Source: Mesostigma viride (lineage: Eukaryota > Streptophyta > Mesostigmatophyceae > Mesostigmatales > Mesostigmataceae). From it: 64,000 nt of DNA. The notes under the pieces were generated by a model. The model saw nothing but the letters and a program-made list of their open reading frames with translations, was not told the origin of the DNA and searched no databases. The stretch covers positions 3,880,332 to 3,944,331 of the forward strand of contig RPFO01000253.1 in the NCBI GenBank assembly GCA_009746045.1, read 5' to 3'. Shown here piece after piece: positions 1 through 64,000 of this stretch. The position numbers and the translations under genes are program-made. Position 1 is the first letter of the stretch; each line of letters starts with the position of its first letter.

Positions 1-355
1 GTCGGTCGGTCGGTCGGTCGGTCGGTCGGTCGGTCGGTCGGTCGGTCGGTCGGTCGGTCGGTCGGTCGGTCGGTCGGTCAGTCGGTCGGTCGGTCGGTCG
101 GTCGGTCGGTCGGGGGACCGTGCGGGCGGGCGGGCGGGCGGGCGGGCGGGCGGGCGGGCGGGCGGCGGGCGGGCGGGCGGGCGGGCGGGCGGGCGGGCGG
201 GCGGGCGGGCGGGCGGGCGGGCGGGCGGGCGGGCGGGCGGGCGGGCGGGCGGGCGGGCGGGCGGGCGGGCGGCGGGCGGGCGGGCGGGCGGGCGGGCGCG
301 TGGGTGGGTGGGTGGGTCGGTGGGTGGGTGCCAGGGTGGGTGGGTGGGTGGGTGG
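1..355. repeat. Compound tetranucleotide microsatellites
   Basis: Three successive four-base tracts: (GGTC)n to about position 112, (GGGC)n with two one-repeat slips at about 120-298, and (GGGT)n to 355. They lie inside the intron that follows the second visible exon of the minus-strand Rieske gene. The long open frames across them (Arg/Gly/Ala- and Pro/Thr-rich) are products of the repeat and are not genes. Confidence 0.95.
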
Positions 356-448
356 CTATGCTCCTGTGATACCCGGCTCCACATTGTACCTGATTGCAGT
401 ACCCATGCCGACATGATGCAGTATATCTAATCCGGTACCCACACTCAC

Positions 449-1656
449 CATATTGTTCTCCACCATAAGGCTCCAATCCACGGGCATCTCGATCACGACC
501 CAGTCGTTGCGCATGACCTCACACTCCGGTGGGTGATACGGCATCTTGCGCGTCGACTCCTGCCACACGTCCCCTCGCTCCCCCATCCAAATGAACAGCA
601 GCCCGTGGTCCACGCTTGTCGGGTGGGCGCCCACAGACGAGCGACGGCTGTTCATCGCCGCGTCGCCTGCGCGGGGGTCGGATGCCTGTGGGATGCATGT
701 GCACTTGCCCTGGCCATTGAACGCCCAGCCGTGGTACCTGCGTGCAAAAATGAGCAGAAGGTGATAGTTGGGAGGATAGGAGCAGAAGAAGGGGTCGAAT
801 ATCAAGAATAGTTTTTTGTTTACATGGCAGGTTGGCACTTTCGGCCTATCGAGAAAACCTAACCTTCGGAAGAGAGGCAAAATGAATGCTTTTTCAGTAA
901 CTTAGCTGTTGACATTTCCAGGCCTAGTTAATGTTTGAAAGTTTTCTAGCATAAGGAGGAGGGTACTCCTCTGAAAATAAAGAACGGTACAGGAAGCAGC
1001 GCAAAACTACACAAAGATAGACAATGACGTGATTTCAAGGTGGCCGGGGGGTAGGGGGTAGGGGGGTAGAGGGGGGGGGGGCGGGGGGGTAAACACAAAT
1101 TGACGCCAAATTTAATGGATGCTCTATGTTTTGTACACGGGTATCTCAGCAACATGTTCCGCTCTAAAATGGGTACGTACCTGCATGCGAGGTCACCGTC
1201 TTCCACTTTGCCCAAAGACAAAGGTGCCAGCTTGTGGGGGCAGATGTCGTCGACGCAGTTCCAAGTCCCGTCTTGGCCTTTCCACACGACGAGCTTCTTG
1301 CCCAGAATGGTTACGGGATTCGGCGCGTCCGGCAGCAACATCGAGACCGGGACCGCGGGATACCACTGTTCCCTCCATTTGAAAGTTCGCTCCGCATCCT
1401 GGACCGCCGAAGAGGCGTCTGATGACAATCTCTCCTGGGGCGCTAGCGTACACAGCACGAGCCGCTCCCGCTTGCAGCTAAGCCCTCTCTTTGGCAGCGG
1501 GATACCGCGAGAATTTCGCCTGGGCAATCCATGAATTTTTTGCGCGTCCCGCCTCGAACATGATCCGTTAACGAAGCCAGCGGGCGAGAGAGCTGATAAT
1601 TTGCACATCGCGGGTAGAGCTGAACTGCCCTCAAGAGTAGCCATTTGGGTTGCCAT
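449..1656 (-). CDS. Rieske-type oxygenase, pheophorbide a oxygenase/TIC55-like, 5' part
   Basis: Two exons of a gene that continues beyond the left edge. Exon 1 is 1656-1181 (ATG to donor GTACGT) and exon 2 is 737-449 (acceptor CAG, donor GTGAGT). Joining them gives a Rieske [2Fe-2S] motif split across the splice: CPHKLAPLS at about residues 139-147 and CRYHGWAFNGQGKC from residue 158. The ligands are therefore C139/H141 and C158/H161. The domain opens with WYPAVPV, as in the PAO/TIC55/PTC52/chlorophyllide a oxygenase family, where a Rieske cluster passes electrons to a mononuclear iron. Exon 2 ends MVENNM, exactly where PAO relatives continue into the DPxHxxxxH iron-binding motif, so that part lies outside the window. 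The first ~85 residues are Ser/Arg/Ala-rich and plausibly a plastid transit peptide. It could be PAO, TIC55 or another family member; the diagnostic C-terminus is not visible. The intron at 738-1180 contains a G-rich run near 1050-1090. Confidence 0.85.
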
Positions 1657-2642
1657 GAAAAGTTCCGCTGTCCAAACAAACCGCGTGACCCAAGAGGTGA
1701 GGAAACAGAAATGCCTACCGTTTGCCCTAGATCAAATACTTGAAGTCCCGTGTTACAACTCATGATGTTCCGTACGTGTATCGGCGCCTCGACGAAGACC
1801 AGAGGGAAGGATATTCCGACACAGACGCAAGTCCACTAGGATGCAGGCTTGGAATCAAGTCGCTGAAATGGATTATAATTAATCGCGGAAATCACAAGGC
1901 TGATGCGTGCAGGTTTGCCCGCCCCAGAATGCTCCAGAATGACGTAGTGCCGCGCACATCACCGCCTCGTCATGCGTTGCATCTGGCGCTGCGTGCACCA
2001 CGATTGTTGTTGTTGTTATTGCCCACAGCAGAGATTTGGACGCCACGGGCACCACGATTGTGACGCCACGGGCACGAATCAGCTGTTGTCCTGTCACGCA
2101 GAGATCTCCGGAACTCGGGGATATCAACGGCACGACCAAACATCGATAGGGAAACTTGAACGAAGCAAGAATCCGTACTCAGAGGGGCGTGGCATGCGTG
2201 GCACGTGTACGCCTTGCTGAGCCAACGGCTGCATGGTCCTGTCTGCAGCCTGATGATGCATGTATGTATGTACCTACGCTGGCATAGCTGCTGGCGTAAT
2301 CCTCGCCGTAAACAGCTTCCACCGAACCGCAACAAGGCACCGGGCACGTGACCACGTAATAACGCCAAACTAGGAAAAAACCTAGAAAACACAGAACTGA
2401 TGTGCGGCAGGCTGGGGCTGCAAAGCAGCCTAGGGGTCGGCATGTCCCATAATCCGCTATATGTTACGTTGCCATGTTCGCACACGGCAGATGCCTATGG
2501 ATGATGCTCGCAATCCCGGGATGTTGACACGGTGTACCCACCTACTTGAGCTGGAGTTCTTTGCTGCGCCAACGGCGCCCTAATAATCAGGCTTGAACGC
2601 CACAGAAACTCCTTGCCTTGATTTACCTACGCCAAAATATCA
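1657..2642. other. Divergent intergenic region
   Basis: A 986-bp spacer between the start codons of the minus-strand Rieske gene and the plus-strand FAD monooxygenase, so it should hold both 5' UTRs and promoters. It contains short imperfect repeats such as GACGCCACGGGCACSA at about 2040 and 2060. I see no reliable TATA box or operator, and the open frames here have no recognisable domain. Confidence 0.5.
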
Positions 2643-9964
<7,322 letters not shown>

Positions 9965-10130
9965 TTTTATACCGCCGGGCGAGGTTGGTTTGTATGTAAA
10001 TGGTCATAAAACGGTATGCAGCTGAGCCGATGATGGCTGGTCACATGCCAGTGGGATATAATGACCACCATTTATTTATTCGATGGGCCTCCTTGGAAGA
10101 GCCATGGGGTACATGGACCACATCCCATAG

Positions 10131-10522
10131 CATTCAATTCACACATCCCAGCGCTCCGACGGCGAGATCTGGGCTGCAACCGTCACCGCCCCCACCCTTC
10201 GTTCCATCCTCGCGGAAGCCTTTCAGCAGCACGTGACCCCCCTTGCTGCCGACATTTCGGCAATCGGCGGCACGCTGACTGCTGAACTTCCTCACATTTC
10301 CACCGCCGCCGCCTCCACCTCCACCGCCGTTTCCGCCTTCACTGCCGACATCAAAGCCCAGCTCCTCGACCTCGACCAACGCCTTCAAGCCACCGCCACC
10401 GCCCTTGAGAGCTTGCATGACACCGCCGGCCTCACCGCCCAAGCGGTGCAGGAAATCGCTGCCCAGCCGGCACCTGCTGGCCCGGCCAGTGATGTTCCCT
10501 CCACCTGGGCGGACTTGCTTAA
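10131..10522 (+). pseudogene. LINE ORF1-like protein, N-terminal part (interrupted)
   Basis: An open frame without an ATG, running from the stop at 10128-10130 into the inverted-repeat element at 10523. The product is Ala/Thr-rich and predicted helical, with heptad-like spacing around TADIKAQLLDLDQRLQATA, and ends STWADLLK. A helical, low-complexity N-terminal half is typical of LINE ORF1 proteins, and the region after the insertion (13189 onward) looks like the second half of such a protein. I infer that the two pieces were one reading frame. It begins only ~165 bp after the FAD monooxygenase stop. Confidence 0.45.
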
Positions 10523-11559
10523 GGGGAGGGGACATGCCTAAAGGGCACTTTTCTGGAAACCATACCTATGCATGTGCAAAAAATCCAATGATGATTGGGG
10601 ACCATAAATATGATTTTAAAAAAAAAATTTCCAGCCACTTGGGGGGGGTACTAGCCCCCACCATACACCGGTAACGCGCTAAAAATAGAAAAAGACGCTA
10701 TTTTAGTCACATTTTCCCTAGGACAATGGGCAAACATATTGGGACCAAATCATATATTCCCGCATAGTTCCCCCACTTTTGAGAAATTCTACCTAATTGG
10801 GACCAAGAAATAAGAATGTTTACTCACGTTGATGGATTTCCCGCAAAACAGGTACTTTTTTAATCCAAAAAAAAAAAAATCAAATCATAAACACATCATA
10901 TCGTGCTCCACCATATATTCCCAAATATTACAGGTGGGGGGACATGCAGACCCAAATTTTCAGGTCATTCTGACGAGCGCAGCTCTAGTTGATGGATTTC
11001 CTAGGTAGCCACCTGTGACGAAGCTAAGGGAGGTTTCTTAGTGTATCTTACACCATAAACACCCCTTTATCCATCCAAACCATGCAAAAACTGGCCAAAC
11101 TACATGCTGCCAACCTCTGCACATACGGTACCTCCTATGTTCAAGGTTTGACGCCATTCTGACAAGAACTGCCCAAGTTACAACCATTCCAAGACGGCCA
11201 CCCATGTGGACTCTACAACAAGGAAATTAGAGTAACCATTCAGCCACACTAGCACCTCCTTCTTCATCAAGGACATCTGCAAACTGACCAAAGCACACAT
11301 AATTAACTCTTGCACGCTGACGGCAACGCATGCTCAACGTGGGGGGTCATTGTGACAAGAACTACTCAAGTTGATGGGTTTCCTATCTATATGACCACCT
11401 GACAAGGCGCTAAGGACCACTCAGTAAGTTAGTAACCCCACAGTGCCACTTCGTATGCCATCCAACATGCACCAAAACCATGCTGAGTATTCTGATCAGA
11501 CACTCCGCAAAGGTGAAAACCTTTGCGTTCAGTGCCGGGCCGCGGAAAACGCGGAAAAC

Positions 11560-11710
11560 GCGATCTGCAAATGAATCCGACCGGAATCGAACTGGGGACC
11601 TCTCGCACCAATTTTGCTGACTATAGGACGGACGTCTCCGGTTACCATGGCATCGCCAACTTACACCTACAGTCATCCGCAAAAGTTCTCCTGTCCGGGG
11701 AGTGATGCAA
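11560..11710 (-). mobile_element. tRNA-derived SINE-like sequence
   Basis: Read on the minus strand it contains a good Pol III B box (GGTCCCCAGTTCGATTCC, about 11582-11606) and, about 50 bp upstream, an A-box-like stretch around TGGCGATGCCATGG. The spacing resembles a tRNA body, but cloverleaf pairing is poor, so a tRNA-derived SINE or tRNA relic is more likely than a working tRNA gene. Confidence 0.4.
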
Positions 11711-13060
11711 GCCTTTCGGATTTGGTACTAGATAAATCACTCGAGATCTGTGTGTAGGAGTACTACACACGTGTCTGCACGCGAGACTTGTTCAGTCTCG
11801 CACCGTGAGACGGGCTGAACACGGCTGAATATGTTGCTGAGTAAGTAATGCTAAGTAATGCTGAGTATGTTTACAATGTACGAAGGGGTGGCCACGCTCC
11901 TCATATGTCTTCATCATCCCTCCAGCATGGCCAGCCTTGTAAATATGTTCATAGCCTTGACGATGGTAGCCCTAATATGCCTAAGCAGCATTTCCTATGT
12001 TTCTCCTAGGTTAGAGTGTAAGGTTGATGAAAACCAAGCTAATCAACTCAACAACACCTCCTAAACTGTCCTCCCCGGCATGGATGGCAAACTGGGACTA
12101 TGGAGGGCAAGGAACCAAGTAGGAACATGGTATATATAGCTTGCATGCAGTCATGCATGTCAACCATGGTTGGCTCAGCACATTGTAGTCTTGTCACATC
12201 ATCATAACAAAGGAAAGCTCAAACAACCATTGGTGACAGCTATCTACATGCAGTCACACAAATGCAATATCTCCAACATCATCATCACTAAAACACTTCC
12301 ATCCCTGCACGATAAAATTCAAAGAAACCATTGGCGGCCCTTCAGCGCATGAGCGCTGTGATGCCGCTGAGAAGAGAGGGTGCGTCACTCTCACACAACA
12401 AGAAGCGTCCATACGCACAACATCCTTGCCGGAACACGTTTTATGAAATGCCTTATACCTTCCCGAAGAGCTATAGGCTGCGACTGAAGCGGCCCTGATC
12501 ACGACATCAACGAAAACAATCTAAAGCTGCCAGGTATTCGACAACACAACGGCAAGCGACGGCGAGATAGCTGGCGGAAACGGCCCAAAAAGAACGCAAA
12601 AAACCTCGAACGATGAGCTCATAGAAGAAAGCACTGATAGCAGATAACATTCGCGACAAACCTGTACCTCGCTCTCGTAAATCCCTCGCCCAGGCGCGCA
12701 ACAACCGCCGTTCTTCCATGGACAGGTCAGACACGCACTGCGCAGGTCTGAACAATTACTTACCGATTATGGCCGAAAATCTGGCAAAAAGCACCAGCTC
12801 GGTTTAGAATTCGATGCAAAGGGTATTAACGCCTGCTTCACGGTCAAAACAACCCTAAAAACCGCGATTTTACTGCCGCTATCATGAATTCTATTTTATT
12901 CCGCGCGACCAAGAAATTCAGATTACCCCCCATGCCGATGGCATTAAAAAACAACAGCGATATTGTAAACCAGCTGATTTCCGCCACAAACTAACATCAT
13001 AAACTCATCGTCTTTTAGATTCGAGTAAAATTTCGGCATTTCGCCTGCCCTAGTGTGGTA
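11710..13060. other. AT-rich interior of the inverted-repeat element
   Basis: No supported gene. Open frames are short and without recognisable motifs. A TGCTGAGTA-type short repeat is seen near 11840-11870. Confidence 0.5.
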
Positions 13061-13188
13061 GTTTCGCCTGAACGCAGTCGCCATGGCCACTTCTGCAATG
13101 GGTGCGCGCACCGTGCACGTGAAATTTATGACCTTCGGTACCGGCGCGAATTTTTTGGCGCCAAAAAATTCGGGCATGTCCCGTCCCC

Positions 13189-13691
13189 ATCATACCACCT
13201 CCACCACCTCCACCATCGCGGCACAACTCAAGCAACAAGCCCTCGACCTTCGCGAGGCGGCCGAGCTCGACAAGCGCAGCCACAATGTCATCGTCAAGCA
13301 CTTCGACCAGCCGGCAGGTGAGACCTCCACGAGTCTCCTTGAGGCAGTTAAGCGCGCCATTCTTGCCCCCATGTTACTCACTGGTGAGCTGGACATGTCG
13401 GCTGTCCGCCTCCCCCGCGCGCGGGGGAAGGCTGGCCCGGCACCCGTGCTCCTCACCTTTAAGTACATGACGGACAAGCTGGCGTTCCTTAAATGCCGCA
13501 AGAAGCTCTCGGAGACTCGCTTCACGCTGGACGACGACTTGACCCTGGCCCAGCAACAGCGGCGACGCGAGCTATGGCCGACCTACCTTCAGCTCCGGCA
13601 GCGTGCAGGGGGGAAGCCGGTATACTGGAGGGGGGCGGTCATCCACGTTGACCACAAGCCCTGGCAGGCCCCTCCTGCCACCTCAGACTAG
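13189..13691 (+). pseudogene. LINE ORF1-like protein, C-terminal part
   Basis: The open frame continues from inside the inverted-repeat element (a chance ATG at 13083) to the stop at 13689-13691. The part after the element encodes a basic, helical protein: AAQLKQQALDLREAAELDKR, then SHNVIVKHFDQP, a β-strand-like segment as in an RRM-type ORF1 core, then PVLLTFKYMTDKLAFLKCRK and a basic C-terminus. This resembles the L1-like ORF1 nucleic-acid chaperone (coiled coil, RRM, C-terminal domain). It most likely joins to 10131-10522. No RT follows in the same orientation. Confidence 0.5.
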
Positions 13692-13831
13692 GGAATATAC
13701 CAGTAGTGTAGATTAGATAGGCTTAGCCTTTGCAAGTGGCCCACGCGCATGTGCGCCCATCATGGCCCCCATGGATGATGCTTTCAGTATTTAGCCGCGC
13801 CCAGCCTACAATGGGACCTCCCATGGATGAT

Positions 13832-15438
13832 TAATTAATTAATTAATAGACACGTGACTGCGTCACGTGAGCATAAGTCCTCAGTGGGAGGGGAACATGG
13901 GATGGAATGGATGGTATAAGCTATCTAGGTCCTAGTTACAGGGGTGTGGGCACCGCGGCCCGAATCGCTATGAATGCCATACTTGGTCACACGCGGAGCC
14001 CCCACAGGCTTGGGGGTGGTCTCCTTCATCACTACTTGCCATCTATCCTTGCGCACCATCTGCCTCCATATTACAGACAAACCAGGAGGCTGCCCGGGGG
14101 TGAGCCCGTCACGTCTAGTGTAGCACATGTCCATGCCGAGTCTATCACGAAATCAGGTCCACGGGTGGCGGCCCTGCCGCGCGCGGCTGGGGGCACGCCA
14201 GGTTAGGACATATCGCCCAGGCTGGGCGGGCTTGGTGCCAGCCAGTCTATCTGAGGTATCTACCTGATCTGTGCGGGCCAGGTGCCCGGCTAGGCCCAGG
14301 CGCCTCAGTGTGCCTAATAATGTGGGAAACATAGGGCAAATCAGCGTACAAATCCTCATTACTAATGTGCAAACCAAAGGGGATGTTAAGGGCCTTGCGC
14401 AGCATCTTGGTGACGGCGCCGTCGAGTCGTTGCTCCAGCTCCTGCGTCAGTGCCCACGTCTCGGCGCCGTAGGTCAGGATCGTCAGAATGACGACCTTGA
14501 AGAGGTCACGCTTGACGATCCGGGGTAGGGCGGGGTTGCTCCACCAGCGGCGGTGGTCATGGAGGTGCGCCCACGCCATGCCGATCCGTGTCGTCATGTC
14601 GTCCTCGCAGTCGGGAAGCCAACTGCCGAGCAGCTTGAAGCGCGGGCCTGAAGGAGGGTAGTTGACCTCGGCATCGTCTAAGAGGCGGAGTAAGGGTGGG
14701 GGCCCTGCCATGCCGAGGGCCAGGGCCTCCGTTTTGGGGCTGATTTCTAGACCAACCGCCCGAGCCTCGAGCGCCAGGCAGTCCAGCCAAAGTTGGGCAG
14801 ACTCCGGCTTCTCGATGAGCGTGATGTCGTCGGCATAAATGAGGTCAGCTAGTAAATTCTGCTTGTTAGTCGGCCCCCCTTCCCCAAGCTCGTCCGTGAT
14901 CGCTAGGCCAGGGGCACGGCCTGCAATGCTAGCAAAGCGAGCACGTGCCTGGCGCATAACATAATCCACTACAATAATAAACAGGTACGGCGACAGGACG
15001 CAACCCTGCCAGACGCCGGTCTGCAGTGGGCATGGCGGGGTAATGCCGTGTTGAGTGCGCACCGAAGTGGTCGACCCCTCATAAAGCGTGCGGATGACGG
15101 TAATCAGGGGAGTGGGGACGCGAGCGCGAGCAAGTACAGCCCATAGAGCGTCCCAGAGGACAGAATCAAAAGCCTTGATGAAGTCGACGAAGATCAAGAT
15201 TGCGGGAAACTCACCAGGTTGCAGGAGAGCGATTTCCTCGAAGAGGCGACGCGCGACGAAGATGGCCATGACAGTGTTGCGCCCAGGACGGAAGCCCATT
15301 TGACTTTCCCCAAGGTGACAGTCGAGAGCAGAACGAAGGCGGTTGAGGATCATGCGCATGAACAACTTAAGTGCGGCGCTCTGGATGCAGACTCCTCTGT
15401 AGTTGGCTGGGTCGTCAGGGGAACCTTTGTTTTTGATG
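13832..15438 (-). mobile_element. 5'-truncated LINE (reverse transcriptase and C-terminus) with 12-bp target duplication
   Basis: The minus-strand frame 15443-14247 encodes an RT starting within the fingers (IKNKGSPDDPANYRGVCIQS). It shows LIFVDFIKAFDSVLWDAL, GVWQGCVLSPYLFIIVV and the catalytic box LIYADDITLIE, followed by LTYGAETWAL. The C-terminal LAGHLARTDQVDT and MVRKDRWQVV lie in other frames (14377-13925), so the copy is frameshifted. The flanks carry CCCATGGATGAT at 13820-13831 and 15439-15450, a perfect 12-bp target-site duplication. The 3' end has an 8-bp-stem hairpin (CACGTGAC/GTCACGTG) before an (ATTA)n tail. It is related to the LINE at 26579. Confidence 0.9.
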
Positions 15439-15589
15439 CCCATGGATGATGCATTAAGAATTTAGCCATGCGATGCCTATGCAGGGAGTTACTCTCTGCT
15501 GAGATGCCATGTGTACACCAGCTATAGCCTAGCCACATACCCTCCACCCCATATGTCATGCAGGCCTTCTAGGCCCTCTCCTCAAGCCC

Positions 15590-15797
15590 CCCCTGGGTGC
15601 CTGTGCTTGTTAAGGAGGCATGAACCATCATGGCGGTGCAGATGCACCTTGTGCACCCAGAGCAGGTGACAGTTGTACATCCTCCACCTGCAGGTTGTAG
15701 CCCTGATTGTATTACAAACCCATAGATGCCCCTTTCTCAGGGCTATGTGTTACATATGCTCCCAACGGAGCTATGATTTTAATTAATTAATTAATAG
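15590..15797 (+). mobile_element. LINE 3' end: hairpin plus (TTAA)n tail
   Basis: No coding remains. The evidence is the hairpin at 15753-15775 (lower stem CATA/TATG, a 5' bulged T, upper stem GCTCC/GGAGC, loop CAAC) followed by (TTAA)n. This is the same arrangement as at the 3' end of the LINE at 26579-30031. The 5' limit of the fragment is a guess. Confidence 0.5.
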
Positions 15798-15799
15798 CA

Positions 15800-16380
15800 T
15801 TCAATTGATAGACATCTGCTGCTTTGTCACTACTCCGGCCACCTCACTGGGATCTTAATGTACAGCTAATATATCCATGTCAGTAATAACCAGCATGCAT
15901 GTTGCTACTGGGGCCTGCAAGTTGAGCAACGAATTCGTTTGGTTATTACACATGCATGCATGCATATTGCATGCCTTTTATATTAGCTCAATATTCTGTA
16001 TAGGATATGGGGGTTCCAGAGAAACCGGCCGTTTATATTAGTAACTTGAAACGTCAAAATTCCCGCACATCCATAGGCGACTCAAAAGTAATCACACCTA
16101 TGTACAAATCGTAGTCAATCAGCTGGTACAGTGCCGTGTGCAATGAAACTCAAACAAATGGGCGCAAGCACACGCACCAATGTGGTTAAAACACATCTGG
16201 AGGCCCCATGCAATCAAATTACATCTATAGCTAGTGGGCGGCATGTGTGGGGAAGCACGCATACAGGTGCATGGAGTCACGTGTGATCATATCGCCCTAG
16301 TAAGTTATTTCATCATCATGCATGAATGCATGTAGAGTGCGTGCCTGAGACTTTTCCTACCGCTGGAGAGCCAACACTTA
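15800..16380. other. Intergenic, no gene seen
   Basis: AT-rich unique sequence with (TGCA)n-like patches near 15945-15975. No supported coding region or RNA gene. Confidence 0.5.
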
Positions 16381-16909
16381 CTACCAATAAGCCAGCAGAG
16401 CTACCACAGCCACCACCAGCAGACAAGCCAAGGCGATATAGCGGACATTGTTGCGCTCATCCATTGCCAGGATGTCCCGGTACCGGAGGTTGTCGTCCTG
16501 GATCATTGCTACAACTGGAGGTTCAAACAGAAACGGCAGAAACTTGCTCAGAGCCAGCTTCACCCCAAAACTGACATTCCACAGGCTCCTCCGGAACTCA
16601 TTTTGGAGGTACTGCCAGGGAGCAGCGATTTGCACCAGGCGAACCAAGGCCTTGACATCTGGCATCCGCTTCTCCTCGAACAATGGCAGGGCGCGGGCGA
16701 TGTCATCGTTGGTCTCAGACAGTGCCTCGTTCAGCACAACCACGTCCTCACTGTCATGCAGAGGCATGTGCACATCAATTGCACCACGTACAGTACATCA
16801 TTGTGCAGCAGTCAGGATCATGAATGACATTCTTCTGCACATATCAGCGACATGATTTGCTGCGCAGACACAAAGTACTTTTTTAGATACCTGGAGACTC
16901 AAGGAACTA

Positions 16910-17057
16910 CCATGGTGATTATATCAAGGAGACAACCAGCGCAGGCCAGAAATCCATGGTGATTATATCAAGGAGACAACCAGCGCAGGCCAGAAATCCA
17001 TGGTGATTATATCAAGGAGACAACCAGCGCAGGCTAGAAAATCCATGGTGATTATAT
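16910..17057. repeat. 44-bp tandem repeat, 3.3 copies
   Basis: Copies start at 16910, 16954, 16998 and 17043, each beginning CCATGGTGATTATATCAAGG and continuing AGACAACCAGCGCAGGCCAG. Lies in the last intron of the broken FAD monooxygenase copy. A single inverted copy of most of the unit occurs at about 31827-31865. Confidence 0.95.
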
Positions 17058-17701
17058 TGCCAGTACGTGCTGCATTTCAACCTCCCGTCACTGTGAGCTG
17101 CACTTTGTTGCCCATGGGATGAAGCCTGTTTGCATGAATCAGCAGTAGCATGTTGACAGCCCCTAGCTAAGCCTCCTGCATCCCGCTCATCAGCGAATCA
17201 TTATCGCAACCAAGTGCCCCCTGCAGAATCTATAACGTCTCAGTAGTAAATAACACATTGAATGTGGGTGGGTTAGAGCCTGAGTGTCGCAGTCTGACCA
17301 GCGCTTCGCCAATTACCTAACAAAGTTAGCCCCACTCTAACACTCACAGGGCTGAGTTGACCCCCTGGCCCACGTCGGGGGGAAAGGAGTGAAGCGCATC
17401 CCCCAGCAGCACCACCCCCACCCGCTTGGCAGGGACACCCTGGACGCCATCAGAGGAACCAGTCACATCCTTGATATCAGTCCGTGCTAGCAATGGCAGT
17501 CGCAACGTGTGATGGAGCTTCTTCCATCCTCCTCTTTTTCATGGTGCCCGCGCTGTCTCTACTTCCAACAAGATTCGGAGTGGCAAAGAGCTCAACGGCT
17601 GGTGGGCTGGCGAGTTTTTTAGCGTTGACGATTGACGGCAGCAGCACCAACTGCATGGCTTCGCAATACTGGGGGGCGGGGAAGCAGCCTGCAGTATTCC
17701 C

Positions 17702-18112
17702 CATGCCATGCCATGCCATGCCATGCCACGCCACGCCACGCCACGCCACGCCACGCCACGCCACGCCACGCCACGCCACGCCACGCCACGCCACGCCACG
17801 CCACGCCACGCCACGCCACGCCACGCCACGCCACGCCACGCCACGCCACGCCACGCCACGCCACGCCACGCCACGCCACGCCACGCCACGCCACGCCACG
17901 CCACGCCACGCCACGCCACGCCACGCCACGCCACGCCACGCCACGCCACGCCACGCCACGCCACGTCACGCCACGCCACGCCACGCCACGCCACGCCACG
18001 CCACGCCACGCCACGCCACGCCACGCCACGCCACGCCACGCCACGCCACGCCACGCCACGCCACGCCACGCCACGCCACGCCATGCCACGCCATGCCATG
18101 CCATGCCATGGT
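17702..18112. repeat. (CCACG)n pentanucleotide array edged by (CCATG)n
   Basis: About 80 five-base units. CCATG units occur only at the two edges and CCACG fills the middle, with one CGTCA variant at about 17965. It sits directly against the acceptor of exon 2 of the broken FAD monooxygenase copy. The His-Ala-Thr-Pro-Arg and Ala-Trp-Arg-Gly-Val frames are artefacts. Confidence 0.97.
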
Positions 18113-18261
18113 GAGCAAGATCGTCACGATCAATGATGCGCAGTGCAATGCCAGCGAAGGGTGCGACATCAGCAAACGGCGCAGTGATAATGGGAAAAGC
18201 GGTTCCTTTTGAACAGAGTTCGAGGCATCAAGTGCGGTGCTGCGTTCGTTTAGGAAGATAC

Positions 18262-18475
18262 ATGTTACAACGACGCCAACCGAACTGACTACGTGCTGAC
18301 CTTGTCTGTAGAGGGGGCAAGTAGCGATGATTGTTACAACGACGCCAACCGATTTGACCCCGCGGTGACCTTGTCTCATGATAGAGGGGGCAAGTAGGGA
18401 TGATTGTTACAATGACGCCAACCATATTGACTACGCGCTGACCTTGCCTATAGAGGGGACAAGTAGGGATGATTG
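18262..18475. repeat. ~70-bp tandem repeat, 3 copies
   Basis: Three copies, each starting TTGTTACAAYGACGCCAACC and ending AGGGGRCAAGTAGSGATGAT. In intron 1 of the broken FAD monooxygenase copy, just downstream of its exon 1. Confidence 0.9.
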
Positions 18476-19500
18476 TGCAAGCATTATAGAAGGAGCAGCG
18501 GATGCATTATTGCATGTGGTTGGACCGGCACAGACCACCAGCCTCCTCTGACTGCGTGCACCGTCCCTCTGTACCCGCCATCTGCCTTTTTTTGCAAGTG
18601 GCTCCAGCAGGATAATGAGCTTGGTACCTTACCCGTCCTCACCTCCCCGAAATTTATGGTAAAATGTTGTTTACCTCCCCTGCTGCGCGTGAACCGCTCC
18701 AGCTCCTCCTCCGACACAACCGATCCCAGGGACAGCTGGGGGAACGCACCCTGCAGGTGCTCCCGCATTGCCCCAGGGTCCTTGATGTCCCAAAGCACGT
18801 TGTCCGGGTGGGTGATCACCACCGACGTGCGCGGCTCCTGGGGGTCCCTGGGTGGCACCATGGTTCGCAGCACGAGGCTGTGCTTGCGTCCCCGGTACGC
18901 GCCGTGGAATACGTACGCGACACCTGGCGCCGCGGGCTCGCGGCCTTCCTTGTCGACAGCGAAAGACGGCTGCACCCGCAACACTTTGAAGCGGAGGCCG
19001 GTGCTGTGTGATGGCATCAGCTGCATGCGGAAGCGGGAGGAGACACCTGGCGCATCCCAGGACGCCAGTGTGGCACGGACGCCAGAGTTTAGGCCGTCGC
19101 AGCCAAGGATGAGGGTTGGCTCGAACACCGTGGCCTCCCCTTCCTCACTATTTTTGGTATCTGCAGCTTTGTCGATAGTACTGCCAGCAATAGGAGTTGG
19201 CCTGATGGTCTGCCCAGCAACCTGGACGCTTCGCTCGGCAGGTCAGTTCTGGCGCACGGACACCTGGATGGCATGCGCGTCGTCTCGCGTCGTCTCCACA
19301 GACACCACGTCGAAGAGGATGGAGATGCGGTGCGACCAGTTGCGGGCGATCTCGCGATGGAGGAGCGAGAGCAGGACGTGGCGCGGGATCCAGTATATAC
19401 GCGGGGCGCCGCTTGGTAACAACCGAGGGCGGTTGGAACGTTTTGCGCCTCCCGTCGGGCCATATGACCATGCGGCTGAAGGACTGGTTGTCCATTACAA

Positions 19501-20269
19501 TTCGTTCAAGTGGCCCGCCGGAGCGGCTGTACAATTTTTCCCAGTGAGCGCGCTGCCAAGTGTACTTGTGGGCAAATTTTTAGGTGCCCCGTCACTTCGA
19601 GGTACTAAAAATTAGGCTACGGTACGAATTCAGCGAATTTCAGCGAATTTTCAGTCGAACCAAAGGAAGTGACGCCAACTACCAAAAAGTTTCCGTTACG
19701 AATTTTCAGCCCAACACTCGCGCAAAATGAAGTTACGGCAACTACCAAAAAGTTTCCGTTACGAATTTTCACTCCCACACGTTTGCACAAGAGGAAGTGA
19801 CGGCAACTACCAAACAGTTTCCGTTACGAATTTTCAGTCCCACACTTCGCGCAAATTTTAGTAGGGCTGCACGCAAGCTACCTTTCAAAATTTTGCGCTA
19901 GTATGGAACGCATTTCATTCGTCTGGAGGAACGCTGCCCGCCAACTACCCCCGTTCAGAATGTTCCGCCGAAATTTACTTGAGATTTGGAAATCTGAACG
20001 TGCGCGCAAATTTTAGTAGGGCTGCACGCAAGCTACCTTTCAAAATTTTGCGCAAGTATGGAACGCAATTCATTCGTCCGGAGGAATGCTGCTCGTCAAC
20101 TGCCCCCGTTCAGAAAGTTGCGCCGAACTTTACTTGAGATTTGGAAATCTGAACGTGCGGTTGGAGTTTCGCGGGGAAACCCAAGTTCCCTAGTAAGTCA
20201 CCAATGACGCGCTTCGAACACTTGTCCGCTAAAACCTAAGCAGCCGCTCCGGCTGGCCACTTAAACGAA
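19501..20269. mobile_element. 0.77-kb inverted-repeat (MITE-like) insertion in a pseudogene exon
   Basis: 29-bp terminal inverted repeats at 19501-19529 and 20241-20269 match at 27 of 29 positions (core AGTGGCCNGCCGGAGCGGCT). Inside are four ~65-bp units (AACTACCAAAAAGTTTCCGT and neighbours, 19610-19850) and two ~153-bp units (about 19850-20002 and 20003-20158). There is no coding capacity. Exon 1 of the FAD monooxygenase copy resumes on both sides. A target duplication is not clear. Confidence 0.75.
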
Positions 20270-20667
20270 ACTTGATGCGACCCCGACCTGGGATAGCTCG
20301 TCCGTAAGGCCGACAAAATCCGTGAACTTTTGGGTCCGCCCGTTTATCAGGTATAGATACCCGAGGGCAGGATCGCATGCATCCACCTCGCTCCGCTTCT
20401 CCAGCACGACGATGTCCTCCCAGCCTCGTTTCGCGAGCATGAGGGCGGAAGCCAACCCGGCCGGACCGGCACCCACCACGAGAGCGCAGAGGGCTTGTTG
20501 TGGGCGCGGCGGGCATTCTGCACATTGGCTCCAGCGGACGCAGTAATTCGTGGGTATACTTGGCGCCTTCTGCTGGGTGATATTCGCTCCCGCATGGCCT
20601 GGAAAGAACCGATCTCGCTGAGCTTGGTCGGTCTGCATAAGAATGTAGTTGTCATTGAAAAGGTCAT

Positions 20668-23600
20668 TGGATCAACTTACTTCAAGGCCAGGAATATCTC
20701 CGTTGATCTTACGCAAGCCTGGCGCTTGAGAGCATGCCGGTGGGGTGGCTGCTGCTCCGCTTCCAATGACGTAGCTGGATAGGTACGGGGTGCGAGGAGC
20801 ATCTGGCCTGTGCAAACATGGAGTATGTGTAAATTTTTAAAAATCCGATACGAACTCAAAATGGATCATGGGAAAGTGCTCTGACCGCCAATGCAAGCAG
20901 CCTGCCACCGCATCCTTGTCTCGCAGCCTGCCCTGTGGCCCATGCTTCACGGGCTTTCGAGGGCTGCATACCTCCGCAAATTACAGTGCTGGTCACGTGG
21001 CTCGTGCTGTCAGCCTGTCACGCTCTGTCACTGCCTGTCACTGCACTGTGCTTGAAAAGAACAGCCCCGCACCAGCCTGCAGCCCCGCACCAGCCTGCAC
21101 CTTGCCGCGCCGCGCCGTGCCGTAGGTACTTACTTGAGCTTAGTTAGTTGTAAGTTGTATCCCACGCCGCACATACGTTAGCTTAGTTTAGTTAGTTAGT
21201 TAGTTGAATCCCACGACGCGTGTAGATAGGTCGGCATACCGTCCCTGTTGACACGGCGAGCTCCCAGCGACCAGCAATTATTGGAGAATCCAGCACTTCA
21301 CCGCAATCAATCCTGTTGTATTGTCTGCAGCTGCTCTGATGTATCAACTCATTCACACTTGGCTCTGAAGTAGCTAGGCCCGGCAACTGAACGTCAGTGG
21401 GCGTCAGCCGCGTAGCTAGGCCGAGTCTATGTAGGGGTCAAGTATCTCACCGCTCTCACCTTAATTGTTCACGGTTTGCCACGCCATAATGAGGCAGGAC
21501 CAGCCGTTGGATCCACTACTAATAACCCTGTCGGAGTGTCGGTTCACCGGCGTGGGAATAAACTCAACTCAACTCAACTCAACCGGCTCATACGTGAGCA
21601 TACGCGGTGAGCTCACGTGATTAATATGGAAGAGGTGTCCGTCTTACGTGTACCGTGGTGTAGTAGGTGTCCCTCGCCACGCCGCACATGGGCCGCACAG
21701 AGTCAATGATAGTGGCCGAGGGCCGGTATATAGTATTATATCGGATGGATGGTGCTAGGGTACTGTTATGTGGATTGTTGCATCATCAGACACCCCCGCG
21801 CTGAACGCTGCTTGGCCGGTGCTTCCTCATAGCAAGCCGTCACACGTCACAAGTATCTGCGGAGGGAATGGCATGTGGATTTGTCGGTGACAACAGGTAG
21901 CATGGGTACTCCCCTGATGCGGCGGTTGGTGCCTCCGATCCCCGGCCGTTGGCGCAGTGTCGGGGCTGATTCCACGTGTTGTGCATGATCGGCGACGGCA
22001 GGCGTGACTCAAGAAGCTTGACTCAAGAAGAAGGTGTCCACAGATCTCATGGTGCATGAGTCTGGTCTTGCTTGGTGTCGGGCGGCTCCGATTCCGATGT
22101 CCGGATGCACATCGACGTGGCCCCCGCGACCTCATCCGCCTGGCCGGGACCGCAACGCGGAACGGCCGGCAGTAGTCTCCTAGTTGAGCGCTTGGTGCAG
22201 GATGTATGTACCTGGACGTGTAGGGGTGGGCCGGTTGGGGCGTGGGTCTGGTTGGTGGCTTGTGGTCGTGGTCAGTCAGGTCGGTCACAGCCGGTGGCGG
22301 CGCTAGACTACAATACCGGTCCGAGGTAGTGTAGTGTGTGTGTTTGGGGGGGGGGGGGGGGGGGGGGGGGGGACCCCCCCTCCCTTTCTTTGGCGGGTGT
22401 CATGGGGGACATTGTTAGGAGTTGATTATTTAGTAGTTGTGGGACGCAGTTGTCAATGTGGGTAGCTCGAGCGTAGGTCACATGCATGTTCGTGCGAGGG
22501 GTGGGGATGCTTGGGTTGCGGTGGTGGCTACTAGCCTATGGTACGTAGGCGGACTTGGCGGTGGTCGGTGCAGCAGTGTCAGTTATGGTTGAGTCAGGAT
22601 TTGATTGGTAGGTTGCCCCGGAGGCCGGGGTGGGCGGGGTTGGTTATGGTTCACGTGGATGGTGGGGTGGAGTCATAGTTGTCTCTTTGATAGTATATCA
22701 TTGGTTGGGGCAGCAGCCGGGGGATGGGGTGGGCGGGGTGCAGTGGTCATGGTTGTCTCCTTGATAGGGGAACCTCGTCGTTGTTGGGCGGTAGGGTGGT
22801 TTGTTAGTGGGTGGTTAAATAGTGGGCATGCAGTGGTTTAGTGGGTGGTTTAGTGGGTGGTTTGCGATGTTTGTGTGGAAGGTGGTCATGGAGGTAAGAT
22901 CGAAGGGTGGTAGTCACATAGGTTGGTTAGGGTGACTCAAGGTGGATGGTCCGGTGGGTCAGCGTATGGTTTGGGGAGGAGGGCAGCGTATGGTTTGGGA
23001 AGGAGGGCGGTGTTACGGTAATTGTGGGGGACCTCAGTGCGGGGGCGAGAGGGGTCCGTAGTAAGTAGTAAGGGGGGGATGGATAGCTCGGCATGTGGAT
23101 GTCTGAGTGTGATGTATATTATTTGTGGGTGGGGTGGGTATGTAACTGTCAGGCAGGGGAGTGGGGTTAGCGGGGTGGAGGGTGCTGGCATTGTGGCGGG
23201 ATGGTTGGAGGCACATGGACACACGTGCATAATGGCAAGTCTGAGTAACTGTATGCATAGCAACATTGGACTAGCTGTGCCTAGAACATCTGCAACCCTC
23301 ACCATGCAATGTTCAACCAACAGCAACGGGCAACTGCCAACAGTGACAACGTTCGCAAGATGTGACGCCAAGACAAGGCCATTGGAGACCCTGATCGATG
23401 TTAAACTTCGTTTGGGGGGTTCCTAGGTAGTCCTGCCGTGTACTTATCTTAATTCAGGGCCGCACACTTTGTGTGGTGCAGCAAGGGCTCAATGATGGCC
23501 GGTATGGTGGTATAGCCGGTTGGTGCACCATGAAGACCTGGATTGCCATGGAGATCCGGCGTGGCGAAGGGGCCGCAGGGAGCGAGGCAACATCATTGGA

Positions 23601-25239
23601 GGAGGCGATGGAGCGATTGAGAAAATGTAGGCAGCAGCCCGGTGGCCAGCAGCGGCGGATTCAGTGGAAATATTGCTATAGACGTGGTGCGTGCGGTGGG
23701 ATGCATGGTATGCACTGCATGCCTGCTATATCACTCGATCGGCATTTCGTGTTACAGCACGTACAGCCCGCAGTCGGCCAATGATGGAGGAGATGGGCCT
23801 TGCTGCGACTCGAGGGTGTGGTATTGCATGGGAAAAATGATGCCGAGAGTCCGGCTCTGGGCGTCCGTCGCGTGGTGACAGCTGCAGCGTGATGAGGGCC
23901 GAGGAGCTCGAGATGTGCAGGTCTCGTCGGGACATGTGGGCCGCTGGTAAGGTCGCCAATGTGATGGAGGCCTCTCCATCGTGCCAGTCGGATCGACATC
24001 ACTTATTAACAGCCAAATGGGCGGCTGAATTGTTGGTGGGGCTAAAATTCTGGTATTAACTGCACCGGCAGATTTGACCCAAGAAAGCTCCATTCGCGGG
24101 CATGGGCAGGCGAGGTAAAAGAGGGAAACATTGCGCCAGCGGTTGAGGAAAGAAGAAGGCCTGTTTACAGTGCTGGGCCTCAGAAGGAGTCGAGGCGTCG
24201 ACTCAGTTGGCAGGGCGACGATAAGTCTGTCAAAGCTGCGCATAAGTAAGTAAGTACTTGCGTGTCATGCGCAAAGGCATGCCACGGAGTACTATGCTAA
24301 TCTCATAGAAAATAATTACACAAAAGTTTAAACAAATATCGTCTGCATCATCCCCCAACCGTTAAGCACTAGATGGGGATGTAATCCTCATCCGAGCTGT
24401 CCTCTACTGTAATGGTGCAGACGAGGCGGTAGTGTAGCGGCTATCCTCAGGACCAATAACCTCCACCTGCGGACTTCTACCCTGGCTAGCAACGGGCCGC
24501 GGGGCCCGTGGGGAGAAAAAAGCTGCGCATGGGTGGCGCAATGAGAGCTCATTAGGAAGGTCTCGCGCAGGAGGTTTCTATGGGCTAAAATTTATCTCAA
24601 GTCCTCGAAGCGTAGGCGGGTGAAAATTGTAAATCCGCCATAGCCGCCATTTCAAAAATTTTTCCGCGATTCCAATTATTGGGCAGTTGCCAACTACTGT
24701 ACAACAACTACTACTCGTGGTTTCAAGATAGATGCGCATCAGTGCCCGATTGCCACGTCCCCCGCCCGTGCCACAGCGCCATGTGACTGCATGGCGTCAA
24801 CGAATTAAGTTAAGTCACGCACAGCCGAGAAAGTGAAAGTAACGTTGAAACATGTGTTTGTACTTTGATATGAACATTGTGTACCCGGCCAGTCCTGACT
24901 GATGTTGCAGCCTAGCCTGGCCGGGTACATAACATATCCAGTAAATATATAGTACTTAATCCATTAATTACTAGCATGGAATTTCGTGCACATGGTAGAC
25001 TATGCCGACGGACCATTCTCGCAAGAGGGAGCCCTCTTCTGAGACCGTGTACGTATCCAGCTACGTCACTTGGAATCCAAATGGATGCCTCGTTACCGGG
25101 GAAGTTTTTTCTGACGGACAAAGGTATGGACCCCATCGAATGGTCGATCGATCTGGCCGGCACATTACCATGCAGGCCGGCGATGTAGGGCCTTTTCAGA
25201 TGGCACGCGGGGAGCGAATATATCACCGAGACTGTGCTC
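20668..25239. other. Long gene-poor region
   Basis: No supported gene in 4.6 kb. Visible items are short repeats of TAGTTAGTTAG at 21140-21210, a (CTCAA)n stretch at 21560-21583 that could be a SINE/LINE tail, a run of about 29 G then 7 C at 22347-22380, G/T-rich sequence at 22500-23200 on the plus strand, and two copies of GTTGTCTCYTTGATA (22678, 22752). Open frames up to 163 codons have no recognisable domain. Confidence 0.55.
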
Positions 25240-26140
25240 AGGAAGCATCAACTGTACACACTTGTTACTGCATCCGCGGAGGCCGATGTGCAGAATGCCC
25301 GGCCGCCGATTCCGTAACCAGGCCTCTGCTCTCGTGGTCGGTGCATGCTGGTCCGACTGGGTTAGTTAGCTACCGCCCTCATGCTTGTCAATGGACCAGG
25401 GCAGCCGAGGATGGTTGGCAAATAAAGCAGGAAGGTCGTTCAACGGGCGCCGGTTCTTGCTGGTGACGTGCAGACAAGTCGGTCCGTTGCGCCCGGATAG
25501 ATTATTGCCATCGATATTGCATGCTCTGCTCCCAGTATTATGCCTGCATGTATAGTTCGCCTCGTGTACAGATAGCTTAGATGTACATCATTGGCCGGAA
25601 CTCGCTTAGCGTGGTAGCCATGACTGCAAAAAATCCCAATTGCTTCATTGCTTTATAAAAATAATATCTATGCTATTGCTAATTCATGTCACACGCACCA
25701 CATGGCCACGTGTCATGCATGGCACGTCATTGCATGGCTTTGCATTGGCCGCAATTCGGGGATGGCACGTCACTGACAACCACAGGCCACTTCCCCGCGG
25801 CCCGGCTCAGTACTGCGAAGCCATGCAGTTGGTGCTGCCGCCGGCACCCGCTAATGCCCAAACCACTGCCAGCCCCCCAGCCAGTGAGCACGCTGTCACC
25901 GCAAGTCTGATTGGAGGTGCGGATGCCATAGTGGGGAATGTGAAGGATAGGGCGGCAGAGATGCCTTTGAACGACATGGCGGCCACGTACCAGAGCTAGC
26001 CTGGGTGCCGCAGATGCCAATGGCCAGCCCGATGTTACCCAGGGCGTCCCTGCCAGGCGGAGGGGGGTCAGGTGCTGAGCATGGGGGCCGGATGCGCTGA
26101 ACTGCTTCCTGCCAGACCTCGGGCACAAGGCGTCGACGTA
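25240..26140 (+). pseudogene. Third, strongly decayed copy of the FAD monooxygenase
   Basis: 25240-25420 matches the intact gene around 2745-2905 at base level (shared runs include AATGCCCG and CTCTGCTCTCGTGGTCGGTG), but the GxGxxG motif is out of frame. 25790-26140 matches exon 2: TACTGCGAAGCCATGCAGTTG is preceded by a CCCCGCG context, and the damaged GD region (CTGCTTCCTGCCAGACCT) lies near 26105. Exon 1 downstream of the Rossmann segment and all of exon 3 are missing. Same orientation as the intact copy. Confidence 0.8.
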
Positions 26141-26390
26141 TTCGTACCCCTGTTCAAGTGGGAGGGGCAGTCTGACCTGCTAATAAATTCTGGCTGTCGA
26201 TCCGAGCCCTTAATTGACGATGGCAGCCCACGCTTGCGCTCAGTCTTTGAAGTATTTCTTTTACTCATGTTGGCATGCTTGGAGGAGCGTTGAGACGTTT
26301 GGTGCAGGATCCATTACCCCTCGGCTCTTGAAATTCATCACTTGATTGCCCGTGCCTTTCATCATCGCATATAATTAATTCATGTTAAAT

Positions 26391-26493
26391 TAAATTAAAT
26401 TAAATTAAATTAAATTAAATTAAATTAAATTAAATTAAATTAAATTAAATTAAATTAAATTAAATTATAACATGACTCCGTTGGGAGATCATG
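26391..26493 (-). mobile_element. LINE 3' end: CAAC-loop hairpin and (AATTT)n tail
   Basis: Read on the minus strand, a hairpin at 26493-26471 (lower stem CATGA/TCATG, bulged T, upper stem CTCC/GGAG, loop CAAC) is followed by about 15 AATTT units (26468-26391). It is the same 3' structure as in the neighbouring LINE, so probably a nearly fully 5'-truncated insertion. Confidence 0.55.
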
Positions 26494-26578
26494 TTGCACA
26501 TATTCCTTGCTGGATGGATGGAGGTGGGCGAAGCCGCGTAATCAAACTAACCTAACTCTACTGAGCTATCAAGGAGAC

Positions 26579-29500
26579 CCTCCACCCCCACCCCCCCCCC
26601 CCCCCCGCTAATAGGGCAACGGCCCATTCTTGGCATTGCAAGTTTTAACGTGCGCACCCTCCCTGCAGATCCTTCTACGAGCGGCGGCACCCCAGCACGC
26701 CAACGCGTCGACGAGCTGATCGCCCTGTGCGCCGACAACAAGATCGCTGTTCTTGGAGTCCAGGAGCACCGACGCACCGTTGACCCTCAGCACGCGGTCA
26801 ACGGTCTGCTGGTCGACGACCTGCGTGCAGGCTGGCGGTTCCACTATGGTGGCGGCGACGCGCCGGGCCAAGGTGGTGTGGGCCTCTTGTGCTCGCCGGC
26901 AGCATCAGAGCAGCTCCAGTCCATCGTGCTGCGGTCCCCGCGTGTGCTAGTGGCCACTTTTTCAGCCACTGAGGGCCATTCACACCACACGCTAACCGTT
27001 ATCGTGGGATATGCACCACATGCGGGTCGAGCTCAGGCGGAACGTCAGGCCTTCTTCGACGCTCTCAAGGAGGAGGAGGCCAACGTCCCAGCTCGGCACT
27101 TCCTGGTTATGCTGCTCGACGCCAACGCCACGCTGCCAGTTGGCACTGGGGGCGCTCAGTACTCCCCAACCAACACGACAGCCAACGGTAACACGCCTTT
27201 ATTTGCGAATCTGCTGGCAGAATCTGCGCTGGTTGCATGCAATGCTTCTTTCGCACGCCCCGCTGAGCAGCTGGCCACCTTTTTTGGGCCGTCGGATCGG
27301 GTGGTGTGCCTTGATTATGTCTGCGTACGTCGGGCTCAGCGCCCCTCAGTTGTCGATGCTCGCGTCCTGCAAGATTCTGTCAGCACAGTGGAATCTGATC
27401 ATCGTCTCGTGCTCGCTCGCATCAGATTGCGGTTTCCTGGGTTGAAACCGTCGCGACAGCTGGCACCTCAGCCAGATCTGAAAGTGCTCCGGATTGTGCT
27501 GAAGGATGCCGACAAGATGTCAGCAGCAGAGCAGGCCGCTATGTCGCACAGGGATGATTTCCTGGCCGTATTAATTCGACGCCGGGGGCAGCCGACAGCA
27601 GTTACACGCCATTCCGCCGCCCGGGGATATCTCAGTGATCCTCCGTGGTGTCGCCGCCAAGTATCGCCTGGCTGCCCGCACCCTCCCCACCTTGCCTCCG
27701 CGTCGGCAGCTTGCTGTCCACCGTCACGCACCGACAGTGGTCGCCGCCAGGCAGATGCTCCGCCGCAACAGAGATCCGATCGCCAAACCTGGGCTGCAAG
27801 CAGCTCTGAGGGCCGCCTACGAGCAGGCTGAGAAGGCAGATGCTCAGCAGATGGTCAAGGACCTGCGCAGCTGCCAGCAGAAGCATGACGGCAAGGGGGC
27901 CTGGTTCTGGTACAAGCGCCTCGGGCACCCGGACGGCCTCGGCCGGCCCCACCGCCACGACGTCCCCGGCGCCCCAGCCAAGCGGCTCCGTACCTGGGCC
28001 ACGGCCACGGCCGAGGTCGTGGGGACAGCTGCGCCGCCCCCACCCCTGCTCCCAGCCGCCGCCGCCCGCCCGGCCGCCCTGGCCGGCCCCGCTGGGCCCC
28101 CTGCCCCGCCTAGGTCAGCGGCGGACTACCTAGTCCCCCCGCTGGTCGGCCCACTTGGCGACCCGTCTGACATGCCTCCTTTCACCTCTCGGGAGGTCAC
28201 GGAGGCGGTCCAGCGCCTGCGTTATGACGCAGCCACCGGCTCTGACGAGATTCCGGCCGCAGTTGTAAAACTTGCAGCCGAATTCGAGGACACAGGTGTT
28301 ATGCTGCTCTTCCGGGACATCTGCAACCGCCTTCTGCTGTCGTCGCAACCACCTCCAGCGGCCTGGCAACACAGTTTTCGCACGATGCTGTACAAGAACA
28401 AGGGGTCGCCTGCCGACCCCGGCAACTACAGAGGGGTGTGCATTCAAAGTGCCGCCCCCCTCAAGCTTCTTATGCGGCTCATCCTGAACCGCCTGCGCAC
28501 GGCCCTGGACGGTCACCTCAGCGAGACTCAGCACGGCTTCCGTTCAGGTCGCAACACAGTACAGGCGCTCTTCGCTACTCGCCGCCTGGTGGAGGAACTG
28601 CAACGCCTTCAGCCTGGTGAGTCCCCTTTGCACCTTGTGCTGGTGGACTTCATCAAAGCCTTCGATTCGGTTTTCTGGCCTGCGCTTTGGGACATCCTCG
28701 AGTTGTTCCGGATCCCCCGCCCCCTGATTGCTGTCATCCGCAACCTGTATGAAGGGTCCACCACTTCGGTGCGCACTTCTTACGGGACCACGCCCCCATG
28801 CCCTTTACAGAAGGGTGTGTGGCAGGGCTGCGTGCTGTCGCCCTACCTGTTCATTATTGTTGTCGAATACGTAATGATTCAGGCGCGCAAGCGATTTGCC
28901 CGCATCGTGGGCAGGGAACCAGGAGTGCAGGTTGCTAACAAATTCTGGCATGGCGGTGCGGACACGGAGATTCGGCTAGCAGACATCATTTACGCAGACG
29001 ACACCACCCTCTTCGAGGACACTGAGCAGGTGCAGACATGGCTTGACTGCCTGGCTCTCGAGGCCCGTGCAGTGGGGCTTGAGGTCAGCAAGAAGACAGA
29101 GGCCCTGGCGGTTGGGCTTGAGCACCAACTCAGCGCCGCCCCTCTATCTCCTACTGACGGCTCTCGAGTCCTGTATCGGGACCGCGTTAAGCTGCTGGGC
29201 AGCCTGCTAGTCCCCAGCTGCGAGGTTGATGTGGACCATCGCATCTGAGTAGTCCCTCGCCTGGCACGCTTTACGTCAGTACCGGGCCCTGTGGCGCAAG
29301 CCCCTCCAGGGGCAAGATCGAGAAACAGGACCTGTTCAAGGTCCTCGTCCTTCCTGTTCTCACGTATGGCGCCGAGACGTGGACCCTCACCGCCGACCTG
29401 GCCCGCAAGCTGGACGGCGCGGTCACCAGCATGCTGCGTTCCATTTTCAGAGTAGGATATGCTGCTCATGTCCGCAATGAGGACCTGTACCAGGGCATGC

Positions 29501-30031
29501 CCTATATCACCAGCACCATTAAGCAACGCCGCCTGCAGCTTGTAGGGCACCTAGCTCGCACCAACCAGGTAGACACCTCACGTGGCCCCCCCGCAGGACT
29601 GCGACCAGCCCAGCCTGGCCGGCACCTTCTGACGTGGGCTGGGCCCAGTGATGTTAGACGCCGCAAGGCCCGCACCTTCAAAGAACAGCTAGTAGAGGAC
29701 ATCGGGGGGGCCTAGGCCTCTCCGTGATTTGGAAGAAGATGATGGACAAGGCCAAGTGGGCCCAGGTCATAGAGGACAACGAGCCCCCCCCAGTGGGGAA
29801 GCGCCCGCGTGTGCAATCCCGCGGGACGGCACGCCAGATAGCTCCCCCTACGGGGCAGCGTGCGGCTGCCTAGATAGATGTTGTAGTTAGAATGCTGTTA
29901 GATAGATGTAGTATGTAGCCAATGTAGATAGATTAGACCGGTAGGAATGTTTGCACCCATCCATCCATCCATCGGGGTTAATGCTCCGTGACTCCCCAAC
30001 GGGAGCACGAGTCTAATTAATTAATTAATTA
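26579..30031 (+). mobile_element. Nearly complete LINE: APE-type endonuclease plus reverse transcriptase
   Basis: The endonuclease/exonuclease/phosphatase domain runs from GIASFNVRTLP (about 26625) through AVLGVQEHR, MLLDANATLP and VCLDYVCV to STVESDHRLVLARI (27415), covering the expected N, E, D, S-D-H motif series. RT (frame change near 27600-27635): LYKNKGSPADPGNYRGVCIQ, LVDFIKAFDSVFWPALW, GVWQGCVLSPYLFIIVV and the catalytic IIYADDTTLFE. A stop TGA follows at 29246, then a shifted C-terminus with LTYGAETWTL, RRLQLVGHLARTNQVDTS and a second shift in a G run at 29704. The 3' end is a CAAC-loop hairpin (29987-30009) and an (AATT)n tail. ATCAAGGAGAC occurs at both borders (26568-26578, 30032-30042) and is the likely target duplication. 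No ORF1 is seen. Confidence 0.92.
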
Positions 30032-30044
30032 ATCAAGGAGACAA

Positions 30045-31690
30045 TCTAACTCTAAGCTATCTCTAGTCTAGAAAATCCTAACTACACTGCTCAGCAGAAT
30101 GCCCCTTCCGATTGGGGGGAGGGGGCTTCAATGCCCACAGGGGCTGGCGTGTGAGCCTGGACAATCTTCTGCCACCTCTTCTTGTTCTGCATAGCAGTCC
30201 AAAGAAGAGAGAGGGAGTGAATACGGTGTTCAAACTGAGCTGGGACCACTAGGTCGGCCAGCAACATCTGGATGTAGTTCATGGCAGGTTTACCTAGCTT
30301 TCTAGGAATGTCCTTGGGGCCAGGCCATGTCAGGATGTGCCGCCCTGGTTGGCCAAGCCGCCGGGGGCCGGCCAGACCGAGGTCGGTGTCTACCTGACTG
30401 TTGCGAGCAAGATGTCCTACGAATGCTATCCTACGCTGTCTAATCTCGTCCAAAACGTGAGGCATGTACCCTGGTACAAAGACTCTAATGACCTATATAT
30501 GCTTTATAAACCCTACATCCAGGACCTGTCGGAGCCTCCTATAAACCGTGCCGTCGAGCTTGGCCGCTCGTGTGTCAGTCCGCGAGTGTCCATGCCTCGG
30601 CGCCATACGTAAGCACCGTGAGAACAAGGACCTTTAAGAGCATGCGCTTGCGGTGCTTGCCCAGGCACTTCGAGCGCCAGTAGGTGTTGAGCGAACGAAG
30701 CCTGGCCCAGGCCAGGCCGATGCGGATGTCCACATCGTCGGCGGTGTCCGGGGAGCCGAGCATGTTCCCCAACAGTTTGAAGCGATCACGGAACGGGACC
30801 TCCGCCCCGTCGAGCAGTCGCGGCAGCGGCGGGCGACTGGAGGCCCCAATCACCATCATCGCCTCAGTTTTGACACTAATCTCCAACCCCATGTAGCCCT
30901 CGCCTCCAAGCCCATACAGTCCAGCCAGGTCTGAATGTACGTGCTCAGGGCGCGCGATGAGGGTGGTGTCATCCGCATAAATCAGGTCGGACAGGCGGTA
31001 GCCAGTGCCAACTCCGCCGTGCTCGCGCTCGTTAAAAAGGATGTCCAAGCCGGGCTTGAACCCCTTAAGAGCAGTAAAGCGCGCACGTGCCCGGCGCATG
31101 ACGTGATCCACGACAATAATGAACAGATATGGGGACAGGACACAACCTTGCCACACCCCGTGGTGAAGGCGGAATGGTGGGGTGGTGCCTTCCGCAGTCC
31201 GCACTACTGCCTGTGAGCCCTCATACAGTCGACGAATGGCAGCAATAAACGCTGGTGGTACCCAATCCAGAGCTAGGATGGCCCAAAGAAGAGCCTCCCA
31301 GAGGACCGTGTCAAAGGCCTTGATATAGTCGACAAATATGAAGACCAGCGGCAAACCATCAGGGCAAAGACGACGCACCTCCTCCATCAACCGGCGCGCG
31401 ACAATACAGCCATGCCAGTGTTACGACCACGACGGAAACCCATCTGAGACTCACCCAGGTGTGGGTCCAGCGCGGCGCGGAGCCTGTGCAACATCATGCG
31501 CATGAAGACCTTCAGCGCGGCGCTCTGGAGGCAGACACCCCGATAGGTACCGGGGCTCAGCAGCAGAGCCCTTCTTGTACAGCATGACTCGGATGGCCGT
31601 CTGCCACTCAGCAGGCTTAAAGTTCATACTACACATAGCTGCCCAACACCTGTGGGCATAAATCCTCAATCCTGGTCAACTCCTGAGCTA
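30045..31690 (-). mobile_element. Decayed LINE reverse transcriptase
   Basis: The minus-strand frame 31390-30575 has FIFVDYIKAFDTVLWEAL, GVWQGCVLSPYLFIIVVDHV, the catalytic LIYADDTTLIA, and LTVLTYGAEAWTLAD. The N-terminal fingers are in another frame (31669-31451), and the C-terminal IAFVGHLARNSQVDT with NKKRWQKIV is in a third (30465-30091). It is therefore 5'-truncated near 31690 and frameshifted at least twice. It lies tail to tail with the LINE ending at 30031, and its 3' end runs into the ATTGTCTCCTTGAT motif (30045-30032). Confidence 0.85.
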
Positions 31691-32260
31691 AGTGCCTGAT
31701 CGATGGATGGTATGAACGGAGTGCACACAGCCAACACAAATGTAGGATCAACAGCTATCTACCGCTACACACATCGAGCACTTTTTAAGAACTCGGAATC
31801 GCATTATTGAACACATGATTGTGTAGGCATGGATTTCTGGCCTGCGCTGGTTGTCTCCTTGATATGAATTCTGTGGGCAAATTCTGCAGCATCACGCATG
31901 AGTGGGCAGTGTGAACCTGCAGGTCCTTTCAAATCTGGTCAGGATCCAGCCTGTGGCTGGCCCACAATTATTGTGAAACAGCATGGATAAGCCGATGGGC
32001 TTTCCCTGAACCATATCGAGAGAAAAATATGTATGAATGGGGCTGATTCACAAGGGGTCACTTGACAAGCATTCTAGCGCAGTGTCCCTCGCCCAGGACA
32101 TAACTGGACATCCAAAAATTGGCAATTTGAACCGCATTGGACGCAAGCTGACCCCGCTCATGTAAAAAAGCCAATGTCTGAGATAAATATGAGAAAAATA
32201 CGTGTGCGTGAACGCGGATGCTCCGTGATGCTGTGTCAAGCCGCGGCTAAAACCCTGCCA
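31691..32260. other. Intergenic, one dispersed repeat
   Basis: Downstream of the PPOX stop. Holds an inverted copy (about 31827-31865) of the 44-bp unit found in tandem at 16910. No gene seen. Confidence 0.5.
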
Positions 32261-35200
32261 TTAGCCCATGGCCGGGGCAAAGTTGCTGAAGGGGCTTGCT
32301 GGGAAGCTGTGTTGGAAACTGTGCGCGATCCGCTCAGCCGCTTGGTAGCCAGACTCAATCACCTTGCCGACTGCGAGGCCCCCGTAGTGGTTGCCTGCAC
32401 AGTCAGCGATCAGGTTTGCAGGGAGAAAAGAGGGAGTCCGCGAAAAGGTCAGTAAAGGTGTGTAAAGTGCGTTCTACAGTGATAACATGGACAGATGCTG
32501 CCGGTCGTTATGCCAAGTAACATCCCACCACAGTGGACTGGCCCTCGACTCTTTACTTGGGGCACACAGCGCCCCCACAGCATCTACTTACCCTAACTCG
32601 CAACCATGCTGCCGACTGTGTCGACAACCGCACGCATGCTCAACCCTAAGTTGCAAACTGCCTGCGGCAAGGTGGGTGCTGAGAAAAGCATAGTAGTATG
32701 GAGCGTACCTAGGGAGGCTGGGCGATGCACAAGACACACAGCCAGGCACAGCATAAGTCACACCCGAATTCACACCCGAAGTCACTCTCTAAGTCACACC
32801 CTAAGTCACACCCAAAGTCATACCCTAAGTCACACCCTGAGTCACACCCTAAGTCATATCCACAACGTAACCGCCAGGAACAGCCCCGGCCGTGTCCTGT
32901 CCAGATTGCTTACTAGTGCACACGGTACCCTACCAGCCCCCACTTACCAGCCAGGAACAGCCCTGGCAGCTCCCGCTCTAGCGTCTTCATCGAGTTGAGG
33001 ACTTTGTCGTAGCCCTTGCCGTAAACGGGGAACGCGCGCCGCCAGAATATGTGCCTGCAGTTTGCAACGACAAATAACAATGTGTGGTTGCATCATATGG
33101 TCTATGTACTCAATATGAGCCGCCAGAATATGTGCCTGCGGTGTGCAACGACGAACAACGATGTGTGGTCGCGTCATATGGTCTATGTACTCGATATGCG
33201 CTGCCAGAATATGTGACTGCCGTGTGCAACGATGAATAACGATGTGTGGCCGCATCATATGGTCTATGTACTCCATATCCGCCGCCAGAATATGTGCCTG
33301 CGGTGTGCAACGATGTGCTGTCGTATGACATGGTTGATCAATTCAACATGCGCGACCATACTATGTGCCTGCAAGTATTGTTATTGCCCAGGGCAGGGGT
33401 GTTACAAGGATACAATTTAGTTTTTCTGTTGTGAATGTGCTGCCTCTTGCTTTAACTAGGGCCATTGCGGATTTGCGATTCCGCTGTTCCTGGGCCGACT
33501 TTATTGCTACACAGGCTTCCTAGATTATGAGGTTGGGGCTGGCGAGTTGCCGCCCTTTCGATAGGGTAGTTCGCGCGTAGCCTCTACTTTTGGCTGTCTG
33601 CCATTCCCTTGGGTTTGACTTCCAAGTTTCTGTTGCTTGAATATTTTCCCTGCATTGTTTAAATGATTTACGAAAGTCTCCCTTCTTGTTTAATATACAT
33701 GAGTATGGCTTGAAAGAGATTATTTATGCCAGTTGGATGGAGCGCACAACAAAAAAGCATTGAGCTACTGACACGATGTCAATTAAATCGGCGGTAAAGT
33801 GAGCCCCACGGCATGCCCAGAAGCATTCATGGAGGTCATAGGGAAAGAAAGAGGGGGGGTGGAGGCCAGAGACTGTGCCGAAGAAGTGCAAGTGATCTAT
33901 TCAATTGAACTCAGATGGCTAATGAGTGCTATAATTAGTGGCAGACTCAAGCATGCGGGTTGAAGGCACCACATCCGTTACAACCAAGACAATCTCCCCC
34001 TCTTGAAGGAATCACACCCGTCACAATCGAATGTCCCCCCCTTCAACCTAAAATAGGTAATTGGACACAATTTCGGGGCTCCGTAATTGTTCAACCCACT
34101 GCTGCCTGAGAGTGACTATCTCTTGCGGCTAGTATCCTCGCCCTCACAGACAGGGGGAGAACTGGAGAGGCACCGGCGTGAAATTGCCCTGTGGAATGGA
34201 TGCACACTGGAAGCGCGCACCTGCACATGACCGGCTGGCCGTCAACCTGCAGCAGCTTGCGCAGGTCCTGCAGCACCAGCTCCTCGAGCTCCTCCCTGCG
34301 GGGGGGGGGATGCAGGAAGAGCAGGGAGAGATCAGGGAGAAGGGAGGGGGAGGGGGAGAGGGAGAGCAGGGGAAGAGTAGGGGGGGGGGTAAGGATAGAA
34401 TAGGGGGAGAGTAGCGAGAGGGAGGGGAGAGGGTAGGGAGAAGAGGGCGCGCATGGGAGTCAGCGAAACCAAGGCAAGCGGGCAGGCAAAAGAGGAATGG
34501 GTGGCCAGTGAGGCAGATGCTAGAAGTGAGGCAAAGGGCGAACAGGTTCAGGAATGCCATAGCCTCATTAAAAAAGGGCGTCAAAACAAACTGTCACAGG
34601 CGACATGAATGCAAGTGCAATAAATGCAGTTGCCTGCGCAGACTTCAGCGAGCACAGAAGCAATGGTATATGCAATAATGTTGTGCCACCGGTGCCACCT
34701 GAACTTCCTACTGTTCCTCTGGAAGCTCCCCACAGTCACCAGAAGCCCCTACAGTTCACCACGACGTGGGGCAGCTGATTATTCAATTGAAGCCGTGTGC
34801 GGCTTGGCACGCATTGGCATAGATTCTGGCAGGGAGCGGGGAAGGGGGAGCGGGTCGATCACCAACCACGTCTATGAGTGTATATATTTGAAGTCCATGT
34901 TGCTGCCAGCTCGTAAAATAGTTCTCTATACGTGTCATCGTATCCTGATATCATATCCCTGATCCGGTGATTCTACCTCGAGTCACCCGCAACTACTCCA
35001 CGAGACACCGACTAAACCACTGCCCCGTCTGCTCACCATCACACCCCCAGTGCAAGCTTGGCGGCTTGCCCACCCACCTCTAGGGTTGGCACGGGGCTAC
35101 CTATACCCACATTTGGCCATTACAGTACTGGTATGGCTACTACGTGGTCCCTGTCAGTACGGGTACCGGTACTCCTGCTATACCTGTACAGCACCCGAGG

Positions 35201-38200
35201 TGACAGGTGGTAGCTGCACCAAGTGCCAGCCCTAGCGAGCACCCACCTGGGCTTGTACGCAAGCGCCGCGTTGCGCGTGCCGCCGATGAAGGTGGTGAGG
35301 AGGGTCAGCCCCAGAGGCGCACGGTTGGGGAACATGGCCGACGAGAAGAGCGTGCCTGCGGGTGATCACAAATGATGGCCATAACAGATAAGGACTAACG
35401 ACTCAGGGATGGCATAGTTGGGACTGCAGCAGCAACGTGGCCGACGAGAAGAGCGTGCCTGCGGGTGATCACAAATGATGGCCATAACAGATAAGGACTA
35501 ACGAGTCAGGGATGGCATAGTTGGGGTTGCAGCAGCAACGTGGCCGACGAGAAGAGCGTGCCTGCGGGTGATCACAAATGATGGCCATAACAGATAAGGA
35601 CTAACGAGTCAGGGATGGCATAGTTGGGATTGCAGCAGCAACGTGGCCGACGAGAAGAGCGTGCCTGCGGGTGATCACAAATGATGGCCATAACAGATAA
35701 GGACTAACGAGTCAGGGATGGCATAGTTGGGATTGCAGCAGCAACGTGGCCGACGAGAAGAGCGTGCCTGCGGGTGATCACAAATGATGGCCATAACAGA
35801 TAAGGACTAACGAGTCAGGGATGGCATAGTTGGGATTGCAGCAGCAACGTGGCCGACGAGAAGAGCGTGCCTGCGGGTGATCACAAATGATGGCCATAAC
35901 AGATAAGGACTAACGAGTCAGGGATGGCATAGTTGGGATTGCAGCAGCAACGTGGCCGACGAGAAGAGCGTGCCTGCGGGTGATCACAAATGATGGCCAT
36001 AACAGATAAGGACTAACGAGTCAGGGATGGCATAGTTGGGGTTGCAGCAGCAACGTGGACGACGTGAAGAGCATGCCTGCGAGTGATATGAAGTGATTGA
36101 CATAACAAGGACTAAGGATACCTGTAAGATGGGATCGCAGCCACCGGCCGGTCAGCACGGCATTAAGAGACTTGGGGGGGAGGGGGGGGGGGGCAAGTTG
36201 CAGCCAATAAAGCAACTGTACGTTGCCTCCCACATGCATGGCCACGTTGGCTTTGGCCAGCCGATGCAGTGTCGGACACGGTCAACCAAACACTAGCTAG
36301 CATAGTTGCAGCCATCATGTGCAGTGACCTCTCTCGTGTTCTCCGTCTTGGGCACCAGCCCACGCGGGGCGAGCATGCATAGAGTGTAATAAACCGTATA
36401 ATTAACCATTCAGCTGCCTAGCACAAGCGGGGCGAGAATGCATAGATTGTAACAAGCCACATAATGAACAGTTTCGCTGCCCAGCACACGCGGGGCTATC
36501 ACACCCACCCAGGATATTCATGTTCTCCTTCTTGGGGACCAGCACGCCGAAGCCGTCCACCGGCTGGTGCACGTCTTCGTTGCGGAACGCCATCACCAGT
36601 ACAGATATCGGCGCGTAGGCCACCTGCACGCGGGCGTTGGTGAGGGGTGAGCCGTCACGGGGAGGGCGTAAGGGATTCCGCAGAGGGGCAGCACAGGCAA
36701 AAACTAGTGCAATACTAGTAACCAGATTCTTTCACACGCATCATAAGCATATGTCAGACTATACCAGACAGGATACGCCAGACATCCGCATATGCCAGCA
36801 TATGAGCCAAACTTTGCTGCGGAGGTGATACAGTATCCCTTTCTCGAGGCACCATAGAGCGAACAAGTGGCACACCACTGCTGGGATGGCCGCAAATAAA
36901 GGCAGCATGCTGTCAGAGATGTAAATGTTGCTCCAGTCCAGAGATACCGCATGCTACCGTCCTAACCGTTAAAGGGCATAATAAACATTCATATGATGTT
37001 TAGAATGCCCGCTCATATTACATGTAACGGAAGCTCCGGTCTTTACAAGCAGCATGCCTGACAAGGGGGGGGGGGGGGGGGGGGCACACCAATCGACCCA
37101 CCAGCCAGCATCCAACCACCAGCCAACTCTCGCACACCCGCCAACTCTTGGGAAACTAGATGCAGGTGCCAGCATCGCTGCCTCACCTCAGGCAGCGCAT
37201 CCAGTGGCACCACCCGCCCTTGCTTGGAGATGCGGATCTGCCGCAGGTTATGGAGCGGGGCCTGCGACCAAGGCGCCCAAAGAGACGTCATACAAGGGTT
37301 GCGATTGCACAGAGGCAGGTGAGTCGGCAATGACGGCACCAAAAGAGATGCCTCTCGCTCTATGTGTGTGTGTCTCTGTGTGTGGTGATCTCTCTCTACA
37401 TTGTGTCTCTGTGCGTGTTTTTTGGGGGGTGGGAAGGGGAGGGAACTTGGGCTATGAATAGCTCCCAACTAGGGCTTTCCGATTCAGGGTGGGAAGGATA
37501 TACTAGGGACAACGCTACCACCCCCATCGCTCGACCACTCATTAGGGCATTTCACCAGCATGAGCCCCACCCTGGAGTCAAGCAGCGGCCCAGACATCGC
37601 CAAGAAAGTTGGAACATATCCGATCTTTTCCGGAACGCAGTCCACATGTTAATAGGGTGCATCGTCGTTGCAAGCCTCGAAAAGTAAACGAAATGTTGCT
37701 AACAGCCGGGACGCAAGGAAAACGCAACAACTCAGCGTAGCTCCAGCGGGTACTGAACTAGGACCTCTGGCATAGATTTCGTGGCTACCGGGGTCTCCTG
37801 ATCCGAGGGCATCCCAAACTGTTACCCAACTGCGAAAAAACTCTTTACCGGAGAGTGGTGAAGAGGGCTCGTGCGGGTGACCTTATCCACGGCAGCTCAC
37901 ATTACCACCAGCAGGAGTCTGACTTCCTTACTGTCACGAGCATTATGCCACACTGCACTATATGCGCCCATTACTCTAACAACCCAAGCACACGTGGCAA
38001 GCCCACATCATCGTCACGACCGCCAGCGCCATCAGGGATGGCCCCCCTCACCGTCATGAGCACCAAGCCGAACTGAGGTTAGATACCTCAACTTCATCAT
38101 AATCATCACAAGTCTCATAATTGCCGCCAGCACCATCAAGGATCGCCTCACCGTCATGAGCACCGAGTCGAACTGCGCCGTCTTTGTCTTCTTCGCGTTC

Positions 38201-41200
38201 TGCCCTATCTGGTACGTGACACGCCACCGCCCGCTCTCCCCCCTCTCCCCACCCTCCCCCGCCCCCCCCGCATCCAGCGTCGCGTCGTAGTCCATCGCCA
38301 GCACGGAGCAGCCAGGGAGCAGGTAGTCGGTCCCGATCTCACGCGCCATTGCATTGGGAAGCATCTGGTGGGGAACGTGGTGGCCGCGTGGGTGGGCGGC
38401 AGTGGTGGGCAGGTGGGTGCGCGGCGGTGGTGGGCGGGTGGATGGGCGGCGGTGGTGGGCAGGGTGAGGCCGTGGGGTGTGGGTAGGTGGGGGAAAGGGA
38501 GTGATCCCAAGAAGGGAGAGGGCAAGGGTGGCAGAATAATCGCAAGAAGGGAGAGGGAAAGGGTAGCTATTGTGGGAACAGGGGCCGGGGGATGTCCGTG
38601 GTCGAGTTGAGTCGGGCAGAGGGAAGGGGGAGGGGAGGAGGACCATGTTGAGAGGACACGGAGGGTGTGGGGGAAGACAAGATTATCTGAGAATAGATGG
38701 GATGGCTTCTCGATCACTGTAGTATGGTGGAACTTGCATCGATGGATCAAAGTCCTAATTAAAATTCTTGCTGGCCGTACCAAGCGGCAATCGCTTTGCT
38801 GCCTCCACAGAGGGAACCCCAAGTATGACATAAGCAAAGGATCCAGTGCAGGCAAGCAGTGGCCGTATCAAGGAGACAACAAGCAGTGGCCGCATGTTTG
38901 CTTGTATCTCCCCACCCCCCTAGACCTCGGCGGAGGACGGTCACCCTGATCGTGAGTCATAGAAGACTCTGGTGCTCCTTTGGAATTGTGTTGATGGCCA
39001 CGCTGATGGCAGAGATTTTTCCTCGTACTGCGCTAGGGCGGCCGGAAACCTCAGTTACTTGCGGAGTCCTTTCTAACCTGCATGCTGAAGGCCTTGTTCA
39101 ATAGTCGGCTCCAAAGGACCCACCTGCGCGCTACACACTTAACCCACCTGCGCGCTAATCGCCTTACCCACCTGCATGCTGGAAACTTCAACCACAATCA
39201 CCTACAAAGAGTTCACCCACCCCTCTACCCACCTGCATGCCGTCCGCAAATGAGAACAAGCCCTTGCGCGGCAACCTCCTCGGCCGTACTGCCACCTGGT
39301 CATCCAGGTCCACCAGCGGCGTGTTGGGGTGCAGCTGCGGGAGCGGACGGCAGAGTTGCATGTTATGGCGAGTCCATGACATGAAACATAATAACAATCG
39401 TGCAAGAAGCAGAATATTTTATAGAAATGGTCAGTACTGTTGCTGCCTGTACTGCACGTAGGAGTGATGTGCAAGAGAACGATCAGGCCCGCAAAGTTCA
39501 AGTCAGCTCGATACGACAGCACAACATGCGGGCCGCAGTGTTGCTCCAGCATCAAGAGGGAAAGCAGCTGAAATATTGATCAGGATAATTTGTCCTTGGG
39601 TGGTATTTTCTGTTCGATTTTTTGTAGTTCAAACTGACGCAAAGCTTATGCAGCAGCTAACAGTATGGCACCATTCATTACAGCATTGAACAACAGCCCA
39701 TCATGTCCCCTTTTGATTCGTCATGCTTGCGCATGAAGAACAAATCCAAGGCAATATAGTCATGGCATCCAAAGTAAAGAAAAAGCCAACTACAACACCT
39801 GGACCCGATAAACTGATGATGCTTGAGCTTTTGGTAGTTCTGGAGGCGAATACACCACTATAGTAGCGGGGCCAGAACCGCAGGATGGCTTGGCTGCGTG
39901 ACTGGCTGACAACACTAATCAGCAAATCCCACCACCACGGATAGTAATTTGTGCGGTCGCATCTGCAAAATTTTACTTTATTTTTATTTTGCTCCTGATA
40001 CCTTGTGCACCACATCCCAGCTGGCCGAGGCACGACGTTGCTGTCCACTGACATTACAGTACCTTTGCTTGCAGCGCGGCCCCTAGTTTTTGGAAGGGCA
40101 TGGACAGGCCCTTGACCAGGCCACCCACGACGAGGGAGCCATAGCTGTGCGGAGGGGCGGATGGCAGGGAAAAAAAAAGAAGAGGCAAACACAACCATGC
40201 GTGAGAAGTTGACAGGAGAAACTGTTGACAGACGGCAGAAAAAAAACAAAAAGAGGCAAACACAACTATGCTGAGAAGCTGGCAGGGAAAACAGTGGACA
40301 GATGACACCTGGCATCCGCCCGAAGGATTGGCAGGAATGACCTATCACTGTTAGATGCACAAACTTCCGAGGTAGAGTGACCCATTGTCATCATCATCCA
40401 CTGGCATCATCGTGACATGGCATGTGGGCCCCACCACCACATATGTGTCTGCTAATCGCTCCTTACAGGACTGACGGCGTCCCCTGGCATGTCCATTATG
40501 GGATGGAAATGATTACTGCCTGGGTGGAACAGTATACGCCTCACAGACAACAAAGGGCGTGGCCCGCGGTCAGGAAAGAAGAAAACCGAGACAGCTGACA
40601 AACTACTCGAACGTTCCATGCAAGCAAACACTGCAGGATGACGCCTGACGCAGGATGATGCAAAGTCAAGGAACATGGAGCCCCAGCCGCCTCTGGTATC
40701 TGCGTGCCTGGGAAGCTAGCTGGCTCGCCGGCAGCAGGCCGCAAGACAGGCAGGGAGCGCATTAAGTTTCTATGATACACCACAATGAATATGTAGTAGT
40801 ATATTACATACTACTATATATTTGTATAATACATTAAAACTTCTATGATACAACGCAACATAGTTTAAATACATACTAATAGAAGTATATATTTATATAG
40901 ATGATACATACATCTATTTGAAGTTCTTTAATACCCTATTGTAGTTGGTTCCCCACCGTCCCCTCACCTTTGTTCGAGCGCCCAGAGTTGGTGGAACACG
41001 TGCCGCACCTGCCACGCAGACAAGGTACAAGGGGCAAGGGCAGGTATGGCCCAGACACACGTCCACGGTGTAAGGCAGCAGATTTGAGTGCACTATTTGG
41101 GATATAACAAGATAAGTTCTCTGATTATGTTCATGATACAGCCGGCACGATTGCATGTTGCCGTTTCTCACATCTGTCACTTATCCTTCTCAGCGGATAG

Positions 41201-44200
41201 ATATACACAGAACAAGGATGTAGCATGCGCATGACACATTCTGCCAGACAGACAGATTCTGTCATTAGGAAATTGTGTCGTCTCGTACCCATACCGTGTT
41301 GCGAACTACGGACACGTGCAAGCAACCACACTTGGAAGTGAGGGAACACGTGGACATGCTCGAAGCAGCGAGCGGGCTCACTAGAGCCGTAAATATACAG
41401 GAGACAACAGCACTGCACATGATATTTCGTGCCGTAAAGATGCACCATTGTTTGCACAACTCTTCGAGGCAGCTCGTGCACTCATGCATGTGAGCAATAG
41501 GTGTTACACCCATCCACTCCCAAGAATCAACAGTGAACACCTGTTGTGCCAGCAAATCGGCAATAGTATCCATGAGACGACCAGCACACGCTCTACGTCA
41601 CGATAGTATAGTGACCATGGTATCCATGAGATGACCAGCACAGGCTCGTGTAGTATCTCTGCACGGCGTGCCACGAGCGCCATGACGGGAGCCTTCGCAG
41701 GAACTGTGTACAAAGCTCAGCGTCATTTAATACCTACATTGATTACACAGGAGCCGTGCAGTGCCGAAAACTAGTGGCCATTTCAATCAGGGGGTGATAC
41801 TGGTTTGCGGACGTGCAACACGTTGCCTAGTTCATCTTCGTCCTGCGGGGTGAAACTGTGCCGTTCATAGGCTGTGCTGCATGCGGATGAAGGGGTAATG
41901 CCCACGTGCACAACTGCGATGACATACCGACACAACCTCAGGCCCTGCCCCACAGGTGCCTGCCAGGAATGGGTCTAGTAGATAGTCCACCATCTGCAGG
42001 GGTGGCAAACAGCAATAGAAACCAAGTAAAATAGATTTTCAGGTGGTCAGACCCAGCAATGAGGACAGGGACGTTTCAATCCTCGAGGGATTAATATCTC
42101 AGGGAACCAAAAGCTACTATGGGTGTTATTAATATCTCAGCGAACCCCGAATTACTATGGGTGAATGGATGGGAAAGATCGCCTCACATCCCAAGGAACA
42201 TTGAAGTGTTGACCGTTGGGAGGGTCATGTAGCGCCGGGGGCAACACCCCATCACTAGAATGCCGGGTGTCTTTCCCGTGGAAATGAAATTCTTTTTTGC
42301 TAAAATACGCTGGATAGAGGTTAACTCCAGCCATGCCACTGTTGTTACAAAGGTACAGCGCTCAACTACTGGTGCAACGTAGCCCAGGAGAACACTACAA
42401 AAATTATAGTGCAAGGAGGGCTGCCGATGCCTTGTCTGCTTCTGCTAGTTGGAGCGCCGAGCCACTCCATGCGCATAATCTTAAAAGCCCACTATTGAAG
42501 CCATGTGAGGTCAAAGGTCATGGGGACGAGGACTGGAGAGGTATGAGTGGGAAGTTGTTGGAAGGAAGTGGCATGCATAGGGGAGGGTACGGGTTCAGGT
42601 GCACCTGTGTCTCGGAAAGTTTAGGCAAAAAGGCAAATGGAAACCTAGGAAAAGCAAGGGAAAGAATGTAAGCACATGAGTTGCAATAAGTAATGAAATA
42701 GTTTAGTACCATACTGGATTCGAAAACAGGACCTCTTGCATGATTTCGCGGCTATAGGGGTCTCCTGATCTGAAGGCATCCCAAGCGATAGCCCAACTGC
42801 GAAAAAGCTCTTTACCGGAGAGCGGTGCAAGTATGTCCGAAATTCTCCAATATGAACCAGTGGATCGAATCTAACTGCTAGCCGCACGGGGGCGAATGTG
42901 AGTAGGAGTACTACTCACTGGGTCACGCCGGCGGAAGCCGCTCGGCACAAAGGTTCCGGACCATTATTTATCAAAGCTGATGTCAGCAGAAACATAAAAA
43001 AAAAATCACGTAAAGCCACCGTCATGGCAGCGACGCGGGCCACATAATGGAAAGTTTTGCCCATACCTCTTTCCCGAAATGCCGTCCGAAAAAGTCTCCC
43101 GCACTGCTCAGGGGACAGCAACAGCAGCACAACAGCACATAAGGGAGTTAGTACTTGCGCATGTACAGATGTACTCTTCATACTTACGTCAGACTGTGCA
43201 GCAGGCATGCTGGAACGCCTGCACGTGACTGCAGCAGGCATCTAAAGACACGAATGGGGCATCAATACTAGGCTCTCATCGTTCCACGCTTTCCAACTTG
43301 GGCATGCGGAGGGCAGCAGATGCTGGACACACATTTTCTGTAAAAGATAAATCCTGATAGCAAAAGAAGTAGATAACCTTGTTAGGCCAACTATGAGATC
43401 TGGGACCCCCTCAGAACAAATGGAGAGCATTCTGAGATGCAAATAGTTCACTACAAGAGCGTACGCTTCGTATCACAAACTAAAGCTACGTTATGCTGGC
43501 CTCTGGCGAGTGCATGCCTGCACGTGAAGCCGCAGCTGCTGCTTATGCCGACAGCCAATGACTGCCAATGACAGTGTCTTTGAATGACAATATCCACAAA
43601 ACGCCTCTGTGCCAACGTGAAAAAAACCAAGGCTGCATGACTAACCTCCCGTCGTACTTGAGGCTGCAATCCTCGAATAACACGTGTATTAGCATAATAC
43701 ACCAATTGAATGACCGACTTCTCGTCCTGCTAGAGGCTGCAATCCTCTATTAAGATGTATATTAGCATAACACACCAACTGCATGACTGACCTCTCGTCC
43801 TGCTTCACTTGTGGCTGCGCCCCCGCCCGCACCGCCCCCCCCTTGTCATCTCTCCGTTGCCAGAAGAAGGGCTCACCCAGCACTTGCTTCTGTTGCCGCC
43901 ATGGAAACAGGGTGGGCGAGCGCAGCCATGAAGTTAGTGTTGCACACACCCAAAACCCTCACCCAGCAGCTACTTCCGTTTGTCACCAAACAAGGGATTG
44001 TTGTCACCAATGCGATTAGGCACGGAAGCAACGGCACGGGTAAAGCGTGCCACCAATCCCAAACCCTCACCCAGCACTTGCTTCGGCATGTCGCCGATAC
44101 ATGATGGGAGCACCCCAGTACGGAGACTGCGTGGAGCAAGCAGGCAGATGCGAAGGTTCATGAAGCACGCAAACAATACACTCACCCAGCATCTGCTTCT

Positions 44201-47200
44201 ATTGCCACCCATACAGTGAAGTAGGTAGTGAGGTGGGCAAGTGAAGGCATGCAATTCATTCACCGGAAACCCTCAGCGAGCAGCTGCCTTAGTTGTCGTG
44301 AGCACAGCGTCAAGAGGGGTGGACAATCCAAGCATCACAAAACGCAAGGAATACACACTCCGACACACACCACTGACGACGGCCTCAGAAACGGTGACCC
44401 TACAAAACCCTAACTGCCTCTGCTACCACCGGCACGGTGATCGATGGATGAGGCAAGCAGCCATAGGCCAAGCCTGCGCCACAACGATGGATGGATCGGG
44501 CAAGCAGCCATAGGGCAAGCCTGCGCCACAGTTCCAATCTACGCCCTCACTCAACGCCGGCGTTCAGTCCAAGCGCATGGCACTGACTCGAGTGGTGGGA
44601 TTCCAAGTTCGCAGTGGCTTCGTTGGACAGGGCCTTTGACATGCGACGTGACCCATGACACCTGGCGGACAAGCACTGCCTTGCCCACCTTGGCTTCGTC
44701 GGACAGGATCTTGGACTTGAGAAACTCCATGGGGTTGCTGGGCAGCTGTGCCCACCCGGCACAAACAAACGGCACCAACAGGCGGCACCAACAGCATGAA
44801 ATCGAACAAGCGTGTGAGTGGCACACGTGGCGGCGAGAGGCGGCCGGTTTTTCGTCGCCTAACTTATATTTCGCCTGTTTTTTTTCGCATTATTTACATT
44901 TCGCCTGTTTTTCGTCGCCTAACAAACATGTCCCCTGTTTTTTGTCGCCTAACAAATATTTCGCCTGTTTTTCGTCGCCTAACGAACATTTCGCCTGTTT
45001 TTCGTCGCTTACCTTACATTTCGCCTGTTCATCGTCGCCTAATGTACATTTCGCCTGTTTTTCGTCGCCTAACGAACATTTCGCCTGTTTTTCGTCGCCT
45101 AACGAACATTTCGCCTGTTTTTCGTCGCCTAACGAACATTTCGCCTGTGTTTCGTCGCCTAACGAACATTTCGCCTGTTTTTCGTCGCCTAACGAACATT
45201 TCGCCTGTTTTTCATCGCCTAACGTGGCGAGGTGTCGCAATGTGTGGCAGCACTAGCAGTTAAGCAAGCTACTAGGATTTAAGTAACCTGAATGGCTAGT
45301 GCTGATACTAGGAATACAACTCCGGGTCTCAGAGTAGGGTATTGTGCGGCGGCCTGAGGCAGCGTGAGGTGGTGTCATCGTTGTCATAATGGAGGTCATG
45401 AGATGGGGTGCCAGAATTGCTACTCATGGCAAAGGCCATGCACGACTGGCATTGTGCTTGTTTGGAAACAGGTGCAACCATGGGCAAAAGTAGCACCTGC
45501 CCAAAAATCGTGGTTGCCCCACCGCACCATGAGCATGAAAACAGTAACACGTGGATACTAAGACTTCAAACACTACGATCACTTCTTGTGGATACTTACA
45601 CTTCAAACACCACACCACTTCTTGTGGATAGTAAGACTTCCAACACTACACCACTTCTTGTGGATACCAACACAGCCAGCAAACCGGCGCAATGCCGAGT
45701 GGTGGAAGAAGCTATTTTGGTAACGCATACACAGAAGCTGGCATAGGGTACCCGCAGGGCAAGCGGACTGAGCACAGGGTGTGCAGGAGGGCTGCAAACA
45801 GCATGCGGTGGTGGTGCTCTAGGGAAAAAAGACCCATGCAGCCAACCACAGACTGAACCAGAAGCCCGGTCGAACTAGCATAGCCTATGCACGAAATTAT
45901 TACAGACACAGCTGTAGCAAGGGCCTTGGCCCGCAAGGTCATGACCATGCCATGTTGGCACGCCCACAGCCCGCACAGCTGTACACAAGGCAGTAGCTTG
46001 TCATGAGCATGTGGACCAGCGCAGTGGCGTAGGACAGGGCCATATGCACGGCTGCCGGATGCACATGGCCATCCATGCGCGGGGCAGCGCAAAGGCCACG
46101 TGCACTCTTATCACGGCTATAGTGAGTGGGGCAGGCCGCGGGCGTACCTGGACCAGCGCGCCATCTCTCACGATGAAACGCTTGTGCGCCGACTTGGGCT
46201 GAAACCGGAGGAAAGGTCATGCCGGGAAGTGCAGGCGCGTGTGCGGGAGGCAGGGGGCATGTAATGGGTGTACGCATACACGATTAACACCGCAGGCCAA
46301 GGCATACAGTGTTAATGGCAATTAGGATATTCCATGCGAAATACGTTCTAGGGATGCGCGTTTCGGGGATGCGTTTTGGGGCGACGCCTTCTGGGGAGAC
46401 ACAAAATGTTTGGGGGGGGCACAGAATCCGTTGGATCGTAGACAGTGCCGCCCTGTGCAAATGATGGGACATGTCCTGGCTGAGTTCTTAGAGTGGGGAG
46501 CATTGCAGCAGGAACCTAAAAGAGAGGAGCCCCGCAGCAGCAGTTGTGAAAAGCGGCAGTAGGTCGGGCTGACCAAGTGGCGGGGCACGAGCTGCCTGCA
46601 ACACCGGGTATCAACGACCCTTATCATCTGCTAGCATCGTCACTATCGACGATGCAATTGCTACAGGACAAGCCCATCTGTACGTGCCGAGGTGCTGAAT
46701 GGTTTGCCCGCTTGGTCCCAGCTTGAGGCCGCACAAGCAACCGGTACACATAAAGAAAAACATGCAACACGTACACAAGGGACACTTGGCTCACATTCAC
46801 TGCCAGAAAAGTAAATGGTGTCATCTTGTAAGCGAGTTAACACCACCACCACCCCTGCCCACCCTCCCAAAGTGCACTATTTTTCTCACCCTCACAACCG
46901 CGGAAGAAGCAATCATACACCCTGTATCGTTCGCAGTTCTGTAGTTCCCCAACTTGATAGCGGCTAGCCTAGCGGATAGCCTAAACCTCTGTAGTTCCCC
47001 AACTTCTTAGCGGCTAGCCTAGCGGATAGCCAAAAACTCTGTAGTTCCCCAACTTGATAGCGGCTAGCCTAGCGGATAGCCTAAACCTCTGTAGTTCCCC
47101 AACTTCTTAGCGGCTAGCCTAGCGGATAGCCTAAAACTCTGTAGTTCCCCAACTTGATAGCGGCTAGCCTAGTGGATAGCAAAAAACTCTGTAGTTCCCC

Positions 47201-50200
47201 AACTTGATAGCGGCTAGCCTAGCGGATAGCCAAAAACTCTGTAGTTCCCCAACTTGATAGCGGCTAGCCTAGCGGATAGCCAAAAACTCTGTAGTTCCCC
47301 AACTTGATAGCGGCTAGCCTAGCGGATAGCCTAAACCTCTGTAGTTCCCCAACTTGATAGCGGCTAGCCTAGCGGATAGCAAAAAACTCTGTAGTTCCCC
47401 AACTTGATAGCGGCTAGCCTAGCGGATAGCCAAAAACTCTGTAGTTCCCCAACTTGATAGCGGCTAGCCTAGCGGATAGCCAAAAACTCTGTAGTTCCCC
47501 AACTTGATAGCGGCTAGCCTAGCGGATAGCCTAAACCTCTGTAGTTCCCCAACTTGATAGCGGCTAGCCTAGCGGATAGCCAAAAACTCTGTAGTTCCCC
47601 AACTTGATAGCGGCTAGCCTAGCGGATAGCCAAAAACTCTGTAGTTCCCCAACTTGATAGCGGCTAGCCTAGCGGATAGCCTAAACCTCTGTAGTTCCCC
47701 AACTTGATAGCGGCTAGCCTAGCGGATAGCCAAAAACTCTGGATGACGCAAGGGCCAAGCAAGGCCCGAACATGCAATCAGGGAAAGGGGGCCACGGAGG
47801 CATGGGCACCATGGGTATAACAATATAATAGCAACAATGTAGTATGTGACTAGCGAGTTGTGCAGCCACTTGTGAGTGTCTACCGAGGTATCTAACGCAG
47901 GTAGAGGCAAGCCTTTGCTGAGACATGGGCACCGTGGATACTGGATGTCTAATTCACCTCTAGTTTTTGTCTGACCGTAGTTAGTGCATACTTAGCATCT
48001 ACCTATGCAATTGTACAGTGGGCACTGGGAGGCGTGAGTAAGCGACGTAACACTGCACCGCGCTGAGTCTTTACCAACGGTAGAGGTACTTGAGTGTCCA
48101 CCCACGTAGCACAGGTGGAGGGGGCAGTGGAACCAAATGGTGGGATGTGTACCGACGTAAGCAGCACAGGTGGAGGGGGCTGTGGGAACCAATCGGTGGA
48201 ATGTCTGCCAACGTACGTAGCGCTGCGCCGAGTCCAGCCCCAGCTCCGATATCACGTTGCTGACGACAGGCGTGTTCTCCATCTGATGTTTCAACGATCC
48301 AAGGTGGTGGCAAACCAGTGGTTTCAAACGAGCGGGAGAGAAATAAGGGGTGGCCGTGTGCCAGTCATGTGCCTGCTATGACAAAGGGCACATTCTCCAT
48401 CTGCCACATCAGCGATGGCAAAGCCAGCGAGGCAGCGGCGACCGACTCGCACATTGGACTAACAAAGGTGTGCGTGTGTGAGTGCCTGCGTGTGTGTGTG
48501 TGATCTCAATCTGCCACGAAAGCGACCAAGCGGCAAGGCTCAAGCAGGACAGCAGCACGCTGCCGGTGCCATGGAGCAAGACAGGTTCTGCGTGTGTGTG
48601 CTCCACCTGCTGCAGTAACTGTCGGATGGCAAGCCAACAAGTAGCGGGGGACTGGCAAGCCAACGAGACCTGAGCAAGCAAAACACGTTGGCACAAGACA
48701 GGCTGGTGTGAGACGTCAACTCGAGACCGTTGAAACCAGCATCCGGTGGCACCAACCACGTGGGTTCAGCAGGGACGACATTGGTTTGAAAGCATTTAGT
48801 TGAGAGGCGTGGGCGGTCTGGGGTGGGTTTGCCTTCTATGGCTTCGCCAAAAGGGGGCTGGCTTGTAATAGTGTTGTTTCATTCTGCAGCGGACGCTATA
48901 CTTCCAAGCATGCCTTCCCGTTCCATGACTCCCTCCCATTTCACGAACCATCGAAAACCAGGAGCTCGTTCTGATCCCCCTTACCATCAGCCTATTATAG
49001 GTACCGCAGGCAACCCTGCTGTAGGCAGCCGAGCACGACCCTGACTTAGGGTTTAGGGTTTAGATGGCACATGCCTGCGCGCGCCTATACGTGGGATACA
49101 TGCATGGAGGATGGCAGCGGGAACACGAGAGGATGGCAGCGGGAACACGAGAGGATGGCAGCGGGAACATGAGAGGATGGCAGCGGGAACACGAGAGGAT
49201 GGCAGCGGGAACACGAGAGGATGGCAGCGGGAACATGAGAGGATGGCAGCGGGAACACGAGAGGATGGCAGCGGGAACATGAGAGGATGGCAGCGGGAAC
49301 ATGAGAGGATGGCAGCGGGAACACGAGAGGATGGCAGCGGGAACACGAGAGGATGGCAGCGGGAACATGAGAGGATGGCAGCGGGAACACGAGAGGATGG
49401 CAGCGGGAACACGAGAGGATGGCAGCGGGAACACGAGAGGATGGCAGCGGGAACATGAGAGGGGGAACATGAGAGGATGGCAGCGGGAACACGAGAGGAT
49501 GGCAGCGGGAACACGAGAGGATGGCAGCGGGAACACGAGAGGATGGCAGCGGGAACACGAGAGGATGGCAGCGGGAACACGAGAGGATGGCAGCGGGAAC
49601 ACGAGAGGATGGCAGCGGGAACACGAGAGGATGGCAGCGGGAACATGAGAGGATGGCAGCGGGAACACGAGAGGATGGCAGCGGGAACACGAGAGGATGG
49701 CAGCGGGAACACGAGAGGATGGCAGCGGGAACATGAGAGGATGGCAGCGGGAACACGAGAGGATGGCAGCGGGAACATGAGAGGATGGCAGCGGGAACAT
49801 GAGAGGATGGCAGCGGGAACATGAGAGGATGGCAGCGGGAACACGAGAGGATGGCAGCGGGAACACGAGAGGATGGCAGCGGGAACACGAGAGGATGGCA
49901 GCGGGAACACGAGAGGATGGCAGCGGGAACATGAGAGGATGGCAGCGGGAACACGAGAGGATGGCAGCGGGAACACGAGAGGATGGCAGCGGGAACACGA
50001 GAGGATGGCAGCGGGAACACGAGAGGATGGCAGCGGGAACATGAGAGGATGGCAGCGGGAACATGAGAGGATGGCAGCGGGAACACGAGAGGATGGCAGC
50101 GGGAACACGAGAGGATGGCAGCGGGAACACGAGAGGATGGCAGCGGGAACATGAGAGGATGGCAGCGGGAACACGAGAGGATGGCAGCGGGAACACGAGA

Positions 50201-53200
50201 GGATGGCAGCGGGAACACGAGAGGATGGCAGCGGGAACATGAGAGGATGGCAGCGGGAACACGAGAGGATGGCAGCGGGAACACGAGAGGATGGCAGCGG
50301 GAACATGAGAGGATGGCAGCGGGAACATGAGAGGATGGCAGCGGGAACACGAGAGGATGGCAGCGGGAACATGAGAGGATGGCAGCGGGAACACGAGAGG
50401 ATGGCAGCGGGAACACGAGAGGATGGCAGCGGGAACATGAGAGGATGGCAGCGGGAACACGAGAGGATGGCAGCGGGAACACGAGAGGATGGCAGCGGGA
50501 ACATGAGAGGATGGCAGCGGGAACATGAGAGGATGGCAGCGGGAACACGAGAGGATGGCAGCGGGAACATGAGAGGATGGCAGCGGGAACACGAGAGGAT
50601 GGCAGCGGGAACACGAGAGGATGGCAGCGGGAACACGAGAGGATGGCAGCGGGAACACGAGAGGATGGCAGCGGGAACACGAGAGGATGGCAGCGGGAAC
50701 ACGAGAGGATGGCAGCGGGAACATGAGAGGATGGCAGCGGGAACACGAGAGGATGGCAGCGGGAACATGAGAGGATGGCAGCGGGAACACGAGAGGATGG
50801 CAGCGGGAACATGAGAGGATGGCAGCGGGAACACGAGAGGATGGCAGCGGGAACATGAGAGGATGGCAGCGGGAACATGAGAGGATGGCAGCGGGAACAC
50901 GAGAGGATGGCAGCGGGAACACGAGAGGATGGCAGCGGGAACACGAGAGGATGGCAGCGGGAACACGAGAGGATGGCAGCGGGAACATGAGAGGATGGCA
51001 GCGGGAACATGAGAGAATGGCAGCGGGAACATGAGAGGATGGCAGCGGGAACACGAGAGGATGGCAGCGGGAACACGAGAGGATGGCAGCGGGAACATGA
51101 GAGGATGGCAGCGGGAACACGAGAGGATGGCAGCGGGAACATGAGAGGATGGCAGCGGGAACATGAGAGGATGGCAGCGGGAACATGAGAGGATGGCAGC
51201 GGGAACATGAGAGGATGGCAGCGGGAACACGAGAGGATGGCAGCGGGAACACGAGAGGATGGCAGCGGGAACACGAGAGGATGGCAGCGGGAACACGAGA
51301 GGATGGCAGCGGGAACACGAGAGGATGGCAGCGGGAACACGAGAGGATGGCAGCGGGAACATGAGAGGATGGCAGCGGGAACACGAGAGGATGGCAGCGG
51401 GAACACGAGAGGATGGCAGCGGGAACACGAGAGGATGGCAGCGGGAACATGAGAGGATGGCAGCGGGAACATGAGAGGGGGAACACGAGAGGATGGCAGC
51501 GGGAACACGAGAGGATGGCAGCGGGAACACGAGAGGATGGCAGCGGGAACATGAGAGGATGGCAGCGGGAACATGAGAGGATGGCAGCGGGAACACGAGA
51601 GGATGGCAGCGGGAACACGAGAGGATGGCAGCGGGAACACGAGAGGATGGCAGCGGGAACATGAGAGAATGGCAGCGGGAACACGAGAGGATGGCAGCGG
51701 GAACACGAGAGGGGGAACATGAGAGGATGGCAGCGGGAACATGAGAGGATGGCAGCGGGAACACGAGAGGATGGCAGCGGGAACATGAGAGGATGGCAGC
51801 GGGAACACGAGAGGGGGAACACGAGAGGATGGCAGCGGGAACATGAGAGGATGGCAGCGGGAACATGAGAGGGGGAACACGAGAGGATGGCAGCGGGAAC
51901 ACGAGAGGATGGCAGCGGGAACATGAGAGGATGGCAGCGGGAACACGAGAGGATGGCAGCGGGAACACGAGAGGATGGCAGCGGGAACATGAGAGGATGG
52001 CAGCGGGAACACGAGAGGATGGCAGCGGGAACATGAGAGGATGGCAGCGGGAACATGAGAGGATGGCAGCGGGAACATGAGAGGGGGAACACGAGAGGAT
52101 GGCAGCGGGAACATGAGAGGATGGCAGCGGGAACATGAGAGGATGGCAGCGGGAACACGAGAGGATGGCAGCGGGAACACGAGAGGATGGCAGCGGGAAC
52201 ACGAGAGGATGGCAGCGGGAACATGAGAGGATGGCAGCGGGAACACGAGAGGATGGCAGCGGGAACACGAGAGGGGGAACACGAGAGGATGGCAGCGGGA
52301 ACATGAGAGGATGGCAGCGGGAACATGAGAGGATGGCAGCGGGAACACGAGAGGATGGCAGCGGGAACACGAGAGGATGGCAGCGGGAACATGAGAGGAT
52401 GGCAGCGGGAACACGAGAGGATGGCAGCGGGAACACGAGAGGATGGCAGCGGGAACACGAGAGGATGGCAGCGGGAACATGAGAGGATGGCAGCGGGAAC
52501 ATGAGAGGATGGCAGCGGGAACACGAGAGGATGGCAGCGGGAACACGAGAGGATGGCAGCGGGAACACGAGAGGATGGCAGCGGGAACACGAGAGGATGG
52601 CAGCGGGAACACGAGAGGATGGCAGCGGGAACACGAGAGGATGGCAGCGGGAACACGAGAGGGGGAACACGAGAGGACGGCAGCGGGAACATGAGAGGAT
52701 GGCAGCGGGAACATGAGAGGATGGTAGCGGGAACATGAGAGGATGGCAGCGGGAACACGAGAGGATGGCAGCGGGAACACGAGAGGATGGCAGCGGGAAC
52801 ACGAGAGGATGGCAGCGGGAACATGAGAGGATGGCAGCGGGAACACGAGAGGATGGCAGCGGGAACACGAGAGGATGGCAGCGGGAACACGAGAGGATGG
52901 CAGCGGGAACACGAGAGGATGGCAGCGGGAACACGAGAGGATGGCAGCGGGAACATGAGAGGATGGCAGCGGGAACATGAGAGGATGGCAGCGGGAACAT
53001 GAGAGGATGGCAGCGGGAACACGAGAGGATGGCAGCGGGAACATGAGAGGATGGCAGCGGGAACATGAGAGGATGGCAGCGGGAACACGAGAGGATGGCA
53101 GCGGGAACATGAGAGGATGGCAGCGGGAACATGAGAGGATGGCAGCGGGAACATGAGAGGATGGCAGCGGGAACACGAGAGGATGGCAGCGGGAACACGA

Positions 53201-54335
53201 GAGGATGGCAGCGGGAACATGAGAGGATGGCAGCGGGAACATGAGAGGATGGCAGCGGGAACATGAGAGGATGGCAGCGGGAACACGAGAGGATGGCAGC
53301 GGGAACACGAGAGGATGGCAGCGGGAACATGAGAGGGGGAACACGAGAGGATGGCAGCGGGAACACGAGAGGATGGCAGCGGGAACACGAGAGGGGGAAC
53401 ATGAGAGGATGGCAGCGGGAACATGAGAGGATGGCAGCGGGAACATGAGAGGATGGCAGCGGGAACATGAGAGGATGGCAGCGGGAACATGAGAGGATGG
53501 CAGCGGGAACACGAGAGGATGGCAGCGGGAACACGAGAGGATGGCAGCGGGAACACGAGAGGATGGCAGCGGGAACACGAGAGGGGGAACATGAGAGGAT
53601 GGCAGCGGGAACACGAGAGGATGGCAGCGGGAACATGAGAGGATGGCAGCGGGAACATGAGAGGATGGCAGCGGGAACACGAGAGGGGGAACACGAGAGG
53701 ACGCGGGATGGCACCTTCACCCCTAAACCCTAAACCCTAAACCCTAAACCTTAAACCCTAAACCCTAAACCCTAATCCCTAAAACCCTAAACACTAAACC
53801 CTGCGCGCGCCTATACGTGGGATACATGCATGGAACGCTTAACATGGAGGAGGAAGGCCCCATCCGTCAAGAACAAGGATCAACAGCTGCAGTTGAGGCG
53901 TTGTAGTTGTACCAGATACTAGCCGTGCCCCCTCCTGCAAGTGAAATAGATAAAAGTTCTTGGTCACATACAACACGAGGATAGTGCGGGGGGCAAGCGA
54001 ATAAGAACCACGTCACCAAGACTGAGGGGTGACCATCCGCCGACAGCAATTGGGGCCCAAGTAATTTTTTTACATAGATGCTGAAATAGAGTAGTAGCCT
54101 CCAAGTATAGGCATCCACCCCTACGTAGACAACGATAGCTATGCACCCACCATAGTGTTGGGCCCTGCTTCCCAGATATAGCCGTCCTCAGATATACTGC
54201 GCACGGCGCCGCCGATGTGGCTCGAATCAAACACAGTCACGCGCGCGCCGAGCTTCTTGAGCCGGTACGCCGCCGTCAGCCCACTCAGCCCTCCCCCGAC
54301 GACCGCCACGCTTCCCGCGATGTTCTTCTGGTTCT
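32261..54335 (-). CDS. PPOX: Protoporphyrinogen oxidase (PPO2-type), 17 exon blocks over 22 kb
   Basis: Oxidises protoporphyrinogen IX to protoporphyrin IX, the last step shared by haem and chlorophyll synthesis. Exons in gene order: 54335-54151, 48282-48217, 46198-46148, 44745-44662, 43228-43188 (tentative), 43103-43067, 41993-41928, 41008-40968, 40144-40063, 39334-39233, 38364-38152, 37261-37187, 36623-36509, 35355-35247, 34295-34221, 33054-32948, 32394-32261. All junctions are GT/AG and phases agree, giving about 526 codons. Motifs: FAD-binding [110 protein letters not shown], and the C-terminal FAD site [16 protein letters not shown]. These fit plant mitochondrial-type PPO2 better than PPO1. 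The N-terminal targeting exon upstream of 54335 was not found, and the 41-nt exon rests only on phase. Confidence 0.93.
32745..32865. repeat. 12-bp minisatellite (GTCACACCCTAA)n
   Basis: About ten degenerate units in the last PPOX intron (32395-32947). The unit contains CCCTAA, but the period is 12, so it is not telomeric. Confidence 0.9.
33033..33330. repeat. 81-bp tandem repeat carrying copies of a PPOX splice acceptor
   Basis: CGCCAGAATATGTGCCTGC recurs at 33040, 33121, 33202 and 33283 (period 81). The first occurrence is the real edge of the exon 33054-32948 (minus: CAG then GCACATATTCTGGCG). The other three are intronic, so the intron carries three extra acceptors with about 15-20 nt of exon sequence. 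Confidence 0.93.
34221..36509 (-). other. PPOX introns around exons 35355-35247 and 34295-34221
   Basis: Besides the exons and the 103-bp array, this stretch contains a purine-rich run at 34310-34450 and near-unique sequence at 34450-35240. No further coding sequence is seen on either strand. Confidence 0.5.
35332..36150. repeat. 103-bp tandem repeat carrying copies of a PPOX splice acceptor
   Basis: Units begin at 35332, 35435, 35538, 35641, 35744, 35847, 35950 and 36053 (period 103, last unit diverged). Each contains GGCCGACGAGAAGAGCGTGC followed by CTGC. On the minus strand that is a CAG acceptor plus the first ~24 nt of the exon 35355-35247. Only the 35332 unit belongs to the true exon; seven intronic copies lie upstream of it in the transcript. 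Confidence 0.96.
37741..37862 (-). mobile_element. tRNA-derived SINE-like copy 1
   Basis: About 110 bp that recurs at 42708-42836. On the minus strand it has tRNA-like A- and B-box regions (GCAGTTGGGTAACAG, then GGTCCTAGTTCAGTACC). Intronic in PPOX. Confidence 0.5.
39119..39240. repeat. Three intronic copies of a PPOX splice donor
   Basis: ACCCACCTGCRYGCT occurs near 39119, 39139 and 39168, and again at the true end of the exon 39334-39233. On the minus strand each reads GCRYGCAG followed by GTGGGT, so three extra donors lie just downstream of the real one. Confidence 0.85.
42708..42836 (-). mobile_element. tRNA-derived SINE-like copy 2
   Basis: Second copy of the element at 37741-37862, about 80% alike by eye. 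Its B box is better preserved (GTTTTCGAATCC on the minus strand). It lies in the PPOX intron between exons 43103-43067 and 41993-41928. Confidence 0.55.
43871..44290. repeat. ~100-bp degenerate repeat, 5 copies
   Basis: CTCACCCAGCACTTGCTTC-like cores at about 43871, 43961, 44067, 44180 and 44270. On the minus strand each core reads like a donor (CTGG then GTGAG). It may derive from a PPOX exon edge, but I could not identify the parent exon. Confidence 0.7.
44848..45223. repeat. 30-bp minisatellite, ~12 units
   Basis: Unit TTTCGCCTGTTTTTCGTCGC plus CTAACGAACA. Because 30 is a multiple of 3, several frames stay open (for example [10 protein letters not shown] repeated), but it lies in a PPOX intron and is not a protein gene. 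Confidence 0.95.
46941..47740. repeat. 50-bp minisatellite, 16 units
   Basis: Unit CTGTAGTTCCCCAACTTGAT plus AGCGGCTAGCCTAGCGGATA plus about 10 variable bases. GTAGTTCCCC occurs every 50 bp. Two alternating ends (CCAAAAACT and CTAAACCT) and two TTCTTAG variants suggest duplication of multi-unit blocks. Intronic in PPOX. Confidence 0.97.
48070..48640. repeat. Diverged repeats around a PPOX exon with acceptor-like copies
   Basis: On the minus strand the true acceptor-plus-exon start CAG/ATGGAGAAC (48285-48274) has look-alikes near 48400 (GGCAGATGGAGAATG), 48510 (GGCAGATTGAGATC) and 48605 (GCAGGTGGAGCAC). On the other side of the exon, about 57-bp copies around CAGCACAGGTGGAGGGGGC repeat at 48110 and 48165. 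Confidence 0.7.
49046..49063 (+). repeat. Short telomere-like (TTTAGGG) tract
   Basis: TTAGGGTTTAGGGTTTAG, 2.5 units of Arabidopsis-type telomere repeat, G-strand on plus, just left of the 22-bp array. Confidence 0.9.
49108..53700. repeat. 22-bp minisatellite array, about 210 units, in PPOX intron
   Basis: Unit GGATGGCAGCGGGAAC then AYGAGA, almost invariant except for one C/T position (ACACGAGA or ACATGAGA), plus about a dozen identical 14-bp short units (GGGGGAACAYGAGA, lacking 8 bp). It fills most of the 5.9-kb intron between the first two identified PPOX exons. All three minus-strand frames are open for more than 1,500 codons because no frame of the unit makes a stop; no start context, splice site or non-repeat domain supports a protein. 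Confidence 0.98.
53719..53799 (-). repeat. Interstitial telomere-like (CCCTAAA)n
   Basis: About eleven CCCTAAA units with a few variants (CCTTAAA, CCCTAAT, ACACTAAA). The orientation is opposite to the short tract at 49046, so the 22-bp array is bracketed by inverted telomere-type repeats. Confidence 0.93.
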
Positions 54336-54349
54336 CTGTCACGTCCACA

Positions 54350-55766
54350 CAGAAAAAGACACAGTAGTGTTTAGGTGTTTCGATAGGCTATTTAGGTCAC
54401 ACAGAAAAGGTGTCGTAGTAGTTAGGTACTTCAACGGGTTATTCAGGTTACTTGGCCATGACCAGCCACCCACATGGCCAGGCCAAGGATCATGAACCAA
54501 ACGCAGCAAAGGAGGATAGAATGAGCTGCAGAGAGCAAGGGAGGAAGGCAGTAAAGAGACGGGTTGCGCAGGCGGGTGGTTGGGTCCAGAGGGGGGAGAG
54601 GGGCAGGCGGGCGGGCGGGCGTGTGGAACGGGAGGAAAACCTTCCCTCCCTCCCTCCCTCCCTCCCTCCCTCCCTCCCTCCCTCCTCCCTCCCTCCCTCC
54701 CTCCCTCCCTCCCTCCCTCCCCCCCTCCCCCCCTCCCCCCGGGGAAACATCAAGGAGACAACCATGACATTTTCACGGGGTGCGCATGACAACAATAACA
54801 AGTACAGCAAAGCAGGTCTGGACAGCTAAATACTTCTCCGGGAAGGGGGGAAACTTCTAAGAAACAGAAGCTGCCTTGCCCGGATACCTGCGGTACTCTT
54901 GTTGGTAGACTAACTAAGACGCATGCACACCTCGATCATGTGTGAAGGTGACATTTCAGCCCTGCCTTTGAGGCCCTTCTACTTCCCCTAGAGGTTCCGC
55001 CATTCAACAAAGAATGGAAATGGCCTGCAAAGTATCGGCCATCGTTACAACATGTCGTTGGACGGAAAGGAAGCCTCCTGGCATGCGCAGCAGCCGCTTA
55101 GTACGTGAGCCACTAGGCAACTAGGGTCAGGTGGCTTTGCTTACCCAGAAGTGCCATTCCTATTCAATTTCCTCTGCAACCTCGAAATAAAAACATTCTG
55201 TTTCAGGAATAGTTTTTTCGGGGGCCTTGATAAAACGGTACCTAGTACAAACTTAGTAATAACCCCTTGGAGAAGAATTCCAGCCCTATTCTTACCTCCT
55301 CCCCAACCCCATGGGTCAGGGCTCTTGGTAAACCAGTACCCAGCGGTGGACCTTAGCATTAAGGCCTTTTGAGAACATGCGTGTGCTTCATACTGCAAAA
55401 TGGTTGTGCACCCTTGGCAAGTGCAAGCAGACATGTGGGCTGATGCAACCTTGTCCAGCATCTAGGGCAATACCTGCAAGTGCACGATCTCTTGCGGATC
55501 CGCAACTGCATGCATTGCAAGTGCGTGCTGTTGCGCCTGACATTGCGACCCTTGTATGAGAGCGACCAGGGAGAAAGTGAAGCATTGAAGTATTCCGACG
55601 AAGGCAGCAGTAACCAAACTGCACCTTGATCTAAACCCTAGAATCGAGCCCGTGTCAAACGAATTAACGTTAGAATTTTAAGCCTCTAAGAAGAACACGA
55701 CTGGTGGACTAGACCCCTGCACACTAACATGAAGAGATACTCCAAATCCTCGCCAGTAACTGAGTC
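54350..55766. other. Upstream region or first intron of PPOX
   Basis: The missing N-terminal PPOX exon should lie here or further right, but no minus-strand frame is convincing. A ~50-bp imperfect duplication (CACACAGAAAA...) sits at 54345-54440 next to the first acceptor. Confidence 0.4.
54640..54740. repeat. (CCCT)n microsatellite
   Basis: About 100 bp of CCCT units upstream of the first identified PPOX exon, followed at 54749 by the dispersed motif ATCAAGGAGACAACC. Confidence 0.95.
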
Positions 55767-56131
55767 TCAGCCAAAATCGATGGCGAGCATATCCACAATC
55801 GGCAGGAGGAAAATGAACCACCAAACCTGCAAAGGTCCGACGTAGCACTCACCAGGAGGCGAACTCGCGGTTTTCCCCACAGTGCCCCATACAATCAAGT
55901 TACCCAGATGTTCAAAAAATTCTTGACGTTTCCGGTTGCCCTCAGCTCTTTTCTGGCTCTGGCTCCGCTTTTCCGCCTGCATGGCGCACATTATATTGCC
56001 AGTCACGGAGCAGAAAGTTAGGACTGCGACCTCGAGAAATGCCTGCAAAAACACAATGCATCGACGCCCATCGAGGCACGTACCTCTTTCGCAAGGAATG
56101 TCCATCTGTCCCCCTTGTCTGGGCCGGCCAT
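55767..56131 (-). CDS. Small putative membrane protein, two exons
   Basis: Exon 1 56131-56084 (MAGPDKGDRWTFLAKE) and exon 2 56042-55767 are joined across a 41-nt intron with donor GTACGT and acceptor TTTTTGCAG, phase 0, giving about 107 residues. Two hydrophobic segments are visible: EVAVLTFCSVTGNIMCAM near the N-terminus and VWWFIFLLPIVDMLAI at the C-terminus. A basic stretch AEKRSQSQKRAEGNRKRQ lies between them. I do not recognise the family. The intron would be unusually short for this window; without it the frame reads on upstream to 56105. Confidence 0.4.
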
Positions 56132-56317
56132 TTTACAAACGTGGCCAGCGTGCGCAAGAAATCGCAGAGAAAGACGCTTTCAAGAAAATCTAGAGGGAAA
56201 CTTGGCTATTGCACAGCCTGCCCTAATCGTTTGTTATCAAATGAGTTTATTTCCTTGAAGCTGGCGTTTTTGCCCGGCATTTTCTACCATGCTGCAAAAA
56301 ATGTAGTGCCTGCCTAG

Positions 56318-56726
56318 CATGCTCGCGTAATCATAATCGAAATTTCAAAAACAACGTGAACGTGTTATATCTGATAACTCCCCTCATGCTGTCCTCGCGA
56401 ACCGACTTTTATCAAAAGATTCCCCGACATCTTTGTAACCACGAATTCTGGTCAGTAACAACAAATCGTTTCATTTAAAACCTGCAATGCAGGGGAGTTC
56501 ATTATTAATGTAAAATTAGCCGTACATTTGTCGTCGTAAGGAGTGTTACTATTCGCTAATACTCAATATGACATTTTTACATTACTAAAAAGTAAAAAGG
56601 AACAACACCTTCGTTGACAACTGTAATATTATTTTGTTTAGTTCCTTGTTGTGACATTGCGTAACCTGGCGGGGACGCCAGGTTACCACCGGCAGTCCGC
56701 CACGTGCCTACGCTTATTTACCAAAT
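56318..56726. other. AT-rich intergenic stretch, nothing seen
   Basis: No supported gene or structured repeat. Confidence 0.5.
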
Positions 56727-56803
56727 ATTGTTTCCCACATTCTTAGGCTGCCATAGGCGCCTGGGCCTAGCCGGGCACCTGGCCCGCACAGATCAAGTAG
56801 ATA
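56727..56803 (+). mobile_element. LINE C-terminus scrap
   Basis: Encodes RRLGLAGHLARTDQVDT on the plus strand and is nearly base-identical to the minus strand of the LINE at about 14335-14257. A 70-80 bp remnant of the same family. Confidence 0.8.
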
Positions 56804-56808
56804 CATGC

Positions 56809-57060
56809 TTGCAATTGCTTGCTTGCTGAATTTCATTAGTCCCTTGATTCCTTTGTTAGGCCCTTGCTTCCTTTTTTAGCCACTCTCTTCCTTGCGCGCA
56901 TGTACGCTTGCTTGCTGAATTCAATTAGTCCCTTGCTTCCTTGGTTAGGCCCTTGCTTCCTTGGTTAGCCACTCTTGCTTGCTTGCTGAATTTAATTAGT
57001 CCCTTGCTTCCTCGGTTAGTCCGGCCTTGCTTCCTTGCATGCTTGCTTGGTGAATTTTAG
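56809..57060. repeat. Degenerate ~100-bp repeat (CTTGCTTGCTGAATT...)
   Basis: Three starts of CTTGCTTGCTGAATT near 56818, 56909 and 56978, each followed by ATTAGTCCCTTG and CTTCCTTGGTTAG modules. Confidence 0.8.
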
Positions 57061-57063
57061 TAG

Positions 57064-58395
57064 CCCTCTCTCCCACCTCTCTCTCCCCTCTCTCCCACCT
57101 CTCTCTCCCCTCTCCCTCCCCTCTCTCTCTCCTCTCTCTCCCCCTCGCTCCCCCTCGCCCCCCATCGCTCCCCCTCGCTCCCCCTCGCTCCCCCTCGCTC
57201 CCCCTCGCTCCCCCTCGCCCCCCCTCGCCCCCCTCGCCCCCCTCGCCCCCCTCGCCCCCCTCGCCCCCCTCGCCCCCCTCGCCCCCCTCGCCCCCTCGCT
57301 CCCCTCGCTCCCCCTCGCTCCCCCTCGCTCCCCCTCGCTCCCCTCGCTCCCCCTCGCTCCCCCTCGCTCCCCTCGCTCCCCTCGCTCCCCCTCGCTCCCC
57401 CTCGCTCTCCCTCTCTCCCCCCCTCACCCCCACTCGCTCCCCCTCGCTGCCCCTCGCTCCCCTCGCTCCCCCTCGCCCCCCTCGCTCCCCCTCGCTCCCC
57501 CTCGCTCCCCTCGCTCCCCCTCGCCCCCCCTCGCTCCCCCTCGCTCCCCCTCGCTCCCCCTCGCTCCCCTCGCTCCCCCTCGCTCCCCCTCGCTCCCCTC
57601 GCTCCCCCTCGCTCCCCCTCGCTCCCCCTCGCTCCCCCTCGCTCCCCCTCGCTCCCCCTCGCTCCCCCTCGCTCCCCCTCGCTCCCCCTCGCTCCCCCTC
57701 GCTCCCCCTCGCTCCCCCTCGCTCCCCTCGCTCCCCCTCGCTCCCCTCGCTCCCCCTCGCTCTCCCCTCTCTCCCCCCTCACCCCACTCGCCCCCCTCAC
57801 CCCCCTCGCCCCCCCTCGCTCCCCCTCGCTCCCCTCGCCCCCCTCGCCCCCCCTCGCCCCCCTCGCCCCCCTCGCCCCCCTCGCCTCCCCTCGCCCCCCC
57901 TCACCCCCCTCGCCCCCCTCGCTCCCCCTCGCTCCCCCTCGCCCCCCTCGCCCCCCTCGCCCCCCTCGCCCCCCTCGCCCCCCTCGCCCCCCTTCGCCCC
58001 CCTCGCCCCCCTCCCCCCCTCGCTTCCCCTCGCCCCCCTCGCTTCCCCTCGCCCCCCCTCGCCCCCCTCGCCTCCCCTCGCTCCCCTCGCTCCCCCTCGC
58101 CCCCATCGCCCCCCTCGCTCCCCTCGCCCCCATCGCCCCCCTCGCCCCCTCGCTGCCCCTCGCCCCCCTCGCCCCCCCTCGCCCCCTCGCCCCTCGCCCC
58201 CCCTCGCTCCCCTCGCTCCCCCTCGCCCCCACTCGCCCCCACTCGCCCCCCTCACCCCACTCGCCCCCCTCACCCCCCTCGCCCCCCTCGCTCCCCCTCG
58301 CTGCCCCTCGCTCCCCTCGCTCCCCCTCGCCCCCCTCGCTCCCCTCGCTGCCCTCGCTCCCCCTCGCTCCCCCTCTCTCCCCCTCTCTCTCCCTC
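57064..58395. repeat. 1.3-kb pyrimidine-rich minisatellite (CCCCCTCGCT and variants)
   Basis: 9-11 bp units mixing CCCCCTCGCT and CCCCCTCG. Almost only C and T on plus, broken by a G in each unit. The long frames on both strands (Pro/Ser/Leu/Ala and Gly/Glu/Arg/Ala) follow from the composition. Confidence 0.96.
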
Positions 58396-59089
58396 TCTCT
58401 CCCCCTCCCACCCCCCGCTCTCTTGTTCCTCCCGCACCCCTCCTCTCTCTTTCCCTTTCCCTTGGCTGTTGAGAAGGACTGGGGTGAAAACTCCACACCG
58501 TTGGTGGCTGCCTTCACGCAGGAAGTTTCAAGGATCAACAAGTTTTTGTGAGCTGTCTGATATGGTCACTGCTGCGACAAAGGTGAGTTGTCTCGTTTTT
58601 CATGCAATTTTTTTTTGTTGCTAGGTAAGCCGGCCATTTTGTAGTCCCCTTTCTTTTGCTCTCACGATTTATCCTTGTTGTGGTTTATATGGTCCCGTTA
58701 AGTGGCGTGCATTATCACTATCCACATAAGTGCTGGAAACCATCCGCAGTGTTTTTGCTGCCGCCACCTCTGCTATTACCAACGTTAAAGCATTCTTGCT
58801 TTCTAAGCACTCTTTTTCCATCAACTGCAGTGACAAACACAAGGGTAGACATAGGCAACGACAAATTCCTTGCATGCGTGCCTTGCTCTTCACCGGCTGG
58901 CTCGTTCGCTAGTTGTCTAACAGTTTCTACCGATAAACATCACATGCAATTGCCCTACCAGCCATTAAGAATGTACTCCAGCACGCAAAATGTACTTCGT
59001 ACCGAAGTTTGTCTTTTTATGCTGAAAATTGTCATGCATGATGTTTGCAACCAAAATAGACCTCGTACAAAGTTTGGTATCGATCGGAC
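58396..59089. other. Unassigned region
   Basis: A plus-strand stretch at about 58487-58550 reads TPLVAAFTQEVSRINKFL before a possible donor GTGAGC. This is a weak match to SPX-type helices and not enough to call a gene. The rest is AT-rich without features. Confidence 0.25.
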
Positions 59090-59800
59090 GTCATCTTGGT
59101 GACATTTGCTAGCAATAAAGGTACATTTTTGTCATTTTTTGTTAAATTAAATAGTAATAAATAGGAAACAGTACTAAATCACGTCAAACCATCATGGATA
59201 TTTGCAAGCAACCTAATTACCACTAGAATAGACCATGCACAAAGTTTGGGGTCAATCTGAACTCAAAATAGTGACGTTTGCTAGCATAAATACTGCATTT
59301 TTTGCCATTTTCAAGCATTTTGCTCAGTGTAAGCTACTAAACAATATCAAACTACGTCATAAAGCTATGAAATATTGGAAGCAACCTAAACACCACTAGA
59401 TTAGACCATGGGCCAAGTTTGGGCTCAGTCTGACGTCAAAATAGTGACGTTTGCTAGCATAAATGGTGCATTTTTTGCCATTTTCAAGCATTTTGCTCAG
59501 TGTAAGCTACTAAACAATATCAAACTATGTCAGAAAGCTATGAAATGTTGGAAGCAACCTAACACCACTAGATTAGACCATGGGCCAAGTTTGGGCCCAG
59601 TTTGATCTCAAAATAGTGACGTTTGCTAGCATAAATGGTGCAATTTTTGCCTTTTTCAAGCATTTTGGTAAGTATAGTTGCCTCAAACTATGTCAGAAAA
59701 CTGTGAATTGTTGTAAATAACCTGTTTGCCACTACATTAGACCATCCTCAACTTGTAAGGTCAGGCATAGGTAAAGGTAGTGACATTTGCTAGCACTATA
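59090..59800. repeat. ~172-bp satellite, about 4-5 monomers
   Basis: GTGACRTTTGCTAGCA recurs at about 59099, 59271, 59444, 59616 and 59779 (spacing 172, 173, 172, 163). The two central monomers are most alike and the outer ones diverged. AT-rich, unlike its surroundings. Confidence 0.92.
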
Positions 59801-60441
59801 TACAAGCATATTATGCCTCTTTTCGCATATACACATTAAAAATAACAAGACATCATCATATCATGGCCTTAATACAAGGTGTGCAAATGCAAATCACACC
59901 AGATCGGATGACCAATGATGGGTGGCTGCATGCCAACACATCTACCAGGCTGCAGGGTGAGAGGCCACATCGCTACAAGACAGGAATCCTCGCAATTGCA
60001 CAACACCGCTAGTACACTGTGCACATACCCCAAGAGGATTTGGCTACAAGCCATAAAAGTTTGGCCATGCTAACACATTCTTCATCCAAGCAAAATGCAG
60101 CCTCTCCAAACTCAACTCATTGATTTAAATTCAGCTAGGCCAGGCGTGCATGCTCTACTTGCCGACAACCATGAGTAAACTTGTCTACCACTTCATTCCA
60201 TGCGCCGGTAGATGGCACCGTCTCATCTACCAGTCATCCCCGGCTCCCATTCCGCATCCTCCTCTCCCTCTCCCTCTCCCTCTTCCTCCTCCCCCTCCCC
60301 CTCCCATTCTCCCTCCCCCTCTCCCTCCTCCTCCCCTCCTCCTCCCCCTCTTTCTCCCCCTCTTTCTCTCCCTCTTCCTCCTCCTCCCCGCCTTCACTGT
60401 CACTGTGCACAGCAGGGACGGCATCGTCTATGTGGGTGCCA
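59801..60441. other. Intergenic with CT-rich tract
   Basis: No supported gene. A (CCCTCT)n-like pyrimidine tract lies at 60250-60390, just downstream of the stop of the minus-strand hypothetical gene. Confidence 0.5.
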
Positions 60442-62199
60442 TCACCTGCGTTCACGGTGCCAGCCTAGCTCCTGTGGAAAGAAGCGAGCGCGGCCAAATG
60501 CCTCGACTGGGTGTGGGCAGCCGCACACGAACTGCGTCACCTCCGCCAGGGCATGATAGTCCTCATACTGCCCATCAGCCCACATCGCCTTGATGAGCAG
60601 GTGACCTCCCCTTTCCTGAACCTTAGTGACCCAGCCATGGAAGCGCTCCCTCTTCCTCGCTATCCCCGGAAACAGGGCACACAGGCGCATCCCGATAAGC
60701 GCACGTGCTCCATGCTCGGCAAAGTAGGCATTGCAGTCATCCTTTGCTGCTGCCCTGGCGGCGGTGGCAGTCTTGTAATGCTCAAAGTCAATCTGCGGGT
60801 GCTCTTTCAACGCCGCCACCGTGGCAGCTGACAGTTTGCCGGTACTGATCAGCTCAGGCTGGTGCACCTCTGCCGTACCGCCCACTGTCCAGTGCTGCAG
60901 GTGTACATCAGAAATGGGGACCGTCATCCCTGCGCTGCCGCCACCTAATGTCACTCTAGAAAACTGGCCCGTCCACGACGGTGCGTAGTAAGGAGAGGCG
61001 ACAATGCTGTCACGCTCCGTGCGATCGCCTTCCAGATCAAGGACCTTCACCAGCATGTGTGGTGCCCACGGCATTCCCTGCCCGCAGGTGACGGCTGGCC
61101 GCTTAACAACGAGTAGGTCGCTGCGTCGTATGAGGCTTCCATTCACCTTGAAGGTGTGCCTGCCGGAAATCAGTGTGCGCAAAGCGGGCGTTGCCGTTGA
61201 TGTGCTCCCTCGCGCAGCGGGCGCACATGCGCGGTTGATCTGCGCTTGAATCTCGCGGGCAGGGCAAGCGACGTGTGAGATTACTTGTTTTATGGGCAGC
61301 CTCAGTGCTCGTGTTGCCCGCGCAACCGACTGGTCGCCTGCAGATCGCAGCGGTAAGGGTACCGCCTTGTTCGCTTGCAGTTCACGCTTCTCTTTGAGCT
61401 TTTGCTCCATGATGTCGAACAGATTCTCGTTGTTGGCACGCACATCCTCCACGGACTTTGGCACCTGCTCAATCCATCCGTCCAGCAACTGCTGCTTCTC
61501 AGCGGCGACGATGTCAGGAAAAAGGCTGTGAAGGCTAGCGCAGGTACATCTCCTGGCACCGCCCTCGTCCCATTCAAAAAGCGGCACTAGACCAGGACTT
61601 CCTTTGGGGGCCTTGCCACGCTCTATGAGGAGGCACCCATAGACAGGATCTCCCTGCGGGGTGTACCCAATGGGCGTGACCCCGTCACAAGCCTCGCCAT
61701 TAGGCCCTGTGGGCTGCCACTTGTTCACCGGTGCATTTACCAACGTCTCCGATGCGGCTAGGCGCCAGCGGACATACACGGTCATATCCGGGCCCCAAAA
61801 CACTTCGAGATCGAACACCTTCGAAGAGCGGTGCCTCTCCCTCTCGGCTTCGGTTGCTGGCTCATCATCCAAGTCGGCGGTGGCGCCCGCGCCCGCACCC
61901 GCGCCGGCGCCTGCGCCCCCACCCCGCCCGCGCCCGCGCGCGCGCCTTGGGTGGCGCCCGCGCCCGCACCCGCGCCGGCGCCTGCGCCCCCGCCCCGCCC
62001 CCGCCGGGCCCGCGCCCGCGCCCGCGTCTTGGGTGGCGCCCGCGCCCGCACCCGCGCCTTCTCCCCCGCCCCCGCCCCCGCCCGCGCCCCCGCCCGCGCC
62101 ATGGGTGTGGCCCGCGGCTGGCTTCTTCGGAAATGCGTCCATCGATTTCACCCACCGGCCGTCAGCGGTGGATGCACCCTTTCGGCCACGTTGTGACAT
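60442..62199 (-). CDS. Hypothetical 585-residue protein with Ala/Gly/Arg-rich linker and Tudor-like C-terminus
   Basis: One long open frame; ATG at 62199 chosen because it starts MSQRGRKGASTADGRWVKSM, the first segment that looks protein-like. Residues ~35-125 are Gly/Ala/Arg low-complexity repeats made of GCGCCC-type units. A folded-looking part follows (KVFDLEVFWGPDMTVYVRWR, then YTPQGDPVYGCLLIERGKAP), a charged helix around NNENLFDIMEQKLKEKRELQ, and a C-terminal region FHGWVTKVQERGGHLLIKAM then ADGQYEDYHALAEV, which resembles a Tudor/PWWP-like barrel binding modified peptides. No enzyme motif is recognised. It may be a chromatin or transposon-associated protein; I do not know its family. 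Confidence 0.55.
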   Translation of the reverse strand: MSQRGRKGASTADGRWVKSMDAFPKKPAAGHTHGAGGGAGGGGGGGEGAGAGAGATQDAGAGAGPAGAGRGRRRRRGCGRGRHPRRARGRGRGGGAGAGAGAGAGATADLDDEPATEAERERHRSSKVFDLEVFWGPDMTVYVRWRLAASETLVNAPVNKWQPTGPNGEACDGVTPIGYTPQGDPVYGCLLIERGKAPKGSPGLVPLFEWDEGGARRCTCASLHSLFPDIVAAEKQQLLDGWIEQVPKSVEDVRANNENLFDIMEQKLKEKRELQANKAVPLPLRSAGDQSVARATRALRLPIKQVISHVACPAREIQAQINRACAPAARGSTSTATPALRTLISGRHTFKVNGSLIRRSDLLVVKRPAVTCGQGMPWAPHMLVKVLDLEGDRTERDSIVASPYYAPSWTGQFSRVTLGGGSAGMTVPISDVHLQHWTVGGTAEVHQPELISTGKLSAATVAALKEHPQIDFEHYKTATAARAAAKDDCNAYFAEHGARALIGMRLCALFPGIARKRERFHGWVTKVQERGGHLLIKAMWADGQYEDYHALAEVTQFVCGCPHPVEAFGRARFFPQELGWHRERR

Positions 62200-62476
62200 C
62201 AAGCGCGGCGTCCCCAATAGAACAGTCATGCAATATGAATAATCATTAGTATCAACGATGCGTTCATGCAGGCGTGAACTGTGAAATACAACAAGCATGC
62301 AACAACGACTCCAGCACACTTAGTAAATACTGCTCATAATATCTGTGGCACATGCAACATGGTTAAAACACACATGGATGACCTGTATGGCTGCACATGA
62401 ACTGTCCACCTAGAGAAGACTAGAAATTCAGCATGATATCAAGAGCCATCCACACAAATATATGTCTTACCGCAGC

Positions 62477-63101
62477 TTAGGGCTTCTTCGGGTTGAGTTG
62501 GCGAATCGAGCTTGTTGAGCCCTGCTCGAAGTAATGCTCAAATGCGATGCCCAGGCCCGCCAGCACATCATCAAATGTGATTAGTTTCACAGGTGGTCCG
62601 AAGAGTTCCAAACGTGGTTGCTAATTTTCAGGCAGTGCCTGAAGGCCGCCTCGAAAGTGAAACGCGAAAGTGAAAAGGGGTCACAAACCCTATGTTCATA
62701 TCCTTGACTCCCCCGTCGAGAACGAACCGAAAACCAGCGCCATGAACGAACTTGTGACGAGTAGATGACGACATCGTGGTTATGGCGTCGTACCCCCCCT
62801 GGTGCAGCTGCTGCTTTATCGCCGCCTTCCTGTCCTCTTGCTTCCGCCCGGGCGAAAACCAGGCGCTTCGCAATGCCTGGAGATGTGATATTCTAATGGG
62901 CTTCATGCACTCGTGGCCGCACTTACAGTCGAACGTCTCGTCGGTCACTAGGCTGCCGGCATGGGTGCTGCCGCTTAGCACTATGGCTGCGAACTTGCGC
63001 TTCCCATGGTGTCCCATCACCATGATAGCGAAAGCCAGGAAGCAGATAGCCACGATTATGTCCCAGCAAAGCCATAGCACACCTTCCGTTTCGACCGCCA
63101 T
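62477..63101 (-). CDS. Putative protein with N-terminal membrane segment and CxCx3C cluster
   Basis: The frame from ATG 63101 to about 62629 encodes MAVETEGVLWLCWDIIVAIC with a hydrophobic segment, then TFDCKCGHECMKPIRISHLQ, a Cys cluster followed by a charged helix with GRKQEDRKAAIKQQL. A second likely exon, about 62620-62477 (acceptor TTAG, stop TAA), adds VKLITFDDVLAGLGIAFEHY. A Cys cluster plus basic helix of this kind is common at the N-terminus of some eukaryotic DDE-transposon proteins, but that is only a resemblance. GTAAGT within TGTAAGTGCG could alternatively be a splice donor. The first 14 codons and the upstream region form one arm of the palindrome at 63061-63675. Confidence 0.4.
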
Positions 63102-63675
63102 GTCGGCCACTAGTCCGGATAGCTCAATGTGCACCTGACCTTGACACTAATCGCACAAACAGCCACAATTTTGCAAGCAAGAAGACATGGCTACCTCGGC
63201 ATTTCATGAAATGTACTTCGTGAAATGCATTTCGTGAAATGTACTAAGGAACGTGATTGGCCGGCGTTCGCTCGCCAAATCTCGCAAAATGTACTAAGGC
63301 ACGTGATTGGTCCCGCAAAATGTACTAAGGAACGTGATTGGCCGGCGAAGATTCTGTAGGGAATTTTAATTGCAGCAAACAGAATCTTCGCCGGCCAATC
63401 ACGTTCCTTAGTACATTTTGCGGGACCAATCACGTGCCTTAGTACATTTTGCGAGATTTGGCGAGCGAACGCCGGCCAATCACGTTCCTTAGTACATTTC
63501 ACGAAATGCATTTCACGAAGTACATTTCATGAAATGCCGAGGTAGCCATGTCTTCTTGCTTGCAAAATTGTGGCTGTTTGTGCGATTAGTGTCAAGGTCA
63601 GGTGCACATTGAGCTATCCGGACTAGTGGCCGACATGGCGGTCGAAACGGAAGGTGTGCTATGGCTTTGCTGGGA
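63061..63675. repeat. 296-bp perfect-looking inverted repeat with 23-bp spacer
   Basis: The left arm 63061-63356 and right arm 63380-63675 are reverse complements over every part I compared; the spacer is 63357-63379. Each arm contains three GGCCAATCACGT/GGACCAATCACGTG-type boxes each followed by CCTTAGTACATTT, CCAAT-box-like promoter elements, and repeated TTTCACGAARTRCATTTCA blocks. The left arm covers the upstream region and first codons of the minus-strand gene at 63101; the right arm points the same start outward on plus. Confidence 0.95.
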
Positions 63676-64000
63676 TGATTATCATCGTAGTACATCATAT
63701 GTATTACAGTACATTTCACGAAGTACATTTCATGGAGGCAGAGGGAAAGTTCCTGTTCATGGTGAGTCGGGGTTAGCAATCACGGCAATGTCGATACATG
63801 TACTTGCAGTATATACAAATGCCATAATGTCCTTAGATGCAGCATGAATGTCTATTGTTCGGATTTCTTTTATCACGATGCTTAGGATGCCTTCCAACAG
63901 AAATCTGCTGCGCTACAGGTCGGGAATACCTGAACTTGATATGCGTGGCCAGTGGCCATGGCAGCCGGGGTCGGTAAGAATTAACTTCGATAGCCATGAA
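63676..64000. other. Right edge, no gene seen
   Basis: After the palindrome the plus strand repeats GTACATTTCACGAAGTACAT once more (63710-63730). The copied start codon at 63633 has no long continuing frame that resembles the left-arm gene, which diverges after 63675. Confidence 0.5.

Follow-up and report, generated by a model that had tools for sequence, protein, structure and literature searches.

The window, a 64,000-nucleotide stretch of Mesostigma viride DNA, carries on its reverse strand, at 32261-56131, the gene for protoporphyrinogen oxidase 2 (PPOX2), which an exon-by-exon model divides into 19 coding exons. A position-by-position comparison of this model with the JGI Mesvir1 model Mv05442 gave zero mismatches over 594 aa, an earlier partial comparison having shown identity at 536/536 aa, and the gene product matched tobacco PPO2 (1sez) with 412 bits. 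The JGI protein model and homology agreed on the authentic splice sites. The gene is built of small exons and long introns.

We examined each exon edge for near-copies in the adjoining intron, counting a copy as spanning the junction if it scored at least 25 with at least 6 nt on either side. This revealed spanning copies at 7 of 36 edges (three acceptors and four donors), 4 of which were retained when at least 8 nt were required on each side. Reversed introns yielded none at 36 edges (top score, 21), and a score of 25 was reached by 1 of 36 edges when 17 other introns were searched. Among local repeats in the introns scoring at least 14, 1065 lay on the same strand, mostly within arrays, versus 0 in inverted orientation, and thus tandem duplication is general in this gene. 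Chance similarity as the source of the edge copies was ruled out by the inverted-repeat and other-intron controls. The converse origin, in which exon edges were born from arrays, was rejected as well, since conservation with tobacco PPO2 lies on the exon side of the copied edges; this is clear at the start of exon 16 (GTLFSS) and at the exon 13/14 junction (MTAPL) and less so at exon 7. The features, with copy numbers of near-perfect arrays as given by the assembly, are as follows.

32261-56131 (-): PPOX2-type gene, JGI model Mv05442; 19 coding exons, from homology and the JGI protein
32865-32967 (-): exon 18 donor (32947); diverged copy at 32870 with 20 exon nt but no GT
33036-33373 (-): 81-bp array, exon 18 acceptor (33054); 17-19 exon nt; decoy acceptors at 33135, 33216, 33297 and 33368
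35331-36107 (-): 103-bp array, exon 16 acceptor (first exon base 35355); 25 exon nt per unit; decoy acceptors (first exon-like base) at 35458, 35561, 35664, 35767, 35870, 35973 and 36076
36334-36543 (-): 36518-36543 within exon 15 duplicated at 36334-36359 (26 nt); junction excluded
37998-38175 (-): exon 13 donor (38151) and a copy at 38051, by gapped alignment
39118-39240 (-): exon 12 donor (first intron base 39232) and three repeats of CAG|GTGGGT, at 39171, 39147 and 39123
43633-43805 (-): 73-bp array, exon 7 donor (first intron base 43791); decoys at 43718 and 43645
43872-44310 (-): diverged array, exon 7 acceptor (43889); four intronic copies, 18 exon nt
44615-44722 (-): candidate 32-nt copy of the exon 6 3' end; junction excluded
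48112-48221 (-): exon 4 donor (48216); its copy carries 5 exon nt but no GT; outside the seven
48346-48636 (-): candidate old copies of the exon 4 acceptor (48282), with weak gapped scores

Multi-unit arrays were found at five edges (the acceptors of exons 16, 18, and 7 and the donors of exons 7 and 12), and the exon 13 and exon 18 donors each have one intronic copy. At exon 16, decoys of units 1-6 matched the exon at 24 of 25 exon-derived positions; these units carry 0-1 substitutions from the consensus, with units 2-5 identical. The intronic units share a C at a position occupied by T in the exon, which implies that a single intronic seed was amplified, and recurrent copying out of exon 16 was ruled out because this shared change is missing from the exon. 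The four copies of the exon 7 acceptor are more diverged, yielding gapped scores of 35, 52, 45, and 24 against reversed-target scores of 19, 24, 29, and 16 (the last being weak), and their alignments all stop at the same exon base. On the donor side, both exon 7 decoys keep GT, and the exon 13 copy comprises 24 exon nt and about 40 intron nt, gaps allowed (score of 78 versus 21 for the reversed target). The corresponding scores were 43 versus 20 for the exon 18 donor copy and 68 versus 18 for the exon 4 donor copy.

An earlier note on this DNA had proposed that exon edges at either end of an exon seeded tandem arrays in the introns, and this was upheld. The seven extra acceptors that it assigned to the 103-bp array are all present, its three acceptor copies in the 81-bp array are in register and joined by a weaker fourth (33368), and both the thrice-repeated donor near 39119-39240 and a single donor copy near 37990-38075 were recovered. 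Five of its six items were confirmed; the sixth, the acceptor copies suggested at 48390-48610, is weak, with scores of 39, 22, and 29 against reversed-target scores of 20, 12, and 20, and lacks a spanning match. Among the five, the exon 3'-end piece at 36336-36366, with a 63-bp array nearby, is a genuine copy of exon 15 sequence (88% identity over 26 nt, near the 3' end of the exon), but its source ends 9 nt before the donor, and the junction is therefore not copied. The candidate copy from exon 6 scored 42 versus 45 for its reversed target. Both exon 7 edges, the exon 18 donor, and the exon 4 donor lie beyond the six items of that note. The duplication of exon edges in PPOX2 is confirmed and is larger than had been described.

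We then considered the strength of the copied sites and the effect of their use. The claimed rows of decoy splice sites are indeed there, as 18 of the 23 decoys examined retain AG or GT; the dinucleotide was lost in five (three of the four exon 7 acceptors, the exon 18 donor, and the exon 4 donor). At exon 16, six decoys scored 8.6 and one 8.0 versus 8.6 for the true site, while the three exon 12 decoys equaled their true donor (11.5), as did the exon 13 decoy (8.8), and the exon 18 acceptor decoys scored 10.2, 6.5, 10.2, and 5.0 versus 9.6. The exon 7 decoys are weaker than their true sites (acceptors, -2.1 to 1.9 versus 8.5, far below; donors, 3.5 and 7.4 versus 8.8), a point against the reading of tolerated tandem duplication set out below. 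Use of any of the 23 decoys, at eight edges, is predicted to bring a stop before codon 594, and hence any production of the protein requires splicing mainly at the true site.

We consider it likely, with a probability of roughly 0.78, that the anatomy of these edge copies reflects tandem duplication that is tolerated since the extra copies stay intronic. Introns would duplicate and expand in tandem, and now and then the duplicated segment would straddle an exon edge, so that exon-intron boundaries become duplicated in the manner of a minisatellite. The copy still joined to the exon body would keep its function, and the extra copy would by geometry land on the intron side, lengthening the intron and carrying a decoy site along, with the mRNA unchanged while the authentic site is used. 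Unequal exchange or slippage could then multiply the intronic copies into arrays, which would later drift. The true site is most likely picked because it alone adjoins a whole exon with its partner site (exon definition). Exon sequence on the decoys of the seven spanning cases amounts to at most 25 nt, and longer exon pieces may have been selected against.

The earlier note had further taken the recurrence to suggest a mechanism acting at junctions, which the counts do not establish; its interpretation as a whole is partly supported. By base coverage, edges were duplicated at 7/36 (19%), and intron interiors at 17.6% without intron 3 or 40.6% with it (15.7% of interior tests as an equal-weight mean over introns). 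By event counting, 7 of the 31 duplication clusters span an exon edge, versus 1.13 expected if exon intrusion is limited to 25 nt (P < 0.001), 2.64 if it is limited to 60 nt (P = 0.0075), and 4.70 if it is unlimited (P = 0.15). Neutral simulations with slower decay on the exon side predicted 0.84-2.62 spanning clusters and those with copy loss 1.28-4.07 (P up to 0.10), the P value over all neutral simulations ranging from <0.0001 to 0.10. A further count, of clusters containing 8 or more exon nt, gave 9 versus 0.72-3.37 simulated (P at most 0.005). The two kinds of test disagree on edge enrichment. Copies of conserved exon sequence stay visible longer than intron-intron copies, and counts consequently favor edges. 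The exon part made up a mean of 21% of the unit versus 50% under random breakpoints (P = 0.0007), in a test omitting the exon 15 (26 nt) and exon 6 (32 nt) pieces, both without a junction, and entering exon 12 at a 61-nt offset (its 24-nt period would give a fraction of 0.33).

The seven spanning clusters among 31, and the nine with 8 or more exon nt, exceed the neutral expectation, so that uniform duplication with survival may be an incomplete account. The cluster excess under the 25-nt and 60-nt limits and under slow decay, together with exon parts that are short and alike (8-25 nt), is what speaks for exon edges as mutational hot spots, duplicated more than interiors by a process tied to junctions, such as transcription- or splicing-linked breaks or a step in composition at exon borders. 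We nevertheless regard such a process as unlikely, because the excess depends on the null and fades with unlimited intrusion or copy loss, coverage shows no enrichment, only 2 of 10 young clusters (at least 90% identity) span an edge (P = 0.04 or 0.28, depending on the null), and none of eight edges tested with 28-nt probes in two neighboring genes has a copy. Moreover, the cluster and coverage counts come from one gene, picked for its striking look, which cannot settle edge enrichment.

That the decoys are themselves functional, as decoy or recursive sites tuning PPOX splicing or expression, would fit the dinucleotides retained in 18/23 and the several scores like that of the true site; we hold it improbable, as the five losses fall in diverged copies, as drift would predict, and all 23 decoys lead to an early stop. 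Inflation of the near-perfect arrays by an assembly artifact is very improbable, for while identical units such as 2-5 of the 103-bp array make copy number hard to assemble, units 0, 1, 6, and 7 depart from the consensus and the diverged copies at exons 4, 7, 13, and 18 are unlikely as assembly errors.

The seven exon 16 decoys, scored like the true acceptor and differing mainly in the length of exon downstream, form a natural test of splice choice. Edge duplication also offers a route for intron growth at edges in an early-diverging streptophyte and might give rise to new introns. An edge excess, if true genome-wide, would suggest that some mutational process is linked to exon borders. It is a doubtful, speculative extension that across the M. 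viride genome edges are preferred for duplication, a large fraction of introns hold rows of decoys seeded from their own exons, the spliceosome routinely selects among neighbors of equal strength using exon context alone, and exon pieces are eliminated as potential competitors once they exceed about 25 nt.

Intronic minisatellites as a class are tandem arrays subject to drift and homogenization; the PPOX2 arrays differ from them generally in that 10 of the 31 clusters include exon bases. Boundary-spanning arrays are already known from amphioxus; among the open-literature matches listed, neither such density in a streptophyte alga nor any report of such arrays in Mesostigma or another alga came up. 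In the available main text of the Mesostigma genome paper (PMC7027972), the word "intron" does not appear (0 occurrences). In another streptophyte, potato, the RdRp gene gained an intron when a tandem duplication bridged an intron-exon boundary (PMC4974935). There, as in PPOX2, an intron end and an exon start were duplicated; the potato event gave rise to a novel spliced intron together with extra exon sequence, whereas by the annotated model the PPOX2 copies lie within old introns, and comparison of the 594-aa JGI model with the authentic-site model revealed no new intron or exon at them.

The closest counterparts are the amphioxus "mirages," tandem repeats across exon-intron boundaries in Adh3 and globin genes, in which, according to the available portions of the paper, many units hold splice signals, clusters are homogenized save at their ends, and RT-PCR indicated regular splicing (PMC3087553). 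Like the PPOX2 arrays, they are minisatellite-like copies of either boundary with the exon part included. In PPOX2, units holding intron and exon across an authentic boundary occur at 7 of 36 edges, both 5' and 3' boundaries are represented (four donors and three acceptors), and the array has several units at five edges, the exon 13 and exon 18 donors being the exceptions. Mirages belong to a chordate and their splicing is known from RT-PCR, whereas the PPOX2 arrays belong to the green lineage and are known here from one DNA sequence of the locus. The two also differ in density, since the excerpted account gives one mirage boundary in each of the globin genes BflGb6 and BflGb9 (PMC3087553), compared with 7 of 36 edges in PPOX2.

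A single gene occupies the region, on the minus strand. Its exons were modelled by homology together with GT-AG borders, and its reading frame was open once the exons were joined.

32261-56131, minus strand: protoporphyrinogen oxidase 2 (PPOX2) gene, 19 coding exons (X1-X19) of 37-213 nt and 18 introns of 107-5868 bp

Its translation aligned with the tobacco mitochondrial PPO2 (1sez) at 412 bits (query 5-516). The top match in a protein search, in which 7991 candidates were scored, was the JGI model Mesvir1/14803/Mv05442, identical to the first gene model across all 536 residues, and adding the two N-terminal exons of Mv05442 gave 594 aa with zero mismatches, which identifies the organism as Mesostigma viride. 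The span of an earlier sequence-only note (32948..48640) falls inside this gene but covers only part of it.

Self-comparison of the gene, with repeats no more than 1.2 kb apart and a score of at least 14, yielded 1065 same-strand repeats, mostly within arrays, versus no inverted ones. The earlier claim that arrays copy exon ends (edges) was borne out. Such a repeat copy, reaching 6 nt or more to either side, covered 7 of the 36 edges: the X7 acceptor and donor, the X12 and X13 donors, the X16 acceptor, and the X18 acceptor and donor. When at least 8 nt were required on either side, four were left (both X7 edges and the X16 and X18 acceptors). A gapped test (score of at least 25) recovered the identical set of seven, and the reversed-intron control over 36 edges peaked at 21, below the threshold. 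Matched against 17 other introns, 1 of 36 edges reached 25, and so did 1.4% of 485 exon-interior tests. Judged by their alignments, the X4 donor (5 exon nt; score 68 versus 18 for the reversed target) and the X4 acceptor (39, 22, and 29 versus 20, 12, and 20) are possible further cases. A candidate copy at X6 scored 42 versus 45 for the reversed target, and the 26-nt piece copied at X15 did not include the junction.

The X16 acceptor array comprises eight 103-bp units, counting the true edge; units 1-6 carry 0-1 differences from the consensus, compared with 3 in the unit attached to the exon and 47 of 103 in the outermost. The intronic units share a C in place of the exon's T (within a Met codon), so the array was amplified from one intronic seed. 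The X18 acceptor array has an 81-bp unit, and the X7 acceptor has four old copies, the fourth weak (24 versus 16), whose alignments all stop at one exon base. The sequence originates from the exon, as it is the exon side that tobacco PPO2 shares; this conservation is clear at X16 and the X13/X14 junction and less so at X7.

Splice sites were scored with a weight matrix derived from the 18 donors and 18 acceptors of this gene, a small set that includes the true sites scored. Decoys (intronic copies of a splice site) scored 8.6 (six) and 8.0 (one) at X16 versus 8.6 for the true site, 11.5 versus 11.5 at X12, and 8.8 versus 8.8 at X13, while those of the X7 acceptor were weak (-2.1 to 1.9 versus 8.5). 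AG or GT was intact in 18 of 23 decoys at eight edges, and the five lacking it all belong to diverged copies. Each of the 23, if spliced, was computed to bring a stop ahead of codon 594; the true edges are those predicted in the JGI model.

By base coverage, nothing is special about junctions: 7 of 36 edges (19%) were covered versus 17.6% of the 1018 tests in the interiors of introns other than intron 3, 40.6% of all 1568 tests with intron 3 included, and an equal-weight mean of 15.7% over 17 introns, where the interior tests also take in the edge arrays. By event count, junctions are perhaps special. Among 31 duplication clusters, 7 spanned an edge and 10 held exon bases (at least 8 in 9 of these), and random placement predicted 1.13 (P < 0.001), 2.64 (P = 0.0075), or 4.70 (P = 0.15) spanning clusters with exon intrusion of up to 25 nt, up to 60 nt, or unlimited, respectively. 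Old exon-edge copies are detectable for longer because exons drift little; simulations with slow exon drift gave 0.84-2.62 spanning clusters (P < 0.0001 to 0.013), while clusters holding 8 or more exon nt came to 0.72-3.37 (P at most 0.005). Simulations with copy loss added gave 1.28-4.07 spanning clusters (P = 0.0002 to 0.10). Two of the 10 clusters with at least 90% identity spanned an edge (P = 0.04 or 0.28, depending on the null), and of 8 edges tested in models P0121 and P0122, two genes nearby, none reached the threshold. The excess of edge-spanning clusters, from one gene in one assembly, is suggestive there and unproven in general.

The exon share of the unit at the seven edges was 0.13-0.26 (mean, 0.21), versus 0.50 expected from random breakpoints (P = 0.0007; X15 and X6 pieces, without the junction, left out). 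The simulated visible exon part had a median of 28-36 nt when up to 80 or 200 nt were permitted, and therefore detection does not explain the short exon parts. Selection is the likeliest cause, in that a decoy backed by a long exon stretch would compete with the true site and be selected against.

Repeats make up 38.7% of the Mesostigma genome (PMC7027972). Within intron 3, at 49074-53834, a 22-bp unit is repeated over 4.6 kb. Telomere-like repeats lie next to this array (a single exact TTTAGGG at 49052 and eight copies of CCCTAAA within 53721-53791), and a 35-bp direct repeat flanks it (49074-49108 and 53800-53834); the region resembles a telomere-associated segment that was inserted or duplicated. 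Other features of the window are as follows.

2697-9961 and 16384-20604: inverted pair of FAD monooxygenase paralogues (JGI models Mv05438 and Mv05441), last exon 80% identical
25240-26123: third FAD monooxygenase copy, a broken fragment
14250-15461 and 30578-31420, minus strand: two open frames resembling non-LTR reverse transcriptases (YADD motif, by eye)
949-1731, minus strand: open frame similar, by eye, to the start of a Rieske-type oxygenase
63203-63537, near the window end: short tandem repeats of 14-bp and 31-bp units, apparently mirrored across strands (by eye)

Boundary-spanning minisatellites were described in amphioxus Adh3 under the name mirages; they also occur in amphioxus globin genes, affect both kinds of boundary with splicing apparently undisturbed, and were put forward as a path to new introns (PMC3087553). 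The potato gene RdRp is reported to have gained an intron through a duplication spanning an intron-exon boundary, which captured a cryptic donor (PMC4974935). At the X7 acceptor, three of its four copies (43872-44310) retain the exon's GTGAG, 13 nt past the copied junction, a donor-like sequence shortly downstream of an acceptor, and a single copy (44198) additionally retains the AG; these copies recall the cryptic donor behind the potato intron (PMC4974935). Judging from its arrays, the Mesostigma PPOX2 gene adds to this already known kind of boundary-spanning duplication a case from the green lineage that has many edges affected.
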